From: Physcomitrium patens | Lineage: Eukaryota; Streptophyta; Bryopsida; Funariales; Funariaceae | Reading direction: 5' to 3' | NCBI RefSeq assembly: GCF_000002425.4 | Contig: NC_037275.1 | Span: 8,950,450-9,014,449, forward strand | DNA length: 64,000 nucleotides | In this document: positions 1 to 64,000 of the stretch, one piece after another | How positions within the stretch are numbered: position 1 is the stretch's first letter | Layout: each line of letters opens with the position of its first letter | Notes under the pieces: model-generated | The model's input: the letters and a program-made list of their open reading frames with translations, nothing else | The model's database searches: none | What the model was told of the DNA's origin: nothing | Program-made: the position numbers and the translations under genes

Positions 1-1174
1 CGAGACGGTACGCCACTAGATTGATTTGCTTTTGGATGATAAATGGTCCCAATCTTCGATAGTTCAACTTATCACATGGTCGCTTGGTCTTGATATTCCA
101 TCGAAGAAGCCATGCTTTATCTCCAATTTTGAAAATAGGTGCTTGATTCCGAAATCTATGTGCAGACACCTTGTAGGATTCTTGAGCGGATTATAATTGA
201 AGCTTCAATGTATTTTGAAGCTCTAATAATTGTTTCGCAAATCCTTCAGCTGCTGAATTGTTATTTGTTGATGAACTCAATAAATCAAGCTTTGGATGAT
301 ACCCATAGTTGGAAAAGAATGGTGTGTATTGTTTCGACGCATGGAGGGTGTTGTTATATGCAAACTCGGCTACTGGCAGATATGTGGTCCAATCGTCTTG
401 CTGATAATTGATGCTGCATCGTAAGTATTGTTCCAAGACTTGGTTCACCCGTTCCGTTTGGCCGTCAGTTTGAGGATGAAAAGCCGAAGAAAGCTTGATA
501 TCTACCTTCAGTATCTCAAAGAGAGATCTCCAAAACTTTGATATGAACTGGGTTCCTCGATTTGATACGATATCATCTGGTAGTCCATGATATCGATACA
601 CATTATCGACAAAGAGCCTTGCTGTGACTTCACTGGACGATGTCTTCTTGCAAGGGACAAAGTGTGCCATTTTTGTAAGCCGATCTACCACGACAAAGAT
701 GCTGTCAAATGAGTTCGATGATGGCAGGTCTGTGATGAAGTCCATGGAAATTGAAGACCATAGTCGACGTGGAATCGGCAATGGCTGTAGGAGTCCATAA
801 GGGCGATGCCGAGGATTCTTGGATCTTGATTAGATGTCACAGGAGAGAACAAAATCTTTCACATCCTTCCATATTTGGGGCCACCAAAAATCTCGAGAAA
901 TAAGCTCCAAGGTCTTGTTGAATCCAAAATATCCCGCAGCTGGAAAATCGTGGCGAGATTGAAGAACTCGAAGTCGTGCTGGTCCTTTTGGAATATATAA
1001 CCGCTCTTCAAAGTGTAAAAGATCTTCTTCCACTTTCAACTTGTCGTCATTGGCACACTGCTTAATATCAATGGCTACTGAATCTTCAATGGTTACGGCA
1101 GGTACCTGATTCAGGAAGTCAGCATGAATTGACATAATAGTAGCGCAAAGCTGAAATTGCTCTGGCTTCAACAA
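1..1174 (-). pseudogene. E1 integrase (interrupted by stops)
   Basis: Integrase module of E1, acting in the nucleus to insert cDNA. The N-terminal zinc-binding part is in 830-1174, the catalytic core in 191-781, and the C-terminal region (GDKAWLLRWNIKT-type) in 1-190. In-frame stops sit at 830-832 and 191-193. The first catalytic Asp lies in VVVDRLTKMAHF and the Glu in HPQTDGQTERVNQ. The second catalytic Asp, expected in an SDRG motif, reads SNRG (codon AAT), which should abolish strand transfer. The chromodomain would be beyond the left edge. A short + strand ORF at 139-411 is only an antisense shadow. Confidence 0.88.
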
Positions 1175-1183
1175 TGTTGTACA

Positions 1184-2494
1184 TTATTGATCAAACGCTG
1201 CTTCTCCAACCTTTGGTACAAGATACGATCTCCTCAATAAGGCATCAGATAGTCCTTGTTGCTTTCCAGGTCGATAAGTGATAATAAAATCAAACCTAGA
1301 TAGCAACATACTCCATCGAGCTTGACGTCGATTTAGAACTCGAGCCGACATGAAATACTCCAAATTCTTATGATCTGTGTATACGGTCACTGGATGTGCA
1401 GCTCCTTCAAGAAAGTGATGCCATTCTTGGAAAGAATCCACTATAGCAAGAAGTTCCTAATCGTGGATCTCATAATTGATTTCAGCAGCAGAGAACTTTC
1501 GAGAATAGAATGCAACCGGATGGAGCTTCTTATCTTCTCTCATTTGTGAAAGTACAGCTTCCAAAGCAAAATCCGAAGCATCAGTTTCTAAATAGAAGGC
1601 CTTTGTAAAGTCTGGATGTATCAAGATTGGAGCCGTAGTAAATGCGGTCTTCAGGTTTTGAAATGCCTTCTTTGCTAGAGGTCCCCATTCCAGCTTATCC
1701 TTGCATGTCAACCGAGTGAGAGGAGCAGCAACTTGAGAGTAATTCTTGATAAAGATCCAATAGAAGTTGGCAAAACCAAGAAAGCATTGTACATCTCTAA
1801 CCGTCTTTGGAACCTCCGAGGACACGATTGCTTCCACCTTCTTGGGGTCCATCTTCAAGCCTTCCGTAGTCGCAACGAACCCCAAAAACTCCATCTCTAT
1901 TTGGTGAAATAAACACTTTTCCAACTTGGCATATAGTCCTCGCTCGCATAGTTTCTCCAATACCAAACGAACGTATTTTTCATGCACTTCCTCATTTTTG
2001 GAGAATATCAAAATATCATCCAAATAGATGACAACAAAATCGTCAAGGTATTCTCGGAAAATGTCATTCATCATATGTTGAAAGACCGTTGGAGCATTGG
2101 TAAGACCAAAGGGCATGACATTATATTCAAAATGGCCATACCTTGTACGGAACGCTGTCTTCCACTCATCTCCTTCCTTGATTCGTACGAGGTTGTAAGC
2201 TCCCCTTAGATCAATTTTTGTAAAGATCCTTGCACGTCCAAGTTGTTCTAAGAGACGAGAAATCAAGGGTAACGAGTAACGATTCTTCTTTGTTATCTTG
2301 TTGAGGCCTCGATAGTCCACGCACATCCGCAATGAGCCATCTTTCTTCTTCACAAATAAGATGGGTGCTCCAGCTGACGATTTTGAATGACGGATGAAGT
2401 TCTTGGCTAGATTCTCGTCGATGTACTTCTGCAACTCCGCCAACTCCATCTGCGATAGATTGTAGATTGGGCCAAAAGGCGGTTGTGCTCCTTC
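1184..2494 (-). pseudogene. E1 reverse transcriptase and RNase H (stops)
   Basis: RT followed by RNase H, copying element RNA into DNA in the cytoplasmic particle. Visible RT motifs: [42 protein letters not shown] and the catalytic YLDDILIFS box, all intact. RNase H follows with YLETDASDFA and [10 protein letters not shown]. The reading frame is interrupted at 2495-2497 (between protease and RT), at 1457-1459 and at 1184-1186. The fold and motif order are typical of chromoviruses; the breaks mean no full polyprotein can be made from this copy. Confidence 0.9.
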
Positions 2495-3160
2495 CTATAA
2501 GTCTATGGCGCAATCATATGGTTTGTGTTCCGGTAGCATGTCGGCATTTTTTTTTTGAAACATGTCTTTAAAATCATTATATTGCTCCGGTATACTTGCT
2601 GTCGAGATCTTTTCCCCGGTAGTTGGAGCCGCATAAATGACAAACGGTGTGCCTCCCTTGGACAATCTTATAAATGCTCTTGCTCCAATAAATAAGGATT
2701 TCTCTATTCGAGGTTTTCTACTAGGCTTGCTCTTGGGTGGTATTGTGGGAAAGGTCATCTTCCGCAACTTCCAATCTATGGATGGATTATGCTTTTCCAA
2801 CCAGGAAAGACCAAGAATAACAAGATTTGATAGGGTTCTAATAATATTGAAAATAATATGACTACTATGGTCCTTAAACGTCACTTCTATAGGTTCTGAT
2901 TCATGGGTGACACTACCAGACAATAAAGGTCGTCCATCTATGACCTCAACGTGAACAGGTTTGGATTTTTGTACTAAAGGGATCTTATGACACTTTGCAA
3001 ATTCTTCGTCTAAGAAACAAGCAGATGCTCCTGAATCTAATAATGCTAAGGTTCTCAGTTTCTGAGGGCCATCAAGCAAAGGGATTGTAAAACAAAGGGC
3101 AGGTTGAGCGAAAAGAAAGGAACCTGGTCGTTGTTGCGATATTTCACTGTTCAGCTGCAC
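2495..3160 (-). pseudogene. E1 aspartic protease, start of pol
   Basis: Retroviral-type aspartic protease that would cut the polyprotein. The active-site motif LLDSGASACFL is present near residue 40 and the flap-side motif VILGLSWLEKHNP further on, both usual for Ty3/gypsy. The open frame begins upstream of 3160 in the -1 frame relative to gag and overlaps the gag stop, so expression would need ribosomal frameshifting. A TAG at 2495-2497 closes it just before RT. Confidence 0.88.
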
Positions 3161-3165
3161 GGTTC

Positions 3166-4212
3166 CTATTGTGGCTGGGCATCCTCGTTTTCCTGAATAA
3201 ACGCACCCCTAGTCTTGATAATATGTCGATTTTGCTTCTTGGGGCAGTTTCCAACTTTGTGGCCTTCTTCACCGCAATACAAGCATAGACCTTCCTCCAT
3301 ACGTCGCTTTTTTTCTTCTAGAGTAAGAGATTTGACACGTATCGCATCAATTTGCATGTCTTCTATCTTTGAATGTGAATTCATGCTGCTTGCCGACATA
3401 GTTGGGGTGTGGCGAACAGTATGTTGTCTTGAACGTTGGACTTGGCAACGTTGGAATAGGCGATTATCGCACTATACAGCTTGGCTAATAGCTTCGTTGA
3501 GCGTTTGCGGATCAGGAAGAGTTAACAGCAAATCCTTCACATCATCCCTTAAACCCCAATAGAATTGACTCATCAATGCTTCTTCGTCCCAATTGATGTT
3601 GCATGCTAATTGCCTGAAGTCCGATGCATAGACTGATGTAGAACGCATCCCTTGTCGTAGTGACCGGATCTTTATTGTAGCCCATTGAACCTTGTCGTGT
3701 TCACCAAATGCTTCGGCAAATGCCTCCAAAAAGGTTTCAAAGTTGTTTAGTATGGACGATCGTTTCTCAAACAAAGGAGCAAACCATGATAGAGCTTGTC
3801 CTGTAAGTAAGGTTCCTACAAGCCCAACACGTGACTCCTCTGTTGGATAGCGTTCGGGCTGTAAAACTGTTATCAATCTGATTTGGTTGACGAATCCTCG
3901 AAACTTGGAACGTGTACCATCGAACTTGTCAGGAAGGCTAACTTGGGGTTCTTTATGTTGTAGAACCAGCGGTACTTGTCGAACCTGAGGCAAAGTTGCT
4001 TCTCCAAGTGTAGAAGTTTGAGACTGATGCAACCTAGTTTGAGGCTGGTGCAACCTAGATTGTGCCATCCCACATGCTCCATCATTATGAAGCCTTGCTA
4101 CGACTCCTTCAATCTCTGCAGTTCTTTGCGATAACGTAACAAGGGCATTCATGATAGCATCTAACTTGGACTCTGAACTTTCCGTCATACTAATGTCTTG
4201 GCCCCCGATCAT
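3166..4212 (-). pseudogene. E1 gag with CCHC zinc knuckle (one stop)
   Basis: Capsid/nucleocapsid protein. It starts at an ATG at 4212 and runs to a TAG at 3472-3474, then resumes in the same frame to a stop at 3166-3168. A retrotrans_gag-type core is visible (DKFDGTRSKFRGFVNQI, then ALSWFAPLFE). The nucleocapsid knuckle CLYCGEEGHKVGNC has all four zinc ligands in the CX2CX4HX4C spacing. The end of gag (Gln-Pro-Gln-stop) overlaps the start of pol in the -1 frame, an arrangement seen also in copies 2a, 2c and 2d. Confidence 0.87.
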
Positions 4213-4479
4213 TCTAAGAGAAGGACAGAAAAGACTCTACAAGAAGGCAATATTGGTTTAGAGGAGGGTACTCCGCAACCTCTAAAATGCCTTAAGAGCT
4301 TCAAGAAAAGGGATAATCCACTCTCTCCAAGAAGAATAAGACTCCAATATTGTAACAAAAGAAGTATCAATTTAGAGGAGGGTAATTTGCAACCTCTAAA
4401 GTGCTAGTACACTTCCAAGCAGAGGGGTAATCTATACTCTAACAAAGAAGAAACTAGCTCTGATATCTGAGGTGAGTGA

Positions 4480-4490
4480 AGTCTCGACAA
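4480..4490 (-). promoter_or_regulatory. E1 self-primer binding site
   Basis: Minus strand TTGTCGAGACT lies 2 nt inside the LTR end and is the exact 11-nt complement of the predicted first 11 nt of the element mRNA (4619-4629). This is the geometry of self-primed Tf1/sushi elements. A different motif resembling a tRNA-iMet site (ATATCAGAGC, about 4457-4466) lies about 25 nt further in. Confidence 0.7.
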
Positions 4491-4628
4491 ACTGTCACGG
4501 ACACAGAATACAGACTTGATATCTATCAAGAAGTTCAAGAAGAACTGGCAAGAACTAGATTAATGAGATGAATACAAGAACAACACTAGAGAGGTGAGCT
4601 AGAGCTCCAAGAGATGTGTTGTCGAGAC

Positions 4629-4662
4629 TGAAGAACTCTTCAGCCTCGATCCCAATATATAC
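4629..4662 (-). promoter_or_regulatory. E1 LTR core promoter: TATA box and predicted start
   Basis: On the minus strand TATATATT (4655-4662) is followed 32 nt later by AGTCTCGACAA, whose first base at 4629 is the predicted mRNA start. The same spacing occurs in the LTR at 63645 and in the relatives, and the 11 nt after the start pair with the primer site at 4480-4490. Confidence 0.65.
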
Positions 4663-4670
4663 TCCTATTT

Positions 4671-4876
4671 AGGAAGCTTCTCAAGCAACTTCTACTAACT
4701 AGGAAGCTTCTAGAAGATTCCAGAGACTTGTTTCTAGAAGGTTCTAGAAACTTATCTCTAGAAGGTTCTAAGGACTATGTTCCTAACATCTTCTACTAAC
4801 TAAGAAGCTTCTAGAAGGTTCCAGAGACTTGCTTCTAGAAGGTTCTAGAAACTTGTCTCTAGAAGGTTCTAAGGAC
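4671..4876 (-). promoter_or_regulatory. Heat-shock-element array of the E1 LTR
   Basis: Alternating GAA and TTC triplets at 2-nt spacing (the nGAAnnTTCn heat-shock-factor code) recur in long phased runs: 4703-4721, 4731-4750, 4804-4822 and 4831-4850, with partial runs between. Several contain four consecutive perfect units. They lie upstream of the TATA box in the sense of transcription, the position expected of a heat-inducible enhancer. Confidence 0.75.
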
Positions 4877-4889
4877 TATGTTCCTAATA
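4691..4889 (-). repeat. 101-bp tandem duplication within the E1 LTR
   Basis: The segments 4691-4791 and 4792-4889 are near-identical and start with the same TCTACTAACTA(G/A) sequence. Each carries the same set of heat-shock-element clusters and the LTR-end sequence AGGACTATGTTCCTAA, so the duplication doubles the enhancer region and even the LTR terminus. Confidence 0.85.
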
Positions 4890-5990
4890 GATCCATCATA
4901 AGTTCATCATTTAAAATGATGTATTCTAAGAAGTCGACTTGAGTAGTATGAAATACACACTTTTCTATCTTGGCATAGAGTCCTACATCTCTTAGTTTTT
5001 GTTATACTTGGCGAATATGAAGTCTTGTTCTTTTGAATTCTTAGAATAGATTAAGATGTCGTCTAGATAACAGACAACAAAATCATCTAAAAACTCCCGA
5101 AAGACATCATTCATTAGATGTTGGAATGTTGTTGGTGCATTTGTAAGTCCAAAAGGTATGATGTTGTATTTGACATGTCCATACCTTGTTCCAAACGCAA
5201 TCTTTCATTCATCTCCTTCTTTGATGCATACTAGATTGTATGCTCATTGTAGATCTATTTTTGTATAGATCTTAGCTTAATTCAACTGATCAAGGAGTCC
5301 AAATATCGAAGGTAGTGGGTACCTATTTTTGATAGTGATTTTGTTGAGTCCTCGATAATTGACACACATCCACAATTATTCGTTTTTTTTCTTCACAAAT
5401 AAAATTGGAGCTCATGTTGTAGATTTGGAATGACGTATGAAGTTCTTGGCCAGATTTTTTTCAATATACTCCTTGAGTGCAGCCAACTTATTTTGAGATA
5501 AATTATAGATTGGTCCAAATGGCTGTTGTGCTCTTTTTTGAAGGTCAATTGAGCAGTGATAGGAATAATATTTCGGAAGAGTATCCGCATTCTTCTTTTC
5601 AAATATATCTTAAAAATCTTGATATTGGCTTGGAATGCCACTTGATGTCTTTCCACTAGTAGAAAGTTGTGTGGCATAAATGACACAAGGTGATCTTTCT
5701 TTTGTTGCATGTAAGAAAACTCTTGTACCTACAAATATAGGTTTAATTATATTGAACTTATGTCTTTCTACTTGATTAATTATACTCTTAGTTATACTTT
5801 CAAAAAAGTCAAGTCTACGAGAAATCCAATCTATTTTAGGGTTATATTTTTGTAGCCATAATAAACCTAAAATGATTGGATTAGAAAGAGATCTAATGAT
5901 ATTAAATATTAGAAAGCTACTATGACCATTAGTTTTAGGCGTTGTACAAGGTTCCAGCTACTTGGTCCCTATTGTAGCTGGACAAATTCA
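4890..5990 (-). pseudogene. 2a protease and N-terminal reverse transcriptase (fragments)
   Basis: Degenerate pol. RT fragments lie at about 4900-5550, including the stretch around the active-site region at 5040-5160 and the start of the finger domain near 5390; protease fragments lie at 5700-5960. Frames shift and stops are frequent. The gag-pol overlap (CTACAATAGGGACC on the minus strand, 5965-5978) is conserved with E1. Confidence 0.75.
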
Positions 5991-7000
5991 TTTTTCAATA
6001 TGCTATCTTCTTTGATTGCTGTACTCTTCATTTTATGGTTGCATCGCTTCTTTGGGCAATGTTGGACAGTGTACTTAGATTCTCTAGAATATAAGCACAA
6101 TCCTTCTTCATAACAACGAGTCTTTTCTTGCTCAATAAGAGGTTTGAAACGTACTGCATCAATTTGCATATCCTCTACTTCGTAATGTATGAGTTGAAGA
6201 GATGTTGGTATTGCCATTGAATTATAGTAACGTTGAGGTCCACTTCTACGATTCTCAGATTGAAATTCAAAAAGATGATTGTCGTACTTCATAGCAAAGT
6301 CAATTGCTTGACTCAATGTTTGAGGATCAAGTAAGTTGAGCATTAATTTTTTTACCTCATATTGTAATCCATAGAGAAATTGGCTAATAAATGGAGCATC
6401 ATCCTACTTGATATTAGTTACAAGTTCTCAAAATTGTAAAGCATACAACTTTATTGGTTGATTGCCTTATTGAAAAATATGAATCTTATTGGTTGCAATA
6501 CAATAAGAATCATATTTTCCATACATGGATCAAAATTCTACCAAAAAAGCCTCTAGATTATCTAATATTAGATCTCATCATTCAAGAAAAGTTAAAAACC
6601 ATGATAATGCTGAATCTAAAAGAAGCATACAAATGAATCTAACTTGCGATCTTGGAGTTAGATAGCTTTGGAGTTGAAGTTCAATCACAAGTTCTATTTG
6701 ATTGATAAATCCTTTAAACTTTGATCTGGTGCCATTAAACTTCTCGGATAGGGTAATTCTTAGTTCTCTAACATTGGAAGGGCGTTCCACCATAAGAGAA
6801 GGAACATGATTTAGTGTAGATGTTGAAGTAGCTCCAATCATTTCTATATCTTCACTTCCTGCCAATCTTGTTGTTCCTTGTGGTGGTAAATTGAATTGAT
6901 GCATTGCAAGCATTAACTCCCTCAATTGTTCTTGCATTTGTGCTATTATACTCTTCATTTCAACAAGTTCTGCTATGATAACACTTAGAAAAGAGAAGAT
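5969..7000 (-). pseudogene. 2a gag (fragments)
   Basis: Gag remnants in two main open pieces (5969-6343 and 6578-about 6960). The core motif SEKFNGTRSKFKGFINQIEL matches E1 gag. The nucleocapsid knuckle is damaged (CLYSRESKYTVQHC lacks a Cys and the His). Gag likely began near MKSIIAQMQEQL at about 6957. The sequence 6345-6577 between the two pieces is gag-derived but frameshifted. Confidence 0.78.
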
Positions 7001-7175
7001 GTATAATATTGTTGAAGATAAATAGAAGAAAGGGCTTGAGAGCAAAGAAAATACTAAGGACAATATCAGTTTAGAAGAAGGTAATCTACAACTTCTAATA
7101 TGCTTATGTCTTATCAAGAGAAAGGAATAATTCAATCTTAATCAAGATTAGACAAAGCTCTGATATTATAAGTAT

Positions 7176-7186
7176 ATTCTTGGCAA
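7176..7186 (-). promoter_or_regulatory. 2a self-primer binding site
   Basis: On the + strand ATTCTTGGCAA, 2 nt from the LTR edge, matches the predicted mRNA 5' end (ATTCTTGTCAA) at 10 of 11 positions. An iMet-like TATCAGAGC motif (+ strand 7157-7165, reversed) lies further in, as in E1. Confidence 0.6.
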
Positions 7187-7188
7187 TC

Positions 7189-7746
7189 TATTAAGGATAA
7201 GAATATGATAAAAATAAATAAAGAAGTGAGACTTCTCTCAAAGAAAGATGAAAAAATAGAAATGACTTGATATATATATTAAAAAAGAAACTGGAATGGA
7301 TATTGCCAAAAGCCAAGGAAACTAAAGACCGTTGAAACTAGACTAGAAGCAAGAAAGGAGTTGACAAGAATGAAGAAGGCTTCACTCTTGTTTCTATATA
7401 TACTATCTAATTAAGGGCTACATGGCAACGTTCTATAAGACCTCCAATATGTGTTGACTTTGTAAGACACATGCCTTGACTTACAAGGCAAGTTTTTCTA
7501 CATGTGGGTCACATAATTAGCTTGATCTTCAAGCTAACAACATGTGTGGCACATGGCCAACTTGTTGACCACGTTTCTAATCCAAAAAGTCAATTAAAGA
7601 CACCTATAAAGTCAAAGTAGCATCTATGTAGCTTCTTAGAAGCTTTTGTAGTAAATACTATAGAATTAACTTACTTTTACTTACTTTTACTTACTTCTAT
7701 GTATTTATACATGTAATTATTCACTTACATGCGTATGTCTGTGACA
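7189..7746 (-). repeat. 2a 5' LTR
   Basis: Sense ends TGTCACAGACATACGC and CTTAATA. It contains TATATATAG near 7401 and, about 32 nt downstream, the predicted start ATTCTTGTCAA (7361-7371). A palindrome AGCTTCTTAGAAGCTT at 7630-7645 may be a remnant heat-shock element. Homologous to the LTRs of 2b, 2c, 2d and 2e. Confidence 0.8.
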
Positions 7747-8771
7747 ACATCTCCGAATCCAACTCCATTCCAATTACTACAATGATTTTAATCGTGTTGA
7801 ATTTGGTAGTGGAAGTAAATGTTTCATTAAAATCAACACTAATAACTTGTGAGTAGCATTTGGCAAAGAATCTAGCCATATATCTCATAATATTATGTAT
7901 TGCATCTTTTTTGGTTTTAACACTTACTTGTAACCAATTGAAGATTGATTTGGTAGAAGTTAAGGTATTTTTTTATTTTTTATTATCTATAAGTGATTTA
8001 TACTCTTCTTCTATGGCATTCTCCTACTTCATAGCATCTGTGGATTTCATTGCATCACACAAATTCAATGAATCAACAATGAGTGCAATATTGACATATT
8101 TTTACTTACTCAAGAAAAGATATGATTCTTCTATCATTCATCAAGTTGTTTTCTTTCTCTCAAAGGATATCTCCTTTCACTTAATTAAGATTCACCTTCT
8201 TGTACTCCAAGGTCTTGTAACCTCCTTCTTACTTAAAGCTTGTCTCTTCATAATTAATGGTTGATACTTATCATCATCATCATCTTCAACATCTTGATTG
8301 TCTTCATTGCTGGTTTTAGTAATTGTAGATATACTTTGATCTATCTTTTTTGGCTCTTTATCTTTACTCATACCTCCACTATCTTCATTGTCATCATCTT
8401 TTTTTTTGGAATTAGAGATGTGTCCACAAAGACACCATTAATCCTACTTTGATACATCTCGAAGTGCTTATAAGTATTGTTATGCTTCAAAAATTCTACA
8501 TCATGATTCTTGATGATCTTCTTAGTTTTTAAACACATAAGCCTATATGCCTTGGTACCTTCATAATATAAATAAATACATATTTTGTATCTTTTGTATT
8601 AAGTTTGAATTTCATACAATCTGATATGTTTGCATAAGTAATGCATCAAAAAATCCTTATATAAGAAATACAAGGTTTTTTGCCATTCTAAGCTTCTTGT
8701 GGAGTCATTGATGTGAATGCACTTATAAGGCACTTATTAATTGTATATACTACTATAACCACAACTTTCGT
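7747..8771 (-). pseudogene. Ty1/copia remnant: integrase C-terminus to reverse transcriptase
   Basis: Minus-strand copia pol. The piece 8460-8720 reads as the integrase C-terminal region (TPQEA, then KAYRLMCLKTKKIIKNHDVEF). Next comes an acidic linker at about 8260-8340 (a run of Asp). The N-terminal RT at 7750-7930 is recognisable from VSVDFNETFTSTTKFNTIK, the copia equivalent of the DYNETFSPV region. The copy is broken by frame changes and by two insertions: 2a at 7746 and E3 at 8772. The + strand ORFs at 7860-8452 are shadows of this. Confidence 0.8.
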
Positions 8772-10092
8772 TGTCGTATTACGTGCTTTCTTGCTCGAGA
8801 ACGCGTCGGGCGTCTGGCTGTAGAAGGTAGTATGGAGATCCACCGATAGTCAAGCAGTTTATCAGTTTTTACTGCTGGAATATAAACGACTGCAAGAATA
8901 CACCGTAAATCTTTACTGATGCCCTTCGACTGCTTGTCGAAGTCCTTTTTTTTTGCCCCAGCCGGTAGGTCTCTAGACGTTACAGAGAACCCCGAACAAC
9001 CCAAACTGTTAATCTTCAATACCCCTTTGTACTTACGATCTTGTATCCACTGACTGTCCTGTTAGATTAACCCAATAAATTTCATTCACTCCGCATACTC
9101 AATCCTATAGACACCTCTTTAATCCTTCAATCACAGACGTAACTCGATTTTACAAAACAGTCAAGAGTATTCAAACCCACTTCATTTAAAAATCCCGATT
9201 CACCATTACAACACTGACTTCAGCAGCGATTGCTTTAGTCGTCCCAAAACTCTACGAAGAAGAAAAATCCAAATTCTATGTCTTTCCTTCCCCAACCCGA
9301 AGCATGAAGCTTCTCTCTCTAATTCCCTTGATCTTCCAAAAACCTCCAATGAAAAACCGAACTGGTAACCTTGCAAAAGCTTGAAAACTCGCTCCCCCCC
9401 CGATTCCCCCCAAAAAAAAACCTTCCCCCCTCAAAACTATCCTCTGAATTTCTTCAATCTTCCGTCTTAGATCCGGAATTGGCTCCCACCTCAAGCTTGG
9501 ATCCGAAATTGGCTCTCGCCGTCAAGCTTTCTCCTCCGTTTTTACCTTTAAGAAATCCATTTACCGAAAACAACGTTCCCTGAAATGGCACAGAGACCAG
9601 GACAGCTTGAAACAGAATCGAATCCCGTAATCGGGACCACATTGAGTCGCCCGACCAATTCAGGTCCTATATTGGGAAAGATGCCCGTAGTAACCTGGAT
9701 GTTCCCGTAATTGGGTCAAATTGGTCCTCGCGTCAAATTGGCTAAGACCCGTAGTAAGACCTGGATTTCCCGTAATTAGACTGCATTGGGTTGACCGGCC
9801 AATTCAGGTCTCATATTGGATAAGAGGACCCGGATTGGATTATCGAAATTGGATCCAATTGGCTCCTCGAACCCGTCATGTGAATTGATCCTTCTCTTCC
9901 TGCTGACTCCCGTTATTGGAATCGAACGGAGCATTTCAGTATGCCCCGGCTGACTGTAACGGAGTGACTGAACCTGACCACTCAGTATTTGTACTGGAGT
10001 TGGTCGAAGCTCCCAATATTCGAGGTAATTGAATATTAATAAAATTCCCCTTTCTTTTTATTTTCACTGTATACTCGTGTTACAACACGACA
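8772..10092 (-). repeat. E3 3' LTR
   Basis: The 1321-bp left LTR, ending TACAACACGACA. It contains repeated CCCGTAAT(C/T)GGG-like and CCCGTAGTAA motifs between about 9620 and 9780. Small ORFs inside it occur identically in the other LTR and have no coding support. Confidence 0.92.
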
Positions 10093-10106
10093 TCCACCTC
10101 CTCTGA
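10093..10106 (-). other. E3 polypurine tract
   Basis: On the minus strand AGAGGAGGTGGATG directly precedes the 3' LTR, the expected site of plus-strand priming. Confidence 0.6.
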
Positions 10107-10154
10107 ACCTGTGCATCCTCCGGTATGCACCAATTTACCCAATTGCTGTTTGAT

Positions 10155-11855
10155 TCAGAATATATCTCCTACGTCTTTGTCCAGTTCGTCTTCGTCACCT
10201 TCACTATCCATATCACTTTCATCTTCTTGCTGCGGAATCTCTATACCTTCATTAAGGTCTTCCATATTCATCTCTGCGTGTCTTCGTTTAAATATTTTTA
10301 CTCGCTTCCCTGCAATTGGTATTTTCAATTTTGTACCATCTAACTCCCGTAATGAGTAAGTCGCATTATCATGAACAGTTGTTGTAACATATGGTCCAAA
10401 CCAAGGTTTTGAAAATTTCCGCAAAGTACTATGTTGATTATCCAGACTATTGTCATAAACAAGTACCCAGTCACCTTCCTCGATTGCTTTTGGTCTCAAT
10501 CAATGTTGCTTATCGAATCGCGTCTTGTTTTGTAACCTTGCTCTTTTTAACCTTTCCAATGCTATCTGGACATCTTCCGTTCTTTGCTCCAATTGTCGAA
10601 TCCTAATAGCCAAAAGTTCTTCTCTTGTCAATCCATCTTCCCATGGTAGCATACTCCAAGTAAGTACCTTTTCTTCAATCGGCATAATTGGTTTTTGACC
10701 TGTCATAAGTTCTACTAGCATATATCTTGTCATCGAACTATGTGTTGTTCGATCAGCCCATAATGCAAATGACAAAAGCCGTGGCTACTCTTTAACCTTC
10801 CTATTACAAGCTTTAACTAATGCTTTCACAATCGGCGGGTGACCGCGTTCGCTTTTTGCATTCCCTTCCGGATTATAAGCAGTAGTCAGTGATAGTTTAA
10901 CTCCACATCTTTCAAAGAACTTACGAGCTTCTTGTGCATTTAATTCTCCACGATCTGAAGTGATTTTTCCTACGCACCCGTAACGGCAAATGACATCTTC
11001 AAGCAAAAACCTATAAATCTCCTCTGTAGATTTTGTCCTCAATGCTCTTCCTTCTACTTGATTTGATAAATCTTCACGAGCTAAAACCAAATATCTCATC
11101 TGCCATAACCCAACCGGCATAATAACCAAATCAACAACCCATTTAAAATGAATAGCCAGAGGATACGTAGGATGAAGACCATCTCGATGTCAGATATTAG
11201 AATACGATTGACAGATTTCACATGACTCTACAAATGAGAGCACATCTCGATACATATTTTTCCACCAATATCGTTCCTTGAGTTTAGCAAAAGTAGCCCA
11301 GATTCTTCTATGCCCTGCCCATAAACTATCATGAAACTCCTTTAATAATTTTAGTTTTTCTTCCCTTTTGCCTATCACTCGTTGTGGCATCCCAATTCCT
11401 TTCTTTGGTCTCTTCCATAAGAATCCATCTCGAAGTAAAAATCCATATGCTTTTTTTCTTATTTGTTTGAATTTTTCTGTAGACCAATTCCCTTGCTTAG
11501 ACAAGGTATTCAAATAATGACCAATATTCAATAATTCTCCTTCATAAGGTTCTTCAAGAAATAGCTTGTCTTCTCTGTTGAGATTTGATATTGAATAGAA
11601 TTTCAATCCGACGTCATCAATGTCTTCAACCATTTCGTCCTCCCTCTCGTATCTTGCTCGAGATAGCATGTCTGCTACTAAATTGTCCTTTCTAGTGATA
11701 TGCTTAAATTCTGGATTTAGTGACTTAATATAAGCAATCCATCTCAACATTGCAATATCTGGCGTTGAACAGTTAATAATCATTCCAAGCAATGGCAAGG
11801 AATCTGTTTCAATTACTACTACTGCCCCAATCAAATAGTCCTTTTCAGCTTTCAT
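10155..11855 (-). pseudogene. E3 integrase and C-terminal pol (stops)
   Basis: The frame opens with the end of RNase H (VVIETDSLPLLGMI) and continues into an integrase zinc-binding region (end CEICQSY, near 11200), catalytic core and C-terminal domain. Catalytic residues are visible: Asp in LAREDLSNQVEG, Asp in TSDRGELNA and Glu in NPEGNAKSERG. Stops interrupt at 11190-11192, 10785-10787 and 10500-10502; the stop at 10155-10157 is probably the natural end. The C-terminal part (EEGDWVLVYDNSLDNQHS, WFGPYV) replaces a chromodomain, of which there is no sign. Confidence 0.85.
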
Positions 11856-11933
11856 AGCCGAAACGACTCCCCAAAGTTCTCTTTTGACTTGCGAATATGC
11901 ACGCTGACGAATACTTAAAACTTTAGCCCCAAA

Positions 11934-13640
11934 TCAAACTGCAAATCTACTCCCATTTGAATCATCTTGACCCACAGCCCATCCAACGGTAATTGGACTA
12001 GCGTCTACAGTAAGAATCACTGGTCTATTGCACTTATAATCAACCTTCCTCAATATTGGAGGTGACATCAATAATTTCTTCAATCTTTGCATTGCTTGAA
12101 TATGCCTTTCTCTCCATTCAAATTGGTAACCCTTGCGTAACAGTTCATATAATGGATCCGCTATGTGAGCAAAATGAGGGATCCAGATTCGATAAAACAT
12201 ACATGCATCCAAAAACCTGCGAACCTCTGTTAAAGAACCACAATCCTCTTTCATCCTTTCAATTGCATCAACTTTAGTCGGATCTGGTTTTCTTCCGTAA
12301 GATCCGCATAAATGTCCAACAATTACAACCTCTCGTACTCCAAATACGGACTTCATATCCGATAATGTAAGATGAACTTCTCCAAGCCGAGTTAAAATCT
12401 TTTCACAATCTTGTATATGATCAACAACATATCTGCGACACCCCCTCGTATCTAAAGTTTCATCCTTGTCTCCTTCTCTGCACCCTTTTATAAGAACATC
12501 ATCCAGAAAAGGCATAGTCTTTTCCGGAATAAAATCTCTCAATACCTTATTCATCTCATTCATCATATGCGCAACTGAGTTGGTCGCGCCTTGAGGAAGA
12601 GTGCACATTCTAACCAATCCAAGTGGTGTCCTCATTGTTGTCATATCTCTACTTCCTTCGGTAAGTTGAAATTGATCATAACCTGAATACAAATCACCCA
12701 TTGAATAGATCGCCCTTCCAGCAAACGCCTCAGCAAATTCATCCACAATAGGTCCAATTCCTGCATTCCTGACAGTTACAGCATTCACCGGCTGCATATC
12801 TTGAATAAACCGTAGTGACCCATTCTTCTTAGGTACCGTAAACCATCGACTAGAATACGGTGCAAATGAAGGTTTTAATATTTTCATCTTTATCTTTTCT
12901 TTCAATAGTTCGACCAATTTAGGTAAATGTGCCCTCGGTACTGGAATCGGTCTTAGATTCCAAGGTACATGCGGTACAATGAAGATAACCATAGGTGTTA
13001 TAATATTTGGATCCACACACCCAATTTCATGAGATTCGAAGGCAAACAATCTACCTTGTTTAGCCAACATCTTTTTGAAGCAAGTAATTTCCTCCAGCAA
13101 TAAAGAACCATCAGAACCAATCTTCAATTCTTCAAAAGTCTCTTCAGTAAACTGATGTCCAATACTCATTGGATCTCTTAAACTTGCTTCTTTTGATGTT
13201 TCTCCCATTTGTTCTTTAGAATCCTCTGGTAATGGTCCGGCAACAGGCTTTACCTTCTTATCTACCATTTTATATCTCGTCTCTACTGTGACTTCTGGTG
13301 CTTGAAAAGATTCAAGCATGGTATAAACCTCTCTGGAATGAACCTCAACAATCTTATCATTATCCCCTAATCCAATAGATGTAATCAATTCCAATGAATC
13401 TTCCAGCCCATTTTCTTCATAAACACCCAAAATCCTCTCATCATCTTGCAATGTACCTATCTTGCATAACTGTCCTTCAATATCATATAATCTTTTTCTT
13501 TCTTTTCTTTTAAAATCATCAACTTTTTTATACCTAATATTTCCATTCTCCAATATACCAATAAAACTCGCATCAAAGACACCTTCATCTCGCGAGAGTA
13601 CCTCCTCTTTTGTACCTCCATAATCTCGCTTTACAGTGGT
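11934..13640 (-). pseudogene. E3 reverse transcriptase and RNase H
   Basis: Pol N-terminal part in the -1 frame relative to gag-protease. It is open from about 13640, overlapping the gag stop, to a TGA at 11934-11936. RT motifs: VPKKNGSLRFIQDMQPVN, GDLYSGYDQFQL, LPQGATNSVAHMMNEM and the catalytic FLDD at 12498-12509, where most gypsy elements have YLDD or YVDD. RNase H starts at LTVDASPITVGWAVGQ. The start codon is not defined because expression is presumably by frameshift. Confidence 0.87.
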
Positions 13641-16003
13641 ACCTCCCCAAAATCCTTAAATCCTTCAACAATCTTTGGCAATGGTTTCTCCCTCAACCTA
13701 TCTCGATTCCGTTCATGGTTAGGAGGTACTGTTAGAAATTGTACAGCTTTCCTCCCATTTTCGCTCCGTACCCTTGCATAAGCAGAACCATTGTCAAGTA
13801 CCTTTGTTTCCATCCGTGTTGCCGTGATATAAGGTTGTCCTAAAATCAATGGATAAGACGTTGTATCTTGAACGAAGAAATGTTGCTCCGTCGCAACATC
13901 CCCAATCCGAATTTTGACATCTGGACAAGCTCCATATAATTCGCCTCGTGTGTTATTAGCTGCTCGTATTGCCCATCCATGTTCCATATCAATTGGCCAT
14001 TTTTGCTTCTTATAAAGATCTTTAGACATGAGATTTATTTCAGAACCATGGTCCACCAAGGCAACTATTGGTTCTTCTATATCTCCTACCTTCACCAATA
14101 CCTCAGTAGTTGCCGTTGCCCAATGCTTTCGAGTATAATGGCTCAAAGTTTCTATTTCCTTGTTACTAGAATCTTTGAAATGTACTCGCTGATTATACCC
14201 ATTCTTTTCATTTGTTGGTTTCTTGTAACCAATATCAACCTCTTCTTCATCTCTACATATTCTTGCATCAATAGCATGACTCATTCCAGTTTCGCTCATT
14301 AATTGCCTCTTTCGCTTAATGCTGTCAATGATAACATCATGAAACTCCTTCTTTGCAATTCCCAAGACTTCTTTCAATGTGAATTCCACCTTAGCATTTA
14401 ATATACGTTCTTCCAACACCCCTTTCAAATTTGTTGCCGCTTCAATATCAGAAAGTAGCTTATAAGCAATTGATTTGCCCTTATCTTTTGTCTCCGTTGT
14501 TTTTTCTCCCAATGATGCTGAGGTATCCTTTACAGGCAATTCTTGTGAAGCTGCCTCCCGAGCCTTGTCTCCTCGAGTTTGCCTCTTAAAAGAATTTCCT
14601 TCTCTAGTATCATCAAAATTTCCTCGTCTTTTTTCTTCCATTAAAGCTTCATGTTGGCTCTTAGCAATATATGCATGAACTGAAAGAGACTCAACAGGAT
14701 CCTTCCAATCTGTTCTTCCCCGTATTGTAGCTGCAGTTCTCAATAACGATTCTCGAGGTAATTTCCCTTCTTGCATTGTAGAAACGGCAGAAGCCCAAAA
14801 CTCACTAGTTTCCGTACTTCCACCAATTTCATCATCTACTCTAGCACCATAACTTGCACTTTCTCGTGCTACTGTTTCATGCTCTTTTAAGTAATCTTGA
14901 ACCAATGCTCTCATTCCTTCCTTGCCAAAATTGGTTTGAAGAAGATCCTCCCTATCTTTCAATGCTATCTTCCCATCTTTCCAGCAAATAATTCCCTGCC
15001 GTATCATATTATTAAATTCATTGCAATCTTTTCTAGTGTGTGAAGCATCATCACACCAAATGCATCTTTGTACATATTCTTGTTTTGAAACATTCTTCGA
15101 ATTGTTTGTAGAAGTATTCTCTTCAAGTCTTACTAATTTGATTTGAAGATCTCGCATTCCTCGTATAATTTCTTCCATCCTTATATCTGCTTTCTTTGAT
15201 AAGGATGTCGAAGGTTGAACTGTAGGCATTGTTGGTGGAGTTGTACGTACTGGAGCTTTGGATGCTTGTACTGTTTTCGGGATATTGCTCCTATCCTTCC
15301 TCCTTTCTCTTTTTGTAAGCAACCCCACCGCATCTTCAACGTTCTTCTACTTTATTGTCAATCCTTCATCTTCTTCTTTGTCTTCAAGAAGGAGTTCTAA
15401 TTTCCCTTACAATTCTCCATCAACAGCTTGAAGAAATAGATCAACTTTGTTCAGCTCCAATGTCAATTTTTCTACCTTCGATAATTGAGAGTACTGCCTC
15501 TCAAATTCCCTTAGTAGCTCTGTTGCTTGCAAATTCTTATTGGGCCGTTCAATCCATCCTAGAAACAGCTTCTTAGTAACGCGATCAGCATCTTCCAAGA
15601 AATATTCGTCTTTCAATGCATGTGAAAAATCTTCCCATGAATTCCCACAACGATCCGTAATCGATGTAATGTGGTTCCTTATCTCCGGTATCGTGGCAAG
15701 TCCAAATAGTGCAACCATTTTCTTCTCAGAAACCTGATTTAATTCCATTTCACGAACATAACATCTTAAATACCTTGAAATATTCCTCCCATCAAATTGA
15801 TCAATTTTATTGACCACTGCTTGCAATGCTTTGGTTGCCAAAGCTTCCTTTCGATCATTGCTTTGTTGTTGCTGCATTGACAATGAGAAGGCTTGAAACA
15901 AACTAGCAATAGACGGATCCATGTGCATACCTTGTCCTTTAGAAGACTCCCCACCAGAAACTTCTCCCAAAAATCCTTCAAAATTTTTATTTTCGTTTTC
16001 CAT
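13631..16003 (-). pseudogene. E3 gag-protease (two stops)
   Basis: Starts at ATG 16003 (MENENKNFEGFLG). Gag is interrupted by TAA at 15407-15409 and TAG at 15347-15349, then is open to 13631. A CCHC zinc knuckle CIWCDDASHTRKDC is present at about 15040-15085. The protease active site reads VDHGSEINLMS, with His where Asp-Thr/Ser-Gly is usual. LILGQPYITATRMETKVLD further on is the second conserved protease block. The protein ends just as the pol frame begins. Confidence 0.83.
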
Positions 16004-16052
16004 AAAAATAAAGATAAAATCAACCGAAATCCAATACCTTCTACCTCAAGCT

Positions 16053-16070
16053 TTCACGTCGGGTTCACCA
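16053..16070 (-). other. E3 primer binding site candidate
   Basis: On the minus strand TGGTGAACCCGACGTGAA starts 4 nt inside the 5' LTR. It begins with the TGG expected opposite a tRNA CCA end, but I cannot match the 18 nt to a particular plant tRNA. Confidence 0.5.
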
Positions 16071-16074
16071 CTTA

Positions 16075-17395
16075 TGTCGTATTATGTGCTTTCCTGCTCG
16101 AGAACGCGTCGAGCGTCTGGCTGTAGAAGGTAGTATGGAGATCCGCCGATAGTCAAGCAGTTTATCAGTTTTTACTGCTGGAATATAAACGACTGCAAGA
16201 ATACACCGTAAATCTTTACTGATGCCCTTCGACTGCTTGTCGAAGTCCTTTTTTTTTGCCCCAGCCGGTAGGTCTCTAGACGTTACAGAGAACCCCGAAC
16301 AACCCAAACTGTTAATCTTCAATACCCCTTTGTACTTACGATCTTGTATCCACTGACTGTCCTGTTAGATTAACCCAATAAATTTCATTCACTCCGCATA
16401 CTCAATCCTATAGACACCTCTTTAATCCTTCAATCACAGACGTAACTCGATTTTACAAAACAGTCAAGAGTATTCAAACCCACTTCATTTAAAAATCCCG
16501 ATTCACCATTACAACACTGACTTCAGCAGCGATTGCTTTAGTCGTCCCAAAACTCTACGAAGAAGAAAAATCCAAATTCTATGTCTTTCCTTCCCCAACC
16601 CGAAGCATGAAGCTTCTCTCTCTAATTCCCTTGATCTTCCAAAAACCTCCAATGAAAAACCGAACTGGTAACCTTGCAAAAGCTTGAAAACTCGCTCCCC
16701 CCCCGATTCCCCCCAAAAAAAAACCTTCCCCCCTCAAAACTATCCTCTGAATTTCTTCAATCTTCCGTCTTAGATCCGGAATTGGCTCCCACCTCAAGCT
16801 TGGATCCGAAATTGGCTCTTGCCGTCAAGCTTTCTCCTCCGTTTTTACCTTTAAGAAATCCATTTACCGAAAACAACGTTCCCTGAAACGGCACAGAGAC
16901 CAGGACAGCTTGAAACAGAATCGAATCCCGTAATCGGGACCACATTGAGTCGCCCGATCAATTCAGGTCCTATATTGGGAAAGATGCCCGTAGTAACCTG
17001 GATGTTCCCGTAATTGGGTCAAATTGGTCCTCGCGTCAAATTGGCTAAGACCCGTAGTAAGACCTGGATTTCCCGTAATTAGACTGCATTGGGTTGACCG
17101 GCCAATTCAGGTCTCATATTGGATAAGAGGACCCGGATTGGATTATCGAAATTGGATCCAATTGGCTCCTCGAACCCGTCATGTGAATTGGTCCTTCTCT
17201 TCCTGCTGACTCCCGTTATTGGAATCGAACGGAGCATTTCAGTATGCCCCGGCTGACTGTAACGGAGTGACTGAACCTGACCACTCAGTATTTGTACTGG
17301 AGTTGGTCGAAGCTCCCAATATTCGAGGTAATTGAATATTAATAAAATTCCCCTTTCTTTTTATTTTCACTGTATACTCGTGTTACAACACGACA
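16075..17395 (-). repeat. E3 5' LTR
   Basis: The 1321-bp right LTR, the same length as the left copy. Differences noticed are all C/T or G/A, about half of them at CpG. On its right side it abuts copia integrase sequence at 17396. Confidence 0.92.
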
Positions 17396-18120
17396 CCGTC
17401 TAATATTCATGCCTAAAATTTTGTACTTAAAGCATACTCATTGTTATATCTACAATGATGTAATTTGGTCTTTCATCAACTCCATTTTGTTATGGAGTGT
17501 AAAGAGTAGAAATTTATCTTATAATGTCTTGAATCTTTAAAAATTCATCAAAATTCTTTGTCATATATTCACATTTATTGTCTATATACAACATTTTGAT
17601 CTTGCACTTACATTGCTTCTCCTCAAGTGCATTTTATTCCATAGACCTTAAAAAACGCTCTTTTTTGGCATTAAAGATTTAAATCCATATCTTTCTTGAA
17701 AAATCATTAATAAATATGACAAAGTACCTTGATCCTCCAAATAATGACATCTTCATTGGTCCACAAACATCAGAATATACAATCTCCAATAATTTGCTAG
17801 TATGTGATGCAATTCCTTTTGAAAATGAAGTCTTTTATTATTTGCCTTAGATGTAACCTTTAAAAGCAAGTATCATGGCATTATAGATGAATTGACTAAG
17901 TTTAAAGCCACATAACATAGATTGGAGTTTTTTCATGCTTTTGGCATTAAAATGACTAAGTCATTGATATCAAATTCTAAACTTGTCTTGATTTTATAGA
18001 AACTTAACAAATGTAGCTATTTCGGTTCTATTTACTTTCTTACAATTGATGAAGTAAAGGTTGTAATTTCTTAAGCTTTTGACAATCTATTATTCATTCA
18101 ATGTCTTCACAAAACATCCA
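17396..18120 (-). pseudogene. Ty1/copia remnant: integrase core
   Basis: Continuation of the copia element beyond the E3 insertion. On the minus strand at about 17440-17530 the signature TPQQNGV is readable in the context STLYTPxQNGVDERPNYI, the integrase motif around the catalytic Glu. Upstream, at 17560-18000, come degenerate integrase and linker sequences with frame changes. Confidence 0.78.
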
Positions 18121-18580
18121 TTCATATGAAATTGAATCTTACAACTATATAATATAAATTTGTTTTTACCAAAAAGAGGTCTTTCTTCATCTTTGACACA
18201 TGTAAGACTTTCTTAAATCTGATCCTCTTCATTTGGTCTTTTAAATTAATCTCTCCCACAATGAAGCCAATTCCAATAGATTGCACTATATTATTTTCTG
18301 TCAACCAAAAATTTGTTATTGAAATTTCTTCATAAGTATAAAATGAACACTTATATGATATCATGTACTTAGTAGCACATGAATCTATAATCTACTTGGA
18401 CATGACAGCTATAAAAGATCCTTCACTTGCGATGAAAGTATAATCATCTCCACCAAAACTATCCTAACATTATTTGCATTCTCTCTATTTTCTTTCTTAG
18501 CCTTGTAATAATTCTTTAAAAAGTGACTTGGTTTTTTATAAATATAGTACTTTTTTATATTTCTTTTAAAATTATCTTAT
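18121..18580 (-). pseudogene. Ty1/copia remnant: protease and GAG-pre-integrase region
   Basis: The open stretch 18122-18364 reads ..FKKVLHVSKMKKDLFLVKT, the usual VLHVPxxxKNLLSV block between copia protease and integrase. The preceding residues (SYKCSFYTYEE) fit the protease C-terminal half. Stops and a weak active-site region show decay. Confidence 0.72.
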
Positions 18581-19234
18581 TAGTGAAAATAACTACCATT
18601 GCCTTGTCTTAAAAATAAAGCCAAATCATTACTTTGAAATTCATTTTCTTTTGTTTTGGTCACTTCATAGGCTAATCTTAACGTTATATAATTCATATTA
18701 AGCTCCTTCATTTTGATAGACTCCAATACCACAATGAAGTAGTTATAGGATTCTAAAAGACTCATAAATATTGTCAATACAATGTCTTTATTATTAACAG
18801 ACTTGTTAACAATTGCTACTTGCTTTGTAAGTACTTTTATCTTATTGACATGAGCTATGAGGTCATCTCCTTCTTCCATCTTTATTATTAAAAACTTCCT
18901 CCTTGTCCATAGAATGTTGGTAAGATTTCTACTCTCATAGATGTTACAAATAGTCTTCCATTCTTCCACTGATCCATTGCAAGCAATTATATATGAAAAG
19001 TTGGCATCATCCAAATTTGATGCAATTATATTAAAAACCTTTTTTTTTACAATATTTATACTCTTTCTTTACCTTGACATCAACATCATCACTTGAAGGC
19101 TCTTCACTTTCATCAATAATGTTTCAAAGGTCCAATGAAGCCAACAAAAGTTCTATTTTTTTCTTCAAATGGTAGAAATTGTCACTTCTAAACTTCTGAA
19201 TGATTCTCAAGCCCTCATTCTTATTTGAAGCCAT
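18580..19234 (-). pseudogene. Ty1/copia gag (UBN2 type)
   Basis: Copia gag begins at ATG 19234 (MASNKNEGLRIIQKF) and, after stops near 19120 and 19030, remains open over 18580-19014. That part carries the UBN2-type core: EEWKTICNIYES, RRKFLIIKMEEGDDLIAHVNK and SLLESYNYFIVVLE. It would form the particle shell. The zinc-knuckle part around 18530 is not recognisable. Confidence 0.83.
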
Positions 19235-20110
19235 CTCTAATGAAGAAATATATAAAAAAAAATCAAAAAAAGAGAAGATGTAGTTCTCTAAATAAACAAG
19301 GTCTTATTGCTTTAGAAGCCTAAAATACTTCTTTTGTGAATGAATTAGTGATTTCAGTCTTTAATCATTTTCAATTCTCACAAAAATACTTCTGATCTTA
19401 CAAATAACTTCTTATGATTATAATCAAACTTCTTAAAAAATTTAGTACACAAAAATACAATACTAGTACACTAATGATCTAACTCAACAAAGAAACACAA
19501 TATTAGTATTCTATAACATCATTCTAAGGTGATTGTTATCTTATAATATAATGAATGTAGTTAACAATAAGTAAGAACAAAACTATATTAACAATTAGAT
19601 ACAAAACAAGGTTTAGAAGATATTAAAACCTAACATCATCAACAACCATAGGATCTATGCTTTATAACAAAAAAGACTTCAAAGAACTTCAAAATTCACA
19701 ACTAAAAGTGAGTAGATTCATAACCTATTGAAGAAAAGAGAACTTTGAAGTCACCAAGACATAATATCAATAAGATTATTCACAAAGAAAGTATGAATTA
19801 AGATATCTCTCACTTCCAACATCCACTACTTATAGGTAGTGGTTGCTACCCTAATAGACAACTTCCATCATTTGATGAATACATCCATACAATATTCTAT
19901 TGAAACTATCCATAGCTATCTTATCTATTATAAGAATATGCCTTTAGCATATCTTCTATATCTTTAAGATCTTTTGTTTGTTCATCTATCTTATCTCTTA
20001 GCCTTCTTACATATTAAAAGTGAACCCTTTAACCAATAGCAACTTATCTATGGTAATATCCTCTACAATGTAACTTATTCTACTTTTACTTTTATTTACT
20101 TACTTTAACA
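19235..20110 (-). repeat. Copia 5' untranslated region and probable 5' LTR
   Basis: AT-rich sequence upstream of copia gag with no ORF. The outer end TGTTAAAGTAAG (reverse complement, 20099-20110) looks like an LTR start, so the LTR may span about 19690-20110. The inner border and the primer site were not found. Confidence 0.35.
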
Positions 20111-22030
20111 ATACGCCACATAATTAAATCATTTTTATGTCAAGCATTGGTTGTATTAGTTAAACACAGAATATTAATTGATTTTAATACAAAGATAAGT
20201 GAAGATATACAACCTTAAAAAACGATGAGATGTATCAACCTATAGGAAGTGTTATAAAAATGGCTTAATTTGGCCATCTACCTTGGTGGTTGGCTAACAT
20301 TTAATGAACAACTTGAATTAAGAACAATGACTTGGTGTTCATTTTCTTTGTGCACAGGGACAATAGCTCTCTTAGACACTGTTATCTTCCATCCATTGCA
20401 CTAGGACGGTGAGAAGACACAAATCTTATTGACAACTTTTGAGTGTTTGCACAAAAGAGTTGTTCCTTCGAAGAGAATTGTAGACACGCGTGCCTCCTTT
20501 CATGATCCAATCATCCAGGTAACAATGGCTATGGTCCGGTTGATCACCAAACCAGGCTTAATCATTGAGTTCCTGGACAAACAGATCTGGTGAAGGGAAT
20601 TGAGCTCCAGAAAAGGACCTCCATTGCAGCAATCATACTTCTTATGACAATCAAGGAAGAGCTAATAATCCCTAACATCAACGGGTGATCGCCGCATACA
20701 TCCTCCTTTCAATCCTCTAATTAACCAAGTCGCTAACACGGTGTTGCTACAGAACGAACGCCGTTTGAAGGACAGGCCATACTCATCAAGTTCAACATCA
20801 AACCTTCAAGTGCTCGGCCTGTTTATTGGCAGAGTTCAATACGTCTTGGTGTCTAGATGTAACAATAATTGGGTCACAATCATCAATCCTATGAACGTGA
20901 GCAATTGGACCCTTTGACAGGATTGCATTGTCCATGTGATCGACGATGCCGACCAAATCTATTTTCGATTTTTTATTAAAAAACTACAGTTATTTCTTAG
21001 CGTTCACTTGCTTCTAGGAGAGACGAACACTAGTGACATGTACTAGACGGCACTTGTGAGGATTGTCCAGTGGACAGAGATCCCAAGTAATGATTATTGA
21101 TGGTCGGCAAGAAAGGACGTGGATGCAACTAAGACTCTGAAACCGCCCGATATAAAATTTGTGTCAATAATGATCACTGGGTCCGTTTCCAGATTAAGGT
21201 TAGTGTCCTCCATAAATCCTCCCAAAGGCACATACATTTGTCGATGGAATGGAAAGAACTTGCATACGACCAATCCATATATGCACACGTTGTAATCTAC
21301 TCGTCTGCAGCAGTCAGCCACATAATTTCCCTTCTGTGGTGTAAGCAAAACGAAACATATGTAAAGGTCAAGACTTGAATTGGTGGTTCAACTTTCGAGT
21401 TTCTCACGGCGAAGCATTAGGGTGTCCATTGCGAAATCACGCAGTAAAAAATGATCTCTCGACGTGCATCCTCTGCGCTTAGTTGGATGCTAGTTCATGC
21501 CACGGTTGAACTCAGTGCACACGAGATATGGGTCCAAATAGAGAAGGTCCTCGTCTAAATCGACGAACTCTGGGAGAGCCTGCTGTCGGTGGAACATCAT
21601 CCGTCCTTGTGCTATCTACTTCACTACCATGCGTAGTGCCCTATAGATCAAGGTTGACAATTTAAGGTCTTCTGTGAACCAGTCAATAGAATGGCTGAAG
21701 TAAAGCATTACAGCGTGCTCATGCATGGAAGTGAATTGCTACCACTAAGGCATTATCCCAAATGGATAGATTCTTGTTTCCATGAAGCATTGCACATCTT
21801 CCTTGGCTTGAGCAATTGAGAATATCTTTCCAAAATTGCGTGGTTTATGGTTCCATGGGAAAGGGATGTCTAGATCTTCAGGTAGAGCTAGCCAAGATCC
21901 TATGCTTGCCTTAATCAACCGGCAGCTTGTTGCCTGTCTTGGTAATTGCGAAGGATTTTGCTGCATGTAGAGATTCATAACATGTTCCATCTGTTTTCCC
22001 GTTCAGATTCAAACTTGAATCTACAACTTG
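20111..22030 (-). pseudogene. Unidentified decayed gene fragments
   Basis: This stretch is less AT-rich than its left neighbour and resembles no transposon here. On the minus strand several protein-like pieces follow one another in changing frames: 21745-21990 (QLPRQATSCRLIKASIG, LALPEDLDIPFPWNHKP), 21094-21348 (LVVCKFFPFHRQMYVPLGG, DPVIIIDTNF), about 20800-20950 (DNAILSKGPIAHVHRIDD) and about 20480-20600. Together they suggest a once-continuous coding sequence broken by frameshifts and stops. I do not recognise the family and assign no function. It could instead be chance ORFs in unique DNA. Confidence 0.35.
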
Positions 22031-22891
22031 GGCATTTAGATCGACTTATTTTACTCTAACCGCCGGTTTCCTCATCCTGTCCCTTGAAGTATTCCAGAAC
22101 GCTAGCAACGATTCCATGATCAACACCTCAAAATGCCACTGACAGCCCACCGACCAAATAACCCAACACAAGCAACTCAGCTGTGAGCTGAATAACAACG
22201 AATTGATAGAAGAAGGAATTCAATCATAGAAAGTAACATCTCGGTGCAATTCTGAGAACCCATTCCAGTCGAATCCACTTCGCTCAGCAACGACACCAAC
22301 CGATCGACCAAAAGAGATCTAGTGAATAGCAAAGACTTGCAGAACCTACAGATATGGCTGGTCGGAGATGCTGCACGCTTCAACTGAGGATTGTGAACGA
22401 AAACACAACTACAACTTCACCATACAAGACCCCGAAACGCGGGTTTTACTATTCATGTCGCCCTTCACAGACATGCCATTACAGTGGTTACGCGCAGAAA
22501 CTAACCTCCATCGTCATCACTCGCTTGAGAAAACACACACTGAAGTCCTTCAAAGTTTCGAGTTAAGAAATCGTAAACTGTGAGGAGAAGCGATGCGTCT
22601 CGAATACATCTATGCGTGAACATTCCCATACTTTGAGACTCAGTTTATAATCGTACACATTCGCTTTCGGTGAGGAATGAGGAACATAAAGGGCTGGCAC
22701 TCTCACTTAAAATCCACGAAACGTATAGATTTTAGGTTCCACCCCCATCCTAACCCCTCAACCCTAAACCACTTGCTTTTCACTGTTCGATTCCAATCTT
22801 TGCATTTCTGCTGCGGTATTTCCACAGCCATAGCCACAGCCATGTGAGAATACTAGTCGTCGCTGCGTGAACGGAATCGTGTTCAGTCACC
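22031..22891 (+). other. Upstream region of the DG1-like gene
   Basis: Unique, non-repetitive sequence. Short ORFs on both strands (22177-22383 minus, 22354-22583 plus) look like shadows or remnants; none has a recognisable domain. The promoter and 5' UTR of the downstream gene should lie here; a TATA-like TTTATAATC occurs near 22645 but is unproven. Confidence 0.5.
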
Positions 22892-25800
22892 ATGGAACTG
22901 AAAACCTCGTCACTTCAGTCTCTCTCGTTCGGGAGTTCATGGGGATCTTACAATTTCGGAATTAAAGTGTCCTTGAAAATTCCTGCTCGTCGTGTGGATG
23001 TTGGGTTTCCGGTCTGTAGGTGGGAGCACCTAGTACGGAAGCCTGACTCGGAGCTCACACCGAAAGAATTGCACCAGAAGATGAAATTGCGGATGTGGAA
23101 GGAGCAGCGGAGAGTGAGGAAGGCGGAGAAAGTGGCTGAGATTGTGAGGCAGCAGGAGCTGGAAGCGAGCAGGAGGAGTCCGCGAAGGAGGAAAGGTTTG
23201 TGTAGTTTTGAGAAATATAAGCTTGAGAAGGAAAAGATTGAGAAGGAAGGGGGCAGTTTCCAGCGTGATGTCTGGAAGTCGGGCGTCAAAGGGAAATCCA
23301 CGCTTTTGAGTAAGTTTGAGGAGGAGTTTGCGACATGTGTTAAGGATGCAGTTAGTCGCATTAAACCCAGCAGTAAGAGGAGCTTGGAAAGTAGTAAAGC
23401 CGAGCCTGTGAGCGAGAATTTGAATAGTCCAGGGAAGGGCATAAAAGGGGATTCGAACGAAGAAAAGGATGGGATAGATGATTGGCTTTTAGCGTATGCA
23501 TTCCATAGCAACGGTAATTTAGTTGTGAAGGAAACTGCAGATACTGAAGTGATAGATGGCAGTATTCGAAAAATTCACGAAGGAAGGGTGGAGGTCCAAA
23601 GAAAGGAGGGAAGCACGGGTGTGGCTATTACAACACATATGCAGCCTAAGCCTGATGAGTTCTCGCGAAGTGTACATAGGGCTGGAGAAGCTTCATCTGT
23701 GAATAGTCAGCAGGATGAGAGGTTTCGTACCAAAACAGCAGGAGAGTCTTCTGATGTATCGTCTTTTCATGTTATTGATCATTCTTTTAGTAAACGTATA
23801 CCCATCGAAAGGCCCACCGTAGGAAACCCTAGGCTTCAAAACAGGATAGCGAGAAATTCGTTGCACAGTAGAGATAAAGTACATGCAGGCGCAGCATCTG
23901 AGGATGCATCTGGAGATGGATACTCTTTGGATAATCTTGAAGGTCCGAGGGATTGGCGTGTTAATCCCAAAACCCCTAGACGAAAAGATAGAACTGTCGG
24001 TCATCAGATCATCAGTAGAAGAAAGGGAGAGCCATTGTCAACTTTGTTAGATAATAACTCAGAGTATGTTACTCCGAGAACATACCGTATGCTCGAGGCA
24101 TTGCACAAGGACGTGACTACTGAAGTTTGGAGGAAGCCAGTCGATGAGACAGAGTCATTGGAATGGCTGGTTAAGGAGTACGTCTGAGATCTGACTTTCA
24201 TTTTTCATGCAAATCAATCATATGCAAATTTTGAAGGAAAGTCTATTGCGGATTGATGTCATGTAATATTTTACGTCGCTAGCGTCGTGTTGTAAACCAG
24301 TAACAATGAATGTGCTACACATTTTCTGAGGCCAGCTTTTTGAAATCAGGTTAGTGGGATCCAGCAAGAAGCAGAAATTTTTCCTCTCACGGCTCATGCA
24401 TAGTGCTCGCTTGAAATGGACGGACTCCCGTCTGTTGGAGTTAGTAAAAATGCTTGGGGCGTGTCGTGAGTGGCGGAGAGCCATGGAAGTAGTGAATTGG
24501 GTTCATCACCGAGAGCATTTCGCACACTGTCGAAACAGGTGCAATTTAGTTTTATCATACGTTTTATCTTTTTATTTATTTACTGTTCATATCTCATCCT
24601 TAGCCTATTTAGTCTTTAGGGCCACATTTGATGCTTGTCTTTTGATATTAGTTCAAGATGGTTTTGACCGAGAGACTTCTGGATAATCAGTGTTTGTCAG
24701 TAGACTGTTACTTCAGTATGTTGTACTTTCTGGAGCATGTCCGTAATTTCTGTATTGCTATCTCATGGAGTGATTTGGCCTCCAAACTGCTTTTTCGGCA
24801 GACATGTTATGACGACGTTGCTGGCTGTACTCGGAAAGTGCCATCGACCTGCAGAAGCATTGGATGTCTTCAACGCAATGCGCGTATGTTCCACCAACTC
24901 AGTGTTATCCTTTGCCAGCTTCTTGCACAAAGGATGGGCAAGTATCGTTGGCCATCCTTTCCAGCATCAGTAGATTGCACAGTTCGTGTTTAGCTCGAGT
25001 GTCTTTACTGATATAAGATCTTCGGATGTTCGCTCAATAAAGCATTCGTGTATGATGGAGATTGTAGTGTTTTTAATAATATCAAGGATTCACGTACAGG
25101 GTATGTTGTGTCTACAGGAGGAACACTCGACTTACCCAGATATGGCTGCTTATCACTCTATTGCTGTGACACTCGGCCAGGCTGGTCATCTTACGCAGTT
25201 GCTGGATTTAATTGAATCTCTAAGGGAGGGACCTGTGAAGAAGACTGTTAAGGGCTCACCCAGACAGTTGAACTGGAATGGGCGGCTGGAGCCGGACATT
25301 GTGGTTTACAATGCTGTACGTAAACACCTGCTCTAGCCTCCCTTTTGTTTTCTTTAAAGTCGCACTTTGAGGAAAGCAGAAGCAGATCTTTACTGCAAAA
25401 CCTAAATCTGGACAGCGGGCACGGTGACACAGGTCATAAATGCATGTGTACCTCATAGACAATGGGAAGGGACGGAATGGGTCTTTCGACAAATACAATC
25501 CTCTCGAATTAAGCCCAACTCTGCCACCTATGGTCTTGCAACTGAGGTAAGAATCAATTCTTGAAATATCAAAGATATTGCATGACAGTTTTGTGACACA
25601 CTTGTTGCCGGCAGTTGCTACTTGTAAAGTTGATGAGTGCACTGGGTTTTCTGATGTTCCAGTTCACCTATTCTACTGGCTGCAAATGTGTTTTCTATGG
25701 AATAGGCTACTTTCGTGACGAATCTCTGATCTTATGTGTGCCGTCAACTTAAGCCGGGATCAGGGCACCTTGAAGCTCACAACAGGATATGATTGGGCCG

Positions 25801-27470
25801 TAGGTTATGGTAAAATCAAGACAGTATGACAAAGTTTGGAGATATTATGAACTTATGGAGAGAGGAGATTTTCTTCCCAATGCCTCAACTTTCAAGGGTT
25901 TGTCCTATCAACTTTAGTTATTTGCCATTTCTTCTCCTCGTTACTCAAGGTCTGAGGAACTAGCTTTCCTTATGATAATTGTGAGTAGTAATCAAGAATT
26001 CGCTCGAATAATAACTATGATTAGAAATTCATGTTGGATCTATCTGAAATTCAGAGTGTGGTATTAGACCTCTGGCATATGTGAAAATTTTCAACTTTCT
26101 CAAAAACATAAAATCTCTTGTAGTATGGACTCGTTTCATCACACGCAAAGTACAAGATTTTAAGGGTAGAACGCTTTAATTGTGCAGCACTTGTGGAGGC
26201 TCTTGGTACAGCTGGAGAGATAGACCAGGCCATTGAAGTGGTAGATGATATGGAGCGTCGAGGGATCCTTGAATGTGCCGGCGTGTACTATGCACTTGCA
26301 TCAGCTCTTTGTACTGCGGGTCGGTTATCGGAAGCTCTTGTGCAAGTGCGGACACATGCCTTCACCCACATACTTATGTTTAATCAGCTTTGAGAGTCCT
26401 AACATTGAATTATTCGGTTCAAAGTGACACGGATCTTGCTCGGTCTATTATTCTCACAGGATATGTGTGGAAAATGGTTCTTGCAGGTGGAAAAGCTAGC
26501 CAAGCTTCCTACGAAGAAACTGGACGTGGTAACATACACTGGCCTGATTCACACCTGTGAGAAATCAGGCCGCTGGCAAGACGCCATATTTTTATTCGAT
26601 CACATGGAACAATTTGTGTGCGCTCCAAATTTGGGGACATATAACATCATGATTTCCCTTTATGGGCGGCACTGCCTGTTCGAGAAAGCCAAGAACATGT
26701 TTGAATTAGTGAAGAGAGGCGCACACAAGGAAAGCAAATTTTATCAAGCTAATTTATCAAGGCTTAGTCCCACTGAGCAAACATATGAGTCTATGCTAGG
26801 TGCCTGCGTGGTCTGTAAGGAGTGGGACTATTTTGAAGTAGTCTTGGAAGAGTTTCATACTCGCGGATTTCACCTGGAATGCCGACGCCATGCATGGTTC
26901 TTATCGCCCCTTACCAAAGCTGGACAGGTATGACCAACTCACCTTATGAGTGAACCTTGGTATCATACAAGGTGTTTGTTTTTTGATTTTATCTATGACT
27001 TCTCTGTTTTTGGCAAGGAACGGTGACAAAACTGTGTGTGTTAACAGGAACGACTCATTCACCTCATGGTCATGCATTTGCAACGTCCGAACGAGTCTCC
27101 AAGTGCAGACTTGTACAGGTTGCTTCTACCATTGCTATCCATGCATAGGCAATACAACCTGACCCTTAACTTTCTCAATGTTTTACTTGAACTGGGTGTG
27201 GCTCTCAACACAGCAGAATGGTCTTCAATTTTTGGAGAGGCTCTGCATAAATTACCTATGTTGGAACTGGAGCAATTTATATGCGCAAAAATGGCAGCTG
27301 ACGAAGTGGAGGATTGTAAATTAGTGAGGACATTGTTAGAGTGTCTTATTTCTGTGGGGGCTGAAACAAAGGCGAGGAGGTTAGTGAGCTTATTAGGTCT
27401 GCAAGTGGGTCTGCTAGGTACTGTTACAGATGATGCTGTGGGCGATCCTAGGCTACTTCCCCAAGAGTAG
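22892..27470 (+). CDS. DG1: DG1-like chloroplast pentatricopeptide repeat protein, nine exons
   Basis: Exons by GT-AG junctions and phase: 22892-24177, 24365-24538, 24802-24883, 25118-25315, 25433-25546, 25804-25897, 26188-26345, 26487-26927, 27048-27470. They sum to 2970 nt, giving 989 residues plus TAG with every junction in frame. Residues 1-35 are Ser-rich and poor in acids, like a chloroplast transit peptide. A charged region follows (to about 430), then a conserved block (KMLGACREWRRAMEVV). About eight PPR motifs span residues 515-840, e.g. YPDMAAYHSIAVTLGQAGH, RLEPDIVVYNAVINAC and KLDVVTYTGLIHTCEKSG. These match Arabidopsis DG1 (At5g67570), a plastid protein required for early chloroplast development and linked to the sigma factor SIG6. 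The product is longer than Arabidopsis DG1 (about 800 residues), mostly in the N-terminal half. Family call secure; orthology likely. Confidence 0.87.
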
Positions 27471-29006
27471 ACGAGTCTTTCATTGAAATTATTTAGTTTC
27501 AATAATCCTTGTTAATTCGAGATGCAGAAGCTGATTTTTGCTGCATCAAAGTTGACACAATAATCTCTCCGACATGAATCTGTGATGACCTCAAACCCTC
27601 AACTGTTTGATCAAAGTAATCCTGTTCTGTAAGAATTACGGAATGATACCTATTCCCGCAAGTTGAAGATGCGAGCCAAAATGCCTTGTGTTCTCTAGGT
27701 GCTGCCCAAAGTTTAAGAATTAGCTTTGCGAATTTAAACAGCCATTATGACTTTACTTTATTTTTTTATTTTTTTTGAGACTTCCTGCTGATCCCTTCAC
27801 CTCGTTTATCCTTTCTCTTTCCTTCATTCTTTTTATTTTGATATTTTGTAACCATTGAATGTGAAAAATGAAGACCTGTGTATGTGAAAGATGGCCAATC
27901 TGCCCCTCAGCTTCTCCCAACTCAACAGCATCCAAGGTGTTGTGTTGCTCAAACTCAGACATTTAGATTATGTATCTCTTGCAATCAAATGTCATGTCTT
28001 ACTAAAAGTTGGACTTTGAAGCTTGGTTATCTAGCAATGCAAGGGCATTCAAGCATGTTGTAGTGTTGTGCACTCAACTTAAACTTGGTTACTCACAAAA
28101 ATGCCCCCCTAGTTTGCAGCTATTTTCCATGTTATTAGTTGGTAGTTAGGACTACTTAAACCCAAGCCCTCATTGCCACAAATCATGGCCTATACAACCT
28201 CCATAAGGAAATTTAAGAGTCACTTGCCCCACTAATGCATTTAGGATCCTCTAGACTATCCACCTCCATGATCATGTATCCACACCACTTTCAATTGCTT
28301 TCATTCCACTTCAAGTATTTACTTACTTTTCAAATATATTTCTATCGTTGTGTACAATCGCCTACATCCCTCTACTACTTCAACTTGAACAAAATCAACA
28401 CCACATTCAAACATTGAGTAAGCAACTATTTTGGAGCATTTTAATCTTGTATTGAATGATGCATGCTCTTATAATAACAAATACAAAGTCTTTGTATCAA
28501 TTTTATTGACTTCTACCTACAAACCTTGTGTCTTTTCTCATAGCTTCAATACATTTAACCAAAGACTAGGATTATTTTCTACTTCCAACTTACTACTAGA
28601 TATATAACCAAATAACATTTGCCTCATAGGGGTGATGAATACTCTTATTTGTAAGGTGACTTCTTGGATGTGCTAAGTATTGTCAAAAGATGATAGACAA
28701 TATATTTGTTCTGCAAAGCGACATTAGTATTTGTTGTAGGCTATTGCCTAGGTAAAAAATAAAGTACTCTTTTGTTTGAGTTGCATCGAAGAAAGACACT
28801 TAGATTCATACAATAAGATGACCCTCTTTTGTTTATTTGTATATTATTATGCATTGCAATATTACAAATATAAGGAATTGAAGTTCAAAATTAATAGAAT
28901 ACATGTGTATCAAACTACTAGGTTGGAAACTAAAGTAGGCTGAAAACGCTTGCATTTTTAGTAACACATTGATCTAAAGATAAAAAATAGTGAAAGAGGA
29001 AGGTAA
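27471..29006. other. 3' flank of the DG1-like gene, no gene seen
   Basis: Holds the 3' UTR and intergenic DNA. A T-rich stretch lies at about 27755-27780. The sequence becomes steadily more AT-rich toward the 2b LTR at 29007. Short ORFs (27753-27962 minus, 27878-28063 and 28235-28417 plus) show no domain. No repeat shared with the rest of the window was noticed here. Confidence 0.5.
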
Positions 29007-29535
29007 TATTACAAACATATATATTTACATAGATAAGAAGTATTATATAGAAGATAAATATAGATAGATTTGATATTATTTTATGATAAAGCTTCTCAAA
29101 AGCTTCATAGATGCATATATGACTTCAGACATGTTTATAGTTGATTAGTAGATTAAAAACTTGGCCAATAAGTTAGTTATACATTGCATGTGCTAACAGC
29201 TTGTAAAATAAGCTAACCACATGGTGTACATATAAGAAACTTATCTTATAAGTTAGACACATATCTTATAAGTTACACATCTCTTAGAGGTCTTATAAAA
29301 TATTGCCATATAGCTTCTAATTAGATAGTATATATGAAAGCAAGAATAAAGTCTTCTTTACTCTTATCAATGCCTTTTTAGTCCTTAGTCTTTTTTCAAG
29401 ACTTTCTATTCTTCTTTTCTTTGATAATAGCTATTCTAATCTAATGCTATATCACAATTGAATGTCTTTTTAATCTTTTTGAGTGACATAAGAATATATT
29501 GATTTTTTAATTCGTTGAGATTCATATCTTTGACA
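29007..29535 (+). repeat. 2b 5' LTR
   Basis: Starts near TATTACAAACATATAT (TG decayed to TA) and ends CTTTGACA. TATATATG at 29329 precedes the predicted start ACTCTTATCAA (29360-29370) by 31 nt. Confidence 0.7.
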
Positions 29536-29537
29536 AT

Positions 29538-29548
29538 TTGATAAGAGT
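29538..29548 (+). promoter_or_regulatory. 2b self-primer binding site
   Basis: TTGATAAGAGT, 2 nt after the LTR, is the exact complement of the 11 nt at the predicted mRNA start (29360-29370). The base that differs from the family consensus (A for G) is changed in both partners. Confidence 0.68.
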
Positions 29549-29769
29549 GCTAACTCATTGTTCTTACTTTGATTTTAGAAGTGAGTAGATTATTTGACTT
29601 CTATTGTTACATTTCAAAGACTGTGGACTATCCACCTTTGAACTAACATTTAGTTTTTTTAACACTGATATTTTTTTTAAAGAGAGTGGATTATTCCTCT
29701 TTGTAGAAATTTTCATTTTAAATTAGAGATTGTAGATTATCCTCCTCTAATTTGACTTTTGTCTTTATT

Positions 29770-30850
29770 TAAGTTGTCTATAGAAGGAAAATTTATAGAT
29801 ACTACTCTTAGTAGAAGTAAGAATAGATTTGCAACTATTGTGGATCTTTATGACCTTATCAATACTCTTAGGATAAAAATCTCACGTATCTCTAATATTA
29901 ATCATAAATGTAGTATTCCTACATTTGTATAAGAATTCAACAATAAAGTTTAAAGTCTATGCCAAGAAGTTGTGCAATTAAGAAGCAAATAAATCAAGTT
30001 CACAATTGAATTTGAAAAGTCTTACTACTATAAATATGAGAAAAATAATGATAAATATGCTAGTGAAATTTGATAGAACAAGATCAAAGTTTTAAGGATT
30101 TCTATAATAAATAAAGCTCTAATTGAAATTGTATCCTAGTATTTCAATGGATTTATTCAAGTAAGATTCATGGATACACTTTTATTTGGAAGTGCCCTTT
30201 TTTAGTTTATACTTTTGATGGAAAAGGATTTACAAAAATTCTACAACTTAAATTCATTCTTGGAAATTCTTATAGCCACATTTGGAGAAAGTGATTGAAA
30301 AAAGATAATAGAGACCAAACTTATATCTTTATAATAAAGATCACGTTTAGTCACTACATATGCTATTGAATTTCAAAACCTTGCTTACATTGTAGATTGA
30401 AACAATAAAACTTTCAATAATCAATTTTGGTATAGACTAAAAGACAATGTCAAAGACTTACTATTGATGATGCCATGAGCAGATTCATTAGAGCAATTTA
30501 TTGCTTAAGCCATTGCATATTACTATTGATGATGCCATGAGCAGATTCATTAGAGCAATTTATTGCTTAAGCCATTGCATATGACAATTGACTCTTTGAA
30601 AGATGCCAAAAACAAAGATTTGGTTGAAGAGATACAAGTCAACTCAAGTCAGAGCTACAGCTTCTAAATTCATAAAAGCTTATTTAGAAAATTGAAACTT
30701 ATGCAAATTGATACAATATGTTTTAAACCTCCTATTGAACAAGAAGAAACTCAATGCCATCAAAAAGATTTGTATTTATATTGTAAAGAACCTAAGCACA
30801 CTATTCAATATTGTCCAAAAAATAATTCAATTATAGAATGAGGAGCATGA
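29770..30850 (+). pseudogene. 2b gag (shredded)
   Basis: Fragments include the N-terminal TIVDLYDLINTLRIKIS, also seen in 2d gag, a capsid part around 30120-30470 and a zinc knuckle LYCKEPKHTIQYCPK at about 30778-30822 that keeps its Cys and His ligands. Multiple stops interrupt it. It carries a perfect 62-bp tandem duplication at 30458-30581. Confidence 0.72.
30458..30581 (+). repeat. Perfect 62-bp tandem duplication in 2b gag
   Basis: Two adjacent identical 62-bp units (30458-30519 and 30520-30581), each starting TTACTATTGATGATGCC and ending CATTGCATA. Identity is complete in an otherwise decayed element, so the duplication is recent relative to the insertion. Confidence 0.92.
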
Positions 30851-30959
30851 TTGCCAAAAAAAACAGCATGTCAAAAAATCAATTTCTTCAATTTTAATTG
30901 GAATCTTATGTAATATCTAATAAAGGTTCTATTTTCTTCTAAGATCCTTTATCTGATTT

Positions 30960-33137
30960 ATAATAGAAAATTATTTAAGACCAAGAAATTACAAAATATT
31001 TTTCTTAGATTTAGGAGCCTTAACCTATTTTATAAACAAAGACTTTGTAAAAAAAGATATATTTTTAATTCAAAAAATCAAATCCATGCATATAAAAATA
31101 ATAGATAATTATTTATTGAATTTTGAAGATATTATCCATGAAATTGTTCTTTTAGATGTAACAATTAATGGTCATAATAAGTTAATAATATTTAATATAA
31201 TTAGATCTTCTTCTAATCCAATTATTTTAGGATTATTGTAGCTAGAGAAGTATAATCCTTAAATAGACTAGATTTTTCATAATCTTAATTTTACTTGTGA
31301 TTTAATCCAGTATTTTCTAATCAGATAGAAATTCATAAGTCAAATATGTCCAAACTCTTATTGATAGGTACAAGAACTTTCATGCATGTTGCAAAGAAGG
31401 ATCAACTTTTATTATATATGTCAAACCTATTTTTGATGGAAAAAAGACTTCAAGTGGCATTTCAAGCCAATATGAAGATTATTAAGATATTTTTGAAAAA
31501 AAAATGTAGATAGGCTTTCAAAGTATTATCCTTATGCTTGTTCCATTGATCTTCAAGAAGAAGTTCAACCACTATTTATACCAATGTATAGCCTATTATA
31601 AAACAAGTTAGCTATATTCAAAGAATATATTGACAAAAACTTGACTAAAAACTTCATATACCATTTTAAATTTCCAACAAGGGTTCCTATCTTATTTGTG
31701 AAAAAATAAAAGATAGATCTTTACGGATGTGTGTAGACTATCAAAGACTCAATAAGATCACCATGAAGGATAAGTATCCTCTATCTTTGATTTTAGAACT
31801 TCTTGATCAATTGCATTAAGTAAAGATTTATACAAAGATGGATCTACAAAGAGCATACATCTTAATATGTATTATAGTAGGAAATGAATGGAATATTGTG
31901 TTTTGAATCAAATATGGACATTTTGAATATAATATCATGTTGTTTGGATCAATGAATGCATCATCTACTTTTCAATATCTAATAAATGATGTCTTGTGTG
32001 AATTTCTTCATAACCTTGTTATCTATTATTTGGACATCTTAATCTATTTTAAGAACATAGAATAATATAAACTTCATATTTGTTGTATGTTACAATAACT
32101 AAGAGATGCAAGATTATATGCCAAGATAAAAAAGTATGTACTTTATACTACTCATATTGACTTTTTACGATGTATTATTTTAAATGATGACCTTATGATA
32201 GATCCTAAAAAAATCTAAACTATTATACATTGGAAGATCCCAAAAATAGTCAAAGATGTATAATATTTTTTACGATTTGCCAATTATTACTAGATCTTCA
32301 TCAAAAGCTTTTTTTAAATTGTGGCTCTTCTTACACACTTGACATCTAAAGGCAAACTTGAGTGAAATAGAGAAGTTGAAGCATCTTTTGAAGCCTTGAA
32401 GATATTATTTATTTTTATACTAATATTATATTATATTAGCTTTTTTTAGATATTTTTTATAAAAATAGATATATTAAATCTTATTATAGATATAATTTTG
32501 TCACAAATGGAAGTAGATGACAAGCTCCATCTAATAGCGTTTTATTCTAAGAAATTTTTAGTAATTAAGATTAACTATAAGATTTATAATAAAGAACTTC
32601 TTATAATTATAGATTCATTTCAAGAATGGCGCCATTATCTAGAAGATGCTTCTAATCTAGTTATTATATATATAAATCATAAGAATCTCAAGTATTTCAT
32701 GTAAACATGTATTTTGAATTATTGCCAAGCCTATTTGAGCGTGTTTTTATTAAGATTTGATTTTAAGTTCACTTATTAACTTAAAAAATAACAAGCTTTA
32801 TTAAATGTCTTTTCTAGATGTTTTTCTTATCTTATACTAAAAGAAACAAATGCATCTTTTGATCAATAAAAAACAATCTTCTTGAAGTTAGAGCATTTTC
32901 ATCTTCAAGCAATGAAATCAACATTGATTGTTGATTTAACTTTTTTTAAGCAAGTTCAATCGAGTATGTCCTCTGATCATCTTATTTATGATATTAAAAT
33001 AATTATTTTAAGTTTCATAATACTTTTAAGTTTAAATTCAAGAATAATTTGTTTTATTTTGAAAGATGATTATATATTCCAAAAGATAATATATGATTAC
33101 ATATTCTTTAATCTTGTTACAACTTTCTAGCAATTAA
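30960..33137 (+). pseudogene. 2b pol: protease, RT, RNase H, integrase N-terminus (shredded)
   Basis: Protease remnants at 30990-31250 (FLDLGALTYFINKDF in place of the DSG active site; IIRSSSNPIILGL). RT at about 31580-32340, with YYLDILIYFKN where YLDDIL is expected. RNase H at 32498-32704 (LHLIAFYSKKFLVIKINY, SFQEWRHYLEDA). The integrase N-terminus follows at 32882-33130. Stops and frame changes are frequent. Between 32705 and 32880 the sequence continues the RNase H-integrase linker without an ORF. Confidence 0.78.
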
Positions 33138-33211
33138 TGTTAAAGATAAGAATTCAATAAAATAAAATAAAAAAATAAGACTTTCTCAAAGAAATATGAA
33201 AAAATAGAAAT

Positions 33212-33215
<4 letters not shown>

Positions 33216-33255
<40 letters not shown>
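33216..33255. repeat. (AT)n microsatellite
   Basis: An uninterrupted AT dinucleotide run of about 40 bp inside the 2c 3' LTR. It is absent from the homologous 5' LTR, so it expanded after insertion. Confidence 0.95.
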
Positions 33256-33259
<4 letters not shown>

Positions 33260-33449
33260 TAGAAATTAAAATAGCTATTGCCAAAAGACAAGAAAACTAG
33301 AGATTCTTGAAACTAGACTAGAAAGTAAGAAACGAATTGACAAGAGTGAAGAAGGCTTCACTCTTGCCTCTATATATACTATCTACTTAGGATCTATGTA
33401 ATGACGTTCTATAGGACCTCCAAAAATGTGTTGACTTTGTATGATATAT

Positions 33450-34542
33450 TGTTGTGTCATATTTGTACACAATATATAAAACTAGATAAGAATTATGAAA
33501 TATATTATTTCTAAGTTTTTAATTAGTTAATTATTATCGAGTTTTAAAAAATTATCCTATTAGCAAAAAGCATTGTAGTTATAAACACTAAATTCATATA
33601 AAAAAAAGTTCTAAGATAATTAATTATTAGAGTATCTATTTTATATAAAATTTGATAGATATTTTTTTAATGGATATATAAATAAGCATAAAAATTTTTA
33701 TAAAAAAAGAAATTATGATTTGTAAGAAATAGAGATTTAAAGAAGGGAAAGAAGTTGGGGAATATGCTTACAGGAAAAAAAATGGATGCTTTAGACATGA
33801 AATGGCGGCTTGAGGCTTATAGTGGTGGAAGGATGATAAGATGCTTGAGTAGCAACGAGGAGGTCTCAAGTTCTAAACTCCATGGTGGCACATAGGGGAG
33901 AGAAAAAAAGAATATTTTTTAAAAATCATTAGTTAATTTATTAAAGATATCTAAAGAATTGGCCCGTTAATGCTTATATTAGGAGATTATGTTAGATGAT
34001 AAAGGGACTTGACACCTATAGGTAGGAGCAAGGAATCTCCCTTAATAGTAGCATGATGTATGATGCCTATGTCTTCTATATATTTATCTTTTTAATAGAT
34101 TGATACATAACTTCTCCTAAAAAAGAGGAAGCCATAAGTTGGTAGTGACTTAAAGTGAGATGGCATCAATCCTCTGGAATCTTCAACTTATTTTTTTTAA
34201 AAAATAATAAATATACAAATGTAAATAAAAATAAAAATAAAAAATAGAATTTAGGATTTAGAAGTAGGATTTAGGATTTAGAGTTAGGGAGTAGGATTTA
34301 GGATTTTCGAAAGGGATGACAATCCTCTTAAAAGAAAAATATAAGGACTCTCCAAGGAAATTTTGGTCTATTGTATTTTTATTTTATGAATGTTTATTGA
34401 AAGAAAAATTGATATTATGAAGACAAGTGAGTTTACAAAGAGAATTGTATTTATGAAGTGTTATATAGCTAGAAAATAATAGAGCAATTAATAGCAATTA
34501 GAAGCTCAATATTTTTTCAAAGCAATCTCTCTCTCCATAACA
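33450..34542. mobile_element. Insert D: probable solo LTR
   Basis: A 1093-bp block starting TGTTGTGTCATATTTG and ending CCATAACA splits the 2c LTR, which resumes immediately afterwards. TG...CA ends and loosely repeated flanks (ATAT/ATGT) suggest a solo LTR of an unidentified family. It contains a short run of GGATTTAG-like repeats (34250-34305). No ORF is seen. Confidence 0.5.
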
Positions 34543-34811
34543 ATGTATCTTAACTTGTAAAGTAAGTTTTTTATATAGGCACCACAGAATTAGCTTGTTT
34601 CACAATCTCCTAATACATGTAGCATGTGGTTAGTTTTTTGACCAAGTTTCTAACCTATCAATTAACTACAAACTTATGTAGAGTCAAAACAATATCTAAA
34701 AAGTTTTTAAGAAGCTATTCTAGAAGGTATTATGAAATTAATCTACTTTTATCTACTTCTACTTATTCATATTACTTAGGTAACAATTACAATAGATAAA
34801 TATCCATGACA

Positions 34812-36348
34812 TTATCTCCCTTCCAAGGATAAGTTTGACAAGGAATAGTAATCACATATTGAAGAAGTCTAAGATGTAGCAAATTATATTTGTAACATAT
34901 ATTGATCTTTATTCCCTTTGAAGGTAGTTGATAGATCCTCTCAGCCATCGATAATGTTCCATTCTAGAAAGAGAAGACCACCATGTTATTTGATCATTGT
35001 TGAAACCTTTGTAACTTTTTTCAAATAAAAAATTTATAATACCATCAAGAGTTATTCCTATCTCTAATAAAATCATCAATCATTGAAAGTCTCTTCTTAG
35101 GGCATGATATCAAATGCATTGTATCTTGCCATCTATTCAAAGAAAAATATGTCATTCTTAAAGAACTTTATTTCTATTATATTATCTTGAATGCTACAAT
35201 AATTACAATTTCTTATCTAATAAGCTAGTAAATTATGGTTCTTGAGTTTAATTTCTTAGCTATTGATTCTCCATCTTCTTAATGCCATAATTATAAAGAA
35301 ATTACAAACAAATATAGAAGGTAGAATATAATTTTTTTAAAATTATGTTTCTTTTATAAAAAACTTTTGCTATCATTTATTTTATTTTTGATAGATGTTA
35401 TTGATGAAAAGCTTTGATTTTCTCTACTGCATTTATAAGATTTTTTATTAGCTTCCATATGCATTTGCTAATATTATATCTATGCTAATAAATAAGATAT
35501 TATAACTTATGTTAGCATTGACATAAATCTAAGACTTCTTTCACTTCAAATTTTTTATTATTATCCATTTCTATAGGAGGCGGTGGTATTTATCTTCTCT
35601 CCAAGATATTTACTATCTTATATGGCTCTAAAAGAGACATGTGAAATATAATATGGATTTTCATAGACTCCAGTAGATATAATCAATAAGAAATTAGATT
35701 TATTTATTCACAAATAGGAAATGGTCTAAGTCTACAATAATCTAACTTATTATAAATACAAATAATTTTAATATAATGACAAAGTAACCATATTTTATCA
35801 ATAACATGGAAATGAAGTTGTTCTTTATAATAAGCATTTGCATTTTTTTTTTTGTTGTCCTTGAGCCTCTTTTAGTTGCACCTTTATTGTTATATATAGC
35901 TCAGATAAATGATTTGTGAAATCTTATGCCACAAGATTATCAACTTTTGAAAAGTCAAAAGCATCAAGTTATAGATAATAACCATAATTAATAAAAAAAG
36001 ATATTTATTGTATAGAAGAGTGCATCATACTATTATAAGCAAACTTTGGCAATGAAAAAAGAATTGACCAATCATCTTATTGGTACTTGATGGTATACCT
36101 CAAATACTTCTTCAAAATTTGATTTACATGTTCTATTTGTCTATCAGTTTGAAGATGGAAAGTTGAATGTAATTTTATATCTACTTTTAGAATCTTAAAA
36201 AATATTTTCTAAAATCTTAATATAAACTAAATTTTCTACTCAATGTAATATTTTTAGGCAATCTATGATAGCAATAGATATTGTCAAGGAAAAGATTGGT
36301 TGTTTGTTCTTTTGTGATAACTTTTTTACATAGTACAAAATGTGCCAT
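34812..36348 (-). pseudogene. 2c chromodomain region and integrase C-terminal half (shredded)
   Basis: Minus-strand remnant: 3' untranslated sequence at 34812-35390, the chromodomain-equivalent region at about 35420-35690 (homologous to the readable one in 2d at 54967-55179), then integrase up to the E4 insertion. The second catalytic position, in LSRKF context near 36245, is Ser (codon AGT) instead of Asp. No long ORF survives. Confidence 0.7.
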
Positions 36349-37058
36349 TGTAGAATAAGTAGTTATTTGTTGAATTGTAGATACTTAGTTCATAGTGTAA
36401 ACAGGGATAGATGACTGTTGAAAAGGTAGTTCAGTAGGTAAAATGGATGAATAGTTAGGAAAAGCAGTTTTCATTAGAGATGTAGCAGTTGGTATCTCGT
36501 GGTAGCATAAGGAGGATGGGAGAGAGGAAGTAGGGGCCATTACTGTGATAGTGTGAGCCGGGGTAAGCTTGGTGCTACCTCTTTTCTTTTGTTGTTATGT
36601 TCTTTGAAATAAGAGTATTGAGAGTTTCTGAATATTGTGAAGTGAATCATGGAATGAAAGTGTGAATGGAATTATATGTTATTGAATGAGAAGAAGAGAG
36701 ATTGAATGCTGAAATCTGAATGTAGTTCAGCAGAGAGAATGAGTCTGTGTTTGTGTGAAACACTGTAATGTGAAGGCAGTTAATGGTGAAGAACTCCAGA
36801 ATTTGGATTATAGTATGATTATGTCCTGTCATTTAGGATAGTGCGGGATTACATGTTGTTTGTTATCAGTGATGGTGGAGTATTATTAGGAAGTGGAAAG
36901 CATTGTAGTGTTTCCTGGATGTTTTAAGTAGTGCGGAATACAGTTAATTGTGTGACCCTAACGTGTAAGCTCATGCGGTATTCTTTCCCTGTGTTCGAAT
37001 TCCCCTATACAGGTTTACTCTGATTAGATAAGTTAGAGTAAGTAAAACGACAATCACA
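36349..37058 (+). repeat. E4 5' LTR
   Basis: 710 bp, TGTAGAATAAGTAG at the start and CAATCACA at the end, apparently identical to 45535-46244. A small antisense ORF (36647-36832) recurs in the other LTR and is not considered a gene. Confidence 0.95.
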
Positions 37059-37061
37059 TTT

Positions 37062-37079
37062 TGGCGCCGCTGCCGGGGA
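37062..37079 (+). other. E4 primer binding site (tRNA-Asp)
   Basis: TGGCGCCGCTGCCGGGGA, 3 nt after the LTR, complements the 3' end of plant tRNA-Asp with one mismatch (C for T). Confidence 0.85.
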
Positions 37080-37170
37080 AATTGATAATAGCATGGAGTG
37101 TTAGGTTTTAACTGCCGGTTGAAGTAGATGGGAAATAGGTAGCAGTCGCAGAAGAATATAATGAAAGAGT

Positions 37171-38289
37171 ATGGTTATTAAGAATGAGAACTTAACAGTA
37201 AAGAAAATACGGCAGTCAAGAGAAAGAATAGAGAGATCGCAAGCAAGAAATTTGTTGCGAAACGAGCAACAAAAAAAGTTAAAAAGGAATCATAGACAAA
37301 GCTGGATTAAGCCATGGTTGCATGCCTGTCGTCATATTCGAGCATACCCAGAAGCTAATCGACATCTAATATTTCAGAAGTATATACCGTTAGAGAAATT
37401 GCCAAGAGCACTTGCTGAAAATTTGATCAATAGGCCAGGGTTTCTTCTGAGACCGTTAACTGAGAGTGGGGGAATCACAGAAGAGTTGGGTACTCCATTG
37501 GGTACATTTCCAATAGCGGAAACTGCCGATTCCGTCAAAACTGGTTCCATAGAGTGGCATAAATTATTGGTCAATAAGGGCCAATTCAGTGTGTTTCAAA
37601 ATCCGTCATTCTCACCTCCTATTCAACCAATAAACTTGTTCAAGAATAATAATAGCAAATTGAGTAGGGTGGAAAGTTCGGAAAATATATTTAGGAGAGA
37701 CGCAGACTATATTAACAAACGATTAAGTGTCACATTGTTAAATTCAATGACGACGGGAGGTCCAGCGGTTCCCATAGCAGTACAAATGGGTACTGTGAGT
37801 GATCGCACAACTAGCGTGGCTCCATTACCTACCTTTAGGGGTTTTCCGGGTGCGGATCCAGATCAACATTTGTCGCAGTTTTTGACAGCATGTGTCGCCA
37901 ATAATGGGAGAACCGAGGATATTTGGTTACGATGGTTGCCAGCAACCTTAAAGGATACGGCGTTTGAATGGTATAACCGTCAACCAGTTGGTCAATTTTC
38001 GAACTGGGAAGCATTGAAGAATGCATTTTTGACCCGTTTCCGACCAATTGGTTTTGAAGACCGTCTTCGAGGAAGGTTAATGAACAGCAAAATGATCCTA
38101 GGAGAGGCGGTGGAATCGTTCTATGGCCGAGTGGCTGATATACTTAGTAAGTGGCCGAACCACCAAATGCCGGAGGCATTTATATTATCTATATTAATAA
38201 ATGGTTTGCACCCACCAGAGCTAAAAATGTTTGTAAAAGAAGCTCAACCAGTTACGATATCTGCATCCCTTGATAGAGCCAAGGTTTGA
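37171..38289 (+). CDS. E4 gag (372 residues, ends at an in-frame TGA)
   Basis: Starts at ATG 37171; the ATG at 37161 meets a stop after six codons. The basic N-terminus is followed by a retrotrans_gag capsid domain at about residues 225-335 (TFRGFPGADPDQHLSQFLTA, KDTAFEWYNRQP, NWEALKNAFLTRFRPIG). The TGA at 38287-38289 is in the same frame as the following gag-pol ORF, with only 14 codons before the next ATG at 38332, so gag and pol were probably one polyprotein interrupted by a single point change. Programmed readthrough is possible but less likely. Confidence 0.9.
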   Translation: MVIKNENLTVKKIRQSRERIERSQARNLLRNEQQKKLKRNHRQSWIKPWLHACRHIRAYPEANRHLIFQKYIPLEKLPRALAENLINRPGFLLRPLTESGGITEELGTPLGTFPIAETADSVKTGSIEWHKLLVNKGQFSVFQNPSFSPPIQPINLFKNNNSKLSRVESSENIFRRDADYINKRLSVTLLNSMTTGGPAVPIAVQMGTVSDRTTSVAPLPTFRGFPGADPDQHLSQFLTACVANNGRTEDIWLRWLPATLKDTAFEWYNRQPVGQFSNWEALKNAFLTRFRPIGFEDRLRGRLMNSKMILGEAVESFYGRVADILSKWPNHQMPEAFILSILINGLHPPELKMFVKEAQPVTISASLDRAKV

Positions 38290-38331
38290 GAGGAATGCCA
38301 TTATGATCAGTTTTTAACTGCGTGTGCCACG

Positions 38332-41300
38332 ATGATACCAGTTCAAAGCAATTATCAATATCCGGCTTTGAACGGATCAGTGGGTAGTTATCCACAGATG
38401 ATCGAAACAGTTGCCCAGTCAAGTGCCAATACTCAGGGGCCAGTTAATGTTACCCCATTGCAAGCTTTACCACCGCAAGTAACAACAGCGTATGCCCCAT
38501 ATTTTCCATATCAAACACACGAGTCAACTTTGGCGGAAAAACAAATAATATCAGCTTCAAAAGATTCCAATGAAGCCTTGTTATTGAACTTGACGAAGAA
38601 AATGGAGGAAATGGCCGTTAATATGGCCAAAGATAAGGAGAAGAGGCAAAAGCCAACCAATACTAGGACCAATGTATGGTGCAGTAATTGTCAGGGCCAC
38701 GGTCATTTGGTAACGGAATGCCCGTCACCTTCACAAGTGTTGGGTAAATGTACATTTTGTGGAGGCAAGCACTTAACCGCTAATTGTTGGAATTTGCAAA
38801 GACAACAACAATTCAGTAATCCGACCATGATTCCACCAACTCCATGGGATGTCAATCAAGTTCAAACAGGAAATACGTTTGGATGGCATGGAAATCGATC
38901 TAACCGACAAAATCGAGCAGTCAATCATTTTCAGAATTCCACTTATAGTGAGGGGTTTGTATCAAATCCTCGGAGCTATGGTAAGGAGCAGCATGGGTAT
39001 CAGCCATATGCTCCATCGATGCCATTGAACCAAGTACAACCGGGACAACCAGGATCGTTTTCTCAACCTACATGGAACAAACCTAGTAGGTATATACCGG
39101 TGGAGACACCCAATATGCCTGATGGGGGTGCAAAAAGGCCATTGCGTTGTTTCCGTTGTAGACAGATTGGTCATTATGCCAATGAATGTCCCAATCCAAG
39201 AGCCAGTGACGATTATGCCCCAGTTTGTGGGAATTGCAAGCAGTCAGGGCATACGTATCAGCAATGTAATGCTCCATTCAATTTCAATAATCGGGATCAG
39301 CAGATCCAGAGTCCAGGAAAAATGGAGGGAATAAATCGAGGACCTCAAGACTCTCCAGTAAATCGGGTGGAATGTGTCCATACCGTTCTTACTAGGAGCC
39401 AGCAAAAAGGGAAAGGCCCAATTAAACATTTGGAAGATCCTAAAGCGAAGGGCCAATCACACCCAATTACGGACCAATCCCATTCAGGCCCGGAAACTGG
39501 GAAAGTCTTGAGCCCTGATTTGGTTGCGAAGCCCAATGAGGTCCCAATTACGGAGTCTTCAGTTCCGTCTCGAACCGGTCTGTTCCCACCGCAGTTCCAA
39601 GAAGCATCATACCCGTTGAAAGATCCCCTTGGGAAAGGAAGTCCCAAGGAAGCTCAATCTGCTGTTCCAATTCCAAGTCCAGGGCGGCAGAATAAATTAC
39701 CTCACGGAGTTAAGCTCAAACCCATGAAACGGAAGAGGGCATTGGGAATTACCCTAAATATGGAACCCTATGACATTTTAAAGGATTTGGACGCTATTCG
39801 GCCTTCAATCTCTATGAAGCAACTTCTAGCAGTCGCACCAGAGTGTCGTTCCACCTTGAATTCATCCCTAACAAGACATCGGCATCGTAATATGGAAGTT
39901 TGTGAAGTTAGTTTGAACCCTGATCCAGGTGCACCAACCATTGATGTTTCGATTGATGGTGTTCGGATCTCTGGCGTCCAGGTAGATGGAGGTTCCAGCG
40001 TCAATTTAATGAACGCTGATACAATGGATGCTTTAGGTCTGGAACAATTAGTCCCCACGACATTGGTATTACGGATGGCAGATCATAGCCGAGTTAAGCC
40101 AATGGGTATTTTACGGAGTGTTCAAACTATAATTGCAGGTATTGCCTATGAAATTGACTACATTGTCTTTCGCTTACAACGTTCGACTTTATCGTACCCT
40201 ATTTTATTGGGACGACCCTGGCTGTATCAAGCGAAGGCCAAGAACGATTGGGGTCGAGGTACTTTGACAATTGGTAAGGGCGTAGATAAAATGGTATTAC
40301 AAATGTACCCAGTATGCTATCACGGGGAGTCTCAGTTGCCAGTATCTGAATTGACGTCGGACGAAGGGCTTAGCTCCGATGATGACACAGAAGTACCGAG
40401 TACGGAGGCCAATGTGGAGGCAGCACAGCACCCTGAGGTGGTGTACCAATGTGGAGGTCCGGGGGAGTACTTGATATACCCGAAGGATTCGGAAAACTCT
40501 GCTTATGTAAGTATTGACTGGAAACCTGGGTACGATGTGCACCATGTTAGTGCCCTCGAGACGGGATTCGTTACTTCGCATATGTCGGACATACCGAGTA
40601 ACTTTAAATCACTGCGGGAATTGAAACAGAGTATTGTTGCTGACCCTGTATGTCAAACTATTAACTTAGCGACCACGGCCGAACCTCGGCTAATTAAGGT
40701 CTACGAAGGTATTAAGGAACAAGAGTTGACCTGTTGGACAGACTTTTTCTTACATCATAAATCCGCTTTTGCTTGGACTTATAATGATCTACAAGGTATC
40801 CCCGCTGATGTCTGTGAACATCGTATCATATTGGAAGAAAACGCTAAACCGGTACGCCAGAGGCAACATCGCCTTAATCCTAAATATTCCCTTATGGTGA
40901 AGGAAGAATTGGACAAGCTTCTTGCGGTGGGTTTCATTTACCCGGTACCGAATAGTGAGTGGGTTTCTCCAATTGTGATGGTGCCGAAAAAGAACGGAAA
41001 AATCCGAATTTGTCAAGATTTCCGAAAACTTAATGCAGCCACCAAGAAAGATTACTTTCCGTTACCATTCACGGATAGTATATTGGACGCCGTCGCCGGT
41101 CACGAATGCTATTCGTTTCTCGATGGTTTCTCCGGGTATAATCAAGTTCAAATTGCAAAAGAAGACCAGCTCAAGACAACCTTTACTACGGATTGGGGCA
41201 CATTTGCTTATCGCGTGATGCCTTTCGGGTTATGTAACGCCCCAGCCACGTTCCAACGCGTGATGACTCAGGCTTTTCAAGATTATCTCCGACTGTTTAT

Positions 41301-43440
41301 GGAGATCTTTTTAGATGACTTTTGTACATTCAGTACCAAACAAGATCATCTTCATTGTTTAGGCAAATGTTTGGCTCAGTGTGCCAAATTTGGAATATCG
41401 TTGAATTCGGAGAAGTGCCAATTTGGTGTTCCGTCCAGAAAATTATTGGGCCATATTGTTTCCAGTCGTGGTAATGCTACAGATCCTGACAAAGTGCAGC
41501 ATATCATGAACTTGCCCAGACCGGAGACAGTCTCCGGTGTTCGAGGGTTCGTTGGTCATGTCAGTTATTATCGACGATTTATAAGTTCGTTTGCAGTTAT
41601 TTGTCAACCTTTAACGAACTTACTGAAGAAACCTCCGTCCGATGGTACTAGTCCCCTCTGGACCAAGGAGTGTACCGTAGCCTTCGAGGTCTTAAAGTCA
41701 AAATTGGTCTCTGCACCAATATTGGTGGCTCCTTGTTGGACAAAGCCATTTCATGTGTATGTTGATGCATCCAATGCTGCTATTGGCTCGGTGTTAAGCC
41801 AGAAGGATGATAAGGGATTCGATCATCCAATATATTATGCCAGTCGACAATTGGTGGCTGCCGAACGCAACTATACTACTACTGAACGAGAGGCGTTGGG
41901 TATGATATACTCGGTTAAAAAATTTCGGCACTATTTGCTTGGGTATCCGTTTGTATTTTATGTGGATCATGATGCCCTCAAATATCTGATTAATAAGCCT
42001 CAATTGACTGGGCGCATTGCTCGCTGGGTCTTACTCCTCCAGGAGTTCAATTTTACGGTGGTTGTCAGACCTGGGAAGCAACATGCGAACGCAGATCATT
42101 TATCCCGGTTGTCTAATATTCTCGGCAACGAGCCTGTTCCCGATGATCTTCCCGACGCCGCATTATTTGTGGTGGATGTGATATCCCCCGAGTATAGCGA
42201 AATTATTCAGTTTCTGACCTTCCATACTTTTCCGCCGACTTTCACGGACAAGCTTAAGAAGCGCCTTATTCTGAAGAGTGCCCCATACACGATGATTCGT
42301 GATGCTTTGTATAAACAAGGACGCGATGGTCTTTTACGGCGCTGTATCTTTCCCAGTGAAGTACAGTCGATACTTACAGGTTGTCATTTGGATAGTTGTG
42401 GTGGTCATTTCGCGGGAGACAGCACTGCCCGCAAGACTTTAATGGCCGGATATTGGTGGCCCACAATGTTTTCTGATGCCCACCAGTTCGTTCGCCGTTG
42501 TGATCCTTGTCAACGAATTGGTCGACCTACGGGTACTTCCGCCATGCCGTTAGTCCCAATCTTGGCCCAGGTTCCGTTTGAAAAATGGGGTATTGATTTT
42601 GTTGGTCCCATTGCACCAGCGTCAAAACCTGGTCAAAAGCGGTATATCTTAGTCGCCACCGATTATGTCACCAAATGGGCAGAGGCGATTGCTACCCGCA
42701 CCGATAATGCCAGTACGGTGGCAACTTTTCTGTATGAGAATATTATCACTCGCTTTGGGTGTCCCAAGGAATTGGTCAGCGATCGAGGCACCCATTTCAT
42801 CAATGCTACCATCGCCGCCTTGACGACCACATATGAGATCAAGCATCGTAAGACCACTCCCTACCATCCTCGTGCCAATGGGCAAACGGAAAAGACCAAC
42901 GGCATTTTGTGCAAAGTCTTGACTAAGACAATTTCAGGGGCCGGTACTGATTGGGAGACCAAACTCTTTGCAGCTTTGTGGGCTTATCGTACCACCTATA
43001 AGGTAACTACCCACTCTACTCCGTTCCAATTAGTTTACGGTCAAGAGGCAATTTTACCTATCGAATTGGAGGTTCCCAGTTTACGAATTGCTTTAGACGA
43101 ACGCCTCAGTGACACTGAGTCATTACACTCTCGGTTGATGAAATTGGAGGAATTGGATGAAATACGGGCTGTCGCTCTATTCCACATGGAAGCCACTCAA
43201 AAACGGAGGAAGAGTTACTATGATAGTAAACTGCGGCCGAAGTGTTTTATGCCCAATGATTTGGTATTGCTGTATGATAGCCGATTCAACCATTTTCCGG
43301 GAAAATTTCAAGTTCGCTGGCATGGGCCATATCGCGTAATTGAAGGATTTTCCAATGGGTCTGTTCAATTGGAGGATTTCACGGGCCATCGTTTCAGTAC
43401 CCGCATTAATGGAAATCGTTTACGGTTATATAATACCTAA
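38332..43440 (+). CDS. E4 gag-pol polyprotein (1702 residues from first ATG after the stop)
   Basis: Nucleocapsid with four CCHC-type knuckles (about residues 115-131, 139-153, 272-287 and 298-312). Protease active site VDGGSSVNLM near 550. RT at about 830-1060 with catalytic FLDD at 41308-41319. RNase H from VYVDASNAAIGS (about 1143). Integrase zinc finger (HLDSCGGHF .. CDPCQRIG, 1354-1395) and catalytic triad: Asp in ATDYVTKW (1442), Asp in VSDRGTHF (1483) and Glu in ANGQTEKTN (1519). All catalytic residues are intact. It ends at TAA 43438-43440 without a chromodomain. The polyprotein would package, copy and integrate the element. Confidence 0.95.
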   Translation: MIPVQSNYQYPALNGSVGSYPQMIETVAQSSANTQGPVNVTPLQALPPQVTTAYAPYFPYQTHESTLAEKQIISASKDSNEALLLNLTKKMEEMAVNMAKDKEKRQKPTNTRTNVWCSNCQGHGHLVTECPSPSQVLGKCTFCGGKHLTANCWNLQRQQQFSNPTMIPPTPWDVNQVQTGNTFGWHGNRSNRQNRAVNHFQNSTYSEGFVSNPRSYGKEQHGYQPYAPSMPLNQVQPGQPGSFSQPTWNKPSRYIPVETPNMPDGGAKRPLRCFRCRQIGHYANECPNPRASDDYAPVCGNCKQSGHTYQQCNAPFNFNNRDQQIQSPGKMEGINRGPQDSPVNRVECVHTVLTRSQQKGKGPIKHLEDPKAKGQSHPITDQSHSGPETGKVLSPDLVAKPNEVPITESSVPSRTGLFPPQFQEASYPLKDPLGKGSPKEAQSAVPIPSPGRQNKLPHGVKLKPMKRKRALGITLNMEPYDILKDLDAIRPSISMKQLLAVAPECRSTLNSSLTRHRHRNMEVCEVSLNPDPGAPTIDVSIDGVRISGVQVDGGSSVNLMNADTMDALGLEQLVPTTLVLRMADHSRVKPMGILRSVQTIIAGIAYEIDYIVFRLQRSTLSYPILLGRPWLYQAKAKNDWGRGTLTIGKGVDKMVLQMYPVCYHGESQLPVSELTSDEGLSSDDDTEVPSTEANVEAAQHPEVVYQCGGPGEYLIYPKDSENSAYVSIDWKPGYDVHHVSALETGFVTSHMSDIPSNFKSLRELKQSIVADPVCQTINLATTAEPRLIKVYEGIKEQELTCWTDFFLHHKSAFAWTYNDLQGIPADVCEHRIILEENAKPVRQRQHRLNPKYSLMVKEELDKLLAVGFIYPVPNSEWVSPIVMVPKKNGKIRICQDFRKLNAATKKDYFPLPFTDSILDAVAGHECYSFLDGFSGYNQVQIAKEDQLKTTFTTDWGTFAYRVMPFGLCNAPATFQRVMTQAFQDYLRLFMEIFLDDFCTFSTKQDHLHCLGKCLAQCAKFGISLNSEKCQFGVPSRKLLGHIVSSRGNATDPDKVQHIMNLPRPETVSGVRGFVGHVSYYRRFISSFAVICQPLTNLLKKPPSDGTSPLWTKECTVAFEVLKSKLVSAPILVAPCWTKPFHVYVDASNAAIGSVLSQKDDKGFDHPIYYASRQLVAAERNYTTTEREALGMIYSVKKFRHYLLGYPFVFYVDHDALKYLINKPQLTGRIARWVLLLQEFNFTVVVRPGKQHANADHLSRLSNILGNEPVPDDLPDAALFVVDVISPEYSEIIQFLTFHTFPPTFTDKLKKRLILKSAPYTMIRDALYKQGRDGLLRRCIFPSEVQSILTGCHLDSCGGHFAGDSTARKTLMAGYWWPTMFSDAHQFVRRCDPCQRIGRPTGTSAMPLVPILAQVPFEKWGIDFVGPIAPASKPGQKRYILVATDYVTKWAEAIATRTDNASTVATFLYENIITRFGCPKELVSDRGTHFINATIAALTTTYEIKHRKTTPYHPRANGQTEKTNGILCKVLTKTISGAGTDWETKLFAALWAYRTTYKVTTHSTPFQLVYGQEAILPIELEVPSLRIALDERLSDTESLHSRLMKLEELDEIRAVALFHMEATQKRRKSYYDSKLRPKCFMPNDLVLLYDSRFNHFPGKFQVRWHGPYRVIEGFSNGSVQLEDFTGHRFSTRINGNRLRLYNT

Positions 43441-43457
43441 AACCCGGGACGGGTTTT
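43439..43457 (+). other. 8-bp hairpin at the E4 pol stop
   Basis: AAAACCCG-GGA-CGGGTTTT forms a perfect 8-bp stem with a 3-nt loop, overlapping the TAA. Its role is unknown; it could mark a 3' boundary or affect translation. Confidence 0.6.
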
Positions 43458-43466
43458 ATTTCATTT

Positions 43467-43478
43467 GAGGGGAGGGGA
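43467..43478 (+). other. Internal polypurine tract of E4
   Basis: GAGGGGAGGGGA lies just after pol, 2 kb before the 3' LTR. It could act as a second plus-strand primer or be a relic of a former end of the internal region. Confidence 0.45.
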
Positions 43479-43761
43479 CTTCGAATGGACTCAGGAGGGA
43501 CCTAATTATGGTATAAGACGTAGAGGCGGCTGCAAGGATATGTAGTAATCACTATTGTGTCAGATGCGAAGGAAGTGAGAAATGGACAGTATGGGTACCA
43601 TGTTGTCGCTCTCATCACTAGGTAATAGAATAGGAGTGGGGCTCCTACTAAGGGTTATTCTGTGGTGTTATATTATGTTGTTGCTTATTTGTGTCTCATT
43701 TTAGTGTTTCGGGCAGACTGGAGAGTGGCATTGACGGTTAGGACCTGTAAGCGTTTGAGTC

Positions 43762-45456
43762 ATGGCGATTGAAAGTACCAAGAGAGCTGTAGACAGAGAT
43801 GAAAGTGGCCGGAATGTGAGAGCTAAACGCACAGCAAAACCACCGGCTGTGATAATCGTTACCAATATGGAGCCGATGAAGTTAGAAATCTGTTGGACGC
43901 AGAGAAAAATAAGGGATTTTCGGACTGCGAAGCTGTTCCAGTTTTTGCACCATTCAGAGCGTTTACCATCAATCAATGTGTCATTAGTGGAGGAATACAT
44001 TGAGAATTACGACCCCGAGGATGGATCGAGTGTCGTTCAAGGGCGAATTATTGGGATTGATGAAACAATCCTGGAAAAGGTGTTGTTTCTTCCCATTGGA
44101 GAGATGGCAGTTGGGACTGATGAGTCAGGCGATTTCAGCCCAGGTAGATATTTCAAGGGAGGAATGTCATCCTTTGAAAGGAGCCAAGGATGGCGGACTC
44201 AGGAGGCGATTACACAAGAATATGTGGAATGGTTGCGGTTCGTGCTGAGGCGGTTAGGATTGTACCGACACCCCACATATGTGTCAAAACGATTATTGTA
44301 TGCAGCAGTAGGGGCGTTTGAGGGGATGGTGTTCAACTGGGCGGCTTACGTAGCTACTCGTATTCATGCGGAGATAGGAGCCAAGTTCAAATTGGGGAAG
44401 TTCACATCCTTGCTTTGTTCAAATTATGTATATGCTGTCATCGCGCACACATTGCGTCAACCACCGTCAGAAGAGGAAAACCCTATACAAGTGTCAGCAC
44501 CTTTGCAGAGAGAACGAAATTTGTTGGCACAGAATCACAATGTAGCGGATGTAATACACGAAATTGGAGAATCAAGTCGTACAGTGGTTCAAGGGGTAGC
44601 TCCGGTTATCGAAGCGAGACGGGTTCCAAGTGGTCTTGCGGTGGAAGAGGAGAATCAAGTCCCATTATTGATAGATATCAACCAGTTGGCGTTTCCAGAG
44701 GGTCGATTCCCTGAAGGAGTATCTCTTAAAAATGCCGTATTGAAGCACATTTCGCAAATACATTGTATGGTACGAGCATTGGATGTCGAAGACAGAAGTA
44801 AACGAGATTGGGAGGACAGTAAAAAAAGGATATCGGATCAAAATCAAAAAATCAGGGAGCAAGAACTGAGGATTCAAGAAATTGAAGAAGTCAAGTTGGT
44901 CCTGGAGCGGAAATTGGTTCTCCAATATGAGGCTTGGACAAAGGAAAAAGAACAGATTTCACGGATTGTGGAAGGACAACGGGACGAATTGATTCAGAAT
45001 AGGAAGTCATGGGATTTGGAACGGGAGAAGTTCAAATGCCAGTTGCAAGCGGAAGTGGACAAGACAGAGTTATTGGCGACAGAGAAAGCGTTATTGTGTG
45101 ACCAATTGAGATGTGAAACGGGGAAAATGAGGTCTGAAATTGAAGTTTTACAAAATGAGGTGTCAAAACTGACGGAAGAGTTAACTGTGAGGAGCCAATC
45201 TCAAGTGTCGATTAAAGATGTCCCAGAAGGGATGAGTTCGCAGCAACATCAGTTGGAACTTCGCGATGCCCAGATCCTGAAACTGGAAGCTCAGATCCGT
45301 GAATTGGGAGAATACAATGAAGATCTTTCAGCCCAGTTGAGAAAGGAGTCGCTTGAAATATTGGAAGAGGATGAAGACGTACCACTACAGCCAGAATCGG
45401 TGGAACCAATAATGGATAATGTAGTAATTGATCAATTGGATATATCAAATAAATAG
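43762..45456 (+). CDS. E4 extra ORF: 564-residue protein with coiled coil
   Basis: A separate ORF between integrase and the 3' LTR, same strand, starting ATG GCG at 43762, 322 nt after pol. Residues 1-60 are basic. About 75-235 form a globular region (QGRIIGIDETILEKVLFLP, SSFERSQGWRTQEAITQEY, GMVFNWAAYVATRIHAEIG) that resembles the plant transposon-associated domains found in Athila-type ORFs. Residues about 330-540 are heptad-rich and highly charged (long coiled coil), with an acidic C-terminus. No signal peptide or transmembrane segment is apparent, so it does not look like an envelope protein. Expression would need a spliced or separate mRNA. Intact reading frame implies function until recently; the role is unknown. 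Confidence 0.85.
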   Translation: MAIESTKRAVDRDESGRNVRAKRTAKPPAVIIVTNMEPMKLEICWTQRKIRDFRTAKLFQFLHHSERLPSINVSLVEEYIENYDPEDGSSVVQGRIIGIDETILEKVLFLPIGEMAVGTDESGDFSPGRYFKGGMSSFERSQGWRTQEAITQEYVEWLRFVLRRLGLYRHPTYVSKRLLYAAVGAFEGMVFNWAAYVATRIHAEIGAKFKLGKFTSLLCSNYVYAVIAHTLRQPPSEEENPIQVSAPLQRERNLLAQNHNVADVIHEIGESSRTVVQGVAPVIEARRVPSGLAVEEENQVPLLIDINQLAFPEGRFPEGVSLKNAVLKHISQIHCMVRALDVEDRSKRDWEDSKKRISDQNQKIREQELRIQEIEEVKLVLERKLVLQYEAWTKEKEQISRIVEGQRDELIQNRKSWDLEREKFKCQLQAEVDKTELLATEKALLCDQLRCETGKMRSEIEVLQNEVSKLTEELTVRSQSQVSIKDVPEGMSSQQHQLELRDAQILKLEAQIRELGEYNEDLSAQLRKESLEILEEDEDVPLQPESVEPIMDNVVIDQLDISNK

Positions 45457-45517
45457 AAATTTTGGAGAAGTTTTTTTTTAGTTATGTATCGGTTCTATGT
45501 TTGCGAGGACGCTGCAC

Positions 45518-45534
45518 AGATGGGAGTGGGGCTA
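45518..45534 (+). other. E4 3' polypurine tract
   Basis: The purine-rich AGATGGGAGTGGGG (45519-45532) lies immediately before the 3' LTR, the standard plus-strand primer position. Confidence 0.65.
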
Positions 45535-46244
45535 TGTAGAATAAGTAGTTATTTGTTGAATTGTAGATACTTAGTTCATAGTGTAAACAGGGATAGATGA
45601 CTGTTGAAAAGGTAGTTCAGTAGGTAAAATGGATGAATAGTTAGGAAAAGCAGTTTTCATTAGAGATGTAGCAGTTGGTATCTCGTGGTAGCATAAGGAG
45701 GATGGGAGAGAGGAAGTAGGGGCCATTACTGTGATAGTGTGAGCCGGGGTAAGCTTGGTGCTACCTCTTTTCTTTTGTTGTTATGTTCTTTGAAATAAGA
45801 GTATTGAGAGTTTCTGAATATTGTGAAGTGAATCATGGAATGAAAGTGTGAATGGAATTATATGTTATTGAATGAGAAGAAGAGAGATTGAATGCTGAAA
45901 TCTGAATGTAGTTCAGCAGAGAGAATGAGTCTGTGTTTGTGTGAAACACTGTAATGTGAAGGCAGTTAATGGTGAAGAACTCCAGAATTTGGATTATAGT
46001 ATGATTATGTCCTGTCATTTAGGATAGTGCGGGATTACATGTTGTTTGTTATCAGTGATGGTGGAGTATTATTAGGAAGTGGAAAGCATTGTAGTGTTTC
46101 CTGGATGTTTTAAGTAGTGCGGAATACAGTTAATTGTGTGACCCTAACGTGTAAGCTCATGCGGTATTCTTTCCCTGTGTTCGAATTCCCCTATACAGGT
46201 TTACTCTGATTAGATAAGTTAGAGTAAGTAAAACGACAATCACA
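45535..46244 (+). repeat. E4 3' LTR
   Basis: 710 bp, same ends as the 5' LTR and no difference noticed on reading. It is followed directly by the GCCAT target duplication. Confidence 0.95.
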
Positions 46245-46249
46245 GCCAT

Positions 46250-46940
46250 CTTGATGAAATGAGGTACTATTACAAATATAGAGTCATAAGAAATTGAGAC
46301 TAGAAGATCCTTGATAAAATCCATAAAAAAAAAGATTATGATTGTTTTAGAATGGATAATAGTTTGAAAAATTCATAGAATCAATGATGAGGAGTTTTTG
46401 ACTTTGAACAAATGTCACATAATTGGACAAAATATTTCACTACCTTCTACATTTGTAGCGACTAAAAATCTCTAGATATAAGTTTTAAAGTCTTGTTGTA
46501 TCCAAAATGTCTGACTATTAGAAAGTCATAACATGCTTAAAGAATATATAAACGTACTTCTCTTTTTGAAATGTATATGCATGCTTTGAAATAAAGTAGG
46601 TTGTTTTTGAACTTGAACTTAAAAGCATCATGAGACTTAAAAGAATGATTCTTGATATAATAAATAAGAATATCAAAGAACATACTTGATTGAATTTATT
46701 TAATAAGGATTGAATCAATAGTCAATGTTGATTTTATTACTTGAAGATGAAAATATTTTGGCTTCAAGAGAATTATTCATTGTTGATCAAAAGATACATT
46801 TTTTTTAGTGTAAGATAAAAACGTCTAACAAAAATTATTATTTTTTAAATTAATAAGTAATTTTAAAATCAAATCTTAATAAAGACATGCTCTAACAAGC
46901 CTGGCAATGATTTAAAACATGTCCTTACATAAAGTATTAA
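46250..46940 (-). pseudogene. 2c integrase N-terminal half (shredded)
   Basis: Minus-strand continuation of the 2c integrase beyond E4, ending with the zinc-finger region around 46440-46720. Homologous to E1 780-1174. No ORF longer than about 66 codons survives. Confidence 0.72.
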
Positions 46941-48110
46941 AGATTCTTATGGTCAATATTAAAAATGACTAAATTAGAAGTACCTTCTAGTTAATGGTGC
47001 CATTCTTGAAATAAATCCATAATTATAAGAACTTCTTTATCATGAAACTTGTAGTTGATCTTGGCTATTAAAAATTTTCTTGAATGAAAAGCTATTAGGT
47101 GAAATTTACGATCTATTTCTATTTGTGATAATACGGCATAAAAAACAAAGTCTAATACATTTATTTCCATAAAAAATGGCTTAGAAAAGTCGATATAATA
47201 TAAGATTGGTGTAGAAATAAAGGCTGTCTTCAAAGCTTTAAATGCCGCTCTATTTCTTGATTCTATTAAAAGTTTTCTTTACAAGTCAAAGAAATAAATA
47301 GAGCTATAACTTGAGAGAAGTTCTTGATGAAGATCCAATAGTAGTTGATAAATCTCAAAAAATATTGAACATTTTTTACTATTTTTGAGATCTTCCAGTC
47401 CATAATAGTTTGAACTTTCTTAAGATCTTTCAATTCTTAATAGTTTAAACTTTCTTAAGATCCATCATAAGTCTATCATTTGAAATGATGTATCCTAAAA
47501 AGTCAACTTGAGTACTATGAAATACACACTTTTCTATCTTGGCATAGAGTCTTGCATCTTTTAGTTTTTATAATACACAACAAATATGAAATTTATGTTC
47601 TTTTATTTTTTTAGAATAGATTAGAATATTTTCTAGATAACAAAAAATAAAGTCATCTAAAAACTCTCAAAAAATATCATTCATTAGATGTTGGAAAATT
47701 GCTGATGTATTTGTAAGTCTAAAAGATATAACATTGTATTTAAAATGTCCATACTTTGTTCAAAACACAATCTTTCATTCATCTCCTTCTTTGTTATATA
47801 CCAAATTATATGTTCTTTGTAGATCTATTTTTGTATAAATCTTAGCTTGATTCAACTTATTAAAAAGTCTAAATATTAAATGTAGCAAGTATCTATTCTT
47901 GATGGTGATTTTGTTGAGTCTTTAATAATCAATACACATCTACAATGATCTATCTTTTTTCTTCACAAATAAAATTAGAGCTCATGCTAGAAATTTGGAA
48001 TACCGTATGAAATTCTTAGCCAGATTTTCTACAATATACTCATTGAGTTCAACCAACTCATTTTGTAATAAAATGTAAATTGGTTCAAATAGTAGTTTAG
48101 CTCCTTTTTA
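46941..48110 (-). pseudogene. 2c RNase H and reverse transcriptase (shredded)
   Basis: RNase H at 46991-47233 (STPILYYIDFSKPFFMEIN, LIAFHSRKFLIAKINY). RT at about 47300-48060; the sequence around 47450-47530 matches the 4890-4970 part of 2a and shows what E1 interrupted there. A short local repeat (AGATCTTCCAG/AGATCTTTCAA, TTTAAACTTTCTTAAGAT) lies at 47385-47465. Confidence 0.75.
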
Positions 48111-48834
48111 AAGGTCAATTGAGCAGTCATAAAGATGATGTTTTGATAGAGTATGTGCATTCTTTTTCTCAAATATATTTTGAAAATCTTGATATTGGCT
48201 TAGAATACCACTTGAAGTCTTTTTACCATTAAAAATGGGTGCAATATAAATGACACAATATAAACTTGTTTGCAACATGCAAGAAAGCTCTTGCACCTAT
48301 AAATATAGGTTTAATTACACTAAATTTATGAATTTCTATTTAATCAATTATATTCTTAGTCATACTTCTAAAAAAATTTAGATTATAAGAAATCTAATCT
48401 ATTTTTGGATTATATTTTTTTAGCCATGATAAATCAAAAATAATTGGATTAGAAGAAGATCTAATGATATTAAATATTACAAAGCTACAATGACCATTAA
48501 TTGTGACTTCTATAGGAAGGATTTCATGAATAATATTTTTTGAAAATAATAGATGATTATCTATGACTTCTACATGAAAAAGTTTAATTTTCTTTATTAA
48601 AAGTATGCCATGTCTTTTAGCAAATTCTCTTCTAAGAAACACACTGAGGCTTTTGAACCTAATAAGGCAAAGACTTTGTAATATCTAGGTTCTAAAATAA
48701 AATTTATTGTAAAACAAAGAATGGATTTTGAGGAGAGAATAGGACCTTCACTAAGTGTTGTACAAGGTTCCAGCCACACGGTCCCTATTGTAGCTGGACA
48801 AACTTATTTTTTGATATACTATCTTTTTTGATGG
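48108..48834 (-). pseudogene. 2c protease (fragments)
   Basis: Fragments include FALLGSKASVCFLEENL (active-site Asp-Ser-Gly changed to Gly-Ser-Lys), SSNPIIFDLSWLKKYNPKID, and the junction to RT at 48108-48296 (DFQNIFEKKNAHTLSKHHLYD). The conserved gag-pol overlap CTACAATAGGGACC lies on the minus strand at about 48781-48794. Confidence 0.75.
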
Positions 48835-50528
48835 TGTCATGGTGTAATACAAGTAATACGTAAAAGAGTGTGGAAATTATTATATCATAGAAGATCTTAA
48901 TTTAAAATATTATAAAAAATTATCTTATAAATATAGATAATAATAAAAAAGATAGTAAAACTAAAAAGTATTAATATTGTCTTTCACAAAATGAACTTCT
49001 ATTTACTTTGTAGAGCCATAAATAAAGCAAAATAAAGTAAATTAGAAAATTAAATGATATACACATATATAAGAAGGAGTTAAGAGTAGATTTTAGCAAA
49101 ATTTATCTCAAGAAGCTAAGAATTGATACTTAGAGAGGACTAGTTATCAATTTAGGATGAAATCAGATTCCAAGGCATAAAACCACATATCTATGGCAAC
49201 TCCAAGGTTCTTTTAGAGATTGAAGAGTGGAATTTGATAGAAAACTTAATAGAATTTTTATAAGCATTGGTTTTGTATGATTTGGATTTGTAATAACTTT
49301 GTAAGAGCTTTACAAAGTTAAGATTGTTTTAGATGACTCAGATTTTTATGAAATAAAATAGGGTTGATGTTTTGAGAAATTTCAAGAATTTTGTAGTAGA
49401 TCTATAAGTGAAATTTTGTGAACTAATGGTTATAGTTGTGCTTAATATGTGTTTTTAATTTTAGCTTGATTTAATAGTTGAATTGAAGGTTATTGAGATT
49501 TAAGTGGATCATAATCTTAGAAAGTAGAATTTTAAATTTAATGAGGGTTTCTAAGATTTTTTGCAATCTACTAATTGGATTAGAGTGAAAGTTATACATA
49601 TGGATAATATAATTGTATTCTTATGTATACAAGAATTTTGAGATCAATTAAATGGTACAAAAGAGAGATGTTAGCACTGAAAGATCAACATCAAGGTTGG
49701 AAAAGGAAGCCAGCTAATATTTGAGCAGATTTTAGGATTTTTCTTCCATTTGAAAAGTGCGATTGTCTTCAAATTTTTTTTACTTATTTTTAACTAAAAG
49801 ATTGAGAGGTGTGTAAAATTTTAAATAAGATCAATAGTTTAAAAAAAAGATATCAAGGTTCTAAACTACCTTAGGATTTGGTTTAGAATTTAGGATTTAG
49901 GATTTGATTAGGATTTGATTTAGGATTTATAATTTGATTAGGATTTAATTTAAGATTTAGGATTTATTTAGGATTTTGTTTATGATTTAAGATTTGTCTA
50001 GGATTTGATTTTGGATTTAGGATTTGATTAGGATTGAATTTAGGGTTTAGGATTTTTCTAGAATTTGGTTTAGAGTTTAAGATTTATTTAGGATTTAGTT
50101 TAGGATTTTTCTAGAATTTGGTTTAGAGTTTAAGATTTATTTAGGATTTGGTTTAGGATTTTAGATTTTATATAAGATTTGAATAAAATCTATCAGAATT
50201 TCAATTAGAATTAAATTAGAACTTGATTAAGATATATTTAAAAAATATTGTATTTATTTTAATATTTTTTAGGACTTCTTAAGGATTCTTTTGAGGTTTA
50301 TTGTAGTTTATCTTTCAACTCTTTTAAGGTTTCTTATTGTTTTTTTTTGTAATTTCTTTAAGATTTCTTTTGAATTTGAATGAATATTGTTTAGCATTAT
50401 TAAGGTTTAATTAGAATTTATCTTATATTTTATTAGAATTAAGATTTTTTTATTATAATTTTTATTCTATCTTCTACAACCAGGTCCCTGATGCACTCTC
50501 AAGCAACATTTCACATAATACAACAACA
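48835..50528 (-). mobile_element. Insert C: LTR-like block
   Basis: A 1.69-kb non-coding block splits the 2c gag. It starts TGTCATGGTGTAATAC and ends ATACAACAACA, similar to the ends of inserts A and B, suggesting a solo LTR of a related family in the B orientation. A clear target duplication was not found. It contains a long degenerate GGATTTAG array. Confidence 0.45.
49865..50175 (+). repeat. Degenerate GGATTTAG-type tandem array
   Basis: About 300 bp made of variants of TTAGGATTTG, TTTAGGATTTA and TTTAGAGTTTAAG, with one TTTAGGG (plant telomere unit) near 50040. Irregular period; some longer internal repeats, e.g. TTTTTCTAGAATTTGGTTTAG, occur twice (50056 and 50106). Confidence 0.75.
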
Positions 50529-51650
50529 GTCATACTCCTTATTTTGTAGTTGAGTTGCTTCTTTGGACAATGTTGAGCAATGTATTTAAGTTCTCTTGAA
50601 TACGAGTACAATCCTTTCTGACAATTATGAGTCTTTTCTTGCTCAACAAGAAATTTGAAATATATTACATCAATTTACTTGTTCTCTACTTTCAAATGTG
50701 TGTGTTGAAAAGAAGTTGGCATTTTCATTGAATTATAATAACATTGAGGTACACTTGTGTAATTTTTAAATTAAAATTCAAAAAGTCAATTGTTACACCT
50801 CACGGCAAAATCAATTGCTTGACTCAATGTTTGAAGATCATATAAATTGATCATCAATTTTTTCACCTTATATTATAATTCATAAAAAAATTGGCTAATA
50901 AATACAATATCATCTTACTTGATATTAGTTGTAAGTTGTTGAAATTGTAAAGCATGTAACGTTATCAATAAATTATCTTGTTACAAAATACAGATCTTAT
51001 TGTTTGCAATACAAATTACATCATGTTTTCTATACATGAATCAAAATTCTATCAAAAAAGCCTCCAGATTATCTAATATTAAATCTAATCATTCAAAAAA
51101 AGATGAATATTATGATAATGTTGAACTTGAGAGGAGTGTACTAATGAATCTAACTTCTGATCTTGGAATTAGATAGCTTTGGAATTGAAGTTCAATGACA
51201 AATTGTATTTGATTGATAAATCTTCAAAACTTAGATTTTTTCCTATCAAACTTCTTGGATAGTACAACCTTTAGTTTTTTAATATTGGAAGGATGTTCTA
51301 CCATAAGAGAACGAACATGATTTGGTGTAGATGTTGAAGCAACTCCAATCATCTCTATATCTTTGCTTCTTGCCATTCTTATTACTCTCTGAGGCGGTAA
51401 ATTAAGTTGATTCATCGCAAGCATTAACCCTCCCAATTACTCTTGTATTTATGCTATTGCATTCTTCATTTAAAGAAGCTTTGTTATAATAATACTTAAA
51501 GAAGGAAAGATGTCTGATATTGCTTAAGATAAATAGAAGAAAAGCCTTGAAAATAAAGAAAAAATACTAAGAATAATATGAATTTAGAAGAAGATAATCT
51601 GCAACTTCTAATACAGTTAAATCTTATCAAGAGAAAGAAATAATCTATTC
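50529..51650 (-). pseudogene. 2c gag (shredded)
   Basis: Minus-strand gag. The knuckle region is at about 50540-50640. The capsid core fragment at 51224-51436 reads LSKKFDRKKSKF and MLAMNQLNLPPQRVIRMARS, equivalent to 2a gag. Resumption at 50529 follows directly, apart from insert C, on the protease side at 48834. Confidence 0.72.
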
Positions 51651-51688
51651 TTAATCAAGAAAAGAAAAAGTTCTAATATTATAAGTAT

Positions 51689-51699
51689 ACTCTTGTCAA
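51689..51699 (-). promoter_or_regulatory. 2c self-primer binding site
   Basis: On the + strand ACTCTTGTCAA, 2 nt from the LTR edge. It equals the predicted mRNA 5' end in the 2c 3' LTR (11 of 11) and in the 5' LTR at 10 of 11. Confidence 0.65.
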
Positions 51700-51701
51700 T
51701 C

Positions 51702-52250
51702 TATCAAGGATAAGAATTCAATGAAAGAAAATAAATAAGAAAAATTCTTTCAAAAAAATATAAAAAAATATAAATAGAGAAGTATGTTTATTAAAAAAGA
51801 AATTAGAATGGCTATTGCCAAAAGATAAAGAAACTAGAGACTTTTGAAATTAGACTAGAAAGCAAAAAAAGAATTGATAAGAGTGAAGAAGACTTCATTC
51901 TTGCCTCTATATATATTATCTACCTAAGATGTATATGACATGTTCTATAGGACCTCCAAAAATGTATTGACTTTGCATGATATATATCTTAGCTTGCAAA
52001 GCAAGTTTTTTCTATAGATGCGACATAATCAGCTTGTTTTATAAGCTACAAACATATGTAGCATGTGGTTAGTTTGTTGACTAAGTTTATAACCTACTAA
52101 TCAGCTACAAACATATATAAAGTCAAAACAACATCTAAGAAGCTTCTAAAAAGCTATTCTAAAAGATATTATGAATTTAATTTATTTTTATCTTCTTCTA
52201 TATATTCATATTACATAGATAATAATTATAGTAGATATATATCCATAACA
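51702..52250 (-). repeat. 2c 5' LTR
   Basis: Sense ends TGTTATGGATAT and CCTTGATA. Predicted mRNA start ACTCTTATCAA (minus of 51874-51884) lies about 32 nt downstream of TATATATAG. Confidence 0.78.
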
Positions 52251-53780
52251 ACCAAATATTTTAGATAGAATAAAACTTTAAAACTAATATCAAGAGATTT
52301 TTGGAGGCCTCAAACATAGAAGGCAATTAAATAAAAGAATAGCCAATCTTTTCTTTTATAATATTTATCTCTATGATAGTTTGTCAAGAAATATTATATT
52401 ACATAGAAGAACTCAATTTATATTAAGATTTTAGAGAAGTCTTTTTAAGATTCTCAAGGTGGATATAAAACTATCTTTGGCTTTGTATCTTTAAATCAAT
52501 AAATAAACAAAGCAAGTGAATCATATTTTGAAGTAGTATTTCAGGCATAGCATCAACTACCAATAAGATGATAGGAAAATTATTTTATCATTGAAAATTT
52601 TTGCTTATATTAATAAAATATATTTTTTTTATTCAAAAAATATTTTTTTTATCAATTATAGTTATGATCTATTACTTGATATTTTTGAATTTTTAAAATT
52701 TGATAGTCATAAGACAAAATATTTGACAAATCATTTGTCAAAGTTACATGCAATAATGAAGGTGCAACTAAAAAAAACTTAAGAATGACAAAAGATCAAT
52801 GCTGATTTTTATGACAAGAAACAACTTCATTTCTATGTTGATAATAAGATATTATTACTTTGTTGTAATATTAAGATTATTCATCCTTATGAAAAATTAG
52901 ATTATCATAGAATTTGACCATTTCATATATATGAATAAATTAATTCAATTACTTATTAATTATATTTACTGGAATCTATAAAGATCCATCTTATATTCCA
53001 TGTATCTCTTTTTGAGCCATATTAGACAATAGATATATCAAGCAAATGAAAAATGCCACTTCTTCTTATAAAAGTGGATAATAAACAAAAATATGATATT
53101 GAAGAAGTCTTAGATTTAAGACAATGCCAAAATAGATTAAAATATCTTATTTATTGGCACAAATATGATATTAATGAATGTATATAAGAGCTAACTACAA
53201 ATCTTGTAAATGAATCAAAGAAGGTTGATACTTTTTATCAATAATATCTATCAAAATCAAGATAAAAAATAATAAACCTTTGTTATAAAAGAAATATAAT
53301 TTTGGAAAAGATTGCAATCTATCTTCTCTCTTTATTTATTATTTCTATATATTTGTAGTACTAAAAAGACAAAGAATCAATAATCAATAGATTCGACTTA
53401 AAAACTATGGTTTGTTGAATTATTGGATGAAATATTACAACTATTATAACCTTCAAGATGATGCAATAGAATTGAAGACCTTTAAAAATAACATGTATTT
53501 CTTCAAATTGATAGTAAAATACAATGTGTTTGATATTACAACCTTCAAAGAGACTCTTGATACTTGGTGGTATTATTGGAGGTAAGAACCACTACAAACA
53601 TTATTTCAAACGTTTTATTTCAAGAAAGTTATGAAGGCTTCAATAATGATCAAATAATACGGTGCTCTTCTTGCCTTAATATAAAATACTACTGATAATT
53701 GAAAAGACCTATCAACTACCTTTGAAGAAAATAAAGATCAGAGTATGTACTAAATATAATTTGTAGCATCTTGGATTTCT
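52251..53780 (+). pseudogene. 2b (right part): integrase, chromodomain and 3' region
   Basis: Continuation of 2b beyond 2c. Integrase core at 52251-52950: the second catalytic site reads LHRRTQF, with His (CAT) for Asp. The C-terminal part and chromodomain are at about 53000-53190 (YDIEEVLDLRQCQNRLKYL, with IYWHKYDINECI). The 3' untranslated region runs to 53780, where 2d is inserted; a few further bases appear at 62711-62723. Confidence 0.77.
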
Positions 53781-54311
53781 TATCAAGGACATAAAACTTG
53801 AAGAAAGAAATCCTCAATACATTGTTGTGTTACTAAAAAGAACTAAAAAATCACTCAAAGATGATATAGTATTGAATTAGAATGATTATTGTTAAAAATA
53901 AGAAGACTAGAAAGTCTTGAAATAAGACTAAAGATTAGAAAGGCATTCACAAGAGTGAAGAAAGCTTCACTCTTGCCTCCATATATACTTTTAATTACAA
54001 GCTACATCGCAATATCCTATGGAACCTCCAAAACGTATTGACTTTGCAAGATATATATCTTAACTTGTAAGATAAGTTTTTTATATATATATGCCACATA
54101 GTTAGCTTATTTTATAAGCTATCAACATGTGATTAATTTGTTGATAAAATTTCTAACCTACCAATCAACTACAAATACATGTAAAGTTGAAGTATCATCT
54201 ATTAAGCTTATAGAAAGCTTTTCTAAAAAATATTATAAAATAAATCTATTTTTATTTATTTTTATTTAATCATATAAGTAAATATTAGAATAAATATCTA
54301 TATTTGTGATA
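53781..54311 (-). repeat. 2d 3' LTR
   Basis: Homologous to 62185-62710. Purine-rich sequence (CCTTAAAAAAGAAAATAA on the minus strand) lies just inside, at 54312-54329. Confidence 0.76.
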
Positions 54312-56594
54312 TTATTTTCTTTTTTAAGGATGAATTCCATGAGGATTGATCTTCATATATTGAAAAAATTCAAGATACCGCAAATTGTATTTACCACATA
54401 TTTTGATCTTTGTTTTCTTTGAAGATGGTTGATAGATCCTTTCATCCATTGATAATATTTTATATTAAGGCAGAAAGAATACTTCATTATTTATTTGTTG
54501 TTGAGGCCTTCATAACTTTTTTGAAATAAAATATTTGAAATATTGTCAAAAATTGTTTCTACCTCTAATAAAATTATCAAACATTGGGAATCTCTTTGAA
54601 GGTCGAGATACCAAATATATTATATTTTGTCATTTATTTGAGGCAAGACATATTTTTTTTGAGGATCTGCATCTTGATTACATCGTCTTGAAGATTTGTA
54701 ATAATTACAATACCTCATCTGGTAAGTTAGCAAATGAAAGCTCTTCATTTGAATCTGTTGATTGTTGATTGTTGATTGTTGGTTCTCCATCTCTTTAATG
54801 TCACAAATACACGAAAGCTATAATAAAAATAGAAGATAGAATATTATTTTTATTGGATCTTATTTTTTTTATATTAAAAGTTTGATATTTTTTATCTTAA
54901 TTTTAATGGATGTTGTCAATAAAAAGCCTCAATTTTCTTTATTGCATTTGCAAGATTCTTTACTGGCTACCATGTGCATTCATTATTATCATATCCATGC
55001 CAATGAACAAGATATTCTAACCTATTTTGGCACTGTCTTGAATATAAGACTTCTTCTACATTGAACTCTTGATTATTATCCACTTCTGTAGGAAGAAGTA
55101 GCATTTGTCTTCTTCTTGAGATATTTATTATCTTACATGGCTCAAAAAGAGATACGTGAAATATGCGGTGGATCTTCATAGACTTTGATAGATATAATTG
55201 ATAAGCAACAAGATTAACTTGTTTACAAATAAGAAAAGATTAAAGACTACAATAATTCAAATTATCACAAAGATGAGTAGTTTTGATATTATAATGGAGT
55301 AACCATAACTTATCTCCTACATTGAATTATGGTTGTTTCTTGTGATAGGTATTCATATTAATCCTTTGTCGCTCTTGAGCTTCCTTTAAATGCACCTTTA
55401 ATATTACATGTAACTTTGACAAATGATTTTTCAATTTTTTTCAATATGATTATCAACTTTTGAAAAGTCAAAAATATCAAATCATGGATAATAACCATAA
55501 TTGACAAAGAAAGATATTTGTTGAGTAAAAGAGTGTACTGAATTATTGCATACAAATTCTATCAATGGTAAAAAAGTTGTACAATCATCTTGATGATAAT
55601 TAATGGTACACTTCAAATACTGCTCCTGAACTTGATTCATTTGTTGTGTTTGCCTATTAGTTTGAAGATGAAAAGCTAAAAAGAACTTTATATCTATGTT
55701 AAGAATCTTAAAAAGGATTTTTTAAAATCTTAATATAAATTAAATTTTCCTATTTGATATAATATCTTTGGATAATCCATGATAAAGATAGATGTTGTAA
55801 AAAAAATGCTTAGCCATTTCTTCACTTATGATAGATTTTATACATGATATAAAATATGCAATCTTGATAACATGATCTATTATTACAAATATAGAATCAT
55901 ATGAACCTAAAATTAAAAGATTTGTGATAAAATCCATAGAAACAAAAGACCATAGTTGTTTTGAAGTAGGTAATGACTAAAGAATTCTTAAAGTCGATGA
56001 CAACAAATTTTGGATCTTAAATAAATATCACATGATTGTAAAAAGTCTTTAATTACCTTCCACATTTGAAACTACGAAAAATCTCTTGATATAAGTTCTA
56101 AAGTCTTATTATATCTAAAATATCTAGTTATTGGAAAGTCATGATAAGCTTAAAAAATACGTAATCATACTTTGTTTTTTGGAATATATAATTATCTCTT
56201 AAAATAGAGTAGGTTGTTTTTGAATTCAAATTTGAAAGTAGCATGAAATTTAAAAGAATTATTCTTAATATCATGAACAAGAAGATCAAAGGACATACTT
56301 GATTAAATAAGCTTGAAAAAGATTAAATCAATAATCAATGTTGATTTTATTGCTCAAAGATAAAAATTCTCTAGCTTTAATAGAATTGTTCTTTGTTAAT
56401 AAAAAGATGAATCCTCTTTTTTTGATACAAGTTAAGAACGTTTAGAAATAATTTCAAACAAACCTTATTATTTTTTGAGTCCATAAGTAATTTCAAAATC
56501 AAATCTTAATAAAGAAATGCTTCAAAAAGCTTGGTGACAATTCAAAATACATACTGACATGAAGTACTCAAGGTTCTTACAATCTATATATATA
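54312..56594 (-). pseudogene. 2d chromodomain and integrase (fragments)
   Basis: The stretch 54967-55179 carries the integrase C-terminal HRIFHVSLFEPC and a readable chromodomain (NVEEVLYSRQCQNRLEYLV, then WHGYDNNECTW), the module that guides chromovirus insertion to modified histones. Integrase core fragments at 55740-55937 (MDFITNLLILGSYDSIFVII, YHGLSKDIISNRK) show Asn (AAT) for the second catalytic Asp. The zinc-finger part lies at about 56000-56240. The rest is frameshifted. 54312-54900 is 3' untranslated sequence. Confidence 0.78.
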
Positions 56595-57849
56595 TGGTGT
56601 TAGAGTAGAGAAAATTTTCCTTAAAAAAGCGCTGAATTTCTAGTTGTCACTAATTATTCAACTAAATTATAAGATAGAAAAGTACTAAGTTTATACATAA
56701 AGATGTTCCTATAGAGGTAATTACATCAATATATAAGTCCTAAGTACCAAATTTTAGTCAAATTATGATAAAAATATTATAAAACCTTATATATCCTTAA
56801 GGTGAATTTTTTCCAAACTTCAAAAACTTATATCTCACAATTGGACTACAAAAAAAAACCAAAATTTTACATAAAATATTGATGTACTTTCAATAACTAC
56901 CACAAAAAATTTCAACTACAAATTTGTTATAGATCTTTAGATATTGCCAAAATCCTAATAGTAGCTTCAAACCCTTGCTTACATACACCTATGTGTAATT
57001 TTCTTCATATTTCACAAATTAAATATTTAAATACCATAAAATTTTGATATATAGCTTTTAAACCTAATAAAATATATTTTTTGGAAATTTTGAGCCAAAA
57101 ATTTGTTCAAAAACTTAAAATATGGCTCCAACCATTACTATCAACAAAACAACATATTTATTGCCTTTGAATTATATATTCTATTTTTAATGCTTTATAA
57201 TTCCTTCATACAAACTCCAAATATAAAAATTCCTTTACAAAAGATATAGATCTTGAAATCACCTTTGCAACTACACCTCTTAATTTCCAAAAGCTATTGT
57301 AAAACTCCTTGTATCTTTAAAAGAGCAATAATATGTCTTAAAAAAACACCATAACTTCAAACGGCTATAATTTCATCACTCTAATTCAAAACCTTTTAAA
57401 ATTTGTAAAACAATTGTAGTCCAAATCTTAAATCTTATAATCTTTTCTTTTGATTCTTAAATGCTCCGTTTGAAGTTTCCAAAATCCTTGTTATGGTCAT
57501 GGATAACTTCTTGCGAACCTATTGAATATAGTTTTTGATCAATAGAGATGAAGATCTTCATCTTTTGCCTTCATCCATCGACACCTTCCTTTCATCCTTC
57601 TAAATAATTTTTTTAGAGGTTTGAATCTTTATCTTTGAACTCCAATCTTCTCTTTAAATTTTATCTTAAATATCTAAATCCTAGATAATTTAAATATTAT
57701 AATCAATATAGATAAATTTTAAAATAAATTTTCTTACATCAATTTTTTTTAAAATTAATCTATTAAATATTTTAATATACATCAAGACTTATAAATATAT
57801 TATATATTTTAATTAATATTTACATACTATAAACAATTATAATACAACA
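56595..57849 (+). mobile_element. Insert A: LTR-like block, inverted relative to B
   Basis: 1255 bp, starting TGGTGTTAGAGTAG and ending TAATACAACA, within the 2d RNase H region. It is the reverse complement of insert B over its length, with moderate divergence. TG...CA ends suggest a solo LTR; no ORF, no clear target duplication. Confidence 0.6.
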
Positions 57850-59000
57850 ACGATGAATGGACTTGAGTCACCTTTTAGATAATGATGCTCTTTTTGAAAT
57901 GAATCCAGGATTCCAAGGAGATCTTTATTGTAGATCTCATAATTAATCTTGGCCATTGAAATTTTTTTGGAATGGAAAGCTATTAGATGGAGTTTGTCAT
58001 GTACTCTCATTTGTGATAATATTGCATCCAAGGCAAAGTTTGATGCCTTTGTTTCCATGAAAAATGTCTTAAAAAAGTCAATACAATATAAAATTAGTGT
58101 AGAAGTAAACTCCCCTTTTAAAGCATCAAACAATACTTTGACTTCTTTATTCTACTTTAATTTGTCTTTACAAGTCAAATGTATAACTAAAGCTATAAAT
58201 TGAAAAACATTCTTGATGAAGATTCTATAATAATTGGCAAAGCCTAAAAATCATTACACATCTCTTATTGTTTTTAGAATCTTTTAATCTATGATAATTT
58301 GTACCTTCTATAGATCTATTATTGGTCATTTGTTTAAAATGATGTATCCTAGGGAGTCAATTTGAGTAGTATAAAAATATATTTTTTTTACTTGGCATAT
58401 TATCCTACATCTCTAAATTTTTGTAACACATGACAAATATGAACTTCATGCTCTTTTATATTTTTAGAGTAGATTAAGATGTTGTCTAAATAACAAATGA
58501 AAAAATCATCAAGAAATTTACAAGAGATATTATTCACTAAATTTTGAAAAGAAACTAATGCATTTATAAATCCAAAAGGCATGATATTATATTCAAAATA
58601 TCCATATATAATTTTAAATAAGTTTTTTATTCATCTCTTTTTTTAATATATATCAAATTATATGCTCTTTATAGATCTATTTTTGTTTAAATCTTTCCTT
58701 GATTGAATTGATCAAAAAATCTTGAAATCAAAAGTAGATGATATTTATTTTTAATAGTGATCTTATTGAATCCTTGATAGTCTACACATATCCATAGAGA
58801 TCTATCTTTTTTTATCACAAATAAGATAAGAGCCTCAGTTGGAGATTTATAATGGCATATGAAATTCTTAGCCAAATTATCATCAATGTACTTCTTGAAT
58901 GCAACTAACACATTTTGTGATAGGCTATAGATTGGTCCAAATGGTGATTGAATTCTTTCATGAAGATCAATGAGACAATTATAAGGACAATGCTTTAGAA
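57850..59000 (-). pseudogene. 2d RNase H and reverse transcriptase (fragments)
   Basis: RNase H at 57850-58133 (STLILYCIDFFKTFFMETKA, LIAFHSKKISMAKINYEIY). RT at 58400-58582 (MPFGFINALVSFQNLVNNI, FICYLDNILIYSKN, where YLDN replaces YLDD) and at 58687-58911 (LFVIKKDRSLWICVDYQGFN). Confidence 0.78.
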
Positions 59001-59636
59001 GAATATCTACATTCTTCTTTTTAAAAATGTCCTAGAAATCTTGATATTGGCTAAGAATACTACTTGATATCTTCTTACCATCAAAAATGATCGTGGTATA
59101 TATAGCAAAAGATAAACTTTTGTTTTGTAGCATGCATGAAAGGACTTGTATCTATCAATAAAAACTTAGATATACTAGACTTATATATTTCTACTTGACT
59201 AATAAGATTTTGGATTAAACTACTAAAAAAATTAAGATAATAAAAAATCCAATCTATTTAAGAATTATATTTTTTTAACTAAGATAATCCTAAATAATTG
59301 GATTAGATAAAGTTCTTATTATATTAAATATTATTATGCTATCATAATCTTTACTTGCTACATCTAAAAGAAAAATTTCATATATAACATCTTGAGAAGA
59401 TAGCAAATAAGGATCTATGACTTCTTCATGTATGGATTTAGTTTTTTTTAGTAACAAAATTTCTTATTTTTTAAAAAAATCTTTGACTATAAAACAAGCT
59501 GAGGGTCTTAAATCTAAAAAAGTTAAGACTTTGTGATTTTTTGGTCCTAAATAAACTTCTATTGTAAAACAAAGTGAAGAGTTTGAGGAGAAAATAAGAC
59601 CTTTATTAGAAATTACGCAAGATTTTAATTACATGA
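59001..59636 (-). pseudogene. 2d protease (fragments)
   Basis: Minus-strand protease and junction to RT, shredded, homologous to 2c 48108-48830. It ends at insert B just short of the gag-pol overlap. Confidence 0.65.
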
Positions 59637-60901
59637 TGTCATATTGTAATTGTTTATAATATGTAAAAATTAATTAAAATATATAATATATTTATAAGTT
59701 TTGATGTACATTAGAGTGTTTAGTATGTTAATATAAAAAGAGTTGATGTAAAAAAATTTATTTTGAGGTTTACTTATGCTGATTTTAATGTTTAAATTAT
59801 ATAGGACTTAGATATTTAGTATAAAATTTAAGAAGAAGATCGGGACTCAAAGATGAAGATACAAACCTCTTAAAAACTTATTTGGAGGGATGAAATCAAG
59901 GTATGGATGGATGAAGGCAAAAGATGAAGATCTTCATCCCTATTGATCAAAGGCCTTGCCTAATGGACATTCAGCAGGTTAATTGTGACTATAACAAGGA
60001 TTTCGGCAACTTTAAAAGGATCATTTAAGAATCAAAAGAAATTATTATAAGATATATGAATTGGGCTAAATTTTTTGCACAAAGTTTAGAAGATTTGGAG
60101 TTAGAGTGATGAAGTTATAGCCGTTTGAAGTGAAGGTATCTTTTTAAGACATACTATTGCTCTTTTGAGGATACAAGGAGTTTTACAATAGCTTTTGGAG
60201 ATTCGGAGATGTGGCTACGAAGGTGATTTCAAGACCTATAACTTTTATGAAATAATTTTTGTATTTAAAGTTTTTATGAAGGAGTTATAGAGCATTGAAA
60301 ATAGAATATGTAATTCTAAGGCAATAAATGAGTTGTTTTATTGATAGTAATAGTAGGAGCCATATCTTGAGTTTTTGAACAAATTTTTGGCTCAAAATTT
60401 CTAAAAAATAATTTTTATTAAATTAAAAAGATCTATATCAAAATTTTATGGTATTTGAATACTTAATTTATGAAATATGAAGAAAATTGTACGCAAGTGT
60501 ATGTAAGCAAGGATTTGAAGCTACTATTAGGATTTTGGTAATATGTAAAGATCCATAACAAATTTAAAATTCAAATTTTTTATGGTAGTTATCGAAAGTA
60601 CATCAATACTTCATGTAAATTTTTGGTTTATTTGAACAATCCAATCGTGAGATATGAGTTATTGAAATTTGGAAAAAATTCAATTTAAGGATATATAAGA
60701 TTTTATAATATTTTTATCACATTTTTGGTGATCTTTGGTACTTAGGGCTTGTGTAATTTTTCATATAGGAATAATTTTATATATAAACTTGATGTTTTTT
60801 TTTTTTTTTTTTTTTTTTTTATCTTGAGGCTTGATTCAATAATTATTGATAGCCAAAAGCCTAGCACGTTCTTAAGACAAATTCTCTCTACCGCGACAAC
60901 A
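59637..60901 (-). mobile_element. Insert B: LTR-like block, inverted relative to A
   Basis: 1265 bp, + strand starting TGTCATATTGTAATTG and ending CGCGACAACA, between 2d protease and gag. Reverse complement of insert A. Contains a poly-T run at about 60797-60821. Confidence 0.6.
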
Positions 60902-61980
60902 GTCCTTATTGTAGTAGAAAAAACTCATTTTTTAATACATTTTTTTTTGGTAACCATGTTTCTCATTTTGTGATTGCGTTGTTTCTTTGGATAATATTCA
61001 GGAATGTATTTAGCTTCTCTACAATATAAGCATAAGCCCTTTTGACATTGTCAAGTCTTTTTCTGTTCTGTGAGTGATTTAAAATGTATCATATCAATTT
61101 GCATTGGTTTTGGCCTTGATGAATAAATTTTTGAAAACTTCAAAGCTGCCATCATTATTTGATTTATTCCTCTTTAGCCAAGTATTTATTCTTGACATCT
61201 TTCAAATAATTTATTATCACATGCAATGACTTAAGCAATAAATTGTTCTAAAGATTATGTCTTTGGTATTGTCAATAAGAAATCTTTGAAATTATTCTTT
61301 AATCCATATCAAAATTGATTGATAGGGGCTTTGTCATTTTAGTCTATGTTGCAAGTAAGGTTTTGGAATTTAATAGCATATATAATGGCTCATTGTGATT
61401 CTTGCTATAAAGATAAGAGCTTCATCTCTATTATTCTTTGTCGATCATTTTTTCCAAATGTGGCCATAAATATTTTTAGGATTTGATACAAATCATAAAA
61501 GAGTCACAAATCCTTTTCTATTAAAGATACAAATCCAAAGAGAGCACTTCTTTATAAAATTAAGTCTATAAATCTGACTTGAATAAATCCATCAAGGTAT
61601 TGGAAGGGATGCAACTTTAGATAGAGCTTGATTTGTTGTAAAAATCCTCAAAATTTTAATCTTCTTCCATTAAATCTCTCAGGCATATTAATCCTTATTC
61701 CTATCATACTTTTAGCAAAACTCTTTGAATTTGGTTGTGAGGTTAATTTACTTACTTCTTTCAATTATACTTCTTGATGTAGACTTTGAACTTCTTTCAT
61801 ATACGTAGAAATAGTACTTTCATCATTTATGTTGAAAATAAATGAGATTTCTATTCTTAGAGTATTGATAAGCTCATGAAGATTTATAATAGTTATAAAT
61901 CTATTCTCACTATTACTAAGAATAGTATATCTAATTTTTTCTTCTACAAACAACTCAAATAATTTCAAAAAATTAAATTA
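60902..61980 (-). pseudogene. 2d gag (shredded)
   Basis: Minus strand. The N-terminal fragment 61765-61968 reads INLHELINTLRIEIS, as in 2b gag. The zinc knuckle near 61020-61065 reads CLYCREAKYIPEYY, with the zinc-binding His and the last Cys both changed to Tyr. The gag-pol overlap appears as CTACAATAAGGACT (about 60902-60915, reversed). 61981-62171 is the untranslated leader, with no gene. Confidence 0.72.
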
Positions 61981-62171
61981 AAGGAAGATAATCTATAACC
62001 TCTAATATCAAATGAAAATTTTCATAAAAAAAAATTTATTCTTTTTAAGAAAAAAATCATTGTTAAAAAATAAGGTTATTTATTTAAAAATAAATAGTTT
62101 GTAACCTTAAAAATATAAGAATAGAAGTGGAATAATCCACTTCTAAAATAAGACAAAAATAATAATTTATT

Positions 62172-62182
62172 ATTCTTGTCAA
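62172..62182 (-). promoter_or_regulatory. 2d self-primer binding site
   Basis: On the + strand ATTCTTGTCAA, 2 nt from the LTR edge. It matches the predicted mRNA start in the 5' LTR at 10 of 11 positions and in the 3' LTR at 9 of 11. Confidence 0.6.
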
Positions 62183-62184
62183 AC

Positions 62185-62710
62185 TATCAAGGACATGAAT
62201 CTTAAAGAAAAAAATCTTGAATACACTTTTGTATCACTGAAAAGAACTAGAAAGTCACTACAAGCATATAGTATTAAATTAGAATATTTATTGCCAAAAA
62301 AAAGACTAGAAAATCTTAAAATAAGACTAAAGATTAGAAAGGCATTGACAATAATGAAAAAGGCTTTACTCTTGCCTCTATATATATTCTTAACTAGCAA
62401 ACTATGTGGCAATATCTTATAAGAACTTCAAAACATGTTAACTTTGTAAGACATGTATCTTAACTTATAAGGCAAGTTTTTTATGTGTATGCTATATAGT
62501 TAGTTTATTCTACAAGCTATCAATATGTGGTTAATTTATTAATTAAGTTTTTAACCTATCAATCAATTACATATACATGTAAATTCAAAGCAACATCTAT
62601 AAAGTTTTTTAGGAAGGTTTTCTAAAAAATATTATAAAATAAATCTATTTTTATCTACTTCTATTTAATAATATAGATAAATATTAGAATAAATATATAT
62701 ACTCGTGACA
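62185..62710 (-). repeat. 2d 5' LTR
   Basis: Sense ends TGTCACGAGT and CCTTGATA, TATA box TATATATAG at about 62378-62386, predicted start ATTATTGTCAA (minus of 62345-62355). Confidence 0.76.
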
Positions 62711-62723
62711 CTTCTTCAATATA

Positions 62724-63644
62724 TATAAAAGATATGAATTTTGAAGAATAGAAGATCAAAACACACTTGTGTCACTCAAAAAGATTAAATAATCACTCAA
62801 AGATGATATAATATTAAATTACAATGGCTATTGCTAAAGAGAAGAAAACTAAAAAATCTTGAAATAAGACTAAGGACTACAAAGGAGTTGACAAGAGTGA
62901 AAGACTTTATTCTTATCTCTATATATAATCTAATTAAGAATTATGTCACAATATTCAATAAGACATCTAACACATATTGACTTTTTAAGATACATATCTT
63001 AACTTGTAAAGATTTTTTTTTATATGTGCATTATATAATTAGCTTGTTATACAATCTACCAATATAAGTGACTAAGTTAACTTATTGACCAAGTTTCTAA
63101 CCTACTAATCAACTACAAATATGTATAAAGTCAAAATTGCATTTATGAAGCTTTTAAAAAGCTTCTCTAGATGATATTATGAAATTAATCTATTTTTATT
63201 AAATTCTATTTAATCATATAGATAATTATTGAAGTAAATATATATATTTGTGACATTATTCTTTCTTCTCAAGCTAAGTTACACAAGAAGTAGTCATCAT
63301 CTTTCATAGATCTTATTATTCTTCATCTTGATTTTGATGGATGTGATTGATAAAAAGCTTTAATTTTCTTTATTGAATTTGTAAGATTCTAAGCTAACAG
63401 CCATATGTATTTATTAATATCATATTTATACCAATGAATAAGATATTTTAACTTATTTTAGCATTATCTTGAATCTAAGACTTCTTCCATCTCAAATTCA
63501 TAATTATTATCAACTTTTATAAGAAGAGGTGGCATTTGTCTTCTTCTTAAGATATTCATTATCTTATATGACTCAAAAAGAGACATGTAAAATACAAAAT
63601 GGATCTTCATGGACTCCAATAGATGTAATTGATAAACAATAGGA
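62724..63644 (-). mobile_element. 2e: 3' end of another minus-strand copy
   Basis: 3' LTR 62724-63255 (predicted start ACTCTTGTCAA on the minus strand of 62888-62898), a purine tract GAGAAGAAAGAATAA just inside, then 3' untranslated and chromodomain-equivalent sequence to 63644 (homologous to 54900-55210). The rest of the element is beyond the E1-type insertion and outside the window. Confidence 0.75.
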
Positions 63645-63664
63645 TGTTAGGGACATATTCCTTA

Positions 63665-63885
63665 GAACTTTCTGAAGAGAAGTTTCTAGAACCTTCTAGA
63701 AAACAAGCCTCTGGAACCTTTTAGAAGAGAAGCCTCTGGAACCTTTTAGAGAGAAGTTTCTAGAAGCTTCTAGAAAGGAAGTCTCTGGAACCTTCTAGAA
63801 GAGAAGTTTCTAGAAGCTTCTAGAAAGGAATCCCTTGGAACTTTCTAGAAGCTTCCTAGTTAATAGAAGTAGCTCGAGAAGCTTC
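63665..63885 (+). promoter_or_regulatory. Heat-shock-element array of the E1-type LTR
   Basis: Phased GAA/TTC runs, e.g. GAAGTTTCTAGAACCTTCTA from 63680, GAAGTTTCTAGAAGCTTCTA from 63753 and again from about 63803. Several have five consecutive perfect units at 2-nt spacing. The repeat modules differ in number and order from those in E1. Confidence 0.75.
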
Positions 63886-63896
63886 CTAAGTAGGAG

Positions 63897-63939
63897 TATA
63901 TATAGGGATCGAGGCTGAAGAGTTCTTCAGTCTCGACAA
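63897..63939 (+). promoter_or_regulatory. Core promoter and predicted 5' end of E1-type RNA
   Basis: TATATATA at 63897-63904, then AGTCTCGACAA at 63929-63939, 32 nt downstream, identical to the E1 start sequence that pairs with the E1 primer site. Confidence 0.65.
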
Positions 63940-64000
63940 CACATCTCTTGGAGTTCTAGCTCACCTTTCTGGTGTTGTTCTTGTACTCATCTGTTTAATC

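What the first reader, a model, noticed from the sequence alone, without database searches (positions are those of the whole stretch)
4480..4662. E1 appears to prime reverse transcription with its own mRNA 5' end (Tf1/sushi-type self-priming) in a plant chromovirus
Seen: 2 nt inside the LTR lies TTGTCGAGACT (minus strand 4480-4490), the exact complement of AGTCTCGACAA (4619-4629), which starts 32 nt downstream of a TATA box, i.e. at the expected mRNA 5' end. Known: fission-yeast Tf1 and sushi relatives fold the first 11 nt of their mRNA onto such a site and cut it with RNase H; typical plant chromoviruses use tRNA-iMet. Inference: this family self-primes. Length (11 nt), position and distance to TATA all fit.
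Basis: partly seen in the sequence, partly recalled or inferred. Interest (0 to 1): 0.9.

Follow-up and report, generated by a model that had tools for sequence, protein, structure and literature searches.

The report
Moss jumping gene primes itself
A very abundant moss-type retrotransposon seems to start copying its RNA into DNA with the first 11 letters of its own RNA rather than a cell tRNA; this was already predicted for its lineage, and here two related families keep the pairing although its letters have changed.

Summary
TTGTCGAGACT lies 2 nt inside the E1 LTR (LTR 4493-4889, TSD GGATC) and is the exact complement of AGTCTCGACAA, which starts 32 nt after a TATA box. The 11-mer has 7277 hits genome-wide against 85 for the reversed control. 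E1 is a chromovirus (gag, PR, RT, RNase H, integrase; chromodomain in a fetched copy), not a copia TAR element.

A related family (E2), decayed in this window, has the same layout with another pair, ACTCTTGTCAA/TTGACAAGAGT: 3462 exact linked pairs, control 0. Three of 11 base pairs differ between the families, each by changes on both sides that keep pairing. This is the best evidence for Tf1-type self-priming.

It is not new as a kind: the genome looks like the moss Physcomitrium patens, and Neumann et al. 2019 already predicted self-priming for the moss Tcn1 clade. Less expected are a tRNA-iMet-like motif (TATCAGAGC) 23-27 nt beyond the LTR, where it cannot set the LTR end, and heat-shock-element arrays in U3. 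The mRNA start and primer cleavage are not shown, and the model fold of E1's own copy does not favour the helix.

The parts
4493..4889 (-). E1 5' LTR (397 nt; begins TATTAGG, ends CCGTGACA)
   Evidence: LTR pair in L009, TSD GGATC on both sides
4890..4894 (-). target site duplication GGATC on the 5' side; E1 sits in the pol region of an E2-family element
   Evidence: nesting
4656..4661 (-). TATA box TATATA, 32 nt before the predicted mRNA start
4619..4629 (-). predicted mRNA 5' end / self primer AGTCTCGACAA
   Evidence: start site inferred from TATA distance
4491..4492 (-). 2-nt spacer GT between LTR end and PBS
4480..4490 (-). primer binding site TTGTCGAGACT, exact complement of 4619-4629
4457..4465 (-). 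TATCAGAGC, like the tRNA-iMet primer site but 27 nt beyond the LTR end
   Evidence: recurs in both families
4630..4887 (-). U3 with heat-shock-element arrays (GAAnnTTCnnGAA and its complement)
3472..4236 (-). E1 gag piece (Retrotrans_gag 8e-14)
2495..3208 (-). E1 protease piece (RVP_2 6e-7)
1457..2494 (-). E1 reverse transcriptase and start of RNase H
191..829 (-). E1 integrase core piece (rve 3.6e-8)
63645..64000 (+). 5' part of a second E1-family copy (LTR start, TSD TAGGA; predicted mRNA start 63929-63939; its PBS lies outside the window)
   Evidence: L010
7361..7371 (-). E2-family predicted mRNA start ATTCTTGTCAA
7176..7186 (-). E2-family PBS, decayed: TTGCCAAGAAT (one mismatch to its mRNA start)
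51874..51884 (-). E2-family copy 2: predicted mRNA start ACTCTTATCAA (one mismatch to its PBS)
51689..51699 (-). E2-family copy 2: PBS TTGACAAGAGT

Best explanation
E1 belongs to a high-copy chromovirus family that starts reverse transcription with its own RNA. Shown: the 11-nt PBS 2 nt inside the LTR is complementary to the 11 nt at the predicted mRNA start; this holds across the sampled family and, with three paired base changes, in the related E2 family; the element encodes RT and RNase H. Inferred, by analogy with fission-yeast Tf1: transcription starts at that A, the mRNA folds its first 11 nt onto the PBS, RNase H cuts after nt 11, and RT extends the freed primer into U5, so the LTR ends 2 nt before the PBS.
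For: LTR 3' end fixed by TSDs in E1 and in L010, L013, L014, L025 (the script found a TSD in 6 of 20 loci, L017 and L027 being less clear): the site next to the LTR is the 11-mer, not a tRNA site. E1 family: counts; 30 LTRs sampled without regard to the 11-mers. E2 family: of 20 fetched pairs (20 of the first 21 listed) 16 are fully complementary, TATA to start is 31 nt in 19, the LTR end reads GACA in 17; two E2-type LTRs without PBS stop at the same GACA (L047, L049). Genome-wide 4456 pairs with three positions free on each side, 3462 of them exact, control 0. Between families R changes at 2, 6, 8 and the PBS at exactly their partners; if three PBS changes fell at random, about 2e-4. Chromovirus domains incl. 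RNase H and chromodomain. Model fold: helix probability above 0.5 in 20 of 20 E2 and 13 of 17 distinct E1-family copies with the exact pair.
Against: In E1's own copy the model fold does not favour the helix (5.7 kcal/mol worse, probability 0.001), nor in three other E1-family copies (L021, L022, L028). Within E1 no compensated variants were seen: where one side is mutated the other is not. Within E2 the T:A variant (36 hits) is about what independent decay would give. The E1/E2 difference is one comparison, perhaps few events. E2 LTR ends were not checked by TSDs. In 14 of 20 E1-family loci the TSD script found none, E1 among them until read by hand. No transcript data.
Confidence: 0.86

Rival explanations
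1. The elements are primed by initiator tRNA-Met at the TATCAGAGC site downstream, and the 11-nt pair has another role or none.
For: TATCAGAGC (or 1 off) follows the PBS in 21 of 21 E1-family leaders chosen by LTR end and PBS (18 exact; full TGGTATCAGAGC in 1, L017) and in 26 of 30 E2 copies, against 12 of 5000 random 40-mers. Sugar-beet and CRM chromoviruses have PBSs for tRNA-Met (PMC3605345, PMC3059260, passages).
Against: The site is 25-27 nt (E1 family) or 23 nt (E2) from the LTR end, whereas the beet paper gives up to 3 nt; a primer there would put the LTR end there. The CCA-pairing TGG is mostly AGA, TAA, TAG or CAA. Four of 30 E2 copies lack the motif.
Confidence: 0.06
2. The 11-nt inverted repeat is an RNA structure for packaging, dimerisation or translation, and some unknown primer is used.
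For: The paired changes between families would be expected of any conserved stem.
Against: It would not explain why one arm starts 31-32 nt after TATA and the other 2 nt after the LTR in both families.
Confidence: 0.06
3. Chance inverted repeat inherited by copies of one master element.
For: Exact 11-nt inverted pairs within 600 nt occur about once per kb here.
Against: A second family with three double changes keeps all 11 pairs at the same places.
Confidence: 0.02

Closest known systems
Tcn1-clade chromoviruses of moss and club moss (Neumann et al. 2019, PMC6317226; Novikova et al. 2010, PMC2864245; passages seen)
   Same: Chromodomain with aromatic cage, organism-named relatives fungal or protist, no tRNA site next to the LTR; majority predicted to self-prime.
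   Different: Here a defined 11-nt pair, two families with paired changes, and a displaced tRNA-iMet-like motif. For Selaginella SM-Tcn1 neither tRNA nor self-priming was found.
Tf1/Tf2 of Schizosaccharomyces pombe (PMC7175516, passages)
   Same: First 11 bases of the RNA complementary to the PBS; RNase H encoded.
   Different: [quoted passage not shown] protein identity to Tf2 41%.
Physcomitrium patens RLG1 (PMC7466625, passages)
   Same: Most abundant moss element, chromodomain integrase, 5092 complete elements reported.
   Different: Identity of E1 or E2 with RLG1 is my inference; no sequence of RLG1 was on hand.
TAR lineage Ty1/copia (Houba, Osr-1)
   Same: Predicted self-priming in plants (PMC6317226, passages).
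   Different: E1 family has Ty3/gypsy domains and a chromodomain.

Membership tests
Tf1/sushi-type self-primed elements | PBS next to the LTR complementary to the mRNA 5' end | tested here: inconclusive
   Complementarity and position met; mRNA 5' end only inferred from the TATA distance.
Tf1/sushi-type self-primed elements | no tRNA site at the LTR edge | tested here: met
   LTR end fixed by TSDs in E1 and four other copies; neighbour is the 11-mer, not TGG....
Tf1/sushi-type self-primed elements | RNase H cut between nt 11 and 12 | not testable with these tools
   RNase H domain is encoded; the cut needs biochemistry.
Tcn1 clade of chromoviruses | type I chromodomain with three aromatic cage residues | tested here: met
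   L026 chromodomain aligns Y, W and Y to the Y, W, Y/F of CDYL/HP1; cage positions from PMC3350952 (passages). Tested in one copy. Feature shared with Chlamyvir and Galadriel of non-seed plants.
Tcn1 clade of chromoviruses | RT-INT phylogeny with fungal Tf1/sushi elements | not tested
   No seed-plant reference proteins on hand; of 120 listed hits three carry an organism name: Powellomyces 55%, Tf2 of S. pombe 41%, Planoprotostelium 42% over half the query.
Tcn1 clade of chromoviruses | host is moss or club moss | tested here: inconclusive
   Genome unnamed; 470.4 Mb in 101 contigs, those whose length I saw 11-30 Mb; fits P. patens (about 480 Mb, 26 chromosomes, PMC13120521, passages).
typical plant chromoviruses (Tekay, Reina, CRM, Galadriel) | tRNA-Met PBS within a few nt of the LTR | tested here: not met
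   tRNA-iMet-like motif is 23-27 nt away.
TAR Ty1/copia | copia-type pol, no chromodomain | tested here: not met

The most novel reading that the evidence does not exclude
These families record a switch from tRNA-iMet priming to self-priming: the old tRNA site stays in the leader, displaced 23-27 nt from the new LTR end, and may still bind tRNA-iMet as a second, auxiliary site. The self primer then co-evolves with the PBS as new families arise.
Probability: 0.3. Interest if true: 0.65.

Novelty: new member of a known kind. Interest (0 to 1): 0.42.

Why it matters
In the passages I saw, self-priming is worked out for fission-yeast Tf1 and only predicted for plants. If the host is Physcomitrium patens, a laboratory model in which the main such element is expressed in protonema (PMC7466625, passages), the prediction can be tested directly on native transcripts. 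Two families that keep the pairing through base changes, and a displaced tRNA-iMet-like site, also give a handle on how priming mode changes in evolution.

Tried and rejected
Copia TAR lineage, the self-priming copia group of plants: rejected by domains. Within-family covariation: not found in E1; the E2 variant ATTCTTGTCAA/TTGACAAGAAT (36 hits) first looked like a compensated subfamily, but of 20 copies not chosen for pairing 2 had T with G, 1 had C with A and 1 C with T, and 10 of the 100 listed starts had T, so independent decay suffices; the full 2x2 counts were not obtained. A wrong gap range in my first linked pattern gave only 11 hits. My first count of the TATCAGAGC motif in E1 leaders used the motif to recognise leaders and was circular; one search replaces it. 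Relatives in viral contigs: none. Counts of E1 exact against crossed pairs, and the own tRNA-iMet gene, did not complete (the first repeated, the gene once more). A protein search of the genome with Tf2 did not complete. No tRNA gene in the window.

Full report
What is there. The E1 element is on the minus strand. Its 5' LTR is 4493-4889; the other LTR lies upstream of the window (L009). The duplication GGATC flanks both ends. The LTR ends ...CCGTGACA, followed by GT and TTGTCGAGACT (4490-4480), the exact complement of AGTCTCGACAA at 4629-4619, which begins 32 nt after TATATA. Complementarity stops at both edges: it does not run into U3 or into the LTR end (sequence). A second copy starts at 63645 with TSD TAGGA; its start 11-mer is at 63929 and its exact PBS 67 nt past the window end.

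What kind of element. Pieces of E1 match gag, protease, RT/RNase H and integrase. A fetched copy with long open frames (L026) also has the SH3_Tf2-1 and chromo domains. So it is a Ty3/gypsy chromovirus. The L026 chromodomain keeps the three cage aromatics, a type I feature that in plants is limited to non-seed plants (PMC3350952 and PMC6317226, passages). A search with a 788-aa RNase H-integrase-chromo piece gave 7971 hits of 8000 candidates scored; of the best 120 listed, the top ones were unnamed proteins up to 90% identical, and the three with an organism name were Tf2 of S. pombe (41%), a chytrid protein (55%) and a Planoprotostelium protein (42% over half). No tree with seed-plant references was possible, so Tcn1 membership is likely, not shown.

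Which genome. 470.4 Mb in 101 contigs, a 30.2-Mb first contig, and other contigs of 11-26 Mb where I saw a length fit Physcomitrium patens (about 480 Mb, 26 chromosomes; PMC13120521, passages). There the main element RLG1 has a chromodomain, 5092 complete elements and a phylogeny less congruent with its host's, read as possible transfer from fungi (PMC7466625, passages). That E1 or E2 is RLG1 is my inference.

More than chance. An 11-nt inverted pair within 600 nt is common here (63 and 54 on the two strands of the window), so the pair alone proves little. The 11-mer itself occurs 7277 times in the genome against 85 for its reversal. Taking LTRs by flanking sequence only, 3790 were found against 2 controls. 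In the first 30 listed (all on C1, some pairs from one element), the start 11-mer was exact in 21 and one off in 9, with TATA at 32 nt in 28 of 30. Thirteen of the 30 run into the leader: PBS exact in 6, one off in 6, one with an indel. The other 17 (3' or solo LTRs) had 4 to 11 mismatches there, a built-in control. Mutated sides were not matched by changes on the partner, so within E1 there is decay but no covariation. TSDs were found by script in 6 of 20 fetched loci (four clear: L010, L013, L014, L025) and by hand in E1.

The second family. The element into which E1 inserted (E2 family, 67% identical to E1 over 991 nt of pol) has the same plan. Copies in the window carry ATTCTTGTCAA or ACTCTTGTCAA-like starts after a TATA box, and TTGACAAGAAT- or TTGACAAGAGT-like sites farther on, most with a mismatch. 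Genome-wide, the linked pattern with pair positions 2, 6 and 8 left free on both sides gave 4456 places, control 0; 3462 carry ACTCTTGTCAA with TTGACAAGAGT, control 0. Of 20 fetched (20 of the first 21 listed), 16 were fully complementary and 4 had one mismatch; TATA lay at 31 nt in 19, and GACA ended the LTR two nt before the PBS in 17. The E2 LTR end is supported by two E2-type LTRs that run into unrelated DNA right after the same GACA (L047, L049), not by TSDs. Ten more loci (L059-L068) were chosen for the exact variant pair ATTCTTGTCAA/TTGACAAGAAT and are not evidence of pairing. Against E1, pairs 2, 6 and 8 change from G:C to C:G, C:G to T:A and A:T to T:A; crossed pairs would keep only 8 of 11. 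If the PBS had changed independently at three of 11 places, landing on the partners with the right bases has odds of about 2 in 10,000. If the primer is copied into the new PBS during replication, such matching follows from the mechanism itself.

Folding. The helix has probability above 0.5 in 20 of 20 E2 copies and 13 of 17 distinct E1-family copies that carry the exact pair; in the window's E1 it is 0.001 and an alternative is 5.7 kcal/mol better. The model ignores proteins and the rest of the RNA.

The displaced tRNA-like site. TATCAGAGC follows 23 nt (E2) to 25-27 nt (E1 family) after the LTR end. It is present within one mismatch in 26 of 30 E2 copies (19 exact) and in 21 of 21 E1-family leaders chosen by LTR end and PBS (18 exact), against 12 of 5000 random 40-mers. 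One insertion (L017, seen again as L048) has the full TGGTATCAGAGC. Copies of one family share it by descent, so the telling point is that both families keep it while the spacer differs. It equals the usual tRNA-iMet primer site (sequence recalled; own tRNA gene not confirmed). Beet chromoviruses have that site within 3 nt of the LTR (PMC3605345, passages). Because the LTR end lies elsewhere it cannot be the main primer site now. Relic or helper is open.

Known or new. Neumann et al. 2019 state that the majority of plant Tcn1 elements lack tRNA sites and were predicted to self-prime, unlike the other plant chromovirus clades (PMC6317226, passages); fungal Tcn1 was also proposed to self-prime (PMC7175516, passages). 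So the finding is a new, better documented member of a known kind. In searches of the held library no listed title or abstract start described this primer pair, the paired changes or the displaced site; supplements were not read, so Neumann's per-element tables may well hold this family.

Noticed in passing
window 4630-4887 (-) and 63635-63928 (+); U3 of L029-L058: U3 is packed with perfect heat-shock-element arrays: 8 three-unit elements in E1 U3 and 12 in the second copy (shuffle means 0.007 and 0.013); 20 of the 22 in the whole window lie there; 26 of 30 sampled LTRs have at least one. Yet RLG1 is reported as repressed by heat shock (PMC7466625, passages). Unexplained if E1 is RLG1.
   Followed up: partly
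G000:C1:1006058-1018163 (partly in L016): Hit spacing on C1 suggests tandem LTR-internal-LTR-internal-LTR structures of the E1 family; not checked.
   Followed up: no
window 36349-46244: Very young element of another kind: 710-bp LTRs 100% identical, gag match, sequence after the LTR ttttggcgccgctgccgggga; inserted in an E2-type copy.
   Followed up: no
window 8772-17395 (-): Young LTR element with 1321-bp LTRs, 99.4% identical, RT and RNase H pieces.
   Followed up: no
window 28000-36000 and 48000-64000: Stretches rich in E2-type remains are AT-rich (GC 24-28% in 4-kb steps), as after long C-to-T decay, while E1 and the young elements lie in steps of 33-45%.
   Followed up: no
L063, L064, L065, L073: E2-like copies with the 11-nt PBS but without the TATCAGAGC motif: perhaps a subfamily in which that motif is dispensable.
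   Followed up: no
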